Positions 1 to 64,000 of a stretch of DNA of 64,000 nucleotides are shown here, one piece after another. The stretch is from contig JALFXV010000100.1 in NCBI GenBank assembly GCA_022786545.1, positions 37,353 through 101,352 of the forward strand, written 5' to 3'. The translations under genes were made by a program, and so were the position numbers. How positions within the stretch are numbered: position 1 is the stretch's first letter; each line of letters begins with the position of its first letter. The DNA is from Selenomonadaceae bacterium. Its GTDB lineage: Bacteria > Bacillota > Negativicutes > Selenomonadales > Selenomonadaceae. A model generated the notes under the pieces. It worked only from the letters and a program-made list of their open reading frames with translations, did not search any database and was not told the DNA's origin.

Positions 1-1
1 G

Positions 2-559
2 CTGCTGGCCGGGATTTTCGGCACGGGCATCGCCTGTCTGCCCCTGTTGTGGCATGTGCTGAAGGATTACCAGAAGATGCGCATCATGGTTTTCCTTGAC
101 CCTAATGTGGACCCCCTGGGGTCGGGCTATCACATTATCCAGTCCAAGATAGCCATCGGTTCCGGCATGCTCTTTGGCAAGGGGCTTTTTGAAGGCACCC
201 AGAGCCAGCTGAACTTTTTGCCTGAGAACCATACGGACTTTATCTTTGCCGTGGTGGGCGAGGAATGGGGCTTTATCGGCACGGTAGTTTTGCTGCTCTT
301 GTATCTGGTGATTTTATGGCGGGGAGTGCAGATTGCCCGTCAGGCACAGGACAGCTTTGGTACTTTGCTGGCGGTGGGGATTACCTCCATGCTGGCGTTC
401 CACGTGCTGGTCAATGTGGGCATGACTGCCGGGATTATGCCGGTAACAGGCATACCGCTGCCTTTTATGAGTTATGGAGTCAGTGCGCTGACCACCAATA
501 TCTGGGCGATTACGATTCTGCTGAATATATATCTGCGCAACCAGAAGCTGCAATTTTAG
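2..559 (+). CDS. rodA: Rod shape-determining protein RodA / FtsW-family peptidoglycan polymerase, C-terminal part (truncated by window start)
   Basis: Open frame from base 2; SEDS-family motifs GSGMLFGKGLFEGTQSQLNFLPENHTDFIFAVVGEEWGFIG and GIPLPFMSYG. Confidence 0.9.
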   Translation: MLAGIFGTGIACLPLLWHVLKDYQKMRIMVFLDPNVDPLGSGYHIIQSKIAIGSGMLFGKGLFEGTQSQLNFLPENHTDFIFAVVGEEWGFIGTVVLLLLYLVILWRGVQIARQAQDSFGTLLAVGITSMLAFHVLVNVGMTAGIMPVTGIPLPFMSYGVSALTTNIWAITILLNIYLRNQKLQF

Positions 560-603
560 CGTGGAAATGGCAGCTGATTTAATTAGAGAAAGAGGTATGA
601 GCT

Positions 604-2463
604 TTGATTATCAACTTGGAACCGGAGATTTTGCAGGCGGTGGAGAAGCCTGCCCGCTATACGGGGCATGAGCTGAATGCGGTGCATAAGGACTGGGAGG
701 GCGTAGCCTGCCATTTTGCCCTGGCAATGTCGGACATTTATGAGGTGGGCATGTCCAACCTGGGGCTGAAAATCCTCTATGAGGTGCTGAACAGCAGGCA
801 GGACACCGCCTGCGAGCGTGTCTATGCGCCCTGGACAGATATGGAAGCCATCATGCGGGAGAGGCAGATACCGCTGTTTTCCCTGGAGAGCTTCCATGCA
901 GTAAAGGATTTTGATTTTCTGGGGTTTTCCCTGCAATACGAGATGATTTATTCCAATATCCTGAACATGCTGGATTTGGCAGGGATTGCCATCTGGAGCC
1001 GTGACAGGGGCGAGGATGAGCCTTTTGTCGTAGGCGGCGGCCCCTGCGTGTACAACACGGAGCCTATTGCTGATTTCTTTGACTTTTTCATTCTGGGAGA
1101 GGGGGAGGAAGCCATCGGCGAGGTGGCTGGCCTGTTCAGCCAGTGGAAAAAGGAGGGGCGTCCGGGAGGCAGAAAGGGCTTTTTGAAGCGGGCCGCAGGG
1201 CTGGATGGCATCTATGTGCCGTCTTTTTATCATGCAGAGTACAATGAGCAGGGGCTCTTTGCTTCCATTGAGCCAACGGAGCCTGAGGCAAGGCCGGTGA
1301 TTTACAAGCGGCTGGTCAGGGACATGGATGCAGTGGCTTTTGTGGAAAAGCCTGTGCTGCCTTATATTGATATTGTCCATGACCGCATCATGCTGGAACT
1401 TTTCCGGGGCTGCACCAGGGGCTGCCGCTTCTGCCAGGCAGGTACTTCCTACCGGCCTGTCCGTGAGCGCAGCCGCAAGAGGCTCCGGGAGCTGGCGCGG
1501 CAGCTGATTGACGCCACCGGTTACAACGAGATATCCCTGACTTCCCTGAGCTCGGCGGATTATTCCTGCCTGGGGGAGCTGGTGGATGACCTTTTTGCGG
1601 ATTTCAAGGATGAAAAGGTGAGCTTTTCCCTGCCATCCCTGCGCATAGACAGCTTTTCCATTGATTTGGCCCACAAGCTGCAGCAGGTCAGGAAAAGCGG
1701 CCTGACCTTTGCCCCGGAGGCAGGGACTCAGAGGCTGCGGGACGTCATCAACAAGGGTGTCACCGAGGAAAACCTCATGGGGGCGGTGGAGGCCGCCTTC
1801 AGGCAGGGCTGGAAGCAGGTGAAGCTGTATTTCATGATGGGACTGCCAACGGAGACCGATGAGGATATTGTGGGGATTGCCCGCCTGGCGGAGAAGGTGG
1901 CGCAGAAATACAAGGAAGTAACCGGCAAATGGGGCGTGACGGTGACCATCAGCGTGTCCTGCTTCGTGCCTAAGCCACATACGCCTTTCCAGTGGTACGG
2001 CCAGGTTTCCCGGGAGGAATTTGAGCGGCGCCAGCGGCTGCTGCGGGCCAGCATCAGGGAGCGTGCCGTGAAGTTCAACTACCATGAGGCCAGCGTCAGC
2101 GTGCTGGAAGGGGCTATTGCCAGAGGTGACCGCCGCATCAGCCAGGTGATTTATCAGGCATGGCAGGACGGGGCGAAGTTCGATGGCTGGACTGACCATT
2201 TCAAGAACGATGTGTGGCTGGCAGCTTTTGAGAAATGCGGCATTGATTTAGAGATGTACAATCAGCGCACCCGTGAGCGGAGCGAGAAGCTGCCCTGGGA
2301 GCACACCACGCCGGGAGTCACCAAGGAGTTTTTGCTCCGGGAGTACAAGAAAGCCTTGTCCGAGGAACTGACCGATGACTGCCGCCGGGGCAGATGCTCC
2401 GCCTGCGGCGTATGTCCTTCCCTGGAGGCGAGGATTGTAGATGGGAGGCGTGAGCATGTATAA
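604..2463 (+). CDS. TIGR03960-type B12-binding-like radical SAM protein
   Basis: 619 aa; radical SAM cluster motif RGCTRGCRFCQAG; adjacent to DUF2344 protein as commonly seen. Confidence 0.88.
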   Translation: MIINLEPEILQAVEKPARYTGHELNAVHKDWEGVACHFALAMSDIYEVGMSNLGLKILYEVLNSRQDTACERVYAPWTDMEAIMRERQIPLFSLESFHAVKDFDFLGFSLQYEMIYSNILNMLDLAGIAIWSRDRGEDEPFVVGGGPCVYNTEPIADFFDFFILGEGEEAIGEVAGLFSQWKKEGRPGGRKGFLKRAAGLDGIYVPSFYHAEYNEQGLFASIEPTEPEARPVIYKRLVRDMDAVAFVEKPVLPYIDIVHDRIMLELFRGCTRGCRFCQAGTSYRPVRERSRKRLRELARQLIDATGYNEISLTSLSSADYSCLGELVDDLFADFKDEKVSFSLPSLRIDSFSIDLAHKLQQVRKSGLTFAPEAGTQRLRDVINKGVTEENLMGAVEAAFRQGWKQVKLYFMMGLPTETDEDIVGIARLAEKVAQKYKEVTGKWGVTVTISVSCFVPKPHTPFQWYGQVSREEFERRQRLLRASIRERAVKFNYHEASVSVLEGAIARGDRRISQVIYQAWQDGAKFDGWTDHFKNDVWLAAFEKCGIDLEMYNQRTRERSEKLPWEHTTPGVTKEFLLREYKKALSEELTDDCRRGRCSACGVCPSLEARIVDGRREHV

Positions 2464-3166
2464 GTATCGGGCAGAGATTACCAAGGGAGAGGAAATCCGC
2501 TATATCTCCCACCTGGATTATGCCGGGGTGATGGAGCGTGCCATCCGCCGTGCCAAGCTGCCGGCGGCCTACTCCGAGGGCTTCAATCCCCATATCAAGC
2601 TGGCATTTGCCTCGGCTTTGTCCCTGGGTGTAGTCAGCGAGGCGGAGTATATGGATTTTGAGCTTACTAAGCCCCTCTGCCAGCCGGAGGTCTTTGAAAA
2701 GCTCAGCCAGGCACTGCCGGAGGGCGTAAAGCTTTTGCGGCTGAAGCCTGTCCGGGAGCCGAAGCCCTGCAAGGGCAGGAAGCACAAGGCACTGATGGCG
2801 GAGGTGGAGGAAGCGGAATACGAGCTTCTGCTGCCGCTGGTGGAAGGGGCTGACCCGGACAAGGCAGCCAGTGCCGTCAAGGCGTACAATGAGGCGAAGG
2901 AAGCCTTTGTGCATCGCGTTACCCCCAAGACGGACAAGCAGATTGAAACCAAGCAGTACATGCTGCAGCCTGTGAAGCTGTCCCTGGCAGGGGGTATGCT
3001 GAAGCTGTACATGGATATTGCCATCACCCAGGCCGGCAGCGTGAAGCCGGGGGAGGTGCTGGAGCTTCTGGTGAAGGAGTACGGCCTGCCTGGGCTGCCG
3101 GGCAGGGTGCTCATCAGGCGCACTGCCATGAAGGGGCAGGGCAAGCCGCTGATTGAACTGGTGTGA
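2441..3166 (+). CDS. TIGR03936/DUF2344 family protein
   Basis: 241 aa; N-terminus YRAEITKGEEIRYISHLDYAGVMERAIRRAKLPAAYSEGFNPH typical of family; overlaps preceding radical SAM gene. Confidence 0.85.
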   Translation: MGGVSMYKYRAEITKGEEIRYISHLDYAGVMERAIRRAKLPAAYSEGFNPHIKLAFASALSLGVVSEAEYMDFELTKPLCQPEVFEKLSQALPEGVKLLRLKPVREPKPCKGRKHKALMAEVEEAEYELLLPLVEGADPDKAASAVKAYNEAKEAFVHRVTPKTDKQIETKQYMLQPVKLSLAGGMLKLYMDIAITQAGSVKPGEVLELLVKEYGLPGLPGRVLIRRTAMKGQGKPLIELV

Positions 3167-3230
3167 GGGCAGGAATGTTACAGGTATCCGGGCAGGCGGC
3201 TGCCTGATAAGTGATTTTGGAGGGCTTTTT

Positions 3231-4658
3231 ATGCGGTCTATTATCGTGAATGTCATGCCGGAGGAAACCAGGATTGCCGTGACGGAAAACGGCAGGCTGA
3301 CAGGGCTGGAGCTGGAACGGCCAAGGCATTCCCATCTGGTGGGCAATATTTACAAGGGAATAGTGCAGAACGTATTGCCGGGTATGCAGGCGGCCTTTGT
3401 GGATATAGGCTGGAGCAAAAATGCCTTTCTCTATATAGGTGATGGCAAGACGGCAGAGAATCCCGGCGGTGACAGGAAGAAAATCCACATCGGGCAGGTG
3501 CTGCCGGTGCAGATTACCAAGGACGAGGTGGGCAGCAAGGGACCTCGTGCCACCTTGCACTTGACCATCCCCGGCAGGAATGTGGTGCTGATGCCCAGGT
3601 CCTCCTATATCGGCACTTCCCATCGCATTGAGTCGGAGGCGGAGCGGAAGCGGCTTTATGATATTGTGACGGATGCCTGCCCTGAGGGCATGGGGGTGAT
3701 TATCCGCACCGCCGCTATGGGACAGAGCGCGGAGAGCATCAGGAGGGATATCCGCTATCTGGCGAAGGTATGGCAGTCCATCGAGGCCAGGGAGAGGATT
3801 GCCAAGAACACCGGGCTTTTGTACCGGGATGTGGATCTTGTCATCCGCATTGTCAGGGATATTTTCAATGACGATGTGGCACAGATGGTGATAGATGATG
3901 CCTCCGTCTGCCAGCGTGTGAAGGAACTGCTGAAGGACATCGATGCCGGCTGGGCGGACAGGGTGCAGCTGTATGAGGGGCGAAAGATTTTTCGCGAGTA
4001 CGGCCTTGAGGAGGAAATTGCCAAGCTGGAAAGCCGCTATGTGGAGCTGAAATCCGGGGGCTTTCTGGTGATTGACAAGACCGAGGCCATGACCGTTATT
4101 GATGTCAATACAGGCAGCTTCGTGGGGGACTTGAATCTGGCGGAGACGGCCTTCGCCCTCAATAAGGAGGCGGCGGAGGAAATCATGCGCCAGATAAGCC
4201 TCAGAGATATCGGCGGCATTATTCTGGTGGATTTTATCGACATGGAAAAGGACAGCCACAACAAGGCGCTTTTGCAGCAGCTGCGCCACCTGGCACAGCT
4301 GGACAGGGTAAAGACCAATGTGGTGGATATCACCTCTCTGGGGCTGGTGGAGATTACCCGGAAGAAATCCCGGCACAATATTGAAAACCTTCTGCATACG
4401 GCCTGCCCTGTGTGCGAAGGCTCCGGCAAGGTGCTTTCCCCGGAGGCTGTTGCCATCAAAATCTGCCGCGACATCCGGCGCATTGAGGCCAAGAAGCATG
4501 TGCCAGAGGGCTATCTGGTGCAGCTGGCGCCGGATACGGCAAACAGCCTGCGGGGCACGGATTACTTTGCCGGCCTGGCAAGGGACTTAGGCGTTTCGGT
4601 GGAGATAGAGGCAACCCGCGAGATTTACCCGGGGTGCTACGTGCTTTTGCAGAAGTAA
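3231..4658 (+). CDS. rng: Ribonuclease E/G family protein (RNase G)
   Basis: Start MRSIIVNVMPEETRIAVTENG; S1 region and catalytic motif TEAMTVIDVNTGSFVG; CPVCEGSGKV zinc-link. Confidence 0.9.
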   Translation: MRSIIVNVMPEETRIAVTENGRLTGLELERPRHSHLVGNIYKGIVQNVLPGMQAAFVDIGWSKNAFLYIGDGKTAENPGGDRKKIHIGQVLPVQITKDEVGSKGPRATLHLTIPGRNVVLMPRSSYIGTSHRIESEAERKRLYDIVTDACPEGMGVIIRTAAMGQSAESIRRDIRYLAKVWQSIEARERIAKNTGLLYRDVDLVIRIVRDIFNDDVAQMVIDDASVCQRVKELLKDIDAGWADRVQLYEGRKIFREYGLEEEIAKLESRYVELKSGGFLVIDKTEAMTVIDVNTGSFVGDLNLAETAFALNKEAAEEIMRQISLRDIGGIILVDFIDMEKDSHNKALLQQLRHLAQLDRVKTNVVDITSLGLVEITRKKSRHNIENLLHTACPVCEGSGKVLSPEAVAIKICRDIRRIEAKKHVPEGYLVQLAPDTANSLRGTDYFAGLARDLGVSVEIEATREIYPGCYVLLQK

Positions 4659-4666
4659 AATATGAT

Positions 4667-4714
4667 ATGAAGACGGCAGGTGCCGCATTTGATGCGGTTG
4701 CCTGCCGTCTTTTT
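4667..4714 (+). terminator. Rho-independent terminator after rng
   Basis: AAGACGGCAGGtgCCGCATttgATGCGGttGCCTGCCGTCTTTTTT hairpin plus T tract. Confidence 0.85.
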
Positions 4715-4833
4715 TGCTGCTTCGATTTAGAAGGAACTAGCTTATCATGCACGTGAAATGCTTACCCGTTTTTCATCAGAGTTAAACACCGCAAGACTGC
4801 ACGTATTTACAAAATAAAAATAGCCCTAATGTC

Positions 4834-4862
4834 TTGCGGGGGGGGGACAATTATGGTATGAT
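4834..4862 (+). promoter_or_regulatory. Putative sigma-A promoter of polysaccharide operon with poly-G spacer
   Basis: TTGCGG (4834-4839), 17-bp spacer, TATGAT (4857-4862); G9 homopolymer at 4838-4846. Confidence 0.55.
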
Positions 4863-4905
4863 AGTAGACATAGGAGTTATCAACAGTTGCTTTTACAGTT
4901 AAGTT

Positions 4906-6348
4906 ATGGTGGGAAGGCTTGTGAAACAAAAATATATTGCTCAAGGGCGCAGGATTATAGTCGGGTTGCTGATTGCTGCAGATTACCTTGCTCTGCTGGC
5001 TGCCGAAATTACGGCACTGTACTTGCAGGGAATTTTCCGGGTGGATGCCAGCAATGTGATGGTGATGCCCTGGGATTATCAGTACATGTATATTCCTGGC
5101 ATGTTTTTGCTGATTATGCTCTTGGCAGATGGCTACAGGTTTAACCGGCCTTCCCTGGAAATGGCAAGGGATGTGTTCCGGGGGATATGCTTTGGATTTT
5201 TGCTTTATATGCTGATGATATTCCTGATGCGGAACAGCATGCAGGTTTCCAGGTATTATGCAGTTTGTTTTTTGGTTTTTACCTTTTTGTATGAGGCCCT
5301 GGGAAGGTATCTGGTGGGGAAAATTTTGCTGAAAGCTGGCAGATTGCATGAGCGTGTGCTTTTGATCGGGGCTGGCAAGACGGCAGAGCGGCTGGTATCC
5401 GCTTTTTCAGGGGACAGCTGTTATTGCTACAGCATAGTTGGGCTGCTGGATGACCATCCTGTATCGGAAAGCCTGCCCGGGCAGTATCCGCTGCTGGGAG
5501 GATTTGATGATGCTGCCAGGGTGATAAGGGAGCAGGAGGTGCAGACTGTCATAGTTGCTGCCCCCGGGCTCTCTGAGTCCGGCATGAAGAAGCTTCTGAT
5601 GGAGATACAGCATCTGACAGATACAGTTCTGTTTACGCCCAGCCTGGTGGGCTCACCTATGGGCAGCGTGGAAATCAGTACGCTGTTTGTGGAGCAGCTT
5701 ACCCTCATCAAGAGCAAGAATAATCTGTCACGCTGGTATAATCGCTGGTTCAAGTTTTGTTTTGATATGGTGGTCACCATTTTGGGCACAACAGTTATAT
5801 TGCCGGTTTTGTTGATTCTATCAGTCATGGTATTTATTGATAATAAGGGGCATGTATTTTTTGCTCATCGCCGTGTGGGAAGAAATGGCAGTTTTTTCCC
5901 CTGTTACAAGTTTCAGACAATGGTGTCAAATGCAGATGAGATACTTGCCAGGCATTTGTCAGAAAACGCTGCAGCCCGTGAGGAATGGGAACGCAGCTTC
6001 AAGCTGACTGATGACCCCAGAGTGACCAGGCTGGGAGCGTTCCTCAGAAAGACCAGCCTGGATGAACTGCCTCAGGTGTTCAATGTGCTGAAGGGGGAGA
6101 TGAGCCTGGTGGGGCCCCGTCCTATTGTCAGTGCCGAGGTGGAGAAATATGGTGAAAACATCCGTGAATATTACATGGTACGGCCTGGCATCACCGGCAT
6201 GTGGCAGACCAGCGGCAGGAGCGATACCACCTATGAGGAACGGGTTGCTATGGATACATGGTATGTCAGGAACTGGTCGGTGTGGATTGATATGAAGTAT
6301 CTGTTAAAGACTTTTAGTGCTGTGCTGGAGAAAAAGGGAGCGTATTGA
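4906..6348 (+). CDS. Polyprenyl glycosylphosphotransferase (WbaP-like initiating sugar transferase)
   Basis: N-terminal TM segments; C-terminal bacterial sugar transferase motifs RVGRNGSFFPCYKFQTMV, RKTSLDELPQVFNVLKGEMSLVGPRPI, VRPGITGMWQTSGRS. Confidence 0.9.
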   Translation: MVGRLVKQKYIAQGRRIIVGLLIAADYLALLAAEITALYLQGIFRVDASNVMVMPWDYQYMYIPGMFLLIMLLADGYRFNRPSLEMARDVFRGICFGFLLYMLMIFLMRNSMQVSRYYAVCFLVFTFLYEALGRYLVGKILLKAGRLHERVLLIGAGKTAERLVSAFSGDSCYCYSIVGLLDDHPVSESLPGQYPLLGGFDDAARVIREQEVQTVIVAAPGLSESGMKKLLMEIQHLTDTVLFTPSLVGSPMGSVEISTLFVEQLTLIKSKNNLSRWYNRWFKFCFDMVVTILGTTVILPVLLILSVMVFIDNKGHVFFAHRRVGRNGSFFPCYKFQTMVSNADEILARHLSENAAAREEWERSFKLTDDPRVTRLGAFLRKTSLDELPQVFNVLKGEMSLVGPRPIVSAEVEKYGENIREYYMVRPGITGMWQTSGRSDTTYEERVAMDTWYVRNWSVWIDMKYLLKTFSAVLEKKGAY

Positions 6349-6362
6349 TGGGGTGTTACTGA

Positions 6363-7238
6363 TTGGAGATTAGGCATAAAGTTGCAATAGTAATACCGAC
6401 CTACAATGCAGGCAGGGAGTTTGGCTGCCTGCTGGAAGAGTTGGAAGGGCAGAGCCTGCCTGTTGCCTGCAAGCTGGTGATAGATTCCTCCTCAGCAGAT
6501 GGAACTGCGGAGGTTGCCAGAAAATTTGGCTGGCAGGTAAAGCGCATACAGAAGGCGGAGTTCAGTCATGGCGGTACTCGCCAGATGGCTGTTGAACTGC
6601 TACCGGATGATGCCTGGATAGTGGTTTTTCTCACTCAGGATGTGAGGATGCCAGATAGGCATAGCCTTGAAAAGTTAGTAGGTTCATTTGAAGATTTTCA
6701 TGTAGCAGCAGCCTATGGCAGGCAGCTGCCACATGAGGGTGCAAGCATCTATGCCGCAGTTGACAGGGAGTTTAATTATCCTGCTGCCAGCAGGGTAAAG
6801 AGCATGGCAGATAGCAGGGAGCTTGGCATCAAGACAACATTTCTGTCTGACTCATTTGCGGCATACAGGGTGCAGGATTTACGGAAGGCTGGAGGCTTTC
6901 CAAAAATCAATATCTGTGAGGATATGTATGTGGCAGGAAAGATGCTGCTGGCAGGAAAGCATATTGCCTATGTAGCTGAAGCGGAGGCAAGGCATTCCCA
7001 TGAGCCGAAGCTAAAGGATATGTGGAACAGGTACAGAGCGATGGGCAGGTTCCAGCAACAAAATCCGTGGATACGGGCAAGCTTCGGCAGTGCCGGTGGC
7101 GAGGGCATGAAGCTGCTCAGGTATCAGATTGGCCGTGTTCATGGAGAAAAAGGAGTATTAGGAATCGCAAAAATTATATCTATGGATTTATTCAGAGTGT
7201 TTGCATATAAACTAGGCATGTATATAGCAAAAATTTGA
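6363..7238 (+). CDS. Family 2 glycosyltransferase (rhamnosyltransferase-like)
   Basis: VAIVIPTYNAGREFGCLLEELEGQ N-terminus; DSSSADGTAEVARKFG. Confidence 0.82.
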   Translation: MEIRHKVAIVIPTYNAGREFGCLLEELEGQSLPVACKLVIDSSSADGTAEVARKFGWQVKRIQKAEFSHGGTRQMAVELLPDDAWIVVFLTQDVRMPDRHSLEKLVGSFEDFHVAAAYGRQLPHEGASIYAAVDREFNYPAASRVKSMADSRELGIKTTFLSDSFAAYRVQDLRKAGGFPKINICEDMYVAGKMLLAGKHIAYVAEAEARHSHEPKLKDMWNRYRAMGRFQQQNPWIRASFGSAGGEGMKLLRYQIGRVHGEKGVLGIAKIISMDLFRVFAYKLGMYIAKI

Positions 7239-7252
7239 TGGAGTAGTTTGGG

Positions 7253-8443
7253 ATGAGGAAAGTATTTAACCAATTAGCTATAAGCTTATATTCTCTTTTT
7301 GTAAGAGTATTTCCTGGTACTAATGTACAAAGGGCGGAGTGTAAGAAAATAGTGGTATTTTTTCCTCAGCAGCTGGGTGATGCCTTGTTGTTTTCGGATA
7401 CTCTGCAACAGTTAAGTATGATATATCCTAAAGATAAGGGGTATTCTATTTACTTTATTGCTGATAGTTCAGTTAATAAGTTTTTAAAAATTGCAGTGGA
7501 TGTTAGTAGAGAAATTAATTTTGTAGATTTTGATAAAGATAAGCTATTTTCTGAGTTTACCTATTATAAGGCGTTTTACAATCAGTATTTTATGATGGTC
7601 CATCATATAGTTGTACCAAATCCAAGCAATAGTGGATTAATTATAGGGATTGTATGCAATTCGCTGCATAAAACTATTGCTATCAATACGCATCAAACTA
7701 ATATGCTGTATAGAATATTGCTGAGAGGGTTATCTGAGGATGATGTATTGGAACATAATCAGTTAATGGTTTTTGAATTACATAAACTATTATTGAATAA
7801 GCTGGGCAACAGAAAGTATAGTTCGCACATGCCGTTTATTAGAAATATGCCACATAAAAGTCATGGGAGGTATTGTGTCTTACATCCGGGAGCTAGTTTA
7901 ACGTACAAGGTTTGGCCGATAGAAAAATATCTATGTATTGCGGATTATCTGACATCTGTATTAGAGTATGATGTTTTGTTGTGTGGAGATAGTTCTGATG
8001 TGAAATATGGGAAATATATAGAAGAACAAGCAAAATTGCCATATAGAATAAAAAACTATATAGGGAAAACCAGTTATGACGAATGGATAGGCGTTATACA
8101 AGGAGCAGAATTGGTTGTGGGAAGTGATAGTGCCAGCATACATATTGCAGCAGCTTCAGGCGTTCCAAGCATAGTTATATGTGGCTTATATGATAAGGGA
8201 ATATTTTTTCCGTATGTTTTAGATGAACATTTGCCAGGGAAGGTAATGCCAAAATGTTTGATCAAAGAAATGAAATGCTGTAGTTGCAGAACTAGAAGTT
8301 ATACTGGTGCTGGCAATAAGGATTGTTATGATAAGGTAAAGAAAGGTGAGGCGGCCATTTGTGTGTCAGCTATTTCTGAAGAAGATGTCCAAAAGATTAT
8401 TTATAAAACATTAAATATTTCAGAACGGAGAGATAAAACATGA
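7253..8443 (+). CDS. Glycosyltransferase family 9 (heptosyltransferase-like)
   Basis: FFPQQLGDALLFSDTL; LHPGASLTYKVWPIEKY; ELVVGSDSASIHIAAASGVPSIVICG. Confidence 0.78.
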   Translation: MRKVFNQLAISLYSLFVRVFPGTNVQRAECKKIVVFFPQQLGDALLFSDTLQQLSMIYPKDKGYSIYFIADSSVNKFLKIAVDVSREINFVDFDKDKLFSEFTYYKAFYNQYFMMVHHIVVPNPSNSGLIIGIVCNSLHKTIAINTHQTNMLYRILLRGLSEDDVLEHNQLMVFELHKLLLNKLGNRKYSSHMPFIRNMPHKSHGRYCVLHPGASLTYKVWPIEKYLCIADYLTSVLEYDVLLCGDSSDVKYGKYIEEQAKLPYRIKNYIGKTSYDEWIGVIQGAELVVGSDSASIHIAAASGVPSIVICGLYDKGIFFPYVLDEHLPGKVMPKCLIKEMKCCSCRTRSYTGAGNKDCYDKVKKGEAAICVSAISEEDVQKIIYKTLNISERRDKT

Positions 8444-9039
8444 GAGAAGAATGGGTTAACAATTTATTGAATGTAAAGCATGATTTGCTGAACGAGATAG
8501 CCAGAGATGGCGGATATCTTGACCAGGTGCTGGCAGCGGCAGAGGTCATGACTGATGCCATAAAAAGCGGTCACAAGATTTTGCTGGCTGGTAATGGGGG
8601 CAGTGCGGCAGATGCCCAGCATTTTGCGGGGGAGATTGTCGGCAGGTTTTTAGTGGAGCGAGAGGCCCTTCCAGCTATTTCCCTTTGCGTTGATCCATCT
8701 GTGATGACCTGCATAGGCAATGACTATGGTTATGACGAGGTATTTGCCAGACAGCTGGCAGGCCTGGGAAATGAGGGGGATGTGTTTATTGGCATTTCTA
8801 CCAGCGGCAATTCTGCCAATATCTATCGGGCGATGGAGATTGCTAAGACGAAAAATATTAAGACGGCAGGACTTTTGGGACGGGACGGCGGAAGGATTAA
8901 GGACATAGCTGACATAAGTCTGATTGTGCCATCTGAAAGTACGCCTCGGATACAGGAAATACATGGCTTTACTGTACATTTGCTGTGCGAGATTATTGAA
9001 AAAAATATTTTTGCAGGGGAGAAGAAAGTTCATGAGTAA
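8440..9039 (+). CDS. gmhA: Phosphoheptose isomerase
   Basis: SIS domain GNGGSAADAQHFAGEIVGRF; ISTSGNSANI; followed by heptose kinase and epimerase genes. Confidence 0.9.
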   Translation: MREEWVNNLLNVKHDLLNEIARDGGYLDQVLAAAEVMTDAIKSGHKILLAGNGGSAADAQHFAGEIVGRFLVEREALPAISLCVDPSVMTCIGNDYGYDEVFARQLAGLGNEGDVFIGISTSGNSANIYRAMEIAKTKNIKTAGLLGRDGGRIKDIADISLIVPSESTPRIQEIHGFTVHLLCEIIEKNIFAGEKKVHE

Positions 9040-10030
9040 TAATTTTTCCAGGCTGGCAGATATAGTAAAAAATAAGTTTTCTCAGCAGAATATACTGGTG
9101 ATTGGCGATTTGATGGTGGATGAATATGTCACAGGCCAGGTGTCAAGGATTTCCCCGGAAGCCCCGGTGCCGGTTTTGCGGTACAGCAAGAAGTCTATGG
9201 AAGCCGGAGGCGCTTCCAATGTTGCTAATAATGTCCATGCTTTGGGGGCTGGTGTAGCAGTTTCCGGCCTGGCAGCGGATGATTTTGCCGGCAGGTGGCT
9301 TAGAAAGCACTTGTATGAGATGGGCATCGATGTGTCAGGCATTATTGCAGAGCAAAACAGGGATACCATTGTCAAGACAAGGTTTGCGACAAAAGGGCAG
9401 CAGCTGCTGCGCGTTGATAATGAACTTACAGAAGAAATAAATGGTAATTCACGTAATGCTATTCTTACATATTTAAAGGAGCATATCTCAGGATTTTCCG
9501 CGGTGATACTTTCAGATTATAAAAAAGGTGTACTTAATTCAGGGGAATTTGTGGCGGAAATTATCAGAATCTGCAATGAAAATAATGTCTTGATTTCTGT
9601 GGATTCCAAGAGCCGCAATATTGAGGCATTTAAAGGGGCGGATTTTGTCAAGCCAAATAATTTGGAATTGGCAGAAGCTGTAGGCTTTGCCATCAAGGAT
9701 GAGGAATCCTTGAACCGGGCCGGAGAGGAATATTTATTGAGGTCAGGTGCCAAGGCATTAGTGGTAACAAAAGGTGCCAAAGGTATTTCGTTGTTCAGGA
9801 GGCAGCAGGACAGGCTTGATTTCCCGGCTGCGGAGGTGCAGGTATACGATGTTACCGGTGCCGGTGATACTGTAATCAGTACGATTACGCTGGGATTGGC
9901 AAGTGGCTTGGATTTTTCAGATGCCATTTTTCTGGCAAATCTGGCTGCCGGAAAGGTTATCAGTTCAGTGGGGACAGCGGCAATCAGACAGGATGAGTTG
10001 ATAAAGTCTATCGTGCGCGAAAAGAGGTAA
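9032..10030 (+). CDS. D-glycero-beta-D-manno-heptose-7-phosphate kinase (kinase domain only, RfaE1-type)
   Basis: PfkB-type kinase; VISRISPEAPVPVL and GAGDTVISTITLGLASG; ends without a cytidylyltransferase domain. Confidence 0.86.
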   Translation: MSNNFSRLADIVKNKFSQQNILVIGDLMVDEYVTGQVSRISPEAPVPVLRYSKKSMEAGGASNVANNVHALGAGVAVSGLAADDFAGRWLRKHLYEMGIDVSGIIAEQNRDTIVKTRFATKGQQLLRVDNELTEEINGNSRNAILTYLKEHISGFSAVILSDYKKGVLNSGEFVAEIIRICNENNVLISVDSKSRNIEAFKGADFVKPNNLELAEAVGFAIKDEESLNRAGEEYLLRSGAKALVVTKGAKGISLFRRQQDRLDFPAAEVQVYDVTGAGDTVISTITLGLASGLDFSDAIFLANLAAGKVISSVGTAAIRQDELIKSIVREKR

Positions 10031-10035
10031 TAGGG

Positions 10036-11001
10036 ATGGTTATTGTAACTGGCGGGGCTGGTTTTATAGGCAGCTGCGTGGTACGCATGCTGAATGAGAT
10101 GGGGATAAGTGATATTGTAATAGTTGACCATATTTCAGCAACTGATAAATGGAAAAATATGTGCAATAAATCTTATTTGGAATATATAAACAGGGATGAA
10201 TTTTTGGGCAGGCTGGATGAATTTTCAGGCAAGGTTTCTCATGTTATACACATGGGTGCATGCTCTGCTACTACTGAGCGAGATTTTGATTTTCTGTATA
10301 AGAATAATTTTGAATACAGCAAAAAACTGTGGCATTTTTGTGCGGAAAATGAGATAAGCTTCATTTATGCCAGCAGTGCAGCAACTTATGGTGACGGCAG
10401 TCATGGGTTTGATGATAAAGATGATATAAAGGCTTTGTTGCCATTGAATGGATATGGTTACTCCAAGCAGTTATTTGATTTGTGGGTGGAAAAACAGCAG
10501 TCTGCACCTAAGCAGCATGTCGGCTTTAAGTTTTTTAATGTTTATGGCCCTAATGAGTATTTTAAGGGGAGCATGGCAAGTGTAATTTTCCATACCTTCA
10601 ACAGCATAAGGAAGACTGGAAAGATGGGCTTGTTCAAATCCTATAAAGAGGGCGTTGCGGATGGACAGCAGCTGCGTGATTTTGTCTATGTAAAGGATAT
10701 TTGCAGTGTAATCAAATATATGCTGGAGCATCCTGAGATTAACGGTTTGTTTAATTTGGGAACTGGTGTGGCACGAAGCTTTTATGACCTGGCAACGGCT
10801 ACTTTTGCAGCGATGGGGCTGGAGCCAGAGATAGAATTTATTGATATGCCTGAGCATTTGAGGGGCAAGTATCAATATTTTACCCAGGCAAATATGGAAA
10901 AGCTTCGTAGTGTTGGATATGATGTTCCTTTTTATACGCTGGAAGCAGGTGCTGAGGATTATGTGCAAAATTATCTGCTGAAGGATTATGCTGTATATTG
11001 A
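10036..11001 (+). CDS. hldD: ADP-L-glycero-D-manno-heptose-6-epimerase
   Basis: MVIVTGGAGFIGSCVVR; FKFFNVYGPNEYFKGSMASVIFH; LFNLGTG. Confidence 0.9.
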   Translation: MVIVTGGAGFIGSCVVRMLNEMGISDIVIVDHISATDKWKNMCNKSYLEYINRDEFLGRLDEFSGKVSHVIHMGACSATTERDFDFLYKNNFEYSKKLWHFCAENEISFIYASSAATYGDGSHGFDDKDDIKALLPLNGYGYSKQLFDLWVEKQQSAPKQHVGFKFFNVYGPNEYFKGSMASVIFHTFNSIRKTGKMGLFKSYKEGVADGQQLRDFVYVKDICSVIKYMLEHPEINGLFNLGTGVARSFYDLATATFAAMGLEPEIEFIDMPEHLRGKYQYFTQANMEKLRSVGYDVPFYTLEAGAEDYVQNYLLKDYAVY

Positions 11002-11014
11002 GGCATAATAATTT

Positions 11015-11818
11015 TTGATACATGGAGGTTTGTCTGCGTTGTTAATGGGGATGATGAATAATTTTTATAGGTATAAGTATTTATTATGGGTGCTTGTAGT
11101 GAGAGATATAAAGAAAAAATATCGGAGAAGTGTTCTAGGAATATTATGGAGCATGTTAAATCCTTTGCTAATGATGATTGTCACAGCAATGGTATTTTCA
11201 ACTTTATTTCGTTTCGATATTCCGAATTATATTCTTTATTTATTGATAGGGCAGGTATTTTTTTCTTTTTTCTCAGAATCTACTAATTTTGCAATGAATG
11301 CTATTTTGGATAATGCTTCGCTATTAAAAAAAGTATATGTTCCTAAATATTTATTTCCTGTATCAAGGGTATTATCCAGTTGCGTGAATTTACTGTTTAC
11401 TTTGCCACCAGTGTTGTTCATGATGTATTACACAGAACAATATCCTACGTTTGATGTAGTAAGTATTTTTATACCTCTGGTGGCATTGTTGATATTTTGT
11501 ACTGGAATAGGGTTGGCATTGTCGGCAGCTGCAGTTTATTTCAGAGACATTTTGCACCTATATGGAGTGATATTGACAGCACTCCAATATTCGATACCTA
11601 TTATTTACCCTGAAAAAATTATTCCGCTGCAGTACAAGTTTTTATTGTTGTATAATCCGCTGTATTATTATTTGTCAGCTTTTCGCCAAGTAGTTTATAT
11701 GTGTAAAGTGCCGGATATTCATACGATTGTTGCTTGTTATGTATTTGCTATTATATCCCTGTTTTTAGGTGTTGTGGTTTTTAAAAAAGCGCAAAATCAG
11801 TTTATTTTGTATATATGA
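11015..11818 (+). CDS. ABC transporter permease for polysaccharide export (Wzm-like)
   Basis: ABC-2 type: LVVRDIKKKYRRSVLGILWSMLNPLLMMIVTAMVFSTLF; paired with Wzt-like ATPase; true start may be 11045. Confidence 0.88.
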   Translation: MIHGGLSALLMGMMNNFYRYKYLLWVLVVRDIKKKYRRSVLGILWSMLNPLLMMIVTAMVFSTLFRFDIPNYILYLLIGQVFFSFFSESTNFAMNAILDNASLLKKVYVPKYLFPVSRVLSSCVNLLFTLPPVLFMMYYTEQYPTFDVVSIFIPLVALLIFCTGIGLALSAAAVYFRDILHLYGVILTALQYSIPIIYPEKIIPLQYKFLLLYNPLYYYLSAFRQVVYMCKVPDIHTIVACYVFAIISLFLGVVVFKKAQNQFILYI

Positions 11819-12975
11819 GGTATGTAGCGATGAACGAAAATGCAATAGAAGTTAGAAATGTCACGATGAAATTTAATCTGATGGAGGAAAAGGTAGATTC
11901 TATCAAGGAGTATGCTGTGAAGTTTCTTCAGAGAAAATTGTTATTTAATGAGTTTATCGCCTTGGATGATGTTTCATTTGATATAAAAAAAGGAGATGTC
12001 TTTGCGCTAATCGGATTTAATGGTGCGGGCAAGTCTACCATGCTGAAGATATTGGCAGGGGTATTAAAGCCAACTAGCGGACATGTATGTATTAACGGTA
12101 ACATCGCACCATTGATAGAGGTCGGTGCAGGTTTTGACCAGGATTTAACGGCAAGAGAGAATATTTTTTTGAATGGGGCAATACTGGGGTATAGCAAGGA
12201 CTTTTTAGAAGCACATTTTGAAAATATAATCAGATTTGCAGAGTTAGAAGAGTTTGTCAATGTACCTGTGAAGAATTTTTCAAGCGGTATGTATGCAAGA
12301 CTTGGCTTTGCGATTGCTACAGAAGTTCGACCTGATATTTTGATAGTGGACGAAGTTCTTTCTGTAGGTGATTTTAAGTTTCAACAAAAGTGTGAAAAGC
12401 GTATAAGGGAGATGATAAGCAAGGGGACGACTGTAGTAATAGTATCCCATACCATAGATTTAATAAAGAATATCTGTAATAGGGTGTTATGGCTTGACCA
12501 CGGCAAAGTAAAAGAGTATGGCAGTGCTGAAACTGTATGTGAAAAATATGAGCCTTCTAAAATGCGTGGGAAGACTACTAGAAATTTATTTTCTAATGGG
12601 AGAGATGTAACACAACGAGTTATTTTGCAAAAAAATAGCATTAGGCAGGTCGTTATCCATCCTATAACGTGGAAAAGAAGCTATTTAGATACGGATGAAC
12701 TTGTAATGAGTGTAAGGAGTTTGTCAGGAGAGAATTTATACACCACAAAGGTATTGTTAAATTGTTTTAGCGATAATAGAGAATATTCTGTAGATGTAAA
12801 CATGGATGGTCTGAATGAATATTCTGCTTATGATATTGTATTCAGCTTGTCAAGATATGGTGAATGGGAGGAAGAATTCCAGCTTCTTACGACACTTAAA
12901 TATGATAGTTCTATGGGACGGGCTATTGTGGATGGCAAAGAACAAGATTGGTCTATTTGCATGAAGCTGATATAG
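11815..12975 (+). CDS. ABC transporter ATP-binding protein for polysaccharide export (Wzt-like) with C-terminal extension
   Basis: Walker A GFNGAGKST, signature NFSSGMYARLGFAIA, Walker B ILIVDEVLSVGD; about 130-aa C-terminal region. Confidence 0.9.
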   Translation: MRYVAMNENAIEVRNVTMKFNLMEEKVDSIKEYAVKFLQRKLLFNEFIALDDVSFDIKKGDVFALIGFNGAGKSTMLKILAGVLKPTSGHVCINGNIAPLIEVGAGFDQDLTARENIFLNGAILGYSKDFLEAHFENIIRFAELEEFVNVPVKNFSSGMYARLGFAIATEVRPDILIVDEVLSVGDFKFQQKCEKRIREMISKGTTVVIVSHTIDLIKNICNRVLWLDHGKVKEYGSAETVCEKYEPSKMRGKTTRNLFSNGRDVTQRVILQKNSIRQVVIHPITWKRSYLDTDELVMSVRSLSGENLYTTKVLLNCFSDNREYSVDVNMDGLNEYSAYDIVFSLSRYGEWEEEFQLLTTLKYDSSMGRAIVDGKEQDWSICMKLI

Positions 12976-12977
12976 AA

Positions 12978-13787
12978 ATGGTAATTTTTCCAGAAATACC
13001 TTTAGATAAGTTTAAATTGATTTCCATAAGGGATTATAAGCATCCATCAAATTTGGAGTATTTGCCTTGCCCATCGGTTTTTGCACTGCCGTCTCCAGAT
13101 AATGTTTCTTTTGACATAAAAAGAAAATTTGGGTTAATTGGGCACAAGGATTTACCAGTTAGTCTTGGCAATTTATCTATAGAGGCTATTAATAACAGTA
13201 GCAGTATAAATGAGATAGCAGAGTTTATTTTGTCCTCAGAAGCTGTAATTACTAATTCGTATCATTTTGCATTCTGGACTATGTTACTTAGGCGCAAGGC
13301 GATAGTGATAAATAAATTCAGTACGAAATTTGATTATTATAAATATCGACCGGAATTTGTTACTGTTAGTAAAAATGATGACGCAGCAACTATAAAAGAA
13401 GTTTTAGAAGCAGCCTATGGAAGGGCAAAAATATATGATACTGCTTATGATGAAGCTGTAAATTTGAACAATGGTTTTTGGGAAAAAGTAAAAGAGATTA
13501 TACTTGAAAAGGGCATAAAAGAAGGGAATGATTATCAGCATTTATATGAATTAAATAATTCAAGTTTGTGGAATACCCAGAATGAACTTAATAAAATTGG
13601 TCGTATTTGTATTATATTGGAGGAGTTGCAGAATAATATCAATAATTTACATGATGAGCTTTACGATGTGATAAATAATCTGCATGACGAATTATATGGA
13701 GTAAATGCACAATTAAGAGAAGAAATTTCAAGTGGTCGTTTTATAAAAAAAGCATTGGCCAAGAAGATTTTAGGCAAAGGTGATTAA
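12978..13787 (+). CDS. Polysaccharide pyruvyl transferase-like protein, C-terminal-half length, with heptad tail
   Basis: ISIRDYKHPS...YLPCPSVFA and SSEAVITNSYHFAFWTMLLRRKAIVIN resemble the family C-terminal half; tail contains repeated NNLHDELYDV/NNLHDELYGV. Confidence 0.42.
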   Translation: MVIFPEIPLDKFKLISIRDYKHPSNLEYLPCPSVFALPSPDNVSFDIKRKFGLIGHKDLPVSLGNLSIEAINNSSSINEIAEFILSSEAVITNSYHFAFWTMLLRRKAIVINKFSTKFDYYKYRPEFVTVSKNDDAATIKEVLEAAYGRAKIYDTAYDEAVNLNNGFWEKVKEIILEKGIKEGNDYQHLYELNNSSLWNTQNELNKIGRICIILEELQNNINNLHDELYDVINNLHDELYGVNAQLREEISSGRFIKKALAKKILGKGD

Positions 13788-15108
13788 TAAGATGGAGTTT
13801 ATACAAAAATTAAGTATGTGGGATATCGTTTTTATCACATTAGCTATGGTTATAGCAGAAGCGGTTGTTCTAGTGATTTTAGCAAGGCATATAAAAAGTC
13901 CGTTGAAGAAGTTAATCAAAGCATATAGAGAGCAAGGCGCAGCCTTTGTTGTATCAAAATTGAGAGAAAAAGGTAATGTTTTTTTTATAAAACATGGATT
14001 TAAGCACGTGGAGACGGGAAAAAAGTATTCAAAAAAAGTTATTAACTTTAACTTTTTTTCAAGACGGCTTGATGTGTATGAAGAATATGAGAATAATTTT
14101 GTAACGATAGCATTTTATCCTACAGGTGGGATGGGAGATTATATTATTTCAGCAAAAATACTGGAAGAAATTCAGGAATGTTGTGATTGTCAAATTGATG
14201 TTTTTGTTGAGAAAAAGGTGTTTGGGGAGGCTGTTTATGGGGGAAGACAAAAAGTTAAAGTCGTTAGTGCAGAGGACTTCTATATTGAAGAAATAAAATA
14301 TGATTTAGCAGTGCTAGTAGAGCATTTTGTTCATGTTATTGGAAAAAAAGATGATAGATTGCTGCAATTTGCCCCTAACTTATACGATAAGGTGAAATAC
14401 ATCGAAAATAACTGGAATAAATTGTATGTGGATATCTCGAAGCAGTGCTGGCGCGAAAGAATACAGTTTGAGCGATGTAAAGTTTTAGGCTTGAACAGAT
14501 GGACTGAGCTTCGTATGGGGAAAGCGTTTAATGTAGAGAATATGCAAGTAACAATACCATTTAATTCCTTATATGAAAAAGACTTCATGGCGGCTGAATT
14601 CTACGGAACCAGATATGTAACCATTAATTATGGAGCAGATGCGATGAAAATTGGGCTCAAGCAGCTAAAGTTATGGCCAAAAGAGCATATAGAGGCATTT
14701 GTGAAATCATTTAAGCAAAGATTTGAAAATGTAAATGTTATACAATTAGGTGGTGCAGATGCGGAAAAGCTGGCTGGTGTGGATTTTTATATATTAGGTG
14801 AAAGTATAGAACTGACCAAGTATATATTGAGAGATTCATTGTGTCATGTTGATTGTGAGGGAGGATTGGTTCATTTAGCAACGCAGTTGGATACTAAATG
14901 TGTTGTTGTTTTTGGTCCTACCCCTGTTCATATGTATGGCTATCCTCAAAATGTAAATTTATATAGTTCTGTATGCAATAACTGCATGGGATTGCATGAG
15001 GATTGGGCGTATACATGCTATAGAGGTGATGAGGTTCCGTGTATGAGGAAAATAGACAGCGATACTGTGCTGAAAAGTGTGACACAGGTAATTGATGATA
15101 GCAAGTGA
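13780..15108 (+). CDS. Membrane-anchored glycosyltransferase family 9-like protein
   Basis: N-terminal hydrophobic helix; C-terminal LKLWPKEHIEAFVKSF, VIQLGGADAEKL, HVDCEGGLVHLATQLDTKCVVVFGPT. Confidence 0.65.
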   Translation: MINKMEFIQKLSMWDIVFITLAMVIAEAVVLVILARHIKSPLKKLIKAYREQGAAFVVSKLREKGNVFFIKHGFKHVETGKKYSKKVINFNFFSRRLDVYEEYENNFVTIAFYPTGGMGDYIISAKILEEIQECCDCQIDVFVEKKVFGEAVYGGRQKVKVVSAEDFYIEEIKYDLAVLVEHFVHVIGKKDDRLLQFAPNLYDKVKYIENNWNKLYVDISKQCWRERIQFERCKVLGLNRWTELRMGKAFNVENMQVTIPFNSLYEKDFMAAEFYGTRYVTINYGADAMKIGLKQLKLWPKEHIEAFVKSFKQRFENVNVIQLGGADAEKLAGVDFYILGESIELTKYILRDSLCHVDCEGGLVHLATQLDTKCVVVFGPTPVHMYGYPQNVNLYSSVCNNCMGLHEDWAYTCYRGDEVPCMRKIDSDTVLKSVTQVIDDSK

Positions 15109-15313
15109 ACGGATCTATCTTTATTAAAATACAAAATAATATATTTTTTTCTATATTATGTCACAATAATAGAAATAAGAATGCCTGTTATATTATCTTT
15201 GAGAAAATAAATATCACAGGTATGCAGAGTGAGAAATGTTGATTATTATGACCCAGCGATGGTATCTAATTGTTCTGTGGTGTGGTATTTGGAGGTCTTT
15301 AACGCTTCGGTAA

Positions 15314-15900
15314 TTATGATGGATTGGTGATGGAAGCTAGTTCACTATGTGAATAACATCCGGATGATTTCAGTGCTTGCAAGGTGACAATACCTTTGGT
15401 AAGTAACTCGCGTGCAGATTCGATTCGTCCATTGGTTCTGCTGATGGCTCTGCCAATTTCTGTACTGCGGGCCTTACCAGCTTCCAGCAGAGCATCCCGT
15501 TCTTCTTTTTCGTTCCATTCAAGGCCAAACATATTAATTACTTCGCTTTCGTTGTGCTGAAGATAGTCCGTCATGCCATTATTTAATGCAATATCTAATG
15601 GTGTTCTTGGCAGTCATCAATGGACAATTCCTGCTTTCTGAGCAGCTTGTAATGATTGGAAAAGATACTGTATTCCTTTAGTGGATTGCAGAGTATCTTT
15701 TAATCTTCATTCTTGCCGGTTGCCAGGTTGTAGACCTGGACACTCAGCTCCAGCTTGTCGGAGGGGGCTTGAAGGCATCGCTTAATTTAAGCACTTTGCG
15801 GTAAAAGCTGGTATAATTGCCATCGTAAAATACATAGACTTCTGGAGTGGGTAGCTGGATTGACTCTTTATTGTATATTTTTGCGAAGATATGGTCTATA
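15314..15900 (-). pseudogene. Degraded Rpn-family (PD-(D/E)XK) nuclease/transposase remnant
   Basis: Minus-strand hand translation in different frames: KIYNKESIQLPTPEVYVFYDGNYTSFYRKVLKLSDAF, LELSVQVYNLATGKNED*, KLLRKQELSIDDCQEHH*, DIALNNGMTDYLQHNESEVINMFGLEWNEKEERDALLEAG; interrupted by stops/frameshifts. Confidence 0.75.
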
Positions 15901-15996
15901 TGACTTAAACGAAAAGTTAGGGAAAACTTTGCTTAAAATATAATTTACTAACAATTTTAGTTTTATTGGTTTATTGGTTTTGGCAGGTGAGTTGTT

Positions 15997-16431
15997 ATGA
16001 CGAAATTCAGGGATTTGCGAGTGCAACATGGTTATTCGCAGGAAGATTTCAAAAAGATGTATAATGAACGGTACAATAGAAATTACACTTCTGCGGCAAT
16101 TTCCATGATTGAGCGGGGAAAGCGGATGCCTGAGCTTGGTGCGTTGGTGGATTTTGCAGATTTTTATGATGTCAGCCTTGATTACCTGCTGGGCAGGACC
16201 ACAGCGCATGAAGAGAATCTTATTTCAGTCCAGCTCAAAAGTATAGTAGAAACTCTTGAAATACGTGAGGATGCGGAAACAGCTGATATTCCAGCTGCAG
16301 AAAATGAAGCTGAGTGCAGGGAGACTAAGGAAATGCTAAGATGCCTGCTGAAGCAGTCTGTGGTACTGGCGAAGCGCATGGAAAAAATGGAGCAAGAAAA
16401 TACTTGCGCAAACGCAAGAAATATGGTATAG
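15997..16431 (+). CDS. XRE-family helix-turn-helix transcriptional regulator
   Basis: FRDLRVQHGYSQEDFKKMY...AAISMIERGKRMPELGALVDFADFYDVSLDYLLGR. Confidence 0.85.
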   Translation: MTKFRDLRVQHGYSQEDFKKMYNERYNRNYTSAAISMIERGKRMPELGALVDFADFYDVSLDYLLGRTTAHEENLISVQLKSIVETLEIREDAETADIPAAENEAECRETKEMLRCLLKQSVVLAKRMEKMEQENTCANARNMV

Positions 16432-16432
16432 T
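16404..16432 (+). promoter_or_regulatory. Putative promoter of rpsB
   Basis: TTGCGC (16404-16409), 17-bp spacer, TATAGT (16427-16432). Confidence 0.6.
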
Positions 16433-16543
16433 AGCAAGCGGTGTAATTAGCAAAACGCACGTCGGCTGATATTTGTACTGTGCCTATATGGTTTAACAAA
16501 GGATGAGGCTGGCGGAGGAAAGAAAAACAGGAGGTGCACCACT

Positions 16544-17260
16544 ATGGCAGTTGTTTCTATGAAACAGTTATTGGAGGCTGGTGTTCATTTCGGGCATCAG
16601 ACCAGGAGATGGAACCCGAAGATGGCAAAGTACATCTTCACCGAGCGCAATGGTATCTACATCATTGACCTGCAGAAGACCGTGAAGAAGGCTGAGGAGG
16701 CTTACAACTTCGTACGCAGCGTAGCAGAGGAAGGCAAGACCGTTCTGTTCGTTGGCACCAAGAAGCAGGCTCCGGAGGCTATCAAGGAAGAGGCTCTGAA
16801 GGCTGATATGTACTTCGTAAACGAGCGCTGGCTGGGCGGCATGCTCACCAACTTCCAGACCATTCAGAAGCGCGTAAACCGCCTGAAGGAGCTGGAGGCT
16901 ATGGAGGCTGACGGCACTTTCGAGGTTCTCACCAAGAAAGAGGTTCAGGGCCTGAAGCATGAGATGGAGAAGCTGGAGAAGTATCTCGGCGGCATCAAGG
17001 AAATGGACAAGCTTCCTGGTGCTCTGTTCATCGTTGACCCTCGCAAGGAGCGCATCGCTGTTGCAGAGGCTCACAAGCTGAACATTCCTATCGTTGCTAT
17101 CATCGATACTAACTGTGATCCGGATGAGATTGATTATCCAATCCCTGGCAACGATGATGCTATCCGCGCTGTACGCCTTTTGACCGGCAAGATTGCTGAT
17201 GCAATCATCGAGGGCCGTCAGGGCGAGGCTGCAGAGGCTCCTGCCGAGGATGCTGAATAA
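16544..17260 (+). CDS. rpsB: 30S ribosomal protein S2
   Basis: [46 protein letters not shown]. Confidence 0.98.
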
Positions 17261-17300
17261 TCGTATTTCTCAGCATAAATTCTCAACATAAGAATTAATT

Positions 17301-17339
17301 GGGGTAAAGGGAGAGTTTTTATCCCTTTGCCCTTTTTTG
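17301..17339 (+). terminator. Hairpin terminator after rpsB
   Basis: GGGGTAAAGGGA...TCCCTTTGCCCTTTTTT. Confidence 0.75.
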
Positions 17340-17391
17340 TTAGAAAATTGAAAATATCGCAGATAAGCGATAATTGAGGAGGAAACATATA

Positions 17392-18258
17392 ATGGCACAG
17401 ATTACTGCTGCATTAGTAAAAGAGCTGCGCGAGATTACCGGCGCAGGCATGATGGACTGCAAGAAGGCCCTGGTGGAGTGCGAGGGCGACAAGGACAAGG
17501 CTATTGACTACCTCCGGGAGAAGGGGATTGCCAAGGCTGCCAAGAAGGCCGGCCGCATCGCTTCCGAGGGTGTTGTTGCAGCAGCTGCTGACGGCAGCAC
17601 TGCCTGCATCGTTGAGGTAAACTCCGAGACTGACTTCGTAGCAAAGAACGAGAATTTCCAGAACCTGGTAAAGAAGATTGCCGAGCATATCGTTGCTACC
17701 AAGCCTGCTGACATGGATGCCCTGAATGCATCTGAGCTGGATGGCAAGACTGTTGCCGATGTTATGACCGAGGCTGTTGCTTCCATCGGTGAGAAGCTGT
17801 CCCTCCGCCGTTTTGAGGTTTATACCTCCGAGGATGGCAAGCTGGCTACCTACATCCACATGGGCGGCAAGATCGGTGTTATCGTTGAGCTGTCCGGCGG
17901 TGAGGATGAGCTGGGCAAGGATGTTGCTATGCAGATTGCTGCTGCAAAGCCTCAGTGCATCAGCCGTGCTGATGTTGATGCTGATGCTCTTGCTCATGAG
18001 CGTGAGGTTCTCCGCAAGCAGGCTCTGGAGGAAGGCAAGCCTGAGAAGATTGTTGAGAAGATGGTTGATGGCCGTATCAACAAGTATTACAAGGAAGTAT
18101 GCCTGGTTGAGCAGGAGTTCGTCAAGGATTCCGACAAGAGCATTAAGGATATCCTGGGCGGCGTAGAGGTTCGTCGTTTTGCACGCTTCGAGATGGGCGA
18201 GGGCCTGGAGAAGAAGAACGAGGACTTCGCAGCAGAGGTTGCAGCTCAGATTAAGTAA
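17392..18258 (+). CDS. tsf: Elongation factor Ts
   Basis: [42 protein letters not shown] at 17392 with GGAGGAAA upstream. Confidence 0.97.
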
Positions 18259-18279
18259 GAAATTTTACATGTTTTTCAT

Positions 18280-18313
18280 AAAGAAGAGGACAAGTTATTG
18301 TTCTCTTCTTTTT
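18280..18313 (+). terminator. Hairpin terminator after tsf
   Basis: AAAGAAGAGgaCAAgttaTTGttCTCTTCTTTTT. Confidence 0.7.
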
Positions 18314-18365
18314 AAAAGCGTATAATTGGAGTAGCGTGATATTTTGATAACTAGGAGGGGTTCGA

Positions 18366-19088
18366 GTGGGAGCAGCTAAATACAAGCGTGTTGTCCTGAA
18401 GCTGAGCGGTGAGTCCCTGGCAGGTGACCAGGGCTTTGGCATTAATCCTGCCGTGGTGGAGACTATTGCCAAGCAGATTAAGCGTGTACATGAGGAAGGC
18501 GTTGATGTGGCCATCGTTGTAGGCGGCGGCAATATCTGGCGCGGCCTGTCCGGCAGTGCCAAGGGCATGGACAGGGCTCAGGCTGACTATATGGGCATGC
18601 TGGCAACCTGCATGAATGCACTTGCCATGCAGGACGGATTGCAGCAGGTGGGCGTACCATCCCGTGTGCAGACTGCCATTGAGATGCGCCAGGTGGCAGA
18701 GCCGTATATCCGCGGCAAGGCCATCCGTCACATGGAGAAGGGGCGCGTGGTGATTTTTGGTGCCGGTACCGGCAATCCTTATTTTTCCACTGATACGACT
18801 GCTGCCCTGCGGGCGGCGGAGATCAAGGCGGATGTGATTCTCATGGGCAAGAAGGGCACTGACGGCATCTACGATTCCGACCCGAATAAAAATCCTGATG
18901 CCAAGAAGTTTGACGAGCTGAGCTATTCGGAGATTCTGGCCCGCCGTCTTGCCATCATGGACAGCACTGCCACCAGCCTGTGCATGGACAACGACATTCC
19001 GCTGGTTGTGTTTAACATCGAAGATTATGAGAATATTTACCGGGCAGCTATCGGTGAGGTCATCGGTACTACCGTAGGAGGTAACTGA
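18366..19088 (+). CDS. pyrH: UMP kinase
   Basis: [31 protein letters not shown]; gene order tsf-pyrH-frr; GTG start. Confidence 0.96.
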
Positions 19089-19090
19089 TT

Positions 19091-19648
19091 TTGGTCAAAG
19101 AAATTATTGCTAACAACGAAGAACGTCTGGATAAGTCTATTGCGGCACTGAAGAGGGAGTTCGGCTCCCTGCGGGCAGGCCGTGCTACTCCGTCCCTTCT
19201 GGACAAGGTAATGGTGGATTATTATGGCACCCCTACCCCTGTGAACCAGGTGGCAAAGGTTTCTGTGCCGGAGCCTCGCATGATCATGATCACCCCTTGG
19301 GAAAAGGGCCTGATGCACGATATTGAGAAGGCCATCATGAAGTCTGATCTGGGGCTTTCCCCTAACTCTGATGGTACTGCTATCCGCCTGTCCATTCCGC
19401 AGCTGACCCAGGAGCGGCGCCAGGAGCTGGTGAAGACCGTGGGCAAGAAGGCTGAGGAGGCAAAGGTTGCCATCCGCAATATCCGCCGTGACGGCAACGA
19501 TGCCATCAAGAAGCTGGAGAAGGCAAAGGAGATTACCGAGGACGAGTCCAAGAAGGGGCAGGAGTCCGTTCAGAAGCTGGTTGACAAGTACATCAAGACT
19601 GTTGATACCCTGAGGGAAGCTAAAGAAAAGGAAATCATGGAGGTCTGA
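19091..19648 (+). CDS. frr: Ribosome recycling factor
   Basis: LKREFGSLRAGRATPSLLDKVMVDYYGTPTPVNQVA; TTG start. Confidence 0.96.
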   Translation: MVKEIIANNEERLDKSIAALKREFGSLRAGRATPSLLDKVMVDYYGTPTPVNQVAKVSVPEPRMIMITPWEKGLMHDIEKAIMKSDLGLSPNSDGTAIRLSIPQLTQERRQELVKTVGKKAEEAKVAIRNIRRDGNDAIKKLEKAKEITEDESKKGQESVQKLVDKYIKTVDTLREAKEKEIMEV

Positions 19649-19688
19649 TGGCGGGCTTTTGCAGCCAGTATTGGAAGGAATGTGTGCT

Positions 19689-19934
19689 ATGAGTGAGGGC
19701 AGCTTGGTGCCTGATGTGGTTGGCCTGCCCTGGGATTTGGCGAAAGGCTTGCTAAATGAGGCACATATAATGTATAATTCAGTTATCACTTATCCAACAA
19801 AGAGTTTTTTTCCTCTGGAGGATAATGGATATTATGTCATCAGGCAGAAAAAGCCTGTTGATGGTGTTTTGGAGATTACACTGGCAGCTCGGCTGCTGAA
19901 GGAGGTGTCTGGTAATGGCTTACAAGATTGGTGA
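19689..19934 (+). CDS. Small protein with single PASTA-like segment
   Basis: SLVPDVVGLPWDLAKGLLNEA...YYVIRQKKPVDGVLEITLAAR resembles one PASTA repeat; start uncertain (ORF from 19659). Confidence 0.5.
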   Translation: MSEGSLVPDVVGLPWDLAKGLLNEAHIMYNSVITYPTKSFFPLEDNGYYVIRQKKPVDGVLEITLAARLLKEVSGNGLQDW

Positions 19935-20085
19935 TGAGTGTATTTCTTGCGGTTCCTGTGCAGGTACTTGCCCTGTAGAGGCTATCAGCGAGGGCGAGTC
20001 TCATTATGAGATCAGCGAGGATACTTGCGTTGAGTGCGGTGCCTGCGCAGCAGGTTGCCCTGTAGGTGCTATCGTAGCTCCTTGA
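19915..20085 (+). CDS. 2[4Fe-4S] ferredoxin (56 aa; below the ORF-track size cutoff)
   Basis: Hand translation MAYKIGDECISCGSCAGTCPVEAISEGESHYEISEDTCVECGACAAGCPVGAIVAP; two CxxCxxCxxxCP motifs. Confidence 0.93.
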   Translation: MAYKIGDECISCGSCAGTCPVEAISEGESHYEISEDTCVECGACAAGCPVGAIVAP

Positions 20086-20151
20086 TGAATTTTTGTGTGG
20101 CTGGCCGGTGCTTGTGCTGTTCAGGCCCGGCTGTGCCGCGGAGAAACACAC

Positions 20152-20186
20152 GCCCCTCTGAATTTCTTTGGAGGGGCTTATTTTCT
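20152..20186 (+). terminator. Hairpin terminator after ferredoxin
   Basis: GCCCCTCtgaatttctttGGAGGGGCTTATTTTCTT. Confidence 0.7.
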
Positions 20187-20206
20187 TAATACGGGAGGGT
20201 ATCATC

Positions 20207-20992
20207 GTGTGGAAAAAATTGTTTTCTAGCGTGCAGAAGAATGATGATGCTTCGGACAAATCTTATCTTGAGGGATTGACTGAGGATCAGCTGCCACAGC
20301 ATGTGGCTATTATTATGGACGGCAATGGCAGATGGGCTACTGGCCAGGGGCTGATTCGTACTGCCGGTCACAGGGCCGGCGTGAAAACATTGAAAAAAAT
20401 TGTTAAGGCATGCACCGCCCTGGGACTCAATGCCCTGACGGTATATGCGTTTTCTACTGAAAATTGGAAACGGCCTCACGCAGAGGTTGATTTTTTGATG
20501 GATCTTTTCTCTGAGTATCTGGCCAAAGAGATTGACGAGATGGATGAGGATAATGTAAGGATTGACTTTATCGGGCGTACCTGGGAATTGTCCAAGGGGT
20601 TGCAGAAGCAGATTGCAGATGCCAGGCAGCAGACAAAGGACAATACAGGGGTAAAGTTCACTGTCGCCGTGAATTATGGCGGGCAGGATGAGCTGGTGCG
20701 TGCCGTGCAGGAACTGTCTGCCCAGTCTGCCAAAGGGATGATCAAGGCGGATGAGATCACGGCAGAGGATATTGAGCGGCAGCTGGATACCTGCGGCTTG
20801 CCGCCGGTGGACCTGGTTATCCGCACCAGTGGCGATATGCGCCTCAGCAATTTCCTGCTGTGGCAGACGGCATACGCGGAGTTCTGGTTTACGGACACCA
20901 ACTGGCCTGATTTTACGCCGGAGGAGTTTGGCAAAGCATTGTCTGAATATGCTCATCGTGACAGGCGTTTTGGCGGCTTGTCGAAGAAATAA
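20207..20992 (+). CDS. uppS: Isoprenyl transferase (undecaprenyl diphosphate synthase)
   Basis: QHVAIIMDGNGRWATGQGL; LVIRTSGDMRLSNFLLWQTAYAEFWFTDTNWPDF; probable GTG start at 20207. Confidence 0.95.
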   Translation: MWKKLFSSVQKNDDASDKSYLEGLTEDQLPQHVAIIMDGNGRWATGQGLIRTAGHRAGVKTLKKIVKACTALGLNALTVYAFSTENWKRPHAEVDFLMDLFSEYLAKEIDEMDEDNVRIDFIGRTWELSKGLQKQIADARQQTKDNTGVKFTVAVNYGGQDELVRAVQELSAQSAKGMIKADEITAEDIERQLDTCGLPPVDLVIRTSGDMRLSNFLLWQTAYAEFWFTDTNWPDFTPEEFGKALSEYAHRDRRFGGLSKK

Positions 20993-21084
20993 TGATGCCC
21001 TGCTGCCTGGAGGAGAGGTGTGCCGTACAGGTGCCGTGCTTTTGGCTGGCAGCGGGCAAGGCTGTATAATGAGAGGTTATTTGC

Positions 21085-21915
21085 ATGTTAGTTAGGATAA
21101 TTACCGGCATCGTGGGTATCGGCCTGGCTGCTTTTGTCATTCAGGCAGGCGGCACGCTGTTTGCTGTCTGCGGCTTGGTGCTGGCATTGGGTGCCTGGTT
21201 TGAGTATTGTAATGCCTTTGACAAGAAGGGCTATCGCCCTGCCCTGCTGACAGGCGGCTTGTTTGTGGCTGCCATGTGCTATGCTGCCTATGGCGGCCTT
21301 GATACAGGGCTTCTGACCATGCTGTCCCTGGGGACGGTCTTGACCATGTTTTTGATGACTGTGCTGCTGCATGGCTCCTTTAGCGTGCCTTCGGCAGCCG
21401 TTTCGGCAGCCGGTGTGCTTTATCTGGGCATGTCCTTTGCCCACCTGATCGGGCTCCGGGTGATGGAGCACGGCATGGCGCCGGTGGAGACGCAGCTGGG
21501 GGTGCTGGAGCCGGGCTGTGCCCTGATCTGGACGGCACTGATCGGTACCTGGGCCAGTGATACCTTTGCCTATTTTGCCGGTTCTTTTTTAGGTAGGCAC
21601 AAGCTTTGCCCGTCCATCAGCCCCGGCAAGACCGTGGAGGGATTCATAGGCGGCCTCATCGGCACTACTGCCTCCGTGGCAGGGCTGGGGGTGCTGTTCG
21701 GCTTTGATGTGCAGGTGATGGCCGTGCTGGGGCTGTGCATCTGCCTGATTGCCACCCTGGGGGATCTGGTGGAGTCCGTAATGAAGCGCTATGCGGGCAT
21801 CAAGGACTCCGGGCATATCATCCCTGGGCATGGCGGTATCTGGGACAGGTTTGACAGCGTTATTTATACTGTGCCTTTTGTATATTATTTTGTGCAGTTT
21901 GTAGCTTTGAGGTAA
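21085..21915 (+). CDS. cdsA: Phosphatidate cytidylyltransferase
   Basis: SPGKTVEGFIGGLIGT; C-terminal ESVMKRYAGIKDSGHIIPGHGGIWDRFDS. Confidence 0.95.
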   Translation: MLVRIITGIVGIGLAAFVIQAGGTLFAVCGLVLALGAWFEYCNAFDKKGYRPALLTGGLFVAAMCYAAYGGLDTGLLTMLSLGTVLTMFLMTVLLHGSFSVPSAAVSAAGVLYLGMSFAHLIGLRVMEHGMAPVETQLGVLEPGCALIWTALIGTWASDTFAYFAGSFLGRHKLCPSISPGKTVEGFIGGLIGTTASVAGLGVLFGFDVQVMAVLGLCICLIATLGDLVESVMKRYAGIKDSGHIIPGHGGIWDRFDSVIYTVPFVYYFVQFVALR

Positions 21916-21921
21916 GGGCTT

Positions 21922-23076
21922 ATGAAAAATTTAATTATTTTGGGCTCCACTGGTTCTATTGGTACCCAGACCCTGGATGTGGTACGGGAGCATCCTGATT
22001 TGTTCCATGTGTCCGTGCTGGTGGCGAACCGCAGTGATGAGCTGCTGGAAAAGCAGATAGAGGAATTTCAGCCGGAACTGGCTGTCTTGTCGGATGAGGT
22101 GGCCTATGGGAGGCTGAAGGAACGTTATCAGGGCAGGACTGAGCTGGCCGGTGGCCGCAGGGCAGTGATTGAGGCGGCGGCTTATCCTGCCGGGGATGTG
22201 GTAGTGACTTCTCTCATGGGCTTTGCCGGGCTGGAGCCTACTATGGCGGCCCTGGAGGCTGGCAAGGATATTGCCCTGGCCAACAAGGAGACGCTGGTGG
22301 TGGCAGGGGAGCTGGTCATGGCCAAGGCCAGGGAACTGGGGCGGGCTATCCTGCCTGTGGACAGCGAGCATTGTGCTCTTTTCCAGTGCCTGCAGGGACA
22401 GGATGTCTCCGCTGTGGAAAAGCTGATTCTGACTGCTTCCGGGGGGCCTTTCCGGGGCAGGAAGGCGGCAGAGTTGACTGAAGTTACTAAAAAGGATGTG
22501 CTGGCGCATCCTACCTGGAATATGGGCCAGAAGATTACGGTAGATTCAGCTTCCTTGGTGAATAAGGGGCTGGAGGTTATTGAGGCACGCTGGCTGTATG
22601 ATGTGGATTATGACAGGATTCAGGTGGTGGTGCATCCTCAGAGCATCGTTCACTCTATGGTGCAGTACCACGATGGCACTGTCATGGCACAGCTGGGCTG
22701 TACGGATATGCGATTGCCAATCCAGTATGCCCTTACTTATCCTGACAGGGTGGCTTCCGGCTTTCCCCGGGTGGATTTTTATGAGCTGGCAAAGCTGACC
22801 TTTGAGAAGCCGGATATGGATACCTTCCGCGGCCTGAAGCTGGCCTTTGAGGCAGGCCGTACAGGGGGGACTATGCCCTGTATCATGAATGGGGCCAACG
22901 AGGTGGCTGTTGAGGCATTTTTGCAGGGCCGGGCAGGCTTTTTGGATATTTACGCCCTGATTGAAAGGGCTATGGCAGCCGGTAATGTTGAGTACCAGCC
23001 TGACCTGGAACAGCTTTTAGCGGCTGATCAATGGGCCAGGAGTTTTACCCTTAGACAGCTGGAAAAGATGAGGTGA
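21922..23076 (+). CDS. dxr: 1-deoxy-D-xylulose-5-phosphate reductoisomerase
   Basis: ILGSTGSIGTQTLDVVREHPD; LANKETLVVAGE; LPVDSEHCALFQCLQG. Confidence 0.97.
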   Translation: MKNLIILGSTGSIGTQTLDVVREHPDLFHVSVLVANRSDELLEKQIEEFQPELAVLSDEVAYGRLKERYQGRTELAGGRRAVIEAAAYPAGDVVVTSLMGFAGLEPTMAALEAGKDIALANKETLVVAGELVMAKARELGRAILPVDSEHCALFQCLQGQDVSAVEKLILTASGGPFRGRKAAELTEVTKKDVLAHPTWNMGQKITVDSASLVNKGLEVIEARWLYDVDYDRIQVVVHPQSIVHSMVQYHDGTVMAQLGCTDMRLPIQYALTYPDRVASGFPRVDFYELAKLTFEKPDMDTFRGLKLAFEAGRTGGTMPCIMNGANEVAVEAFLQGRAGFLDIYALIERAMAAGNVEYQPDLEQLLAADQWARSFTLRQLEKMR

Positions 23077-23080
23077 ATTT

Positions 23081-24217
23081 ATGACGACAATTTTGGCGGC
23101 GATTTTTGTTTTCGGCCTTTTGGTGCTGGTGCATGAGCTGGGTCATTTTATGGTGGCAAAGCTGACCGGCATGCGGGTGGATGAGTTCGCTATCGGCTTC
23201 GGGCCGAAGCTGTGGAGCCGCAAATACGGTGAAACTCTGTATGCTATTCGTGCCGTGCCCCTGGGAGGCTTTAACAGGATTGCCGGTATGGATTATGAAA
23301 TCATTGAGCGCATGGGGAATGAGTCTGCGGCAGATGCAGAAGATAGCAGCAGGGACAGCGGCTGGAAGCGCTATGTGCCGTCAGTGGGCAGGGACAATGT
23401 GGTAATGGTGCCTGATGAGGAAGGGGCCGGTGAACGGGCTTATTTCCGCCGTCCTGTCTGGGCCAGGATGATGATGGTTCTGGCGGGTTCCTTCATGAAT
23501 TTTATTCTGCCGCTGTTTATCTTTTTCGGGATTTTTTATTTTTCCGGGGTGGCAACTCCGTCACCGGAGCCGGTCATCGGGGCTGTGATGGCGGAAAAGC
23601 CGGCAGCTATGGCCGGCCTTCGGCAGGGGGACAGGATTCTGACCATTGATGGCAGGGAGGTCACCAAATGGGAAGATATTTCCCAATATATTCAGGGGGC
23701 GGAGGGCAAGCCCTTCAAGCTGACCTATCAGCGGGAAGAAGAGGTGCTGTCCACTACTTTGATACCTGAGGAGGAGCCAAATAGCAAGCGCGTCATTATC
23801 GGCATTACCAGCAGTGCGGATATTTATCAGCCGGGTATTCTGGAAGCGGCAGGACTGGCTGTTCAGAAGGTGGCTTTCGTGCTGATGGCCATGCTGGGTG
23901 CCCTGGCGCAGCTGATACAGGGCACCGGCGCTGCGGAGCTGTCCGGCCCCGTTGGGGTAGCCCAGATGGCTGGCCAGGTGGCCCATCAGGGGATTTTGCC
24001 GCTGCTGAATTTTGCAGCCTTCCTTAGCCTGAACCTGGGGCTCATTAACCTTCTGCCTGTACCGGCCCTGGATGGCGGCCATTTTGTGATGCTGGTGCTG
24101 GAAGGACTCAGGGGCAAGCCATTGGGGCCGAAGGCCATGTATTATATTCAGGCGGCAGGCGTTACCCTGCTGGTATCCCTGATGATATTTACGACATTTA
24201 ATGACCTGATGAAGTAA
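23081..24217 (+). CDS. rseP: RIP metalloprotease RseP
   Basis: HELGHFMVAKLTGMRVDEFAIGFGPKLW; PDZ domain; LGLINLLPVPALDGGH. Confidence 0.95.
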   Translation: MTTILAAIFVFGLLVLVHELGHFMVAKLTGMRVDEFAIGFGPKLWSRKYGETLYAIRAVPLGGFNRIAGMDYEIIERMGNESAADAEDSSRDSGWKRYVPSVGRDNVVMVPDEEGAGERAYFRRPVWARMMMVLAGSFMNFILPLFIFFGIFYFSGVATPSPEPVIGAVMAEKPAAMAGLRQGDRILTIDGREVTKWEDISQYIQGAEGKPFKLTYQREEEVLSTTLIPEEEPNSKRVIIGITSSADIYQPGILEAAGLAVQKVAFVLMAMLGALAQLIQGTGAAELSGPVGVAQMAGQVAHQGILPLLNFAAFLSLNLGLINLLPVPALDGGHFVMLVLEGLRGKPLGPKAMYYIQAAGVTLLVSLMIFTTFNDLMK

Positions 24218-24232
24218 GTGAGGTTTGGGGAC

Positions 24233-25300
24233 ATGATAGAACGTAAGAAGACTCGCAGGATTTATATTGGCGATGTGGCTATCGGGGATGGCGCGCCGGT
24301 TTCGGTGCAGTCCATGACCAATACTAAGACTACGGATACAGAGGCCACTGTGGCGCAGGTCAATGCCTTGCAGGCGGCAGGCTGCGATATTGTGCGGCTG
24401 GCGGTGCCGGATATGGATGCGGCCATGAATCTTGGCAATATTATCAGGAAGGTGAATGTGCCCCTGGTGGCGGATATTCACTTTGATTACCGCCTGGCGC
24501 TGGAGGCCATCAGGCAGGGAATTTCCGCCCTGCGCCTGAACCCGGGCAATATTGGCGGCGAAGATAATGTAAGGGCTGTGGTGAAAGCAGCCAAGGAGCG
24601 GCACATTCCTATCCGCATCGGCGTCAATGCTGGTTCTCTGGACAAGGTGCTTCTGGCAAAGTACGGTGGCGTAACGGCGGAGGCTCTGGTGGAGTCTGCC
24701 CTGCAGCATGTGAGGATTTTGGAGGCTCAGGAGTTTTATGATCTGAAGATTTCCCTGAAGGCTCATGATGTTCCTTTGACGCTGGAGGCATACAAGCTCA
24801 TGTCGGAAAAGGTGGATTATCCGTTGCATCTGGGCATTACCGAGGCTGGTACGGCACGTACCGGCATGATTAAGTCCGCGGTAGGCATTGGCGCCCTTTT
24901 GGCACAGGGGATTGGCGATACCTTCCGTATTTCCCTCACCGGAGACCCGGTGGTGGAGGTGAAGGTGGCCAACGAGATTTTGAAGTCCCTTGGCATGAAG
25001 GAATACGGCCCTACGCTGATTTCCTGCCCTACCTGCGGCAGGACCTGCATTGATCTGGCCGGTATTGCCGACCAGGTGGAGGAGCGGCTGGCGGACATCA
25101 AGGAACCGATTTCCGTGGCTGTCATGGGATGCGTGGTGAATGGCCCCGGGGAAGCCCGTGGTGCAGATGTGGGCATCGCAGGCGGCAAGGGCGAGGGACT
25201 GGTGTTCCGCAAGGGCGAGATTGTCCGCAAGGTGGCGGAGACCGAGCTGGTAGATGAATTGTTCAAGGAAATAACATCCATTCTGGAGGAGGAAAAATAA
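24233..25300 (+). CDS. ispG: 4-hydroxy-3-methylbut-2-enyl diphosphate synthase (flavodoxin/ferredoxin)
   Basis: [55 protein letters not shown]. Confidence 0.97.
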
Positions 25301-25302
25301 AA

Positions 25303-27012
25303 TTGCGTACTACTAATCTTTATGCACCTACATTACGGGAGACTCCGGCTGAAGCGGAGGTCAGGAGCCATCAGCTCATGCTGCGTGCCGGCATGATCAG
25401 GAAGGCTGCCGGCGGCCTTTATACCTATCTGCCTCTGGCGTGGCGTACTATCAAGAAGATTGAGCAGATTATCCGGGAGGAAATGGACGAGGCTGGCGGC
25501 CAGGAGATTTCCATGCCGATTGTGCAGCCGGCGGAAATCTGGCAGGAAAGCGGCCGCTGGAGCGTGTATGGTGATGAGATGTTCCGGGTGCGTGACCGTC
25601 ATGGCCGCCAGTTCTGCCTGGGGCCTACCCATGAGGAAATGGTGACTACCCTGGTGCGTGACGAAGTGCGTTCTTACAAGCAGCTGCCTTTGATGCTGTA
25701 TCAGATTCAGAATAAGTATCGTGATGAAATCCGTCCCCGCTTTGGCCTGATGCGTGGCCGTGAGTTTATCATGAAGGACTTGTATTCCTTTGACAAGGAC
25801 GAGGAAGGCATGAATCTCTCTTATAAGAAGATGTATGATGCCTACACCCGCATCTATACCCGCATGGGGCTGGATTTCCGCCCTGTAGAGGCTGATAACG
25901 GTGCTATCGGCGGCGGCCATTCCCATGAGTTCACTGTGCTGGCAGCAGCCGGTGAGTCCAACATCGCTTACTGTGACAGCTGTGACTATGCAGCCAGCGA
26001 TGAAAAGGCGGAGCTGAATGTCATCAAGGCAGCAGAGGAAGAAATTAAGCCCCTTGAGAAAGTGGCAACCCCTGAGGCCCACACCATTGAGCTGGTGGCA
26101 GAGTGCCTGAACCTGCCGCTGGAAAAGTGCATCAAGGCAGTGGCCTTCCAGACGGATACTGATGAGCTGGTGCTGGCATTTGTCCGCGGTGACCATGAGG
26201 TAAATGATGTAAAGGTCATTAACCTTATCGAAGGCGCTATCGAGCTCAGGATGGCTGACGAGGCCGTAATTGAGGCGGCTGGCGGCTGCCCTGGCTTCAT
26301 GAGCCCTATGGGCATCAAGGAGGGCACCAGGATTATTGTGGACCAGACTGTCATGGAGATGTATAACGCCTGTGCTGGTGCCAACGAAAAGGATATGCAC
26401 TACATCAACGTAAATCCTAGACGCGATTTCCAGGATGTAGTTGTGGCTGATATCCGCATGGTAAAAGCAGGGGACATCTGCCCTCGCTGCGGCGGCACCA
26501 TCAAGATGACCAGGGGCATCGAGGCTGGACAGGTCTTTACCCTGGGCACCAAGTATTCCAAGGCCCTGGGAGCCACCTTCCTGGACGAGAATGGCAGGGA
26601 GCAGCCGATGGTCATGGGCTGCTACGGCATCGGCGTAGGGCGTACTATGGCGGCTGCCGTGGAGCAGAACAATGATGAGAACGGCATCATCTGGCCGAAG
26701 GCTATTGCACCGTTTGAGGCGGTTGTGGTGCCGGTCAATGCCAAGAACGAGGAGCAGCTGCAGCTGGCTGAGTCCATCTATGCAGACCTGAAAAAGGCAG
26801 GGGTGGATGTGCTTCTTGATGACCGCAAGGACCGTGCCGGTGTCAAGTTCAAGGATGCAGACCTGATTGGCTATCCGCTGCGCATCACTGTAGGCCCGAA
26901 GGCCGTGGCAGAGGATGTGGTGGAGCTGAAAATCCGCCGCAGCGGCGAGACAGTCACCGCTGGCAAGGCCGATGCTGTGCAGAAGGCCCTTGAGCTTCTT
27001 GAGGGATTATAA
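25303..27012 (+). CDS. proS: Prolyl-tRNA synthetase (bacterial type with editing insertion)
   Basis: [48 protein letters not shown] start. Confidence 0.97.
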
Positions 27013-27132
27013 TACTTTTATAGTATACAAATATTGTAAGTGGTAATCTGCCTTCACAAACGCCTAAGGGTTATGTGAGAGTAGTTCACTCTGTATCTTT
27101 GTCGTATCGTAGCAGCTGTGTGTATGTGGACA

Positions 27133-27271
27133 GCGGCATGGCGGTGTCAGGTACAGGCATTGAGACGCGCCTCGGTACTTAGCGATTCGCAAGCGTTAGC
27201 GCAGCGAGAGCTTAGTACCGCTAGGCGTGGATAATAGCGAGAGCGTGCCTGACCTGACATTGTCATGCCGC
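27133..27271 (+). repeat. Nested inverted-repeat element, copy A
   Basis: GCGGCATG(27133-27140)/CATGCCGC(27264-27271); TGTCAGGTaCAGGCA(27145-27159)/TGCCTGACCTGACA(27246-27259); CGCCT(27168-27172)/AGGCG(27223-27227); GGTACT(27174-27179)/AGTACC(27214-27219). Confidence 0.85.
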
Positions 27272-27360
27272 CATAATGCCACAATAAAAAATATCCTGTC
27301 AAGAACTTTTACTTGACAAAGCATTTTTCTGTAGCTATAATTATTGAGGTTGACATTTCT

Positions 27361-27894
27361 ATGATGAAAATCAATGTAGCAAACTTAGCTGACCGTCCCG
27401 GTGAGGAAATTCCCTTTGAATTTATCACCAATGCCGGGGAAATAGATGCCATTTCTGATACTTATTCCTTTGAGGGGGATATATCTGTCAGTGGCAGCTA
27501 TGTGTACACCGGTCGCTGTTACCGCTTTGCGGGGCAGATAAGCTGTACCAAGTCCTTTGTCTGCGACCGTTGCCTGGAGCCGTCCTCCTTGCAGCAGGTG
27601 CACGACTTCAACGAGGAGTTCCAGAAGGGCAGCGAGCCTGCATCCGGCGGTGAGAAGGAAAGAATAGTGAATTATTTTGACGGCGATGTGATAGACCTGT
27701 CCCCTGTTATCAGGGATGTGCTTCTGTCCGACCAGCCGCTGAATAATATATGCAACGCTGATTGTCGCGGTCTGTGCCTGAAGTGCGGCGCAAACCTCAA
27801 TCATGGCGATTGTGGCTGTGACCGTACTGTTATTGACCCAAGACTTGCGGCATTGCAGCAATTATTGAAGAAAAATAATTCGAGTATCGAATAA
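27361..27894 (+). CDS. DUF177 / YceD family protein
   Basis: C-terminal [23 protein letters not shown]; immediately upstream of rpmF. Confidence 0.9.
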
Positions 27895-27917
27895 TTTCTA
27901 AGGAGGTGTATCCTGAA

Positions 27918-28097
27918 ATGGCAGTACCTAAGCGTAAGATGTCCAAGGCTCGTCGCGATTCCCGCCGTGCTAACTGGAAGTTGGAAGTTCCTGGCTATGT
28001 TGAGTGCCCTCAGTGCCACGAGCCGAAGTTGCCTCATCATGTTTGCACAGAGTGTGGTTACTATGATGGCAAGGAAGTAATTTCCGCAGCTGAATAA
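27918..28097 (+). CDS. rpmF: 50S ribosomal protein L32
   Basis: [54 protein letters not shown]. Confidence 0.97.
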
Positions 28098-28298
28098 TGA
28101 GTAATATGAGCAGAGTTTCGTTCCTGTGTTTTCATGAGGATTGAAATTCTGCTCATTTTACTTTGTGCATATATGATGTTTTATGATATTGTAGCAATAT
28201 TGTAAAAAATACTGTACTAAAAGCCCGAAATTTATTATACTGAACATGGGCGTATTTTGTCCTGATTTGCACTTCATATCAAATTTTATAATTTTTGC

Positions 28299-28327
28299 TT
28301 GCCTTTTTGTATATAACCATGTATAAT
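28299..28327 (+). promoter_or_regulatory. Putative promoter of fapR/fatty-acid operon
   Basis: TTGCCT (28299-28304), 17-bp spacer, TATAAT (28322-28327). Confidence 0.6.
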
Positions 28328-28336
28328 TGCAATCAA

Positions 28337-28357
28337 GTTATATGAGCTGGTACTAAT
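28337..28357 (+). promoter_or_regulatory. Candidate FapR operator
   Basis: TTATATGAGCTGGTACTAAT just downstream of -10; right half GGTACTAA matches a FapR-type half site, left half weak. Confidence 0.35.
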
Positions 28358-28427
28358 TTTGTAAATGGGCATCCTGGTGCAAGCAGTCCGCTGCACTGTG
28401 CCTTGTTTTTATGTACAGGTGATAGAG

Positions 28428-28991
28428 ATGGCAAGATTGAAGAAAAAGGAAAGACACGAAATCCTCTTGCGGCAGGTCAGGGAAAAGCCCTTCCTGACGG
28501 ATGAGGAGCTGGCGGGCCTTTTTGAGGTCAGCATTCAGACCATCCGCCTGGACCGGATGGAGCTGGGCATACCTGAGGTGCGTGAGCGCATACGGCAGGT
28601 GGCTGAGAAGGCTCAGGACAACATAACCACTTTGGAAAAGAACGAGGTTGTAGGTGACGTTATTGATTTGGAGAGAGGTCACTCAGGTATATCGCTGCTG
28701 AAGATTACCGAGGATATGGTTTTTGCCAGGAATAAGATTGCCAAGGGGCATTTTATTTTCTCACAGGCAAATTCCCTTGCCCTGGCCCTGATTGATGCGC
28801 CGCTGGCTGTGACCGGCGTGGCCAACATCAAGTACAAGGTGCCGGTGAAGGTTGGGGAAATGCTGATAGCCAAGGCAGAAGTCATCAAGCAGAGGAGCAA
28901 CAAGTTTTTCGTCTGGGTGAAGACCAGAAACGAAAAGCAGGAGGTGTTCCGGGCTAAGTTTATCATGGTGTCCTTGGCAGAAGTGAATTAG
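28428..28991 (+). CDS. fapR: Transcription factor FapR (malonyl-CoA-responsive fatty acid regulator)
   Basis: N-terminal HTH LTDEELAGLFEVSIQTIRLDRMELGIPEVRER plus hotdog-like C-terminus; precedes plsX. Confidence 0.93.
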   Translation: MARLKKKERHEILLRQVREKPFLTDEELAGLFEVSIQTIRLDRMELGIPEVRERIRQVAEKAQDNITTLEKNEVVGDVIDLERGHSGISLLKITEDMVFARNKIAKGHFIFSQANSLALALIDAPLAVTGVANIKYKVPVKVGEMLIAKAEVIKQRSNKFFVWVKTRNEKQEVFRAKFIMVSLAEVN

Positions 28992-29002
28992 GAGGCTTTT
29001 TT

Positions 29003-30031
29003 GTGAGAATTGCAGTTGATGCGATGGGGGGCGATTACGCACCGGCACAGATTGTGCTGGGTGCGGTAGAGGCTGTCCGTAAGTATAAATGCGATATAGT
29101 TCTGGTAGGTGATGAGGCAAAGATCAAGGCTGAGCTGGCAAAGACCGGCATGGCCAATAATCCGCATCTGATCATCCACCATGCCAGCGAGTCCATTGAG
29201 ATGGGGGAGCATCCGGTAGAGGCCATCCGCCACAAGAAGGATGCCAGCCTGGTAGTTGCCACGAAGCTGGTCAAGAGCGGTGAGTGTGACGGAGTGCTGT
29301 CAGCCGGCAGCACCGGGGCAGCTACGGTGGCTGCCAAGATGTTCCTGAAGATGATCAAGGGGATTGACCGGCCCTCGATTGCCACGCCTCTGCCTACTAC
29401 CCACGGCATCGCCCTGCTCCTTGACTCCGGTGCCATCGTGGATTCCAAGCCACGGGACCTGACGGAGATGGCGATGATGGGTTCCATATTCAGCAAGTAT
29501 GTTTATGGCGTAGATAATCCCAAGGTAGGGCTTCTGAATATCGGCGAGGAAGAAACCAAGGGAAACAAGAAGGTTCAGGCCACTTATCCCATGCTGAAGC
29601 AGGCCAAGGACGTGAATTTCATCGGCAACATTGAGGGCCGTGATATTCCTAGCGGCAAGGCGGATGTTGTAATTTGTGATGGATTTGTTGGCAATATTGT
29701 GTTAAAATTTGCAGAAGGGCTGGCTTTGACATTGTTCCAGCTGATCAAGGATGCGATCAAGAATGGCGGTGTCCTGGCGAAGCTTGGCGCGGTGCTGGTC
29801 ATGCCGGCCCTGAAGAAGCTGGGGCGGCGGCTGGATGTTTCCGAGTACGGCGGTGCGCCTCTTTTGGGAGTAAACGGCTGCTGTATTATATGCCACGGGT
29901 CTTCCAACGCTAAAGCAATTTGCAGTGCTATTGGCGTAGCCATAGAGTGTGTGAAGAATGATGTTACGGGACATATCCGTGACAGTATTGCAGAGGAGGA
30001 GTTGCTAGCGAATGACAGCGAAACTATATAG
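29003..30031 (+). CDS. plsX: Phosphate acyltransferase PlsX
   Basis: MRIAVDAMGGDYAPAQIVLGAVEA; GTG start. Confidence 0.97.
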   Translation: MRIAVDAMGGDYAPAQIVLGAVEAVRKYKCDIVLVGDEAKIKAELAKTGMANNPHLIIHHASESIEMGEHPVEAIRHKKDASLVVATKLVKSGECDGVLSAGSTGAATVAAKMFLKMIKGIDRPSIATPLPTTHGIALLLDSGAIVDSKPRDLTEMAMMGSIFSKYVYGVDNPKVGLLNIGEEETKGNKKVQATYPMLKQAKDVNFIGNIEGRDIPSGKADVVICDGFVGNIVLKFAEGLALTLFQLIKDAIKNGGVLAKLGAVLVMPALKKLGRRLDVSEYGGAPLLGVNGCCIICHGSSNAKAICSAIGVAIECVKNDVTGHIRDSIAEEELLANDSETI

Positions 30032-31016
30032 TGCAGGTATTCTGGGAACTGGCTATTATGTCCCGGAAAAAATATTGACTAATGCTGATCTTGAGAAGAT
30101 CGTTGATACCAGTGATGAATGGATAGTTGAGAGAACGGGTATCAGGGAGCGCCGTATTGCTGAAGACGGGGTTCCTATGTCCGAGTTGGCTATGAAGGCC
30201 GCCGAGAGTGCGCTGACTGATGCCGGCACGGCTGCGGAGGAGCTGGATTTGATAATAGTTGCTACCCTGACGTCTGACAGGATTATTCCTTCTACAGCCT
30301 GCATGCTGCAGAATCGTCTGGGGGCGAAGCATGCTGCTGCCTTTGACTTGTCGGCAGCTTGCTCCGGGTTTGCCTATGCAGCCAGCGTGGCGGCTCAGTT
30401 CATTGAGACCGGCGTCTACAGGAAGGCACTGGTGATTGGTGCAGAAACTCTTTCCAAGTACATCAACTGGGAAGATCGTAATACATGTGTGTTGTTTGGT
30501 GACGGTGCCGGTGCCGCTGTGCTGGGGCAGGTTGAGGATGGCTATGGCATACTCAGCTTTGACCTGGGCAGCGATGGCTCCGGCGGCGATGCGATACAGA
30601 TTCCTTCCAGCGGCAGCCTGATGCCTGTCAGCAAGGAATCCATAGACCAGCGTCTCAATCTCATTCATATGAATGGCAAGGAAGTCTTCAAGTTTGCTGT
30701 CAAGGCTATGGGCAAGACTGTCAAGAACTCACTGGAGAAGATTGGCATGCCTCAGGAAAAGATTGACTGGCTGGTGCCGCATCAGGCCAATATCCGTATC
30801 ATAGAGTCTGCCGCAAAGCGTTTGTCCATGCCGATGGACAAGGTGATTGTCAACATTGAGAAGTACGGCAACATGTCTGCTGCCTGTATTCCAATCGCCC
30901 TGGCTGAGGCATCCGCTGCCAAGCGGTTCAAAAAGGGAGACATTATAGCACTGTCTGGTTTTGGTGCAGGGCTTACATGGGCATCCTGCATTATCAGATG
31001 GTCTAAGGAGGATTAA
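30012..31016 (+). CDS. fabH: Beta-ketoacyl-ACP synthase III
   Basis: ILGTGYYVPEKILTNADLEKIVDTSDEWI; DLSAACSGFAYA; VPHQANIRI. Confidence 0.97.
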   Translation: MTAKLYSAGILGTGYYVPEKILTNADLEKIVDTSDEWIVERTGIRERRIAEDGVPMSELAMKAAESALTDAGTAAEELDLIIVATLTSDRIIPSTACMLQNRLGAKHAAAFDLSAACSGFAYAASVAAQFIETGVYRKALVIGAETLSKYINWEDRNTCVLFGDGAGAAVLGQVEDGYGILSFDLGSDGSGGDAIQIPSSGSLMPVSKESIDQRLNLIHMNGKEVFKFAVKAMGKTVKNSLEKIGMPQEKIDWLVPHQANIRIIESAAKRLSMPMDKVIVNIEKYGNMSAACIPIALAEASAAKRFKKGDIIALSGFGAGLTWASCIIRWSKED

Positions 31017-31017
31017 C

Positions 31018-31965
31018 ATGTTTGAGGAAAATCCAATTTGTAAGTTATTAAATATCAAGTATCCGATATTCCAGGGCGGTATGGCGTGGATTGGCACGGC
31101 GGAGCTGGCATCTGCCGTATCCAACGCAGGCGGCCTGGGCATTATTGGTGCCGGTCACATGCCGCCGGATCTGCTCCGGGCAGAAATCCAGAAGGCAAAG
31201 CGCTGGACCGACAAGCCTTTTGGCGTAAACATCATGCTGATGTCTCCTTTCGTGAAAGAGGTTATGCAGGTTGTGGTTGAGGAGCGCGTGCCTGTTGTTA
31301 CCACGGGCGCAGGCAATCCTGCCGAATATCTGCCGGCTTTGAAGGAAGTGGGCACCAAGGTTATTCCTGTGGTGGCTTCTGTGGCACTGGCCAAGCGCCT
31401 GGTGCGTTCCGGTGTTGATGCCGTTATTGCCGAGGGTACCGAGTCCGGCGGCCATATCGGCGATATTACTACTATGGCACTGGTGCCGCAGGTGGTGGAT
31501 GCTGTTGATGTGCCGGTGATTGCTGCCGGCGGCATCGGTGATTCCCGTGGCATCCTGGCTGCCTTCGCCCTGGGGGCTTCCGGCGTGCAGATGGGCTCCC
31601 GCTTCGTGGTTTCTGAGGAGTGCATCGCTCATCCGAACTACAAGAATCTGGTGCTGAAGGCAAAGGACCGCTCCACTGTGGTTACCGGCCGCTCCACCGG
31701 CCATCCTGTCCGCGTCATCGGCAACAAGATGACCCGCGAGTACGCGGAGCTGGAGGCCAATCGGGCTTCTGTGGAAGAATTGGAGAAGTTCGGTGCAGGC
31801 CGCCTGAATATGGCAACCCACAAGGGCGATGTGGAAAATGGTTCCGTCATGATAGGGCAGATTTGCGGCATGTTCAATGAAATCAAGCCTGTGGCAACTA
31901 TTATTGAGGAGCTGGTAGGCGGGATTGCTGCCGTAGGCGAGCGCGTTCATAATACTCTGAAATGA
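31018..31965 (+). CDS. fabK: Enoyl-ACP reductase FabK (nitronate monooxygenase superfamily)
   Basis: LNIKYPIFQGGMAWIGTAELASAVSNAGGLGIIGAG; located between fabH and fabD. Confidence 0.9.
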   Translation: MFEENPICKLLNIKYPIFQGGMAWIGTAELASAVSNAGGLGIIGAGHMPPDLLRAEIQKAKRWTDKPFGVNIMLMSPFVKEVMQVVVEERVPVVTTGAGNPAEYLPALKEVGTKVIPVVASVALAKRLVRSGVDAVIAEGTESGGHIGDITTMALVPQVVDAVDVPVIAAGGIGDSRGILAAFALGASGVQMGSRFVVSEECIAHPNYKNLVLKAKDRSTVVTGRSTGHPVRVIGNKMTREYAELEANRASVEELEKFGAGRLNMATHKGDVENGSVMIGQICGMFNEIKPVATIIEELVGGIAAVGERVHNTLK

Positions 31966-32055
31966 TCTATCTGTATTTTAAGCAATACTTTGACTGAATA
32001 ACTGCCATTTGGTTGCAGGAACATAGAGATTGTGTTTTAAAAGAAAGAGGTAAAA

Positions 32056-32997
32056 ATGAGTAAATTAGCTTTTGTATTCCCGGGACAGGGTGCTCAGAAG
32101 GTGGGCATGGGCAAGGATTTTTTTGACAACTACGATGTTGCCAAGAAGATGTTCAAGGAAGCCGATGAGGCCCTTGGCTATTCCATCATGAAGATGTGCT
32201 TTGAGGGGCCTGAGGAGGACTTAAAGCTGACTGCCAATACCCAGCCGGCGATCCTGACCATCAGCTGCATTGCCAATGAAATCTTGAAAGAAAATGGCGT
32301 GCAGCCGGAGATTACCGGCGGCCATAGCCTGGGTGAATACTCCGCACTGGTGGCGGCAGGCGTGCTGCAATTCCAGGATGCTGTTGCACTGGTACATAAG
32401 CGCGGTGCCTACATGCAGGAAGCCGTGCCTGTAGGCGAGGGCGGTATGGCTGCTATTATAGGGGTAGACCGTGAAAAGATTGTGGAGATCTGCCAGTCTG
32501 TTTCCGCTGAGAGCCCTGTACAGGCCGTAAACTTCAACTGCCCTGGGCAGATTGTTATCGCAGGTGCTACCCGTGGCGTAGAGCTGGCTGTGGAGGAGCT
32601 GAAGGCAGCCGGTGCCAAGAAGGCCGTTATCCTGCCGGTGAGCGCACCATTCCACAGCACCCTGATGCAGCCTGCAGCAGAAAAGCTGGCTGTGGAACTG
32701 GACAAGGTTACCTTGTCTGATGCCAAGATCCCTGTTGTAGCCAATGTCAATGCCCAGATATTGACCAAGGCGGAGGACATCAAGGCCAGCCTGGTAGCTC
32801 AGGCAGCAAGCCCTGTGCTCTGGGAGGACTGCGTGGCCAAGATGAAGGAGTTCGGTGCCGACGTGCTGCTGGAGGCAGGTCCTGGCAAGACACTGTGCGG
32901 CTTCAACCGCAGGATTGACAAGTCTATTAAGAGCCTGAATGTAGAGGATGTAGAATCTTTAGAAAAATCTCTTGACTATTTCAAGGAGGTTCGTTAA
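32056..32997 (+). CDS. fabD: Malonyl-CoA:ACP transacylase
   Basis: FVFPGQGAQKVGMGKDF; GGHSLGEYSALVAAG. Confidence 0.96.
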   Translation: MSKLAFVFPGQGAQKVGMGKDFFDNYDVAKKMFKEADEALGYSIMKMCFEGPEEDLKLTANTQPAILTISCIANEILKENGVQPEITGGHSLGEYSALVAAGVLQFQDAVALVHKRGAYMQEAVPVGEGGMAAIIGVDREKIVEICQSVSAESPVQAVNFNCPGQIVIAGATRGVELAVEELKAAGAKKAVILPVSAPFHSTLMQPAAEKLAVELDKVTLSDAKIPVVANVNAQILTKAEDIKASLVAQAASPVLWEDCVAKMKEFGADVLLEAGPGKTLCGFNRRIDKSIKSLNVEDVESLEKSLDYFKEVR

Positions 32998-32998
32998 T

Positions 32999-33742
32999 AT
33001 GCTTTTAGAGGGAAAAACTGCGCTTGTTACAGGCGCGTCCCGCGGCATAGGCAGGGCGATTGCCCTGAGGCTGGCTCAGGAAGGGGCTGCCGTGGCTATT
33101 AACTACGCAGGCAATACTGCTGCTGCAGAGGAAGTAAAGTCCATGATTGAAGCGGCCGGCGGCAAGGCGATTATCGTCCAGGCTGATGTTTCTGACGGCG
33201 GGGCGGTTGATGAGATGGTCAAGACCGTTGTGGATACCTTCGGTGGCATTGACATCCTCGTAAACAACGCCGGCATTACCAGGGATAACCTGCTGATGCG
33301 CATGAAGGAAGAGGATTGGGACGCTGTTATCAACACCAATCTCAAGAGTGCGTATTACTGCACCAAGGCTGTGACCAAGCCTATGATGAAAAAGCGCTTC
33401 GGGCGCATTGTAAATATGACTTCCGTAGTCGGCCTGACAGGCAATATCAGCCAGGCCAACTATGCGGCTGCCAAGGCGGGCCTTTTGGGCTTTTCCAAGT
33501 CTATGGCCAAGGAACTGGCAAGCCGCGGCATTACCGTGAACATGGTAGCACCGGGCTTTATTGAAACAGATATGACGGCTGTGCTTTCTGACAAGGTCAA
33601 GGAGGCAATGATGACCGGCATCCCTATGGGCAGGGCCGGACAGCCTGATGATGTTGCCAATGCGGTGCTGTTCCTTGTTTCTGATTGTGCGTCTTATGTT
33701 ACCGGCCAGGTCATCAATGTTGATGGCGGTATGGTCATGTAA
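32999..33742 (+). CDS. fabG: 3-oxoacyl-ACP reductase
   Basis: KTALVTGASRGIGRAIALRLAQEGA; SDR YAAAK active site. Confidence 0.96.
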   Translation: MLLEGKTALVTGASRGIGRAIALRLAQEGAAVAINYAGNTAAAEEVKSMIEAAGGKAIIVQADVSDGGAVDEMVKTVVDTFGGIDILVNNAGITRDNLLMRMKEEDWDAVINTNLKSAYYCTKAVTKPMMKKRFGRIVNMTSVVGLTGNISQANYAAAKAGLLGFSKSMAKELASRGITVNMVAPGFIETDMTAVLSDKVKEAMMTGIPMGRAGQPDDVANAVLFLVSDCASYVTGQVINVDGGMVM

Positions 33743-33782
33743 CATGGATATATAGAGAACCGTAAGAGGAGGTGAAACATAC

Positions 33783-34013
33783 ATGTCTACCTTTGAGAAA
33801 GTAAGAGATATCGTAGTTGATCAGTTGGGTGTTGAGGCGGATGAGGTTTCCATCGAGTCCACTTTTATCGATGACCTGGGTGCTGACTCCCTGGATATCG
33901 TAGAGCTCATCATGGCCTTTGAGGAGGAGTTCGGCATCGAAATTCCTGATGAGGCTGCAGAGAAGATTAAGACCGTTCAGGACGTTGTTTCCTACATTGA
34001 CCAGAACAAGTAA
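33783..34013 (+). CDS. acpP: Acyl carrier protein
   Basis: [33 protein letters not shown]. Confidence 0.97.
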
Positions 34014-34033
34014 TTAGTGTCTTACCTTTAGGA

Positions 34034-34063
34034 AAGTCCCGTGAATGTATTTCGCGGGATTTT
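34034..34063 (+). terminator. Possible hairpin after acpP
   Basis: TCCCGTGAAtgtaTTTCGCGGGATTTT. Confidence 0.5.
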
Positions 34064-34103
34064 CTGACAAGGGTAGGGCGGGCCTATGAATGGAGGAGTA
34101 AAT

Positions 34104-35045
34104 TTGAAGCTTCCTGAACTGAAGATTGGTACTAAAGTTGCGAAGGTTCCAATTATGCAAGGTGGAATGGCTATTCGCTTGTCTACTGGTGCTTTGGCAG
34201 CAGCTGTGGCAAATCAGGGCGGTATCGGCCTGATTGCGGCATCCGGCATGTCTCCGGAGGAGCTGCGTTATGAAATCAGGATGGCCCGGGCACTTTCCAA
34301 GGGCATTATTGGCATCAATATCATGTTTGCGGCGAAGAAGTTTGCCGAGATGGTAAACACTGCTATTGATGAGGGTATTGACCTGGTAGTTGCAGGTGCA
34401 GGCTTTTCCCGTGACATCTTTGCCTTGGGCAAGGAATCAGGGACTCCGGTGGTTCCGATTGTATCATCTGTAAAATTAGCGAAAATTTCTCAGCGTCTTG
34501 GTGCTGCTGCCATTGTGGTAGAGGGCAAGGAAGCTGGCGGCCATCTGGGAACTGACCAGTCCATCAGGGACATCATCCCTGACATTGTGGCTGCCGTGGA
34601 CATTCCTGTGATTGCTGCCGGTGGCGTACTGCGCGGCCAGGATATTGCTGATTTAATAAACATGGGGGTAAGCGGCGTCCAGATGGGCTCCCGCTTTGCT
34701 GCCAGCGCAGAGGCAAACAGTGCCCCTGCCCTGAAAGAGTTCTACCTGAAGGCGAAGCCGGAAGATGTGGTTGTCATCCACAGTCCGGTAGGGCTGCCGG
34801 GACGTGCCGTCCGAAATCCGTGGGCAGAGCGTGTCATGGAAGGTCCTGTGCCGCCTAAGAAGTGTGATAACTGCCTGAAGGCATGCAAGCATAATTTCTG
34901 CATTATCCGTGCACTGAGCCGTGCGCAGCAGGGTGACGTGGAGACCGGCCTGGTATTTACCGGCGAGTATCTGCCTACCATCGATAAGATTTTGACCGTA
35001 GAGGAAATATTCCGGCAGATTGAAGCAGAGGTTGCTGCTATTTAA
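34104..35045 (+). CDS. Second FabK-like / nitronate monooxygenase family protein with Cys-rich C-terminal motif
   Basis: VPIMQGGMAIRLSTGALAAAVANQGGIGLIAASG; CDNCLKACKHNFC near the C-terminus; likely TTG start at 34104. Confidence 0.85.
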   Translation: MKLPELKIGTKVAKVPIMQGGMAIRLSTGALAAAVANQGGIGLIAASGMSPEELRYEIRMARALSKGIIGINIMFAAKKFAEMVNTAIDEGIDLVVAGAGFSRDIFALGKESGTPVVPIVSSVKLAKISQRLGAAAIVVEGKEAGGHLGTDQSIRDIIPDIVAAVDIPVIAAGGVLRGQDIADLINMGVSGVQMGSRFAASAEANSAPALKEFYLKAKPEDVVVIHSPVGLPGRAVRNPWAERVMEGPVPPKKCDNCLKACKHNFCIIRALSRAQQGDVETGLVFTGEYLPTIDKILTVEEIFRQIEAEVAAI

Positions 35046-35066
35046 AGAAATTGTGAGGTGTTATTT

Positions 35067-36311
35067 TTGTCTAATCGTGTTGTGATTACCGGTTTGGGCG
35101 TAGTGAGCCCGGTAGGCATCGGCAAGGATGCTTTTTGGGACGCTATGATGACCGGCAAAAATGGTATTGATAAAATTACCCGCTTTGATGCAACTGAGTA
35201 CAAGGCGCAGGTAGCCGGTGAGGTAAAGGATTTTGAGCCGGCTGACTATATGGACAAGAAGGAGTCCAAGCGCATTGACCGTTATGCCCAGTTTGCCGTG
35301 GCAGCTGCCAGGATGGCCATCGAGGATGCCAAGCTGGATCTGGAGGCAGAGGACCTTGAGCGCATCGGCACTTACGTAGGCAGCGGCATCGGCGGCATTG
35401 AGACCATGCACGGCCAGTACGAGAAGCTCTTTGACAAGGGGCCTTCCCGCATCAGCCCGTTCTTCATCCCGATGATGATCGGCAACATGGCCGCCGGCCA
35501 TGTGTCTATTGCTTTCGGCCTGAAGGGACCTAGCAGCTGCGTTGTTACTGCCTGTGCTACAGGTACCAACAACATCGGTGATGCTTTCCGCGTGCTGCAG
35601 CGCGGTGATGCTGATGTTATGCTGGCTGGCGGCACCGAGGCCAGCATTTCCCCGGCTGCTGTAGCAGGCTTCTGTGCCATGAAGGCACTTTGCAGCGACA
35701 GTAATGACAATCCTCAGAAGGCTTCCCGTCCGTTTGATGCAACCCGTAGCGGCTTTGTTATGGGCGAGGGTGCCGGTATCGTGGTGCTGGAGACACTGGA
35801 GCACGCTGAGAAGCGCGGTGCCCACATCTATGCAGAGGTTGCAGGCTATGGCACCAATTCTGATGCTTATCATATCACCAGCCCGGCTCCTCATGGCGAG
35901 CTGCAGGCAAAGTGCATGGCACTGGCCTTGAAGGATGCTGGCCTGGCTCCTGACCAGGTAGATTATGTAAATGCCCACGGCACTTCTACCCATCTGAATG
36001 ACCTGGGCGAGACTGAGGCCATCAAGGCTGTCTGGGGCGATGAGGCAAAGAATGTTTCTGTTAGTTCCATCAAGTCCATGACCGGCCATCTGCTGGGTGC
36101 TGCCGGCGGTGTCGAGGCGATTGCCACTGCCCTGGCCGTGGAGAATGATATGTTGCCGCCTACCATCAATTATGAGCACCCTGAGGAAGGGCTGGATCTT
36201 GATTATGTGCCGAACAAGGCAAAGGCGAAGACTGTCCGGGCAGCTATTTCCAACAACTTTGGCTTTGGCGGCCACAATGCCTGCCTGGTACTGAAGAAGT
36301 ACGCCAGGTAA
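35067..36311 (+). CDS. fabF: Beta-ketoacyl-ACP synthase II
   Basis: RVVITGLGVVSPVGIGKDAFW; VVTACATGTNNIGDA; NAHGTSTHLNDLGE. Confidence 0.96.
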   Translation: MSNRVVITGLGVVSPVGIGKDAFWDAMMTGKNGIDKITRFDATEYKAQVAGEVKDFEPADYMDKKESKRIDRYAQFAVAAARMAIEDAKLDLEAEDLERIGTYVGSGIGGIETMHGQYEKLFDKGPSRISPFFIPMMIGNMAAGHVSIAFGLKGPSSCVVTACATGTNNIGDAFRVLQRGDADVMLAGGTEASISPAAVAGFCAMKALCSDSNDNPQKASRPFDATRSGFVMGEGAGIVVLETLEHAEKRGAHIYAEVAGYGTNSDAYHITSPAPHGELQAKCMALALKDAGLAPDQVDYVNAHGTSTHLNDLGETEAIKAVWGDEAKNVSVSSIKSMTGHLLGAAGGVEAIATALAVENDMLPPTINYEHPEEGLDLDYVPNKAKAKTVRAAISNNFGFGGHNACLVLKKYAR

Positions 36312-36365
36312 GCTGTCCGGTCAGACGGTTTTAAATTTAATATGTATTGAGGAAATGAACTAGAG

Positions 36366-37127
36366 TTGAAGTGTTTTGTTATGAATGATCGTGTGAGTGA
36401 TCGTGTTACGGCTGAGCGCCGCCGCAGGCTGGAGGAGCTTTCCAGGAGGCTGGGGGTTTCTTTCCGCCATATTGGCTGGCTGCATCAGGCACTGACGCAT
36501 ACCTCCTATGCCAATGAGTCGCGGATGAAGGTAGAGCATAATGAGCGCTTGGAATTCTTGGGAGATGCGGTGCTGGAGCTTGCTATCAGCACCTACCTCT
36601 TTAATCATTTTCCTGGACTTCCTGAGGGTGATCTGACAAAGGCAAGGGCAGCGGTGGTCTGTGAGGCTAGTCTTTCCAGCCGGGCCGCGGAGCTGCATTT
36701 GGGAGATTACCTGTTGTTAGGACATGGAGAGCAGACATCAGGCGGGCGCAGGCGTTCCTCCATTCTTGAGGATGCCTTTGAATCCGTGATTGGCGCCATC
36801 TACATGGACCAGGGCTGGGAAAAAGCCCAGAGTTATGTACTCAGGCAGCTGGAGGAGCATCTGCACAGAGTTGAGGATGGCAGCACCCGGGTAAGGGACT
36901 ACAAGACCATGCTGCAGGAGCTGGTGCAGAGGCGGGCTGATAGCCATGTCAGCTATGAGCTCCTAAGCGCCACAGGGCCGGATCATGCCAAGGTGTTTGA
37001 GTTTGCTGTTAAGCTTAATGACGAAGTTTTAGGAACAGGTAAGGGTCCAAGTAAAAAGGCGGCTGAACAGCAGGCAGCACGCCAAGCTTTAGAGATTTTG
37101 AATAATCGCAGTAAAAAAGAGGCATAA
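36366..37127 (+). CDS. rnc: Ribonuclease III
   Basis: NERLEFLGDAVLELAIS signature; C-terminal dsRBD GKGPSKKAAEQQAARQALEIL. Confidence 0.96.
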   Translation: MKCFVMNDRVSDRVTAERRRRLEELSRRLGVSFRHIGWLHQALTHTSYANESRMKVEHNERLEFLGDAVLELAISTYLFNHFPGLPEGDLTKARAAVVCEASLSSRAAELHLGDYLLLGHGEQTSGGRRRSSILEDAFESVIGAIYMDQGWEKAQSYVLRQLEEHLHRVEDGSTRVRDYKTMLQELVQRRADSHVSYELLSATGPDHAKVFEFAVKLNDEVLGTGKGPSKKAAEQQAARQALEILNNRSKKEA

Positions 37128-37142
37128 CCGCCTCTTTTTTTG
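37113..37142 (+). terminator. Hairpin terminator overlapping rnc stop
   Basis: AAAAAAGAGGCataaccGCCTCTTTTTTTT. Confidence 0.8.
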
Positions 37143-37241
37143 TTATAATGGAGAGGCAGGGCCGGCTGCATGACGAGCAAAGCCTGCCTTGCCTGAAAGC
37201 ATCTGATGTGAGAGAATATGGATAAACAGAGGAAATGGGAG

Positions 37242-38066
37242 ATGAGCGCTATGAAAAAGCTGATCATGCTGGGCACAGGCAATGCAATGGTAACCAAAGT
37301 ATTCAATACTTGTTTTTTGATTGAACATTCGGACGGGGAACTTTTTATGACGGATGCCGGTGGTGGCAACGGCATATTGAGGCAGATGGAGCTGGCAGGG
37401 GCGGACTACAGGAGGCTTCATCACATGTTTGTGACCCACGGCCATACAGACCATATCCTGGGGGTAATCTGGATGATCAGAAAGATTGCCTCCCTGATGA
37501 ATACGGGCAAGTATCAGGGGCAGCTGCACATTTACTGCCACGATGTGGTGAAGGATATGCTGGAGAAGATGTGCGCCATGATGTTGAAAAAGAAGGATTT
37601 GGCCAATGTAGGCAGGGATATTCTCATCCATGAAGTCAGGGATGGGGAAAAGGTGGAGCTGCCGGAGCTTACCCTGACGGCATTTGATATTTTCTCCACC
37701 AAGGCAAAGCAGTTTGGCTATCGGATGGTGTTCAAGGATGATGGCTTGGTGCTGACCTGCCTGGGGGATGAGCCATACAATCCTCAGTGCCGTCAGTACG
37801 TTGAGGGAGCGGACTGGCTGATGTCTGAGGCATTCTGCAAGTACGATGACAGGGATGAGTTCAAGCCTTATGAAAAAAATCACAGTACTGTCAAGGAGGC
37901 AGGGGAGCTGGCGCAGCAGCTGGGGGTTGCCAATGTAGTGCTTTATCATACCGAGGACAAGACCATCGCCACCCGCAAGGAAGATTATGGAGCAGAATGT
38001 AGAAAGTATTTCAGCGGCCATGTTTTTGTGCCTGATGATTTGGATGTAATTGAGCTGGCCAAATAA
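37242..38066 (+). CDS. MBL-fold metallohydrolase (RNase Z-like)
   Basis: MLGTGNAMVTKVFNTCFLIE; FVTHGHTDHILGVIW; start uncertain. Confidence 0.82.
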   Translation: MSAMKKLIMLGTGNAMVTKVFNTCFLIEHSDGELFMTDAGGGNGILRQMELAGADYRRLHHMFVTHGHTDHILGVIWMIRKIASLMNTGKYQGQLHIYCHDVVKDMLEKMCAMMLKKKDLANVGRDILIHEVRDGEKVELPELTLTAFDIFSTKAKQFGYRMVFKDDGLVLTCLGDEPYNPQCRQYVEGADWLMSEAFCKYDDRDEFKPYEKNHSTVKEAGELAQQLGVANVVLYHTEDKTIATRKEDYGAECRKYFSGHVFVPDDLDVIELAK

Positions 38067-38272
38067 GGGCCTGGCACATGCAAGCTGTCTGGCAGGTAAT
38101 GATAGTTGAGTTTTTAGGTATTTTTCATAATAAGGGATTATACTGTACAGTGGCTGGAATAATGCCTGTATATGTTGACTTTTGGAGAGAGTGAATGTAT
38201 CATGTACAGAGCGTGTTGTTCGTGTTCGAACCGATTTATGCTTATAGCGGGAATAATAGGAGGTAGGTAGAT

Positions 38273-39439
38273 TTGTCTAAAAAAGCTATTATAGCAATAG
38301 CTGTCGTGGTGGTGGTTATTGCTGGAACACTTTTGATGGGAGTTTTTGGCGGTGGCGGCGGCCAGCAGAGGGCTATGGGGGCCGTGCAGGTCAAGGCCAT
38401 GAACGTGCTGGTGCAGGATACGCCTCTGACTCTTGAGTATGCAGGCTCCGTCAAGGGCAAGGATGAAGTAAAGGTGCAGGCCAGGGTATCCGGCAATGTG
38501 ATGGATAAGTACATCAAAGGCGGACAGTATGTGTCTGCCGGCCAGGCCCTGTACAAGATTGATGACCGAAATTATCGGGCTGCCCTGCTGCAGGCTCAGG
38601 CCAACCTGGCCCAGGCCCAGGCAACCTATAACAACGCACTGATTGATTTGCAGCGCAATGAGCAGCTGCTGGCTGCAGCGGCTGTTTCCGAGCAGGTAGT
38701 TACTACCCTTAGGGCGCAGGTGGCTGCCTATCAGGCAAATGTAAATGCTATGGAAGCACTTGTGCAGCAGGCTCAGCAGAACCTGGATGATACTGTTGTC
38801 TATGCACCGATGAGCGGCAAGCTGGCGGTGGATGATGTGGCAGTGGGTACTTATGCCGCCGCAGGCAATACTACGCTGGTAACCATCGGTTCCAGCAATC
38901 CGATTTTTGTGCAGTTCAGCATCAGTGAGGGCGAGTATCTGAAGTATGTGGGAGCCTCCGTGGTTCCTGGCCAGGCTCTGCCTAGTAAGACCGTGCAGAT
39001 TGCCCTGAGCGATGGTTCCGTTTATCCTATTGATGGCAGCATAGTAGAGGTTGACCGTGCCATGCAGGATAATTCAGGTTCTTTGATTGTCAAGGCGCAG
39101 TTCGACAATCCTGACGGTATCCTGGTACCTGGCATGTTTGCCCGTGCCAAGCTCACCGGCGATACACTGAAGGGGGCCGTTCTGGTGCCGGAGCGTGCCG
39201 TACAGCAGCTTTTGGGCAAGTCCTTCGTGATGATTGTGGGCGAGGACGGCAAGTCCAAGGCTCAGAATGTGGAGCTGGGCACCAAGGTAGGCAGCTACTG
39301 CATTGTTGAAAAGGGACTGACCGGCAAGGAGCAGGTTATTGTAGAGGGGCTTACCTCCCTGACCGAGGGCATGGATCTGGCTATCACCGAGGTAAAGCCG
39401 GAGGATATGGGCTTCTCCCTCACAGCAAACAATTTATAA
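38273..39439 (+). CDS. RND efflux periplasmic adaptor (AcrA/MexA-like)
   Basis: Membrane-fusion signature VKVQARVSGNVMDKYIKGGQYVSAGQALYKID; YAPMSGKLAVDDVAVGTYA. Confidence 0.92.
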   Translation: MSKKAIIAIAVVVVVIAGTLLMGVFGGGGGQQRAMGAVQVKAMNVLVQDTPLTLEYAGSVKGKDEVKVQARVSGNVMDKYIKGGQYVSAGQALYKIDDRNYRAALLQAQANLAQAQATYNNALIDLQRNEQLLAAAAVSEQVVTTLRAQVAAYQANVNAMEALVQQAQQNLDDTVVYAPMSGKLAVDDVAVGTYAAAGNTTLVTIGSSNPIFVQFSISEGEYLKYVGASVVPGQALPSKTVQIALSDGSVYPIDGSIVEVDRAMQDNSGSLIVKAQFDNPDGILVPGMFARAKLTGDTLKGAVLVPERAVQQLLGKSFVMIVGEDGKSKAQNVELGTKVGSYCIVEKGLTGKEQVIVEGLTSLTEGMDLAITEVKPEDMGFSLTANNL

Positions 39440-39451
39440 GGGGGCGTCCAC

Positions 39452-42400
39452 TTGGCTAAGTTTTTTATACATAGACCGATATTTGCAATCGTAATATCCT
39501 TGCTGATTGTAATCATCGGTGTGCTGGCAGCTTTTCAGCTGCCGATTGCCCAGTATCCGCAGATTTCGCCGCCGACGATTTCCGTCAGCACCACCTATGT
39601 AGGTGCCAACGCGAAAACTGTTAATGATACGGTGGCACAGGTTATTGAGCAGCAGGTAAACGGTACCCAGGGCATGGACTACATGTCCTCTACTGCTGCT
39701 GACAGCGGCTGGTACAGCCTGAGCGTAGTGTTCAATCTGGGCACCGATGGCGACATGGATGCGGTAAAGGTGCAGAACAATGTGGCAATTGCCAACTCCA
39801 GCCTGCCTGAATCCGTAAAGTCTATGGGCGTAACTACCAGCAAATCATCCAATGATATGGCACTGATGATGGCAATGTATTCCCCGAACAAGACCTATGA
39901 CCGCCCGTGGATGAAGAACTATGCGGATATTTATCTGCTGGATCAGATCAAGCGCGTAAATGGCGTAGGTGACGTAATGGTATTTGGTGCTGACCATGCC
40001 ATGCGTATCTGGGTAAACCCTGCCAAGATGGCAGAAATGAATATTACGGCTGCTGATATCATGGCAGCCATCAATGAGCAGAACGTGCAGGCTCCGGCAG
40101 GTACGGTAGGTGCCGCACCTGTGGCTGACAGTCAGGAAAAGCAGGCCACCGGCAAGATTGATGGCCGTCTGACCAGTGCCGAGGAGTTTGGCAACATCAT
40201 CCTGAAGGCTACCACTGACGGACAGTATGTGCGCATCAAGGATATTGCCAGGGTAGAAACTGGTGCTGAGGACTATAACTTCATACCTAGCTACAACGGC
40301 ATGGATGCGGTGGGTTTCGGTATCCAGCTTACCAGTGATGCTAATGCCATGACCACCGTGGCTGAGGTAAAGAAGATTTTGGAGAATGCCCAGAAGGACT
40401 TCCCGCCTGATTTGGAAATCAAGGAGATTGTAGACAGCACCAAGTTTATCGGTGCCTCTATCAATGAGGTTGTGCATACATTTATCGAGGCACTGGTGCT
40501 GGTTGTGCTGGTAGTATTTGTTTTCCTGCAGAACTGGCGGGCAACCCTCATTCCTCTTTTGGCAGTGCCTGTATCTTTGATAGGTACATTTATTGCCTTT
40601 ACTTTCCTGGGGTTCTCCATCAACACCCTGACCTTGTTTGCCATGGTGCTGGCAATCGGCCTGGTAGTAGATGATGCGATCGTTGTTATCGAGAACGTTG
40701 AGGCGCACATGGAGAAGGGCCTGAATCCTGTGGACGCTACTGAGCGGGCCATGGACGAGGTACAGGGCCCTGTTGTGGCTATTGCCTTCGTGCTGGCGGC
40801 AGTGTTTGTGCCGGTGGCATTCCTGGGGGGCATGATGGGTGTTCTGTATCGCCAGTTTGCCCTGACCATCGCTATTTCCATGGCCTTGTCGGCTTTTGTG
40901 GCACTGACACTGACACCGGCTCTCTGTGCCACTATCTTGAAGCCTCATGAGAAGAATGAAAATGAGGGCGTACTGGGACGGTTCTTTGATAAATTCAACG
41001 AGGCCTTTAACAGAATGCGCCTCAGCTATCAGGGCGTGGTGGGCTGGTTTATTGGCCACATCAAGGTTGCCCTGGTGTTTGTGGTGATTGTCTGCGGCCT
41101 GACAGGGCTCTTGTACAAGATTGTGCCGTCCACCTTCGTGCCGGATGAGGATCAGGGCTACTATGCTGTAGCAGTAAACCTGCCGGAGGGAGCTTCCCTG
41201 AACCAGACGACGAAGGTTATCGACAAGCTGATACCTGCCTTGTTGCAGGTAGAGGGTATTGACGGTGTCATGGGTATTCCTGGCTTTGACATCATGGCCT
41301 TCAGCGACAAATCCAGTGCTGGTGCCATGTTCGTTGGCTTGAAGCCTTGGGCTGATAGGACTACTGCGGAAACACAGATTAATGCCATCGTTATGAAAAC
41401 CTTTGGTGTAGGTGCCATGGTTGCGCCGGAGGCGCGGGTTATAGCCTTTAACATGCCTGCTTTGCCAGGCCTTGGTACTGTTGGCGGCTGGCAGATGGAG
41501 CTGCAGGATTTGTCCGGGCATACCGATGAGGAACTGGATCAGATTACCAAGAAGATTCTGGCTGCGGCAAATCAGCGTCCTGAGCTGCAGGGTGTGCGCT
41601 CCACTTATTCCATCAATTCACCTATTTATCAGTATGATATTGACAGGGAAAAGGTTAAGGCTATGGGCGTCAGCCTTTCTGATGTGTTCACTGCCATGCA
41701 GGTATTTTATGGCGGTAATCAGGTCAATGACTTCAATGAGTTTGGCCGTACCTACAAGGTAGTTGTGCAGGCAGATGAAACTTTCCGCAGTGATGTGGAA
41801 AATATGCGCTTTATGTATGTGCGCAGCAATACAGGTGCCAAGGTGCCTCTGGATTCTTTGCTGAAGCCGCGTGAAACTACTGGTGCCAGCAATATCAGCC
41901 GCTTTAATGCAGCCCGTTCTGTTGGTATTCAGGGCAACGCAGGCAACGGCTATTCTTCTGGTGAGGCCATGGCTGCCATTGAGGAAATCGTCAAGGAGGT
42001 TGCTCCTGATGGCTTCGGCATTGAGTGGTCCGGTCAGGCCCGTGAGGAGCAGAAGACTAGCAGCTCCACCAGCCAGGTGCTGGCTCTGGCATTTGTCTTC
42101 GTATTCCTGTGCCTTGCCGCTCTCTATGAGAGCTGGAGCGTGCCGTTTGCGGTGCTGCTGTCTGTACCGGTAGGTATCTTTGGTGCGTTGTTCTCCGAGT
42201 ATTTCCTGTCCATTGTACAGGCTCTTGACGGTACGCCGAATGCCGGATTGCAGAACAGCGTATATATGCAGATTGGTGTTATCATGATTATTGGTCTGGC
42301 AGCCAAGAACGCCATACTGATTGTAGAGTTTGCCAAGATTCGTGTAGATGCCGGCATGAATCCTTTAAAGGCAGCTATTGAGGCGGCAGGACTGCGCTTG

Positions 42401-42640
42401 CGTCCTATTCTCATGACCTCCTTTGCTTTCATCATAGGCTGTCTGCCGCTGGCTATGGCAACGGGTGCCGGTGCGGCTGCCCGTAACGGCATGGGTGTGG
42501 CGGTAGTTGGCGGTATGCTCTTTGCAACTGGCATCGCTATCTTCATCATCCCTGCCTTCTATGTGATGACTGAGTATATTTCCAAGACTCTGGGCATCAG
42601 GAAGACGGAGAAGAAAAAGACTTCTACCGATTACATGTAA
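39452..42640 (+). CDS. RND efflux inner-membrane transporter (AcrB/HAE1-like)
   Basis: 1062 aa; MAKFFIHRPIFAIVISLLIVIIGVLAAFQLPIAQYPQISPPTISV; GLVVDDAIVVIENVE. Confidence 0.96.
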   Translation: MAKFFIHRPIFAIVISLLIVIIGVLAAFQLPIAQYPQISPPTISVSTTYVGANAKTVNDTVAQVIEQQVNGTQGMDYMSSTAADSGWYSLSVVFNLGTDGDMDAVKVQNNVAIANSSLPESVKSMGVTTSKSSNDMALMMAMYSPNKTYDRPWMKNYADIYLLDQIKRVNGVGDVMVFGADHAMRIWVNPAKMAEMNITAADIMAAINEQNVQAPAGTVGAAPVADSQEKQATGKIDGRLTSAEEFGNIILKATTDGQYVRIKDIARVETGAEDYNFIPSYNGMDAVGFGIQLTSDANAMTTVAEVKKILENAQKDFPPDLEIKEIVDSTKFIGASINEVVHTFIEALVLVVLVVFVFLQNWRATLIPLLAVPVSLIGTFIAFTFLGFSINTLTLFAMVLAIGLVVDDAIVVIENVEAHMEKGLNPVDATERAMDEVQGPVVAIAFVLAAVFVPVAFLGGMMGVLYRQFALTIAISMALSAFVALTLTPALCATILKPHEKNENEGVLGRFFDKFNEAFNRMRLSYQGVVGWFIGHIKVALVFVVIVCGLTGLLYKIVPSTFVPDEDQGYYAVAVNLPEGASLNQTTKVIDKLIPALLQVEGIDGVMGIPGFDIMAFSDKSSAGAMFVGLKPWADRTTAETQINAIVMKTFGVGAMVAPEARVIAFNMPALPGLGTVGGWQMELQDLSGHTDEELDQITKKILAAANQRPELQGVRSTYSINSPIYQYDIDREKVKAMGVSLSDVFTAMQVFYGGNQVNDFNEFGRTYKVVVQADETFRSDVENMRFMYVRSNTGAKVPLDSLLKPRETTGASNISRFNAARSVGIQGNAGNGYSSGEAMAAIEEIVKEVAPDGFGIEWSGQAREEQKTSSSTSQVLALAFVFVFLCLAALYESWSVPFAVLLSVPVGIFGALFSEYFLSIVQALDGTPNAGLQNSVYMQIGVIMIIGLAAKNAILIVEFAKIRVDAGMNPLKAAIEAAGLRLRPILMTSFAFIIGCLPLAMATGAGAAARNGMGVAVVGGMLFATGIAIFIIPAFYVMTEYISKTLGIRKTEKKKTSTDYM

Positions 42641-42705
42641 TGGTGCGTAATTGCAAATTTGCTTGAAATATCAAGCTCGGATTTTACAATCTGTGTATTG
42701 TTTTG

Positions 42706-42736
42706 ACGGGGCGGCGTAAGCCGCCCTGTTTTTTTG
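42706..42736 (+). terminator. Hairpin terminator after RND transporter
   Basis: ACGGGGCGGCgtaaGCCGCCCTGTTTTTTT. Confidence 0.85.
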
Positions 42737-42763
42737 GCAAAATGCCAGGTATAAATGCCATTG

Positions 42764-42819
42764 AATATAAATATATATCTATATCTATATTTATATATAT
42801 ATCTATATTTATATATACA
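42764..42819 (+). repeat. AT-only short tandem repeat (TATATCTATATTTATATA-like units)
   Basis: aatataaatatatatctatatctatatttatatatatatctatatttatatatac. Confidence 0.85.
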
Positions 42820-42851
42820 GAACAAAAAGTTAAAAATATTCTATTTACCTA

Positions 42852-42880
42852 TTGCGCAAAAAACCCGTGTTTGTTATAAT
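42852..42880 (+). promoter_or_regulatory. Putative recA promoter
   Basis: TTGCGC (42852-42857), 17-bp spacer, TATAAT (42875-42880). Confidence 0.65.
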
Positions 42881-42918
42881 AGGTATAGAATTTCATTGAG
42901 ATTAAGGAGTTTTGAAAT

Positions 42919-43965
42919 ATGGATCAGGAAAAAGAAGAATCTTTAAAAAATGCCATGAAGCAGATTGAGAAGGACTATGGCAAGGGTGCCATTATGCGCC
43001 TGGGTGATGCGGCAGCCAATATGAACGTAGAAGTTATTTCTACAGGTATCCTGCCCCTTGATATCGCCTTGGGCGTAGGGGGTATTCCTAGGGGGCGTAT
43101 CATTGAGATTTACGGCCCTGAGTCCTCTGGTAAGACTACTGTAACCCTGCACATGATTGCCGAGGCGCAGCGGCAGGGGGGCGTGGCAGCCTTTATCGAT
43201 GCGGAGCATGCGCTGGACCCTGTTTATGCCAAGAATTTGGGGGTGGATATTGACAACCTGCTGATTTCCCAGCCTGATACCGGCGAGCAGGCGCTGGAGA
43301 TTGTGGAGGCCCTGGTGCGCAGCGGCGCCATCGATATTATCGTGGTGGACTCTGTAGCGGCTCTGGTGCCTCGTGCGGAGATTGAGGGCGATATGGGTGA
43401 TGCCCATGTGGGCCTCCTGGCGCGCCTCATGAGCCAGGCCATGCGCAAGCTGACGGGTATCATCAGCAAGTCCCAGACTACTGCCATCTTCATCAATCAG
43501 ATTCGCGAGAAGGTGGGCACCATGTATGGTAACCCTGAGACCACCACCGGCGGCCGTGCCCTGAAGTTCTATTCCTCAGTGCGTCTGGATGTAAGGAAGT
43601 TTGATGTGGTGAAGCAGGGTACCACTATCCTGGGCAACCGCACCAAGGTAAAGGTAGTGAAGAACAAGGTGGCTCCGCCATTCAAGGTAGCTGAGTTTGA
43701 TATTATGTACGGGGAGGGTGTTTCCAAGGAAAGCAGCGTGATTGACATTGCCGCTGACCTGGATATCCTCAACAAGAGCGGTTCCTGGTATTCCTACAAC
43801 GGCAACCGTCTGGGACAGGGCAAGGACACTGTCAAGGAAATTCTCAGAAACCAGCCTGAGCTGATGGCAGAGATAGAGGCGAAGCTGTATGAGATGCTGA
43901 AGGATGCGGATGTCATCCAGAGGCTGACTTCTCCGGCCAAGAAGGGCAAGGCTTCCGATGAGTAA
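42919..43965 (+). CDS. recA: Recombinase RecA
   Basis: [54 protein letters not shown]. Confidence 0.98.
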
Positions 43966-44455
43966 GGAGCGGTCAGCTGCAAAATCATCTGGTTCTCGCG
44001 AGGGACAGCCTTCCTGCAAGGCAAAGGCTGTAGAGTTTTTGGCGCGCAGTGACCAGAGCATACGCAGGCTTTCAGATAAGCTGTCCAGGAAGGGCTACAG
44101 AGAGGATGAGATAGAGGAAACTATTCAGTGGCTGCAGTCTAAAAGGTTTATCCAGGAGGAGGAGGGCTGCCGGAGGCGGTTTGAGTTTCTCTACCATGAC
44201 AGCAGCTACAGTGTGCGGCAGATTGTGGCGAAGCTGCAGCAGCAGGGATATGACCGGGATATGATCAGGGAGTGCATTCCGGATGATACTGATGAGCGGG
44301 AGTATGCCGTGGCCATGAAGGTGGTGCGGCGCAGGTTCAAGGCAGGTGCGGAGCAGCAGAAAATGCTTCAGCATCTGTACATGAAGGGCTTTGACTACGA
44401 TACGGCCAGGAACGCAGTGGAGGATTTGCGGCTGGAATGGGACGAGGATATATGA
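43958..44455 (+). CDS. recX: Regulatory protein RecX
   Basis: [37 protein letters not shown]; overlaps recA. Confidence 0.88.
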
Positions 44456-44578
44456 TATAATGGATTGGTGTTTCAGGCTTTGCCTGTGCGGTTTTGGGGC
44501 GTATACGAAAACGCTGCATGATTTGCGCAGGCAGTCAGCCCATGAGTGATTTGTGTGGATTGAGGAGGAGCATAAATA

Positions 44579-46126
44579 GTGACAAATGAAATGATTATTG
44601 TCCTGGACTTTGGCGGCCAGTACAACCAGCTGATTGCCCGCCGTGTGCGTGAGTGCAATGTTTATTGCGAGGTGCATCCCAATACTCTCAGCCTTGAGAA
44701 AATCAAGGCTATGAAAAACCTGAAGGGCATCATCTTTACCGGCGGCCCTAACAGCGTGTATACATCTGACTCTGCAACCATCAGCACAGAGGTATTCAAG
44801 CTTGGCGTGCCTGTGCTGGGCATCTGCTACGGCTCCCAGCTGATGGCGCATCTTTTGGGCGGCAAGGTGGAGACTGCTCCTGTCAGCGAGTACGGCAAGA
44901 CAGAGGTCAGCATCAAGGCAGCTGGTTCCAAGCTGTTTGAGGGCGTATCTGCCAATACCGTCTGCTGGATGAGCCACACGGACTATATTTCCAAGGCTCC
45001 TGAGGGCTTCACCATTACGGCTGATACCCCTGTATGCCCTGTAGCGGCTATGGAGAACGAGGCAGAGGGCCTGTATGCCGTACAGTTCCACCCTGAGGTG
45101 CTGCATACTGTAGAGGGCACGAAGATGCTCAGCAACTTTGTGTACAATGTCTGCCAGTGCGCCGGTGACTGGCGCATGGATTCCTTTGTGGAGACTACCA
45201 TCCAGCAGCTGAAGGAAAAGATAGGCAACGGCAAGGCACTCTGCGCCCTGTCCGGCGGCGTTGATTCCTCCGTGGCGGCTGTGCTCATGTCCAAGGCCAT
45301 CGGCAAGCAGCTGACCTGCGTATTCGTGGACCATGGCCTTTTACGCAAGGATGAGGGGGATCAGGTTGAGGCAGTATTCGGTCCTGATGGCCCATATGAT
45401 TTGAATTTTATCCGGGTCAATGTGCAGGAGCGTTTCTATGAGAAGCTAAAGGGCGTAACCGAGCCGGAGCAGAAGCGCAAGATTATCGGCGAGGAGTTCA
45501 TCCGGGTATTTGAGGAGGAAGCCAAGAAGATTGGTGCCGTGGATTTCCTGGTACAGGGAACTATCTATCCGGATGTTATCGAGAGCGGCCTGGGCAAGTC
45601 CGCGGTTATCAAGTCCCATCACAACGTAGGCGGTCTGCCTGACTATGTGGATTTCAAGGAGATTGTGGAGCCGCTGCGCCTTTTGTTCAAGGATGAGGTG
45701 AGGAAGGCCGGCCGCGAGCTGGGCATTCCTGATTATCTGGTGAACCGCCAGCCGTTCCCTGGCCCTGGCCTGGGCATCCGCATTATCGGCGAGGTAACTG
45801 CCGAAAAGGTAAAAATTGTGCAGGAGGCGGATGCCATCTACCGGGAAGAAGTGGCTGCCGCCGGTGTGGACAAGAATCTGGGACAGTATTTCGCTGCCCT
45901 TACCAATATGCGCTCCGTAGGTGTTATGGGTGATTTCCGCACCTATGATTATGCTATTGCCCTGCGTGCCGTCATGACCAGCGACTTCATGACTGCTGAG
46001 AGTGCCCAGCTGCCGTGGGAAGTGCTGCACAAGGTGACCAACCGTATTGTAAATGAGGTCAAGGGCGTAAACCGTGTAATGTATGATTGCACCAGCAAGC
46101 CGCCTGCCACCATTGAGTTTGAATAA
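44579..46126 (+). CDS. guaA: GMP synthase (glutamine-hydrolysing)
   Basis: [44 protein letters not shown] start. Confidence 0.97.
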
Positions 46127-46138
46127 GAAGTGATATTG

Positions 46139-46178
46139 GATGCGGCAGATAGTCTTTTGGGGGATTATCTGTCGCATT
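46139..46178 (+). terminator. Long hairpin downstream of guaA
   Basis: ATGCGGCAGATAGTC...GATTATCTGTCGCAT, 13/15 paired; no strong T tract. Confidence 0.5.
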
Positions 46179-46391
46179 TATGATTTGTGTTATGAGAAAA
46201 TAGGTAAGAACTGTGCTGAGGCAAAGGATAGGCGGGAATATAAGAAGGTAACGAAGCAGATTGCACAGCTTATAAAATGGAAGGGGAATGATACGGCCAA
46301 GGCACTAATTGATGAACTGAAACAGACATATCCAAGGAGACCAGCACTGCTGGATGAGCTGGGAAAGGTGGAGAAGAGGCTGAAAAGCTGA
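46140..46391 (+). CDS. Small hypothetical protein (weak)
   Basis: 83-aa ORF; helical, charged C-terminus TYPRRPALLDELGKVEKRL; N-terminus overlaps hairpin so start uncertain. Confidence 0.35.
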   Translation: MRQIVFWGIICRIYDLCYEKIGKNCAEAKDRREYKKVTKQIAQLIKWKGNDTAKALIDELKQTYPRRPALLDELGKVEKRLKS

Positions 46392-46427
46392 TGAGCAGGG
46401 CCTATGAGTGTTTAAAAGGCATATTTG

Positions 46428-47150
46428 TTAAAACTTTAAATCTTTGTAGGCTTTGTTGCTGTGAGCATGCCGCATGGCTGCTATGTAAATTACAGCAGGA
46501 ATTATGACCCGGTAAGCAGGCCCGGCAATATCAACGATTGTCCAGAGCGCTGTGATAGCTATGCCGACAGGACCGGCGAAGACGGATAATACTCTGGTCA
46601 ATGCAGCGTTGGCAGCCAGGCTGAGGCCACGGTTAAGAACCATCTTTGCTATGATATTGGCAATCACCACTGCAAGCTGGTAAGAAGCAAAACCGCCTGC
46701 ACGGAAAACCTGCAGAAGTACGAGAGAGCTTGCTCCCTTCATGGAACCGGTCTGTCCTGTCTGCTGAAGAATATTTTCCTTGTCGGCATTGGACATTTTT
46801 TCCCAGGAATCAGCGAGTACTTTTTCAAGGAGATTATGTTCGATATGTTCAATACTTTGCTGGCTGTTAAAATTAACCTTCATTTTTTCGCAAACCTTAA
46901 TGAGGATTTCTTTGTAGGAGTTGCAGCCGAAGGAAAAGGTATTGGAGCCGTATTCTTTTAGTTCACGGCGCAGGAGATGCGTATAAGTGCTAGGCCGGTC
47001 GGGATTGGCACGATAATCGCTATAAGAATCAAGATTACAGGTGATACCGCCCTTTTTCAGGTAAATGTCCCGTAGCACAAGCAGTTCTTCGTCCGTCATT
47101 TCATCCAGGATTTCCAGACCATCAATGCAACAGTTTTTTGTATTAGACAT
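46428..47150 (-). CDS. YaaW/UPF0174 (DUF3944)-like protein
   Basis: EMTDEELLVLRDIYLKKGG...LKEYGSNTF..., hydrophobic Gly/Ala segments, terminal AYRVIIPAVIYIAAMRH resembling YaaW C-terminus. Confidence 0.65.
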   Translation of the reverse strand: MSNTKNCCIDGLEILDEMTDEELLVLRDIYLKKGGITCNLDSYSDYRANPDRPSTYTHLLRRELKEYGSNTFSFGCNSYKEILIKVCEKMKVNFNSQQSIEHIEHNLLEKVLADSWEKMSNADKENILQQTGQTGSMKGASSLVLLQVFRAGGFASYQLAVVIANIIAKMVLNRGLSLAANAALTRVLSVFAGPVGIAITALWTIVDIAGPAYRVIIPAVIYIAAMRHAHSNKAYKDLKF

Positions 47151-47170
47151 AAAGAGTTCATCCTTTCTCA

Positions 47171-47341
47171 TTAAATAATCGTTTTTAAATGTAAATCTTT
47201 TTTTATTCCCACAATGTCAAAGTCATCCGGATTTTCCTTGTAGCTGTAAATAAGGTATTCAATTAATTCTCCAGGTGACAAAAGTGAGATTAGCTCCTCA
47301 GCCGATAGCCTGCCGTATTCTTGCATTTCCTCTGCTGTCAT
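47171..47341 (-). CDS. Small 56-aa protein upstream of YaaW-like gene (not in ORF track)
   Basis: Hand translation MTAEEMQEYGRLSAEELISLLSPGELIEYLIYSYKENPDDFDIVGIKKDLHLKTII; GGAGG RBS upstream. Confidence 0.65.
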   Translation of the reverse strand: MTAEEMQEYGRLSAEELISLLSPGELIEYLIYSYKENPDDFDIVGIKKDLHLKTII

Positions 47342-47460
47342 AAAGGCAAACCTCCTTTCAATTATTTGCTTCAGCTGATAAGTGTATGATATACTAAAAA
47401 AGCAGCTGATAGGTCAATTTAAGATTAACGTTTATTCGGACTTCAAAAGGGGATGTTGTT

Positions 47461-48147
47461 GTGGATGAGAAAAAAGATGGCAAAGAGTATTTGCTGAATA
47501 ATTTTGAGCGTATAGAGGGAAGTTATAAGATACCGATTATGATGACATCTGCAGCAGTTGGGGCTGTTGCTGCTGGTTTGCTGGGGGCGGCAGGGGGAAT
47601 TATTGGCGGTATTATTGGTAGTGTTTTCCTGGAAAATGTCTTTTGCGGGGCTGATAAGGACAAAGAAAAATCCCTGGAAGAAAAGCGTGAAGAAGTAGCA
47701 GCTTCATCGCCAGCCGGTAAGGAAAAAGCCAGAAATTTGACTGCCGGGGATATTCCGGAGGAGTTATTTGATGATAAAACACTTGCCAGGCGCAAGCTGT
47801 TTTGCCAGAAGCTTTTTCAATATGAAAATGAAATGGGCTTAACAGATGTAGAACTTTATACTAAGGCACATATTTCCAAAGCTGTCTTTTCTCACATACG
47901 GGGTATGATGAGAGATGGCACTTATCGTCCTAGCAAGGTCAATGTGATATGTTTGTGTATTGCATTGAATTTAACTGCTGGGCAGGCTGAAGAAATGTTA
48001 GGTCTATTGGAGTATTCTTTTTCGAATGCAGATAAGCTGGATCGGATAGTTCATTGGTGTTTGAGCAACACGGAATTTTATTTTACAGTGGATTCATTAA
48101 ATGAAATTTTTTACGATAAGCTAGGCGAAACCCTGCTCCCTGTGTAA
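47461..48147 (+). CDS. Glycine-zipper membrane segment fused to HTH-like C-terminal module
   Basis: TSAAVGAVAAGLLGAAGGIIGGIIGSVF; C-terminal LTDVELYTKAHISKAVFSHIRGMMRDGTYRPSKVNVICLCIALNLTAGQAEEMLGLLEYSFSNADKLDRIVHWCLSN. Confidence 0.7.
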   Translation: MDEKKDGKEYLLNNFERIEGSYKIPIMMTSAAVGAVAAGLLGAAGGIIGGIIGSVFLENVFCGADKDKEKSLEEKREEVAASSPAGKEKARNLTAGDIPEELFDDKTLARRKLFCQKLFQYENEMGLTDVELYTKAHISKAVFSHIRGMMRDGTYRPSKVNVICLCIALNLTAGQAEEMLGLLEYSFSNADKLDRIVHWCLSNTEFYFTVDSLNEIFYDKLGETLLPV

Positions 48148-48164
48148 CAAAATCGTTTTACCCG

Positions 48165-48196
48165 CTCCCTGGCTGTAGTAAGGCTGGGAGTTTTTT
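48165..48196 (+). terminator. Hairpin terminator
   Basis: CTCCCTGGCtgtagtaaGGCTGGGAGTTTTTT. Confidence 0.7.
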
Positions 48197-48306
48197 GTTA
48201 ATCATGGATTTACCTCTAAAAGATTGCCAGGAGCTATAATTATCATTGAAAAGAGGAGATGTTCTCAGGACGGCTGCTAAGGCAAGTTTTTTAGGAGGTA
48301 AAAATT

Positions 48307-48552
48307 ATGAAAACGAATAAGATTACTATTGTTAAAAGGAACAATGTTATTGATTTTTATTATCATGTAAAAGAGGGAAAGAAGTACCTGTTTTCCCAGA
48401 AATTTTCCAAGGGGGTATATGAGTATTTCCAGAATGGACGCCTGGAATTAGAGATTTTGGCGTTCAAGAAGTGGAACCACAATCCAAGGCTGGATAAAAC
48501 CATTAGCAAGCTTCCCATGTACATCCGTTATGTATTGAAGGAATGTGCATGA
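48307..48552 (+). CDS. 81-aa hypothetical protein
   Basis: ORF with TTAGGAGG RBS and own terminator; MKTNKITIVKRNNVIDFYYHVKEGKKYLFSQKFSKGVYEYF. Confidence 0.6.
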   Translation: MKTNKITIVKRNNVIDFYYHVKEGKKYLFSQKFSKGVYEYFQNGRLELEILAFKKWNHNPRLDKTISKLPMYIRYVLKECA

Positions 48553-48598
48553 TGGTGCGGTGAAAGAATCAAGGTATGACTGGCTGCCCTATTGCTGC

Positions 48599-48646
48599 TG
48601 CGGCATGGCACTGAAGATGTAGTACATGCCGCATCTCCTCTTTTTC
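48599..48646 (+). terminator. Hairpin terminator after 81-aa ORF
   Basis: TGCGGCATG(48599-48607)/CATGCCGCA(48625-48633) then TCTCCTCTTTTTCTTT. Confidence 0.7.
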
Positions 48647-48795
48647 TTTGTAAATTATCAAAAATATGCAGGATTTTTTCTACAGATGTAGAATTAATAC
48701 ATTGGTAAGGAGTTGGATTTGTTTCTGGCCAGGACGTAGAGGCAAAGATTATTTATGTCAGAATGGTAAAAGATAAAGTACGGCTGAGAGGTTTT

Positions 48796-49950
48796 ATGGG
48801 AAAAAAGCAAATCAGATTTATGGCACTGGGAGGTGCCCAGCGTGTAGGCGCAAGCTGTTATTACCTGGGCCTGGGGGATAGCCACATTCTGTTGGATTGC
48901 GGGATAGGACAGTTATCAGGCATGCGGCTGAATCCGGTAATTAATTCGTTGCTGGGGATACCAGGGATATACAGCTTTAGGCAGATTATGGAGGTATACA
49001 TTTCTCATGCCCATTTAGATCATAGCGGCTATTTGCCTGAGCTTTTTAAGCAATCGACTGAATGTAGGGCGTATATGACTGAGATAACCAGAAGGCTGCT
49101 GCATCATCAGTACTCAACTGAAGGTTATGCAAAAATGATGCATTATAAGCGTTCATATACCTCAAGTATGTTGGAAAATGTATTCTTGCGCAGTGCGAGT
49201 GTAAGCTATTGCAATAAGATGCCCTTTAATGAATACAGTGTGGAATTTTTGCAGGCAGGGCATATTCCAGGGGCTATGATGATGTTATTTTCATATGCCG
49301 GCAAGAATATTTTGTATACAGGAGATTTTTCCATCAATGGGAGTATTTTAACAGAGGGCTGCATGTTGCCTGACAAGGAGATTGATCTTATGATCATGTG
49401 CGGCTTGCATGCCAAGCACCCGCTGAAGCACAAAAGCGTTGATGTGTTTGAAGTTTTTTGTGCCGAAGTGAGTGATTATTTGAGCATGGAGGAGAATGTC
49501 TATTGCCAGACTGCCCAGCTTAGCAAGGGGGTAGAGCTGCTCAAGTTTTTAAATTCATTTGTACCGCCATTCATCAAGATATATGTGGACCCATATATTT
49601 ATGGCGTGGTCAGGGAATTGGAGCGTTTGAATGTGCAGATTTTTCAACGTAACAATTATCTTTTGTCTGAAAACTCAGATTTGTCCGCCCAGCATATTAT
49701 TTTGTCAACACGCCGCCAGTCAGGGTATTTTTCTCAATATGCTCATGTAGATGGGAATTTTTCCCTGCATGATTCCTTTGAGGAGACCTTGCATTTTATC
49801 AAGCAGATTAACTCGCGGGATGCTGTGATCGTACACAGTCCTGGGAATTTAGATGGGTCTGTTGAAACAGTGGAGCAGAGACTGGTTTTTGATCCTGATT
49901 GCAGGACACAGTTTTTGTTTCCGGAAGAACAGGAATTGTATGTGTTTTAG
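48796..49950 (+). CDS. MBL-fold protein, CPSF/beta-CASP-like but degenerate
   Basis: FMALGGAQRVGASCYYLGLGDSHILLDCGIG; SHAHLDHSGYLPELF; ILYTGDFSINGSIL; start uncertain (ORF from 48763). Confidence 0.75.
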   Translation: MGKKQIRFMALGGAQRVGASCYYLGLGDSHILLDCGIGQLSGMRLNPVINSLLGIPGIYSFRQIMEVYISHAHLDHSGYLPELFKQSTECRAYMTEITRRLLHHQYSTEGYAKMMHYKRSYTSSMLENVFLRSASVSYCNKMPFNEYSVEFLQAGHIPGAMMMLFSYAGKNILYTGDFSINGSILTEGCMLPDKEIDLMIMCGLHAKHPLKHKSVDVFEVFCAEVSDYLSMEENVYCQTAQLSKGVELLKFLNSFVPPFIKIYVDPYIYGVVRELERLNVQIFQRNNYLLSENSDLSAQHIILSTRRQSGYFSQYAHVDGNFSLHDSFEETLHFIKQINSRDAVIVHSPGNLDGSVETVEQRLVFDPDCRTQFLFPEEQELYVF

Positions 49951-49980
49951 GGAATTATCCAAGGCAGAGGAGGAGTCTTT

Positions 49981-51075
49981 ATGATTAATACTAAGAGTGA
50001 AAAGTTTCAGGAATTTTTGAAGTATGTTCACAATGAATACGAAAACAAGAAGCGGAGAACTAGTGAAAATGCGGAGTACATCGTTGAGAGCAAGATTCTC
50101 AAGCAGATATTGCATGAGCCTGAAAGAGGACCTAAGTATTGGAGCGATGTTGTCAGCCGTGAGCTTTATACAAATATCAGCGATGATGAGGTCATCCGCG
50201 TTTTGCGCAATACTGTACCAAGGCTGAACAGCCCCTTAGACAGAAAAAAGATTATCCCATCCGTATTGAAAACAGCAGAGGCATTCAGGTCGGCCTTAGA
50301 AAAGGGGACGCCTGAGGCTTATGAAGGATTTATTGCCATGCGGGATGAAACAGCAGGTAATCATCGCTCTGTGCCTCGTCTTCTGTGTTTCGCTATTTTC
50401 CATGTCTGTCCGGAAATAAATTATTATAATGATTTAGATACCCAGGAAACTTTTCGGGATACTATTTCCAAATATGTCATGTATGGCATTTCTGATGCTC
50501 TGGCAGGTTATTGCAATGCAAGATATAAAAAGAGTAATGACCGAAAGGACAGCAATAGCAGGAACAATGGCAGGGGCAGCAGGAAGGAAGCTGACAATAA
50601 AATCAGCCAGATGGAAGAAGCGATGGAACGCAATCGGATGATGTTGCAGGATTTGCAGGATGAGTTTGACGAGCAGCTGCAGGAGACAAAAGTGCAGGAG
50701 CTGACAGCTTTTTTTGCCAAGCTTAATTCTGACAAATACGGCAGCATCCTGGACTCCCTTTTGCAGGTGCGCAGGGGCATAGCCCAGCTGAAGAAGGAGC
50801 ATTTTGTTTTGCCGCCGGAAGTAAGTGGCCTGTTCATCCTGATTCAGAAAATGACACAGTTTGTTATGGACAATCACATAAATCCCATCATGAAGCCTGA
50901 CTCAATTCTGGAACTGACTGCACAGGAAGCGGAAAGGTGCGATTATACAGGTTCAGCTTTTATGGACAAGGATAAGCCAAAACGTGTGCGTGTGGTTTCA
51001 CCTGGCTGGTTTTACATGGATAAGGATATCGTGATTGCCAAACCAAAAATCAAGGAGGTAGAAGAAAATGAGTAA
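49981..51075 (+). CDS. GrpE-like coiled-coil protein with N-terminal extension
   Basis: Coiled coil KISQMEEAMERNRMMLQDLQDEFDEQLQE; C-terminal RVVSPGWFYMDKDIVIAKPKIKEV reminiscent of GrpE terminal beta domain; overlaps downstream hsp70. Confidence 0.5.
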   Translation: MINTKSEKFQEFLKYVHNEYENKKRRTSENAEYIVESKILKQILHEPERGPKYWSDVVSRELYTNISDDEVIRVLRNTVPRLNSPLDRKKIIPSVLKTAEAFRSALEKGTPEAYEGFIAMRDETAGNHRSVPRLLCFAIFHVCPEINYYNDLDTQETFRDTISKYVMYGISDALAGYCNARYKKSNDRKDSNSRNNGRGSRKEADNKISQMEEAMERNRMMLQDLQDEFDEQLQETKVQELTAFFAKLNSDKYGSILDSLLQVRRGIAQLKKEHFVLPPEVSGLFILIQKMTQFVMDNHINPIMKPDSILELTAQEAERCDYTGSAFMDKDKPKRVRVVSPGWFYMDKDIVIAKPKIKEVEENE

Positions 51076-53971
51076 CGATGCGATTCATGATTTATGTATA
51101 GGTATTGATTTGGGCACTACAAATTCCGTTTTGGCCACTGTCAATCAGAGGCCAAATGGAGAGTTAAAAAGTACGGTCATAGATTTGAAAAGAGCCGTTG
51201 ATGTTTATACGTTTAATGGCAAGGCCAAGCCGCAAATGGAAAAAAAGCCTACGCTGCCATCATGTGTATACTACAATGAAGATAATAATTATCGGCCTAT
51301 CGTGGGAAACTTTGCTAAAAACAGGTATGCTGTACGTCCTCATTTAGTAGCAAAGTCCATTAAGAGCCACATGGGTGAGAAGGATGTCAGCAATCTGGGC
51401 TTTGCTGATGAAATACCTGATAAGACGCCGGCACAGATTGCCTCGCGGATTTTGCAGCACATGCTGCGAGAGGCGGGGGCAATTTTTCATAAGGTGATTG
51501 AGGAAGCTGTAATCACTGTTCCGGCTAATTTTGATTCTATTATGGTCAAGGCAACACGTGATGCTGCAGCCTTGGCAGGTATCAAGGTATTTAATAATGA
51601 TGGTTCAGAACGGCCTATCATCCTGGAGGAGCCAAAGGCTGTGCTGTATGATTTTATCAATAAAGCCGCCAATGGAGAAATTTCTGAGCACATTATCGAT
51701 TTAAGTACCAAAAAGAATATCATGGTTTTTGATCTTGGTGGCGGCACCCTCGATATTACCTTGCACGAAGTCAAGAGACGTGAGGATTGCCAGGATATTA
51801 TCAAGGTTGATGATATAGCCATCAACCGGTATACGCTTTTGGGCGGTGACAATTTTGATCAGGCACTGGCCGAAGAGATGTACAGGAGGTTTTTGCAGAA
51901 ATATGCTAATCGTGAAGACGTGGTCCGCCAGCTGAAAAAAGATGAAAAAGCGATTATGTCACAGCTGCTGACATACGCTGAAGATTTGAAGCTGGATTTA
52001 AGCGTCAGCATCGAAAATGAGGCTGGCGGTTCTGACAGTGAAAACTGGTGGGGAGATGAGGATGAAGACGAAGGCTTTAATGTTGGCGGCAATGTAGGCA
52101 GTACAGGTTTTAGCTATGATGATGTATTTACCAAGGAAGAAATAGAGGCTGTCTATGAAGAATTTATGGGCAGGGATCTTTCTGTGAATGATTATAAGAA
52201 GATTGATCAGCTGGGTGTTTTGACCAATACAAACAACATAGTGTACCCTATCCTGGATGTGCTGAATAAAGCCGCTAAGAAACTCGGTACTGATGAGGTC
52301 AAGGTTGATGCTGTTATATTAAATGGCGGCATGTCCAAATTCTATATGATCAAGGACCGCCTGAGGGAACTGTTTGGCTTTGAGCCTATTGAAGCGATGG
52401 ATCCCGACCAGGCTGTTGCGAGAGGTGCAGCCGTTTACCATTATTATTTAAAGAAAACCGAGTTTGCCATCAGTGATGATATGCGCACGGTGGGAGATAA
52501 TGCTTCCGAGGTGGCCGAAGCAGTAGCAGAACATGTTAAAAAACAGCAGAGCAGCATGCTTGCCGTGAAGCAGGAAGCCGCAGCGAAGAAAAACGTTGTG
52601 CCTTTGCAAAGAGTTGAGTGGGGCAGGAATATAATTAATGACAGCCTGTATCTTGGCACGTCTAACAATACAAGGGTCAAGATTATTGCTACAGGCACGG
52701 AACTGCCGTATACTTCCGAGATATTAAAAGGCTTTCAGCTGATGCCTAATAATGGTAACGGCAGGATAGATATACCTATTCAGCTGAAAAATATTGATGG
52801 CAAGACATATCGTACTATTGCAAAGGGACAGATCAACTTTAACAAAAAGTATGCGTCAGGAGCGTATGTGGTACTTAAAGTGGAGGTCAGCCGCAGCAAG
52901 ATCATCACCATGTATGCCTGGACCTGCAGCGATGTAGAGGGACAGAATATTCTGGAAAATGGTGTGTGCAGAATTGAAATTTCTGACAATGATGCCCAGC
53001 GGCAGAAGCAAAAGCTGGTATCCATGACCAGCAATAAGCTGGAGCCTAACAGCATCCTTAATTCCTTGTCAAATATTTTTAATGTCAAGAAAAAGCAGAG
53101 ATGGCAAAAGCATAAGATCAAGGAATGTTCAGCCAAGGCCGCTATCCTGGTGAACCAGATTATTTCGGCGTCAAATCTGGAGGATTTTGCGAAGCCTGTC
53201 ATCAAAGCTTTTTCCAGTAATTCCTCCTGTGAGGAATATAAATGCAGATTGGCGATTATTGGCAGAAAAATTTGCCATCGTTGGACAGAAAGAGAACGCC
53301 AGCAATTTGCGGATGCATGCATCGGTAATTTCCTGACAGATATGTATTCGCTGGAATGGAATACATCAGCGGGCGGTGAGATTGTAAACACAAGAATACA
53401 ATCTATTTATGCACTGTCTGTTTGTGGTACAGAAGGTGATGTGCTTAATCTGAAAAAGCTGAGGCAGCAGAACAGGTATTATTTGGCCTGCCTATATACT
53501 TTTGGCAAGCGTCATCTTGATATTCCGTGGCTGTACGAATGTCTGGTTAAAGACTGTGATCTCCTGATCAGGAAGAATGGCAACGGAAAATCCTATTTGC
53601 AAAATACTTCTCATGCCATCGGCCTGGCTTTTAATAGTTATGTCTGCAAGGATGAGAATGAGCAGAAGTTGCGCAATAATGCTGCCATACGTCTGACCAA
53701 GGTGCTTCAGACGGATACTATAACAGGCGCCGAATCAATTTGCTCTATTATTGCGCTGGGATTGGTATGCGACCAGCGTAATCTTAATGAGATCAGGAGC
53801 GATGTGCTGCGGGAGGCAGAAAATGTATTGACGTATATCAGCAAGTATGTTTATCTTGAAGATCTTCCAGCCAGTGAAAAGTCGGCGGCTATAGCATTGA
53901 AGCTGATGAAAGGTGATAACCTCACTGAGGATGAAGAGAAATACTTACTGAAAAAATTGGAACTGGATTAA
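51068..53971 (+). CDS. Hsp70-family protein (967 aa) with acidic insert and large C-terminal helical extension
   Basis: LCIGIDLGTTNSVLATV; VFDLGGGTLDITLHEV; ILNGGMSKFYMIKDRL; acidic insert GDEDEDEGF; helical C-terminus. Confidence 0.92.
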   Translation: MSNDAIHDLCIGIDLGTTNSVLATVNQRPNGELKSTVIDLKRAVDVYTFNGKAKPQMEKKPTLPSCVYYNEDNNYRPIVGNFAKNRYAVRPHLVAKSIKSHMGEKDVSNLGFADEIPDKTPAQIASRILQHMLREAGAIFHKVIEEAVITVPANFDSIMVKATRDAAALAGIKVFNNDGSERPIILEEPKAVLYDFINKAANGEISEHIIDLSTKKNIMVFDLGGGTLDITLHEVKRREDCQDIIKVDDIAINRYTLLGGDNFDQALAEEMYRRFLQKYANREDVVRQLKKDEKAIMSQLLTYAEDLKLDLSVSIENEAGGSDSENWWGDEDEDEGFNVGGNVGSTGFSYDDVFTKEEIEAVYEEFMGRDLSVNDYKKIDQLGVLTNTNNIVYPILDVLNKAAKKLGTDEVKVDAVILNGGMSKFYMIKDRLRELFGFEPIEAMDPDQAVARGAAVYHYYLKKTEFAISDDMRTVGDNASEVAEAVAEHVKKQQSSMLAVKQEAAAKKNVVPLQRVEWGRNIINDSLYLGTSNNTRVKIIATGTELPYTSEILKGFQLMPNNGNGRIDIPIQLKNIDGKTYRTIAKGQINFNKKYASGAYVVLKVEVSRSKIITMYAWTCSDVEGQNILENGVCRIEISDNDAQRQKQKLVSMTSNKLEPNSILNSLSNIFNVKKKQRWQKHKIKECSAKAAILVNQIISASNLEDFAKPVIKAFSSNSSCEEYKCRLAIIGRKICHRWTERERQQFADACIGNFLTDMYSLEWNTSAGGEIVNTRIQSIYALSVCGTEGDVLNLKKLRQQNRYYLACLYTFGKRHLDIPWLYECLVKDCDLLIRKNGNGKSYLQNTSHAIGLAFNSYVCKDENEQKLRNNAAIRLTKVLQTDTITGAESICSIIALGLVCDQRNLNEIRSDVLREAENVLTYISKYVYLEDLPASEKSAAIALKLMKGDNLTEDEEKYLLKKLELD

Positions 53972-54197
53972 TTCCTCGGAAGATATCTGCCGGGAGGCCA
54001 GGTAAATGTTTTTGCCGGTGCAGGTTAAGTAAAGACTTCCTGGGGAGGGTAAAGGAGAAAAATTATGCGCAGGCTATTTTAAATATTTCTCAAATATTTT
54101 CCCCAGGTGGTTATAAATTTCCCTTTACTATGCTATAATGTAAAAATATCGGGGATTTTGTATCCTGTTCACTTGAATTATGATAGGAGAGAATAGC

Positions 54198-54467
54198 ATG
54201 AAATTGGTTGTTACTACTGTTGGTAAGGATAGAGTGGGTATTATTGCAATGGTCAGCAACATTCTGGCGGAGAACAATATCAATATCCTCAGCGTAAATC
54301 AGAACATTATGGATGGTTTTTTCAACATGATTATGATGGCTGAGACTGTGGGTGACAATGTAAAGCTGCCTGAGATGCAGAAGCTGCTCAGGGAGAAGGG
54401 GCAGGAGCTGGATTTGGAGATCAAGGTACAGAATCAGGAAATCTTCAACATTATGCACAATATCTAA
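54198..54467 (+). CDS. ACT domain-containing protein
   Basis: MKLVVTTVGKDRVGIIAMVSNILAENNINILSVNQNIMDGFFNMIMM; followed by UPF0210/PFL-like gene. Confidence 0.9.
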   Translation: MKLVVTTVGKDRVGIIAMVSNILAENNINILSVNQNIMDGFFNMIMMAETVGDNVKLPEMQKLLREKGQELDLEIKVQNQEIFNIMHNI

Positions 54468-54502
54468 TCACTCTGCATTATGCACAATATCTGACCACTC
54501 GG
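54449..54502 (+). repeat. 27-bp imperfect tandem duplication at the ACT gene 3' end
   Basis: CATTATGCACAATATCTAATCACTCTG followed directly by CATTATGCACAATATCTGACCACTCGG. Confidence 0.9.
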
Positions 54503-54576
54503 CGCGATATTTGTCGTATCAGGGTTGTTGTCATAATAGAATTGTTGTCGTAGTATAGTTGTATGGAGGATTTTTT

Positions 54577-55938
54577 GTGATTACTATAGATAATATTTTG
54601 GAAACAAATCGCATGATCACGGAGAATAAGCTGGATGTGCGCACCATTACTATGGGCATTTCCCTGCGTGATTGTGCTCATCCGAACATTGACCAGTTCT
54701 GCCGTAATGTGTATGATAAGATTACCAAGTCTGCCGAATTTCTTGTAAAGACCGGTGAGGATATCGAGGCTCAGTATGGTATTCCTATTATTCACAAGCG
54801 CATTTCCGTAACCCCTATTGCCATCGCTGCCGAGGCCTGCAAGACTGATTCCTATGTGCCGGTGGCTGAGACCTTGGACAAGGCTGCCAAGGCTGTGGGC
54901 GTAAACTTCATCGGCGGTTTTTCTGCCCTGGTGGAAAAGGGCTTTACCAATGGCGATAAAATCCTGCTGGATTCTATTCCCCAGGCACTGGCTACCACTG
55001 ATGTGGTATGCTCCTCTGTAAATCTGGGTTCCACCAAGGCAGGCATCAACATGGACTGCGTGCGCCAGATGGGTGAGATTATCAAGCGTACTGCCGAGCT
55101 TACCCGTGACCAGGATGCCCTGGGCTGTGCCAAGCTGGTAGTATTTGCCAATGCCCCTGGGGACAATCCTTTCATGGCAGGTGCTTTCCACGGCGTCAGC
55201 GAGGCGGAGAAGGTGGTCAGCGTAGGTGTCAGCGGCCCTGGCGTTGTCAAGCATGCCCTTGAGGATTTGAAGGGCGCCGACTTTACTGAGATTGCTGAGA
55301 CCATCAAGAAGACTGCTTTCAAGATTACCCGTGTAGGCCAGCTGGTTGCCCGTGAGGCTTCCCGCCGCCTGGGCGTGCCATTTGGCATTATCGACCTTTC
55401 CCTTGCTCCGACTCCGGCAGTGGGTGACTCTGTTGCCAACGTATTGGAGGAAATGGGCCTGGAGCGCTGCGGTGCACCGGGTACAACTGCGGCGCTGGCA
55501 CTTCTGAACGATGCTGTGAAGAAGGGCGGCCTGATGGCTTCCTCCCACGTAGGCGGCCTGAGCGGTGCATTTATTCCTGTCAGCGAGGACCAGGGCATGA
55601 TTGAGGCTATCGAGTGCGGTTCCCTGTCCATTGAGAAGCTGGAGGCCATGACCTGCGTATGCTCCGTAGGTCTTGACATGATTGCTGTAGAAGGCGATAC
55701 CACCGCGGCCACTATTTCCGGCATTATTGCTGATGAGGCTGCTATCGGCATGATTAACAACAAGACCACTGCTGTCCGCGTTATTCCTGTGCCAGGCAAG
55801 AAGGTTGGCGATAGCGTGGAGTTTGGCGGCCTCTTGGGACGCTGCCCTATTGTCAAGGTTCGCAACAACTGGAGCTCTGAGGCGTTTATTGCCCGTGGCG
55901 GACGTATTCCGGCACCGATCAGGAGCCTGACAAACTAA
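54577..55938 (+). CDS. PFL family protein (DUF711/UPF0210)
   Basis: [56 protein letters not shown] start. Confidence 0.92.
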
Positions 55939-55988
55939 TAAGTCTGGCTGATTATTTATATTCATGTTATTCATGTGGTGGTGATGCT

Positions 55989-56624
55989 ATGCGTGTTACC
56001 AAGAAAATAAAGGCTGAACAAGTTGCCATTTTGGGTGAGGTGTACAAGGATACCAAGCCTGCCCTGAAGTTCCGCAATCCCTTTGAGCTTTTGATTGCGG
56101 TGATTTTGTCTGCCCAGTGTACGGATGTAAGGGTGAATATCACCACGGAAAGGCTCTTTGCCAAGGCTCCATGTCCGCAGGATATTGTGGACATGGGGCT
56201 GCCGGCCCTGGAGCAGGAAATCAAGGACTGCGGCCTGTTTCGCAATAAGGCAAAGAATATCATGGCTACCTGCGAGATTTTGGTGCGGGAGTTTGACGGA
56301 CAGGTGCCGGAGGATTTTGATACCCTGCTGAAGCTGCCGGGGGTGGGCAGGAAGACTGCCAACGTGGTTACCAGCATTGCCTTTGACCGCCCGGCTATCG
56401 CGGTGGATACTCATGTTTTCCGGGTGGCCAACAGGCTGAAGCTGGCTGTGGGGGAGACTCCTCTTGAGGTGGAGGAGGGGCTGATGAAGGCTATTCCCAA
56501 GGAATTGTGGAGCCAGGCTCATCATTGGCTTATCTGGCATGGCCGCAGGGTGTGCAAGGCTCGCAGGCCCCTGTGCAGTGAATGCCCGCTGGGAGAAGTG
56601 TGCCCAAGCATGGGCAAGGAATAA
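55989..56624 (+). CDS. nth: Endonuclease III
   Basis: HhH LKLPGVGRKTANVVTSIAFDRPAIAVDTHVFRVANRL; C-terminal Fe-S cysteines CKARRPLCSECPLGEVC. Confidence 0.95.
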   Translation: MRVTKKIKAEQVAILGEVYKDTKPALKFRNPFELLIAVILSAQCTDVRVNITTERLFAKAPCPQDIVDMGLPALEQEIKDCGLFRNKAKNIMATCEILVREFDGQVPEDFDTLLKLPGVGRKTANVVTSIAFDRPAIAVDTHVFRVANRLKLAVGETPLEVEEGLMKAIPKELWSQAHHWLIWHGRRVCKARRPLCSECPLGEVCPSMGKE

Positions 56625-56654
56625 GAGATTTTGAAGTTTTAGGAGTGGGCAGCA

Positions 56655-57110
56655 ATGATTTTTAGGAAGGCTCGCTTTGGCGATACAGAAACGATTTTTC
56701 ACCTGATAGCGGTTTATGCGAAAAATGGTGAGATGCTGGCGCGTTCCCGCAATACCCTCTACGAAAATCTGCGTGACCTGGTGGTGGCAGAGGACGAGGA
56801 TGGCGAGGTTGTGGGGGTAGGCGGCCTGCATATTACCTGGGATTCTATGGCGGAAATCTGCGCTATGGCAGTGGCACCGGAGGTGGTGCGCCAGGGCATC
56901 GGCAGCGGCATTGTGAACATGCTGATCGAGGAAGGCAGGGAGCTGGGGGTAAAGACCTTTTTTACCCTGACCTACAAGCCCAAGTTCTTTGAAAGCCTTG
57001 GCTTTACGGTGGTTTCCCGGGATGATTTGCCTCACAAGATATGGAAGGACTGCATTGACTGCCCTAAGTTCCCGGACTGTGATGAGATTGCCCTGATACG
57101 CAGGGAATAG
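56655..57110 (+). CDS. GNAT-family N-acetyltransferase (ArgA-like)
   Basis: AEICAMAVAPEVVRQGIGSGIVNMLIEEGRELGVKTFFTLTYKPKFFESLGF. Confidence 0.85.
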   Translation: MIFRKARFGDTETIFHLIAVYAKNGEMLARSRNTLYENLRDLVVAEDEDGEVVGVGGLHITWDSMAEICAMAVAPEVVRQGIGSGIVNMLIEEGRELGVKTFFTLTYKPKFFESLGFTVVSRDDLPHKIWKDCIDCPKFPDCDEIALIRRE

Positions 57111-57333
57111 CATGGCAGGGGGCGTACACAAAGCAGATAGCGGATGGTACATCATAATTGGTAATTACTGATGGTGAACAGTAGTAAATAATAATTTTTT
57201 AATATTGTTCTTGACAAATCCGTTTTTAGTGTTTAAAATAGGGCTTGTAAGTTGTAAAAAGTTGTTAAACAAATTCTGAGTGCAGAGTTTTATATGCTAA
57301 TGGCTATGAGCGAGAGAAATCCAGTGGGCACTT

Positions 57334-57606
57334 TGCAGAGAGCTGTGGGTTGCTGCGACACAGCAGGAGAAGCTGGGAATATACACTCGTGAGCTGCAGG
57401 CTGAAGTCACTTGGGGCAGGTTGCCGTACTGTGCGGCAGGGGAAGACGTTCCTGGTCTGCTTTCGTGATGGTGATGGTAGGTTTCGCCGGATTGCTTCCG
57501 TTATCATGGGCTAGGATATGTTAGTATCCGAAAAGAGTGCTTGCGAAAGCGAGCAGGGTGGTACCACGGTCAATAGCCGTCCCTGTATTTGGGGGCGGTT
57601 TTTTTG
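57334..57606 (+). promoter_or_regulatory. T-box riboswitch leader upstream of aroF-tyrA, probable tyrosine specifier (UAC)
   Basis: T-box AGGGTGGTACCACGG (57555-57569); Stem I base GCAG/CTGC (57335-57397) with GGGAATATACACTCGTGAG containing UAC at 57382-57384; terminator GCCGTCCCtgtatttGGGGGCGGTTTTTTT. Confidence 0.85.
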
Positions 57607-57706
57607 TATTCAGATTTAGATTTTATTCATTTCAGCTTAAATTTATCATGCAAATTTTTACTTAATTTTAGTTAATTAATTTTATGTTATACTAGGGGGA
57701 ATTATC

Positions 57707-58720
57707 ATGATTATCGTAATGGCACCAAATTCAACTCAGGCAGACCTGGACAATGTTATCAGCAAGGTAAAGTCCCAGGGGCTGGATGTGCATCTTTCCC
57801 AGGGTACCAGCCGCACCATTGTAGGCGTAATCGGTGACAAGGCAGCTATCGGCCAGCTGGAGATGCAGCACCTCAGCGGCGTGGAGAAGACCGTGCGCAT
57901 CACCGAGAAGTACAAGCTGGTAAGCCGGGAGTTCAAGAAGAACAACACCATTATCAACATCGATGGTGTGGAAATCGGCGGCAGCAAGCCTATTGTCATG
58001 GCGGGCCCTTGTGCAGTGGAGAGCATGGAGCAGCTGATGGAGTCGGCTACTGCCGTGGCCAAGGCTGGTGCACAGTTCCTGCGGGGCGGTGCCTTCAAGC
58101 CTCGTACATCCCCATACGATTTCCAGGGGCTGGCAGAGCAGGGGCTGAAAATGCTCAGGGAGGCAGCGGATGCCAACGGCCTGAAGGTTGTCACCGAGGT
58201 TGTGGACCAGCGCTCCATTGAGACTGTGGCAAGCTATGCAGATGTGCTGCAGATTGGCGCCAGGAACATGCAGAACTTCCAGCTGTTGAAGGAAGTGGGC
58301 AGGGCAGGCAAGCCTGTCATGCTGAAGCGCGGCCTCTGCGCCACCATCAAGGAGTGGCTCAATGCGGCTGAGTACATCATGAGCGAGGGCTGTGATGATG
58401 TAATCTTCTGTGAGCGTGGTATCCGCACCTACGAGACTTACACCAGGAATACCCTTGACCTGAGTGCCGTAGCTGCTATCAAGGAGCTGTCCCATCTGCC
58501 TATTGTGGTGGACCCTAGCCACGGCACGGGACGCCGCAGCATGGTGCGCCCTATGGCCATTGCCGCTATCGCTGCCGGGGCGGACGGCCTGATTATCGAG
58601 GTGCATCCGCATCCTGAGGTGGCTCTCTCCGATGGCGAGCAGTCCCTGACTCCTGCTGATTTTGAGGAAGTTATGGCAGATATCAAGCGTGTCGCTTCCC
58701 TTTTAAGAGGTGAGGACTGA
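57707..58720 (+). CDS. aroF: 3-deoxy-7-phosphoheptulonate synthase
   Basis: MAGPCAVESMEQLMESATAVAKAGAQFLRGGAFKPRTSPYDFQGL; N-terminal ferredoxin-like domain. Confidence 0.95.
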   Translation: MIIVMAPNSTQADLDNVISKVKSQGLDVHLSQGTSRTIVGVIGDKAAIGQLEMQHLSGVEKTVRITEKYKLVSREFKKNNTIINIDGVEIGGSKPIVMAGPCAVESMEQLMESATAVAKAGAQFLRGGAFKPRTSPYDFQGLAEQGLKMLREAADANGLKVVTEVVDQRSIETVASYADVLQIGARNMQNFQLLKEVGRAGKPVMLKRGLCATIKEWLNAAEYIMSEGCDDVIFCERGIRTYETYTRNTLDLSAVAAIKELSHLPIVVDPSHGTGRRSMVRPMAIAAIAAGADGLIIEVHPHPEVALSDGEQSLTPADFEEVMADIKRVASLLRGED

Positions 58721-59610
58721 TGTCACAGCTGAAGCTTGCTATTATCGGCGTGGGGCTGATCGGCGGTTCCCTGGGCCTGTGCCTGAAGGACAAGCTGGGG
58801 GATGAGATTTACATTACCGGCATGTGCCGTACCCGGGAGTCTATGGAGAGGGCTGTGGCCCTGGGGGCTGTGGATTTTGCCTCCGACAATCCGGCAGAGG
58901 TGGTCACGGGGGCAGATATTGTTTTCCTCAGCACCCCTGTATTGCAGATGGTGCCTATGGTGGAGAAGCTGCTTCCCTTTATGAAGCCGGGAACGGTCAT
59001 TACAGATGCAGGCAGTACCAAGCAGTATGTCTGGAACGGCCTGAAAAAGATTTTGCCGCCGGATATTTATTATGTGCCGGGGCATCCTATGACAGGCAGG
59101 GAAAAAAGCGGTGTTGATGCTGCCCAGAAGGATTTGTTTGTCAATAAGTGCTATGTTATCGTGGAGAACGATGGAGTGCCCCAGCAGGTGCATGAGAAAA
59201 TCTGCGACCTGGTGCGCCTGACAGGGGCAAACCTGACTACGCTGGATATTGCCAAGCATGACCGCTGTGCTTCCGTCATAAGCCATATTCCCCATGTGGC
59301 GGCTGCCGCCCTGGTAACACTTTTGAACAGGAGCCACGGTGATAAGGAGGCCTGCCTGAAGCTGGCCGGGGGCGGCTTCAAGGATACCACCCGCATCGCT
59401 TCTTCCAACGCTGACATGTGGGCGGATATCTGCATGACCAACGGGGAGGCAATCGTCAACCACATCAGGATTTTGCAGGGTATCCTGGGGGAGGTGGCAG
59501 GTGCCATTGAAAACAATGACAGGCAGGCCCTGCATGATTACTTCGCTGAGTCCAAGAAGCGCCGGGACAGCATTCTGGAGCAGACTAGGAACATGTATGA
59601 ATTGATTTAA
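58720..59610 (+). CDS. tyrA: Prephenate dehydrogenase
   Basis: LAIIGVGLIGGSLGLCLKDKLGDEIYITGMCRT; PGHPMTGREKSGVDAA. Confidence 0.92.
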   Translation: MSQLKLAIIGVGLIGGSLGLCLKDKLGDEIYITGMCRTRESMERAVALGAVDFASDNPAEVVTGADIVFLSTPVLQMVPMVEKLLPFMKPGTVITDAGSTKQYVWNGLKKILPPDIYYVPGHPMTGREKSGVDAAQKDLFVNKCYVIVENDGVPQQVHEKICDLVRLTGANLTTLDIAKHDRCASVISHIPHVAAAALVTLLNRSHGDKEACLKLAGGGFKDTTRIASSNADMWADICMTNGEAIVNHIRILQGILGEVAGAIENNDRQALHDYFAESKKRRDSILEQTRNMYELI

Positions 59611-59617
59611 AAAATAT

Positions 59618-59668
59618 ACTAAAAAAGAGTTATGGCTCACGGTGCAGTGATTCCATAACTCTTTTTCT
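59618..59668. terminator. Bidirectional terminator between tyrA and NFACT gene
   Basis: AAAAAAGAGTTATGG...CCATAACTCTTTTTC. Confidence 0.75.
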
Positions 59669-59679
59669 TTGCCAGGGCT

Positions 59680-61434
59680 TTATGCCTCCTGCAAAAGCAC
59701 AGGCTGCAATACCTCTGCTTCTGGCGTGACATAAAGGGTTGTCTGATTGGTGAAGATTACGAAGCCAGGCTTGGCCCCGGATGGCTTCTTGACGAAGCGG
59801 GCTCGGGTGTAGTCCACAGGCACCTTTGAGGAGTCCTGGGCCTTGGAGAAATGCACAGCCAGGTAGCTGGCCAGGAGCAGCGTGTCCTCTGATGGTTCGG
59901 CGCCGTCACAGCGGAGGATGACATGGGAGCCGGGGATGTTCTGGGTATGGAGCCAGATATCCCCGGGATTGGCGGTCTTGAAGGTGAGCCGGTCATTTTG
60001 ATAGTTGTTTTTGCCCACCAGTATCTGAGTGCCATCAGGGGCGGTAAACTTGAAAGGCTGGGACTGCTTCTCCATGGCATGTTTTTTCGGCTTTTCTCTG
60101 AGGATGCCGCTGGCAATCAGCTCTGCCTTGATATCGTTGATTTCGGCCAGGCGGGTGGAGGACTCCAGGGAGGCTTCGATGGAGGACATGTACCTGATGT
60201 CCTCCAGGCAGTGCTGCATCTGCTGCTCCAGAAGCTCCTTGCCGCGTTTCAGCTTATCGTATTTCTTGTAGTATGCCTGCACGTTTTCCACCACGGAGAG
60301 CCGCTGGTCCATCTTTATGGTGATGGCTTCCCCTGCCTCGCTGTAGATGTTGGGAACAGTGACCTCCGCATCCACCCGGTCCTGGAACTGGTACTTGTAG
60401 GTCATGAGATTGTCCGCCTTGATGCGGTATTCCTCGGCATTGTCAGCGGCAGCTATGTCGTCACGTAGCTTCTGTACCTTGTTTTCAGCCCGGTTCAGCT
60501 CGTTTTTCATCAGCTTCCTGAACCTGTCCTTGTCAGGTATCTGGTAGCTGCCTGTGAGGCTGGATGCCCGGCTCAGCATTTCGCTGATGGTAGGGAAGGT
60601 CAGGATGGTTTCATTGGTAAAATAATGGAGTGGGAAGGAGGCAGTGGCCAGGGGCTTATTGTTCTTGTCGATGACGATGGCGGCAGTGCCGCATGGCTCC
60701 CGGAAGCTGTCCGTGATTTCACAGAGGGCGTTTTCCAGTGAGGCAAAATCCCCCTCATTTAGCTGGCTGACGGCCATGCTGGCAGGCAGCCCTGCTCCGT
60801 ATGCTGCTTCTTTTGCCGTCACGGGGCCGAAGCCCAGGCAGGTATCCAGGATTGCCTTGGAGAGCTTCATGTCCTCTTTTGTCCTGATGGCAGCTATGGT
60901 CTCGCCGATAGGCGTTTCCAGCAGGTTCAGCTTCTCCTGCTGGGGAGGCAGGACATAGGCATCTCCCGGCAGGACTGTTCTGACGCGGCTGGAATTGGTG
61001 CCAACCTTTCTGAGGGCGTCGATGATGATGCCATCCTGCACAAGGATGATGTTGCTGTATTTGCCCATCAGCTCCACTACCAAAGTCTTGGTGATAATCC
61101 TGCCACCGGCAGACAGAAAATCAATGTCCAGCATCAGCAGCCTGTCCAGCCCGTACTGGCGCACACCGGCAATCCTGCCCGTTTCCAGGTGCTTTCTCAG
61201 CACCATGCAGAACATGGGCGGCTCCGGCGGATTTTCCGGTGCCTTGTCAATCAGGTGCATGGCAGGGTTCTGGGGATTGATGGTGATGTGGAGCAGCACG
61301 TTTTTGCCCGGCAGCCGCAGGGACATGACGATGGACTGCTTGCTGGGCTGATTTATCCTGTCAATGCGCCCCCCTGCCACTGCCCTGTCCAGCTCGATGG
61401 CCAGGGGGTGCATTGAAATGCCGTCTAAACTCAT
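59680..61434 (-). CDS. NFACT family protein (RqcH / fibronectin-binding-like)
   Basis: MSLDGISMHPLAIELDRAVAGGRIDRINQPSKQSIVMSLR; DIWLHTQNIPGSHVILR. Confidence 0.93.
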   Translation of the reverse strand: MSLDGISMHPLAIELDRAVAGGRIDRINQPSKQSIVMSLRLPGKNVLLHITINPQNPAMHLIDKAPENPPEPPMFCMVLRKHLETGRIAGVRQYGLDRLLMLDIDFLSAGGRIITKTLVVELMGKYSNIILVQDGIIIDALRKVGTNSSRVRTVLPGDAYVLPPQQEKLNLLETPIGETIAAIRTKEDMKLSKAILDTCLGFGPVTAKEAAYGAGLPASMAVSQLNEGDFASLENALCEITDSFREPCGTAAIVIDKNNKPLATASFPLHYFTNETILTFPTISEMLSRASSLTGSYQIPDKDRFRKLMKNELNRAENKVQKLRDDIAAADNAEEYRIKADNLMTYKYQFQDRVDAEVTVPNIYSEAGEAITIKMDQRLSVVENVQAYYKKYDKLKRGKELLEQQMQHCLEDIRYMSSIEASLESSTRLAEINDIKAELIASGILREKPKKHAMEKQSQPFKFTAPDGTQILVGKNNYQNDRLTFKTANPGDIWLHTQNIPGSHVILRCDGAEPSEDTLLLASYLAVHFSKAQDSSKVPVDYTRARFVKKPSGAKPGFVIFTNQTTLYVTPEAEVLQPVLLQEA

Positions 61435-61660
61435 AGCTAAAGGTTCCTCCTCAAAAATCAGGCTCTGATGCAGCCTGTGTAATGTATCCATATATCATGG
61501 TATCGTACAGCTTTCATTCAGATATTTATTTATGATAAAGCCGTGTATAAGCATAACATTATACTATGGGATTGGTCAATTGTATTTGACCGCTATTAGT
61601 GGTAAAATGGGGAGGTAAATTCGGACAGGCTGCTGCCTTGTGGGCAGTGCCTGCAAAATC

Positions 61661-62899
61661 ATGGAAAATGAGGTGCAGATATTGAGTGGATTGAGAAAAT
61701 TTGCTTCTTCCAGGGGCTGCAGGGATTTGATTGTGATGGCAGTGGTGGCGGAGGCATTTTTTGTGGCGCTGTCGCCTGTGGTGGCGGAAATCGCCCTGCT
61801 GCTGGGCTTTGCTGTGTATTTATTCCGCTGGAAATTTGACAGCAGCTATCATTACCGCAAAAGCCCGGTTTTTGGTGCCATATTGGTGTTCATGCTGTGC
61901 AGCGGGGCATCGGTGCTGGTATCACCTGACATGGCTTTTAGCTTTTACAACTGGTACAATCTGGCGGTGGTGTGCTGTATGACCTTTGTGCTGGTGACGC
62001 AGAACGTGACCACCAAGGGAGAGGTGAAATATATTGCCTATGCCCTGGGGCTGTCCGCTGCCATTGTGGTGGCGTACGGATTTTTTCAGTACATCTTCGG
62101 CATCGATACCAGCGAGATGAAGTGGGTGGACGGGGAAGCCTTCCCGGAGCTGAGGAAGAGGGTTTTTTCCACCTGGGAGAATCCCAATATCCTGGCAGCA
62201 TACCTTGATATTGTCATCTGCGTCCTTTTGGGGCTTTTGGCGAAGCTGGAGGATAGAAGTTTGCGGCTCTGGCTGGGGGGCGCTATGGTGGCCTGCCTTG
62301 CCTGCCTTGCCATGACTTATGCCCGGGGGGCGTTCCTGACCATCGTGGTTATCCTGGCCGGCTACGGCATCCTCAGGGATAAGCGCATCCTGCTGGCGGT
62401 GGTTGTGGTGATTGCGGGGATTTTGCTTCTGGACCCGGTGCTTTTGGAGCGCATGAAGACGGCTTTTTCCGTGGCAGATACTTCCTCCGAGATGCGCATC
62501 GCCATGTGGGAAAGCACGGTGCAGATGATTATGGACCATCCTGTGCTGGGCATCGGCTGGGGTGCCTACTGGATGGTGTATCCGCTGTATGATACGTATA
62601 TCGTGGATGGCAGCGTGACCTTGGTGCATGCCCACAATATCTATCTGAATTATCCGGCGGAAATCGGCCTTCTGGGCGGTGCGGCGTTTTTTGTCTATTT
62701 CTTCAAATCTATGGGCATGGCGCTGTTCAATCGGCGTGTATTGCCTAATAAAATCATGGAGGGGCTGCTGCTGGGGCTGGGGCTGGCCCTGGTTTCTGTT
62801 GCCCTCAATGGTGTGACGGATGATGTGCTGTTTAATATACCGTCTTCCATGCTTTTGTGGCTGATGTGCGGCCTGGTATTTGTCATCAGGCGTCTGTAA
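61661..62899 (+). CDS. O-antigen ligase family protein (WaaL-like)
   Basis: Multi-TM; TYARGAFLTIVVILAGYG; VLGIGWGAYWMVYPLY...LVHAHNIYLNYPAEIGLLG. Confidence 0.85.
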   Translation: MENEVQILSGLRKFASSRGCRDLIVMAVVAEAFFVALSPVVAEIALLLGFAVYLFRWKFDSSYHYRKSPVFGAILVFMLCSGASVLVSPDMAFSFYNWYNLAVVCCMTFVLVTQNVTTKGEVKYIAYALGLSAAIVVAYGFFQYIFGIDTSEMKWVDGEAFPELRKRVFSTWENPNILAAYLDIVICVLLGLLAKLEDRSLRLWLGGAMVACLACLAMTYARGAFLTIVVILAGYGILRDKRILLAVVVVIAGILLLDPVLLERMKTAFSVADTSSEMRIAMWESTVQMIMDHPVLGIGWGAYWMVYPLYDTYIVDGSVTLVHAHNIYLNYPAEIGLLGGAAFFVYFFKSMGMALFNRRVLPNKIMEGLLLGLGLALVSVALNGVTDDVLFNIPSSMLLWLMCGLVFVIRRL

Positions 62900-62981
62900 T
62901 TAGTTCTTATGGTGCTGGTAGCGGTGAAACGTTATAGTTATGAAAAATTGTTGTACTTGTTGGCAGGAGTTGGAATAGTGT

Positions 62982-63770
62982 ATGGAAATCAGGCTGGATT
63001 GTGATGCGCCGATAGGCGTCATGGATAGCGGCATGGGGGGCATCAGCGTGCTCAGGGAGATGGCAGGGCTGCTGCCCCATGAGAATTTTGTTTTTTATGG
63101 CGATTCTGCCAATGCGCCCTATGGCAGCCGCAGCACGGAGGAAATCTACCAGCTGACGGAGCAGGTGGTGCAGAAGCTTTTAAAGCGTGGCGTCAAGGCT
63201 GTGGTTATCGCCTGCAATACGGCCAGCAGTGCAGCAGGGGCAAGGCTCAGGGCTGAGTATCCTGAGCTGCCTATCGTGGCTATTGAACCGGCACTGAAAC
63301 CGGCTGTGATTGCCTGTCCCGGGGGCAGGGTGGTGGTGCTGGCAACGGAAGCAACCCTGCGGGAGCGGAAGTTTGCCGGGCTTTTGACGGAGTGGCAGGG
63401 AAAGGCGGAGATTATCAAGCTGCCGTTGCCGGGACTGCCGGAGTTTGTGGAGAGGGGAGAGCTTGATTCGCCGCAGCTGCGTGAGTTTCTGCAGGGATAT
63501 TTTGCTCAGCTGGCAGACAGGCCGGTGGATGGCGTGGTGCTGGGCTGCACCCATTATCCTTTTGTCAGGAAGGTGATTGCGGAGCTTCTGGGGCCCCAGG
63601 TGAAGGTGTTTGATGGGGCGGCAGGCACGGCACGGCAGCTGCGCCGCCGCCTGTACAGCCGCCGCCTGCTGACAGCTAGCCAGCAGCCAGGCAGCGTCCA
63701 GTGGCTGAACAGCAGCCCTGAGCCTGAAATGATAGAGCTGTCAAAAAAGCTATTCGCCATCAAAATATAA
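62982..63770 (+). CDS. murI: Glutamate racemase
   Basis: PIGVMDSGMGGISVLREMAGLLPHENFVFYGDSANAPYGSRS; IACNTASSAAG; LGCTHYPF. Confidence 0.95.
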   Translation: MEIRLDCDAPIGVMDSGMGGISVLREMAGLLPHENFVFYGDSANAPYGSRSTEEIYQLTEQVVQKLLKRGVKAVVIACNTASSAAGARLRAEYPELPIVAIEPALKPAVIACPGGRVVVLATEATLRERKFAGLLTEWQGKAEIIKLPLPGLPEFVERGELDSPQLREFLQGYFAQLADRPVDGVVLGCTHYPFVRKVIAELLGPQVKVFDGAAGTARQLRRRLYSRRLLTASQQPGSVQWLNSSPEPEMIELSKKLFAIKI

Positions 63771-63874
63771 ATTTCAGTTTGTCGTAGTGCTTGATCGTTA
63801 CTTCGTGCATATACTGATAGAAATAGTTTGATACTTCGTGGACTCTGTTCAGGCATTTCAAAGGGACAGGTAGC

Positions 63875-64000
63875 GGCAGTACCCATAGAAAACTCGCTCT
63901 CGCTCTTAGCACAGCCTCGCGCTTCTAAGCTCCTGCGTCGCTTACGCTCGCACTCGCTAAGAAGCGAGGCTGCACTCAAGGTTTTCTTTGGGTACATGCC
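63875..64000 (-). repeat. Nested inverted-repeat element, copy B (may run past the window end)
   Basis: GTACCCATAGAAAAC(63879-63893)/GTTTTCTTTGGGTAC(63981-63995); CAGCCTCGC..CTTCT/AGAAGCGAGGCTG inner stem; same skeleton as copy A when reverse complemented. Confidence 0.85.

Follow-up and report, generated by a model that had tools for sequence, protein, structure and literature searches.

A dispersed intergenic hairpin family with a conserved tip in Anaerovibrio and gut Lachnospiraceae

Two hairpin copies in the window

The window (the whole 64,000-nt stretch of DNA that was analysed) contains two copies of a long hairpin element, at the positions given by the first-pass annotation and with arms that match exactly those it quoted. 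Copy A (27133..27272, sense strand +), delimited by blastn, folding and a covariance-model match, is intergenic and lies between proS (25303-27012) and a yceD/DUF177-like gene (27313-27894); genes are simple open-reading-frame calls and their names were read by eye from the sequence. It is composed of a 5' outer arm (GCGGCATGGCGGTGTCAGGTaCAGGCA, 27133..27159, +) that varies from copy to copy, an apical core (CGCGCCTCGGTACTTAGCGA ... GAGAGCTTAGTACCGCTAGGCGTG, 27166..27229, +) that is conserved according to alignment and covariation, a mini-hairpin GC[GAGA]GC with a GNRA loop (27237..27244, +), recognized by folding and loop comparison, and a 3' outer arm (TGCCTGACCTGACATTGTCATGCCGCC, 27246..27272, +) assigned by folding. 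Copy B (63871..64000, sense strand -), identified by folding and a covariance-model match (C35:101220-101352), carries a GCTTCT variant of the core and the same mini-hairpin GC[GAGA]GC (63896..63903, -; sequence and folding), and is cut off because the end of the window is also the end of the contig. On its own, each copy folds into a single long imperfect hairpin, at -89.4 kcal/mol (z -9.1) for copy A and -68.8 kcal/mol (z -6.1) for copy B, and no shuffle of either was as stable.

A clear TTGACA-N17-TATAAT promoter-like site is found between copy A and the downstream gene (window 27300-27340), and copy A is therefore probably outside the leader of that gene. Copy A is 98.6% identical between the source genome and one relative (2 of 145 positions differ), while the adjacent genes are only 92.5-94.4% identical. 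In a closer relative (G001) the core of copy A is gone and the remaining arms pair poorly, a single example of decay after loss.

Size and distribution of the family

When copy A was used as a blastn query, 41 places were found in the source genome (2.6 Mb, 117 contigs), and a covariance model built on 31 source-genome copies gave 123 matches in it. Many copies are at contig ends, as expected, because repeats break assemblies. The first-pass annotation had proposed a repeat family from two copies; further copies, searched for with the genome-wide model, are present in the source genome and in its relatives, and they keep the pairing rather than breaking it. All 15 other Anaerovibrio genomes tested contain matches (from 3 to >54 copies each), as does the sister genus. 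The close carriers picked out by a pattern scan were Anaerovibrio slackiae and a related Veillonellaceae MAG; the scan also hit many rumen Lachnospiraceae, which the covariance model confirmed (E-values 1e-7 to 1e-22). A second model, built on 47 diverse copies, was used for wider surveys, in which 13 of 301 Negativicutes genomes (all of them Anaerovibrio or its sister genus) and 73 of 299 Lachnospiraceae genomes matched, several of the latter with at least 14 copies. The distribution is patchy.

No Rfam 15 family reaches its gathering score on these hairpins; with lax thresholds copy A gives nothing and L107 only a chance match. A search of open-licence papers did not find a description of the family either. 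An origin in phages or plasmids was considered and rejected: copy A has no blastn match in phage and plasmid collections, and none of 11 pattern matches in viral contigs was confirmed by the covariance model. Apparently, this is a large and so far undescribed family, dispersed between genes of Anaerovibrio and of many gut Lachnospiraceae. It occurs in every Anaerovibrio genome tested and in about one in four of the Lachnospiraceae genomes sampled, often in many copies, and is absent from Rfam 15, so that gut bacteria seem to contain here a sizeable class of structured sequence that is not annotated.

Conserved anatomy of the hairpin

The outer stem is about 20-30 bp long or more and its sequence is nearly free. 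The apical helix is conserved (CYCGGTNCTTAGYGA / GAGYTTAGYA(Y)CCGCTAGG) and contains a U-U mismatch, purine-rich internal loops and a fixed 2-nt CT bulge. On the 3' side there is a mini-hairpin of 2-3 bp with a mostly GNRA-type loop (GAGA, GCGA, GCAA, GAAA, GGGA). Such a loop is present in 58 of 62 complete diverse copies, a count that came from a search aimed at GNRA, so that the four exceptions (two with GCCA or ACGA and two with another arm) are the informative number. It looks as if the outer stem closes on the core and the mini-hairpin at a three-way junction, and some copies contain extra arms at this point. Covariation at one internal-loop position is non-canonical: G stands opposite A, and A opposite C or, more rarely, U or A, and G-C is never seen, which in our own reading is suggestive of an isosteric exchange within an RNA motif.

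Six copies (L008, minus strand ~1590-1765; L016, L007, L100, L105 and L140) contain a second structured block of ~150 nt (GAGGATAAATCCTT ... AAGGATTTAGACC) at the same junction, as if it were an extra RNA arm or a nested element; the block of L008 has no match in Rfam. A palindromic repeat, GGGTGAYATGCCGGTGGCATRTCACCC, and a second hairpin are found within the apical loop of L013, L014 and L077, and close by in L016.

Selection on pairing

The proposal of the first-pass annotation that structure is under selection is supported, since stems of different sequence keep their pairing when they are tested against shuffles. RNAalifold gave 36 pairs on 31 source-genome copies, 22 of them changed on both sides. 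In the alignment of 47 diverse copies, standard pairs fill 93.5% of the paired cells (82.7 +/- 0.5% after shuffling) and double changes fill 110 cells (25 +/- 6 after shuffling), the figure of 110 being reached in none of 500 shuffles. Both-sided changes affect 16 of 20 pairs, and pairing drops to 19-45% in slid registers. This shuffle control ignores relatedness and, therefore, the same locus was compared across related species, using eight intergenic sites, each occupied in two to six Anaerovibrio species. At the tyrS-side site, for example, the arms of three species are AGATGGTGGTGCAA/TTGTACCACCATCT, CAAGCAGGAGTGCAA/TTGTACTCCTACTTG and CCGGATAGGGGTGCAA/TTGTACCCCTGTCCGG. Over the eight sites, 59 two-sided changes preserve pairing and 17 break it, with ~94% identity in the core and down to ~70% in the outer stem. 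An out-of-sample set was drawn from 20 other genomes; at least 18 of its 20 copies have long, unrelated, paired outer stems, the outer stem being outside the covariance model used for this test.

Compensatory changes could also arise with no selection at all if template switching copied one arm of the palindrome onto the other. Quasi-palindrome template-switch mutation is a known process (PMC3820800), and the arms of these hairpins are long and evidently recombine, because the elements invert (see below). Such neutral correction would nevertheless wipe out fixed bulges and mismatches (the CT bulge, the U-U mismatch and the G-A loops), and it would produce neither an excess of G-T over A-C mismatches nor a covarying non-canonical pair, which makes it improbable as the general explanation, although it may contribute to the turnover of the outer stem. 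Stems that change in place with their pairing kept, together with flips between sister species, amount to a natural experiment that separates selection on RNA structure from palindrome correction at the DNA level.

Inversion in place

At five of the eight orthologous Anaerovibrio sites (loci L231-L269; covariance matches and sequences), the whole hairpin, including the asymmetries of its outer stem, is inverted between species within a collinear gene neighbourhood. Recombination of one arm with the other, or a template switch between them, is the probable route. Because the hairpins invert in place, their orientation shows no bias relative to neighbouring genes (19:18) or to replication proxies (34:36, with replication direction only approximated). 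Most copies are solo; close copies are arranged divergently, in 12 of 12 pairs within 270 bp over three lineages, and so are 31 of 34 neighbouring pairs overall.

These data bear on the idea that the hairpins are transcription terminators or gene-control leaders of the neighbouring genes. The copies are intergenic, often less than 100 nt from a stop codon and within biosynthetic operons, as a terminator or leader might be. This role is very doubtful given that both orientations are equally frequent relative to genes, that orientation flips at the same site, that the neighbouring genes have no common class and that no U-tract was seen by eye 3' of the hairpins. An origin by insertion into pre-existing terminator hairpins was also rejected, on the grounds that U-tracts are missing and the outer stems co-evolve in place.

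The selected strand and its chemistry

Mismatches left over in a stem are expected to be G-T and A-C in equal numbers in double-stranded DNA or under neutral arm correction. Among 67 sequence clusters, the single mismatches near the core are 40 G-T versus 10 A-C, with the G-T pairs spread across many positions, and the sense arms fold better than the antisense ones in 60 of the 67; the clusters still share ancestry, and p-values are to be taken as indicative. Among the 20 out-of-sample copies, the advantage of the sense strand is smaller (15:5 for the outer arms and 11:9 for the whole hairpin). The sense strand is preferred whatever the direction of the neighbouring genes (18/19 co-directional, 14/18 opposed, 9/9 and 7/7 mixed), and this constancy in every gene context may be due to inversion. 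On this sequence evidence, one defined strand is selected.

G-T pairs, GNNA loops and sheared G-A pairs can be accommodated in DNA hairpins too, so that a single DNA strand is a possible substrate. The use of G-U pairs and GNRA loops as markers of the transcribed strand follows reasoning applied before (PMC2864571). The first-pass annotation had left the choice between an RNA and a DNA hairpin undecided; the G-U excess on one strand, the mostly GNRA loops and the covarying non-canonical pair favour RNA. Most simply, the selected strand would act as RNA, with a single DNA strand as the alternative. As a point against the RNA reading, no conserved promoter was seen by eye.

If the sense strand were selected as single-stranded DNA, its hairpin would be recognized by a mobility enzyme (of the HUH/Y1, integron-like or another type), as IS200/IS605 ends or folded attC sites are. 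A strand preference independent of gene direction, the divergent neighbours that recall REP doublets (in particular all close pairs) and a multi-copy, patchy distribution would all agree with this possibility, which we consider unlikely for several reasons. The Y1 transposase domain (Y1_Tnp, PF01797) was not detected in the well-covered carriers G013, G014, G015 and G313 and is common in non-carriers; replication proxies reveal no strand bias; and pairing has been kept at fixed loci long after insertion. In integron attC sites, the conserved R'/R'' core (GTT) forms the base of the folded strand, whereas the bases of these hairpins are variable. Target-site duplications of solo copies were sought in three core-less comparisons (copy A in G001, L238 and L072), which showed partial deletions or unrelated sequence and no clean empty site.

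A TA-flanked composite carrying copy B

A murI-like gene is followed directly by TA and the repeat AATTTCAGTTTGTCG, with copy B beyond them. The left terminal inverted repeat (TIR) of the composite that carries it is AAATTTCAGTTTGTCGTAG (63769..63787, +; C35:101121-101139), with TA at 63768-63769. Complete composites elsewhere in the source genome are ~800-950 bp long and contain a TIR (AATTTCAGTTT), a reverse hairpin, a central GCTGACGA hairpin, a forward hairpin and a second TIR. Composites of this kind were noted at L081:992-1806, L270:602-2766 and L073:785-2319, among others, besides the one from window position 63769 onwards. TA is present at most composite ends that could be read, and no clean empty site was among the sequences compared. 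The source genome has ~90 matches to the TIR versus 4 to the reversed pattern. The composite looks like a non-autonomous TA-inserting transposon that has captured the hairpin family.

The first-pass annotation had considered the repeat MITE-like, a description that suits copy B, inside its TA-flanked inverted-repeat composite, and fails for copy A, which has no such terminal repeat nearby. More generally, an ordinary MITE would make pairing a by-product of the terminal inverted repeats of a TA-inserting IS630/Tc1-like element, as the composite ends and the number of TIR matches might lead one to think. The TIR is absent from copy A and from many other solo copies, what is conserved is the tip rather than the ends, no shared ends are seen among the Lachnospiraceae copies that were examined, and compensatory change goes on in place. 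This explanation, highly improbable for the family as a whole, is refuted for solo copies and holds for the carrier of copy B.

A few composites contain central open reading frames, among them those of L073 and of L074, the latter Rpn-like by eye. Another (L022, C56:33207-33548) is a 340-bp composite with a single chimeric hairpin that has mini-hairpin arms on both sides, a structure that may be taken as evidence of recombination between copies. The bio operon of C60 was considered as captured cargo and discarded, the right-hand hairpin being a separate solo copy without terminal repeat. An unrelated short repeat (~145-178 bp; L262:1348-1525) occurs in dozens of copies in G002, G006, G008, G014 and G015.

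Proposed function

With a probability that we put at roughly 0.55, this is a non-coding family of dispersed intergenic hairpins whose function lies in the fold of one strand, secondary and probably also tertiary, most likely as RNA. The best reading is an ERIC/BOX-like structured RNA element whose conserved core would be a binding site. Transcription would reach the hairpins from either flank, by read-through or as antisense. The outer stem would act as a clamp, rigid enough to be a barrier, and a trans-acting factor, either protein or RNA, would dock on the core together with the GNRA hairpin. By analogy with ERIC, BOX and Correia repeats, the element could alter how stable the neighbouring transcript is or how it is processed. 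Being inverted repeats, the arms make the element invertible and randomize its orientation; the unbiased orientation and the context-independent strand preference imply that a cis function through read-through fits poorly unless inversion is fast. In the source genome, the family would have been further amplified by its capture in the TA-flanked inverted-repeat transposon found at the site of copy B.

A more ambitious and tentative proposal is that the hairpins form a new class of bacterial structured RNA, with a three-way junction and a tertiary fold in which the GNRA hairpin would dock on a helix containing sheared-type non-canonical pairs, the fold being a site for a shared trans partner or for catalysis and its invertible intergenic carrier persisting for long periods at fixed sites and having spread between Negativicutes and Lachnospiraceae.

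Comparison with known interspersed repeats

ERIC sequences of enterobacteria are imperfect palindromes of ~130 nt that are intergenic, transcribed and present at orthologous sites. The hairpins resemble them in being imperfect palindromes at orthologous intergenic sites, but ERIC sequences are conserved along their full length and the hairpins only in the apical core and the mini-hairpin. The features expected of an ERIC/BOX-like repeat that were observed, reading the sequence only, are dispersal, intergenic location and a long hairpin. The RUP elements of Streptococcus pneumoniae are TA-inserting and IS630-related. In this species, BOX, RUP and SPRITE are small dispersed intergenic repeats with extensive secondary structure (PMC3049150), and structured BOX beside transposon-like RUP recalls the hairpin beside the composite described here. 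Compared by description, BOX is modular (boxA-B-C), while the hairpins have an invariant tip on a free-sequence outer stem and, unlike BOX, occur in two Firmicutes classes and invert in place.

REP sequences are 20-40 nt long, with a conserved tagged base and an associated RAYT, and REPINs have conserved ends and a variable spacer hairpin (PMC3116915, PMC3733652). The hairpins share with REP/BIME and REPIN elements their palindromic, extragenic and high-copy nature, divergent doublets and compensatory changes (PMC3116915, PMC3733652). Inverted doublets are indeed found, but not a short palindrome with a conserved tagged base, since outer stems and bases differ among the 67 clusters. The REP-type identity suggested by the first-pass annotation was accordingly abandoned: it is the tip that is conserved and the base that is free, and Y1 transposase does not track the family. 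The Correia (NEMIS) elements of Neisseria are MITE-like and fold into transcript hairpins that are processed by RNase III (general knowledge and PMC3049150); they have conserved terminal repeats and a TA duplication, whereas the solo hairpin copies have no conserved ends. By kind, the family belongs among the interspersed structured repeats (ERIC, BOX, Correia and REPIN), from which it is set apart by its invariant tip on a free-sequence stem, its frequent inversion in place, its presence in two Firmicutes classes and, likely, a three-dimensional RNA core.

Follow-up and report, generated by a model that had tools for sequence, protein, structure and literature searches.

The window analyzed here, a stretch of 64,000 nucleotides from a Selenomonadaceae bacterium, carries consecutive genes for a metallo-enzyme, a GrpE-like protein and an Hsp70, and the locus raises the question of what an Hsp70 with a partner of its own does beside such an enzyme. 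The original prediction was that a specialised Hsp70 and a dedicated nucleotide-exchange factor (NEF) control a metallohydrolase, possibly in stress or defence.

The three proteins of the operon

The sizes of the three open reading frames, their short spacing (30 bp between genes 1 and 2) and the overlap of genes 2 and 3 at 51068–51075 (ATGAGTAA) are as originally described, and the genes, all on the + strand, form one operon of ~5.2 kb with the following features:

46185–54084, no strand assigned: accessory block of 7.9 kb with the trio, which sister genome G007 lacks
48763–49950, +: gene 1, predicted beta-CASP metallo-nuclease, 395 aa (TIGR03675, NF045584, PDB CPSF73, alignments)
49006–49023, +: HAHLDH zinc-binding motif 2, residues 82–87 (all four ligands invariant in 31/31 diverse homologues)
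49399–49401, +: Cys213, where beta-CASP enzymes have the motif A acid (alignments)
49759–49836, +: beta-CASP motif B His336 (FSLHDSF) and motif C His358 (VHSPG) (both His invariant in 31/31)
49981–51075, +: gene 2, 364 aa, GrpE-like putative NEF that has an additional helical domain at its N-terminus (AF2, Foldseek, hhalign)
50575–50724, +: gene 2 long helix, residues 199–248, equivalent of the GrpE stalk (AF2 model)
50878–51057, +: gene 2 C-terminal beta domain, residues 300–359, signature SPGW..Y....I..P..KE (AF2 model)
51068–53971, +: gene 3, Hsp70-HEAT protein, 967 aa (PF00012, alignments)
51068–52462, +: Hsp70 nucleotide-binding domain (Asp14, Lys84, Glu188, Asp222, Thr227 and Asp229 invariant in 36/36)
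52646–52978, +: substrate-binding beta domain, SBD-beta (Foldseek DnaK SBD, probability 1.00, E=2e-5)
53045–53956, +: HEAT-like alpha superhelix of ~16 helices at the Hsp70 lid position (AF2, pLDDT 87.6)

The sequence of gene 1 places its product among the beta-CASP nucleases, in the CPSF73/aCPSF1/Cas14 branch, and RNA is the presumed substrate of the enzyme. It matches the NCBIfam profiles of aCPSF1 (TIGR03675; E=2e-29, under the family cut-off) and Cas14 (NF045584; E=5e-24, 84.5 bits against a cut-off of 800), and CPSF73 in the PDB (E=6e-20). The predicted HxHxDH motif is present at residues 82–87, and the residues of MBL motifs 1–4 are invariant in 31/31 homologues: Asp45; His82/His84/Asp86/His87; His167; and Asp188. 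A metallo-enzyme was rightly predicted, but the label metallohydrolase was too general: motifs B and C and the CPSF73/Cas14 similarity rule out a generic MBL hydrolase and mark a beta-CASP ribonuclease-type enzyme. Homologues begin at residue 12 of the window protein in the alignment, so the true start of the gene is probably the ATG at 48796; the protein ends ~37 residues past motif C.

With CPSF73, aCPSF1 and RNase J the enzyme shares all zinc ligands and the histidines of motifs B and C, whereas the window lineage differs from these enzymes in its motif A cysteine and shortened beta-CASP insert, and the trio nuclease has no visible added RNA-binding domain and is operonic with an Hsp70. The cysteine is invariant in Bacillota-type members; three closely related fusobacterial members (L171–L173) have Glu at this position (CEGT) together with the full insert. 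Full-length and classical in its beta-CASP architecture, the fusobacterial nuclease has Cas14 as its best PDB match (8yhd_H, E=9e-39), and that of L171 scores 150 bits against the Cas14 profile (cut-off 800). With Cys at motif A, nuclease activity in the window lineage could be altered.

Gene 2 has the predicted topology of GrpE, namely a long helix, a helical hairpin and a C-terminal beta domain (AF2, pLDDT 85), to which the model adds an N-terminal helical domain. The gathering score of Pfam PF01025 is not reached (E=0.37 for the window protein, E=0.09 for the best member), and a whole-protein Foldseek search gave no match with E<0.001, with GrpEL1 (9blt_B) the only one at appreciable probability (0.66, though E=0.42). 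In a first local hhalign comparison with GrpE, 1/20 shuffles outscored the real alignment; a wider C-terminal profile, aligned globally end to end, scored 21.8 against a shuffled maximum of 10.3 (n=60). The GrpE-like C-terminus originally proposed is therefore sub-threshold in Pfam and backed by predicted topology and profile alignment, and we regard gene 2 as a putative dedicated NEF for the trio Hsp70.

The third protein is an Hsp70, as expected (PF00012; E=4e-36, 125 bits against a threshold of 20.6), and falls below the DnaK equivalog cut-off (129 bits against 648). Its ATPase site is intact, as judged by catalytic residues that are invariant in 36/36 aligned sequences. The AF2 model has no SBD-alpha lid; a HEAT-like superhelix follows SBD-beta and, since it replaces the lid, explains the large size of the protein. 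The pairing of a specialised Hsp70 with a dedicated exchange factor thus holds in the form of an Hsp70 with an exchange-factor-like partner. No J-domain gene lies nearby and the genome has a single DnaJ, in agreement with the earlier remark that no DnaJ partner is visible. The trio resembles the DnaK–DnaJ–GrpE machine in joining an Hsp70 to an exchange factor, but lacks a J protein, has a superhelix instead of a lid and an extra N-terminal domain in its NEF, and includes a nuclease in the operon.

Inheritance and genomic setting

Lack of co-occurrence had been named as a refuting outcome, but the three genes occur together across genomes far above chance; the order nuclease–NEF–Hsp70 is kept in 69/70 informative loci, and distances among the three proteins are congruent (r=0.90–0.95). 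The trio is inherited as a unit. Its hosts, anaerobes of several groups, are Negativicutes, Clostridia and some Synergistaceae and Riflebacteria MAGs, and a divergent form with the same order occurs in Fusobacteriota. A phylum-wide phmmer search beyond the family gave no credible match because only ~400 genomes were sampled; a GTDB-wide scan did yield relatives.

The proposed accessory-block setting is borne out by G007, a near-identical sister genome in which the block is missing and its flanks lie ~134 bp apart. No family recurs across genera among the flanking genes, and the operon consists of three genes. A JukA-like gene at 46428–47171 was considered as a system component and rejected, with a homologue in 0/76 trio loci. 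The trio was not found in phage, plasmid or viral-contig collections, and a phage- or plasmid-borne module was rejected on this basis. Many species of genus g10 carry the trio at one conserved chromosomal site; its occurrence in other genera is patchy.

Such a fixed site across one genus, the intact active sites of Hsp70 and nuclease, the congruent histories of the three proteins and the absence of the trio from plasmids and phages would suit a housekeeping machine for RNA processing or RNA quality control, in which the Hsp70/NEF pair assembles or recycles the beta-CASP RNase on RNA or ribosomes and has no role in defence. Against this stand the patchiness outside g10, the accessory block, the spread across phyla and the enrichment beside type III CRISPR genes described below, and we consider a housekeeping role possible but rather unlikely.

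Type III CRISPR neighbours

Type III CRISPR genes recur beside the trio at L058, L061, L107, L119 and L171–L174, that is, in several independent lineages and a minority of all loci. Cas6 is co-directional and 129–212 bp upstream in L171 and L058 (212 bp in L058); in L171 two Cas6 genes lie directly upstream and the trio sits between two arrays. Other arrangements are: III-D genes, CARF, Cas6 and an array, the latter between Cas6 and the trio (L107); Cas6 and Cas10a (L061); CARF and Csx1 (L119); and CARF-ADA followed by Cas6/Cas1/Csx1/Cas10/Csm, with the III-A locus adjoining the trio (L174). Cas6 was observed 3 times in trio flanks against 0.08 expected (P=8e-5), in a test set up only once Cas6 had been noticed. 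Co-occurrence of Cas10 with the trio is significant within genera (genus-stratified, p=3e-4), but not when pooled (p=0.20).

At the majority of trio loci neither CRISPR nor any other recognised defence gene is close by, and in many trio genomes a detectable Cas6 or a strong Cas10 is lacking. The genome from which the window comes encodes a type III Cas10 at another site, and a repeat scan found no array in the window. PADLOC gave scattered defence matches with no dominant class among 138 flanking genes, and no convincing match for any trio protein (best E=0.001). No trio protein scanned matched PADLOC CARF, and no CARF, SAVED or other signal- or cyclic-nucleotide-sensor domain was found in them.

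One way to read these neighbours is a CRISPR-linked chaperone machine, in which the Hsp70-HEAT/NEF pair would switch a beta-CASP ribonuclease resembling Cas14, or load it onto the target RNA, and serve both as a stand-alone phage sensor and as a type III accessory. It would be, to our knowledge, the first case of an immune nuclease under the control of its own Hsp70 cycle; we hold this reading only tentatively. A type III ancillary module proper, acting downstream of or touching the Csm/Cmr complex or crRNA maturation, would parallel RNase J2, which type III-A immunity employs in Staphylococcus epidermidis (PMC9762709). The Cas6 positions in L171 and L058, the L107 array, the adjoining III-A locus of L174, the Cas14 similarity and the Cas10 of the window's genome all fit such a module; the lack of a cyclic-nucleotide sensor, the many trio genomes without detectable Cas6 or strong Cas10 and the distance of most loci from CRISPR make it improbable. 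Least credible is a stress-response chaperone system with the nuclease-like protein as client or as a degenerate, catalytically altered adaptor, which could explain the invariant motif A cysteine and an insert visibly shorter than in the classical fusobacterial form, but is disfavoured because every zinc ligand and both catalytic histidines are invariant. Of the suggested "stress or defence", the recurrent type III adjacency tips the balance towards defence.

Proposed mechanism and related systems

Our preferred reading, to which we give about even confidence, is that the trio is a horizontally spread, chaperone-controlled, RNA-degrading defence module. The CPSF73/Cas14-type nuclease would be the effector that cuts RNA, and the Hsp70, with its HEAT-like scaffold, would hold, load or release it, its ATP cycle being reset by the dedicated GrpE-like factor and not by general GrpE. 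We propose that infection-linked clients, either unfolded viral or nascent proteins or ribosome/RNA complexes to which the SBD and HEAT parts bind, may occupy the Hsp70 and so free or target the nuclease for transcript degradation. An anti-phage nuclease of this kind could act alone or beside type III CRISPR, itself an RNA-recognising system. The computed basis of this reading comprises the identity of the three families, their intact active sites, the strict co-inheritance, the block missing in a sister genome and the recurrent type III adjacency; RNA as the substrate, control of the nuclease by the chaperone, the trigger and the anti-phage role are inferred from it. Precedents are bNACHT25, which senses phage via DnaJ (PMC12169576), and the use of RNase J2 in type III-A immunity (PMC9762709).

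Besides the distance of most loci from defence genes, the pooled Cas10 result and the late framing of the Cas6 test, further observations count against a defence module: (i) the trio is fixed at one site in g10, as expected of genes retained by vertical descent, and (ii) it has no signal-binding domain, carries Cys at motif A in the window lineage and is absent from the phage, plasmid and viral collections.

We found no paper or entry describing the trio in the open-licence literature, Pfam, NCBIfam or PADLOC, which upholds the view that no named system has this composition and points to an undescribed system. Type VII CRISPR-Cas, whose Cas14 is the closest solved relative of the fusobacterial nuclease, shares an RNA-cutting beta-CASP enzyme and a CRISPR context; in contrast, the trio operon has a NEF and an Hsp70 in place of Cas7/Cas5, and its nuclease lacks the C-terminal Cas10-like domain and scores 84–150 bits against the Cas14 cut-off. 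CnuD of type III CoCoNuTs, as described, has the same plan of Hsp70-like NBD/SBD and HEAT-like repeats, in a system predicted to target RNA with an RNase partner, as proposed for the trio (PMC11090510). Unlike these systems, the trio operon has a dedicated NEF and no McrB-like GTPase (CnuB) or HEPN RNase, and its ATPase site is fully conserved whereas that of CnuD is described as degenerate. The GAP1-N2 GTPase systems, predicted conflict systems of actinobacteria and firmicutes, also have dedicated HSP70 and GrpE genes (PMC7159879), but no GTPase or FNIII/DnaJ protein recurs at the trio, and a lactamase-fold enzyme is unmentioned for GAP1-N2.

If the proposed control holds, a private bacterial Hsp70 cycle would govern a relative of CPSF73, Integrator and Cas14 that cuts RNA. 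Immunity would then couple the sensing of protein quality to the destruction of RNA, and the trio would offer a route into why Hsp70s recur in predicted conflict systems such as CoCoNuTs and GAP1-N2. Named strains with the trio are Lachnoanaerobaculum orale DSM 24553, L. saburreum DSM 3986 and Anaerovibrio lipolyticus An883.

The three-gene block and its distribution

The trio consists of three open reading frames, all of which were re-found on the forward strand where the original prediction had placed them:

48763-49950, +, gene 1, putative beta-CASP nuclease
49981-51075, +, gene 2, GrpE-like candidate nucleotide-exchange factor (NEF)
51068-53971, +, gene 3, Hsp70 protein with HEAT-like helices

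Genes 1 and 2 are spaced by 30 bp, and genes 2 and 3 share an 8-bp overlap, ATGAGTAA. Comparison with homologues suggests the ATG at 48796 as the start codon of gene 1. In the sister genome G007, identity to the window is about 97% up to 46184 and about 93% from 54085 on, with only about 134 bp between the two matching flanks, and we therefore regard the 7.9-kb block as accessory; besides the trio it contains one JukA-like and one HTH-like gene. A tRNA search at the block found none, and no integrase was seen.

The JukA-like protein (46428-47171, −; PADLOC JukA, E=1e-49) is encoded 1.6 kb upstream of the trio; no JukB was recognised beside it, and no JukA-like homologue lies near other trios. 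Divergent from this gene, 47461-48147 (+) encodes a protein of 228 aa in which a hydrophobic stretch resembles a glycine zipper and another part resembles an HTH; no family was found for it, and it is possibly a partner or regulator of the JukA-like gene.

Gene 2 is present in 45 of the 189 species of the window genome's order, where the fetched loci have the same trio neighbours. A GTDB-wide scan with gene 2 as query gave 76 loci, in Selenomonadaceae, Lachnospiraceae, Ruminococcus/Oscillospiraceae, Phascolarctobacterium, Synergistaceae and Riflebacteria (the last two from metagenome bins) and one Fusobacteriales MAG; named strains are Anaerovibrio lipolyticus An883, Lachnoanaerobaculum orale DSM 24553 and L. 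saburreum DSM 3986. The co-occurrence on which the original prediction hinged is borne out, the nuclease–NEF–Hsp70 order being kept in 69 of 70 judgeable loci (exception, L056; the six loci interrupted by contig ends fall outside this count). The three proteins have correlated pairwise distances (r=0.90-0.95; 53 loci), and the flanking genes vary from genus to genus. A search of Fusobacteriota recovered a complete but divergent trio in four genomes.

In some loci of g10, a genus within the window's order (L016, L027, L048, L117), an additional NEF paralogue follows the nuclease and precedes the full NEF; at about 280-290 aa it is the shorter of the two and matches the N-terminal part only. One Lachnospiraceae locus, L059, has three more Hsp70-like genes around the trio (446-2776, 8753-10240 and 13660-15062), one of which (776 aa) is directly upstream of it.

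Domain composition of the three proteins

Gene 1 matches Lactamase_B in Pfam and CPSF73 in the PDB (E=6e-20); its best NCBIfam matches, both sub-cut-off, are aCPSF1 (TIGR03675, E=2e-29) and Cas14 (NF045584, E=5e-24). Zinc ligands Asp45, His82/His84/Asp86/His87, His167 and Asp188, as well as the motif B and motif C histidines (336 and 358), are invariant among 31 diverse homologues. Gene 1 departs from textbook beta-CASP enzymes in an invariant Cys (213) at the motif A acid position and in a shorter insert. The textbook form (CEGT, PAFALGRTQE, CSSGML, FSAHGD) is present in three closely related fusobacterial nucleases, L171-L173, and for L171, the one of these searched against the PDB, Cas14 is the best match (E=9e-39), above INTS11 and CPSF73; on these grounds the Bacillota-type enzyme appears to be a shortened relative of the classical RNA-cutting beta-CASP nucleases, and we infer nuclease activity. 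Motif A has Glu in L171-L173 versus Cys in the Bacillota type, which has also lost part of the insert, and the L170 nuclease looks intermediate.

For gene 2, Pfam gave no convincing family, and the protein falls outside PF01025. In an AlphaFold2 model based on 28 homologues (pLDDT 85), residues 1-178 form an N-terminal domain of helices; a helix of 50 residues comes next, then a helical hairpin and finally a small beta domain at the C-terminus, which is, as modelled, the element order of GrpE. Mortalin-bound mitochondrial GrpEL1 is the sole Foldseek match of appreciable probability among the 50 listed (0.66, but E=0.42). In global profile-profile alignment, the C-terminal half scores 21.8 against the family's own GrpE proteins, versus a maximum of 10.3 for 60 column-shuffled controls and 12.1 for a reversed control; in an earlier local profile alignment, 1 of 20 shuffles scored above the real pair. 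We conclude with moderate confidence that gene 2 is GrpE-like. The window genome also encodes an ordinary GrpE.

Gene 3 matches PF00012 (E=4e-36), and all 36 homologues compared keep its ATPase residues Asp14, Lys84, Glu188, Asp222, Thr227 and Asp229 unchanged. A model of residues 515-967 (pLDDT 87.6) shows an SBD-beta, matched by Foldseek to the DnaK SBD at probability 1.00, followed, at the position of the DnaK lid, by some 16 helices whose predicted pattern we read as HEAT-like. The CnuD proteins of CoCoNuT systems are described as having the same plan, but with degenerate ATP sites (PMC11090510), whereas those of gene 3 are intact.

The trio lacks defining features of CoCoNuT, of CARF effectors and of type VII CRISPR, in which Cas14 does the RNA cutting (PMC10910872, PMC12669027). 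The original prediction knew of no named system of this composition; likewise, we found no published account in the open-licence literature and no matching PADLOC model. As a composition, the assembly fits no system that we could name, though its parts are known folds.

CRISPR neighbours and candidate roles

A Cas6 gene lies 212 bp upstream of the trio in L. orale (L058), Cas6 and Cas10a neighbour it in L061, and CARF and CARF-HEPN Csx1 in L119; L107 has type III-D Cas7/Cas5 genes, a CARF gene, Cas6 and an array. Among the fusobacterial loci, L171 has an array on either side, a pair of Cas6 genes directly upstream, and Cas1/Cas2/Cas10 in the vicinity; L174 continues into CARF-ADA, Cas6, Cas2, Cas1, Csx1, Cas10a and Csm genes; and a few kb from the L173 trio lie arrays and Cas1/Cas2-like genes. 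In tests conceived after the first Cas6 had been noticed, Cas6 occurs three times in the examined flanks against 0.08 expected from 20 Cas6 genes across 37 trio genomes (P=8e-5), and Cas10 is found, outside g10 in the window's order, in 5/5 trio versus 25/118 trio-less genomes and, within g10, in 6/40 versus 0/26. Pooled across the order, the Cas10 co-occurrence is not significant (p=0.20); permutation within genera gives p=3e-4. Because these tests are post hoc and defence genes generally cluster, we read the context as defence-associated more than as part of CRISPR.

We consider it an even prospect that the trio is a defence module. Gene 1 would then be the effector, an RNA-cutting enzyme as its family suggests, controlled by an Hsp70 and an exchange factor that are both private to the trio. 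As the trio has no private J protein (the window genome encodes a single one), the Hsp70 cycle may be set by client binding, or by RNA or ribosome contact through the SBD-beta and HEAT-like helices. Among published systems, bNACHT25 detects phage through DnaJ and requires DnaJ-DnaK contact (PMC12169576), and the S. epidermidis type III-A CRISPR system relies on RNase J2, a beta-CASP enzyme (PMC9762709).

In g10 the trio is held at a single site across many species, and a housekeeping RNA machine, although we judge it unlikely, is the next reading to be weighed against a defence module. Most trio loci do not lie next to CRISPR, and a role strictly as a type III accessory, as the type III genes beside some loci might suggest, is more improbable still. 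That gene 1, with its invariant metal ligands and its Cys at motif A, is a nuclease-like adaptor has the slimmest chance of all.

Other genes were noted near the trio. In L173 (12774-17123), vWA, protein kinase(-Ppx/GppA) and PP2C genes lie just downstream, and L107 has a vWA and kinase-like pair nearby (17205-19773); both sets resemble TerY-P-like triads. L107 also encodes a DUF697/EcsC-like protein (8323-8808) with a CRISPR array on one side and the trio on the other.
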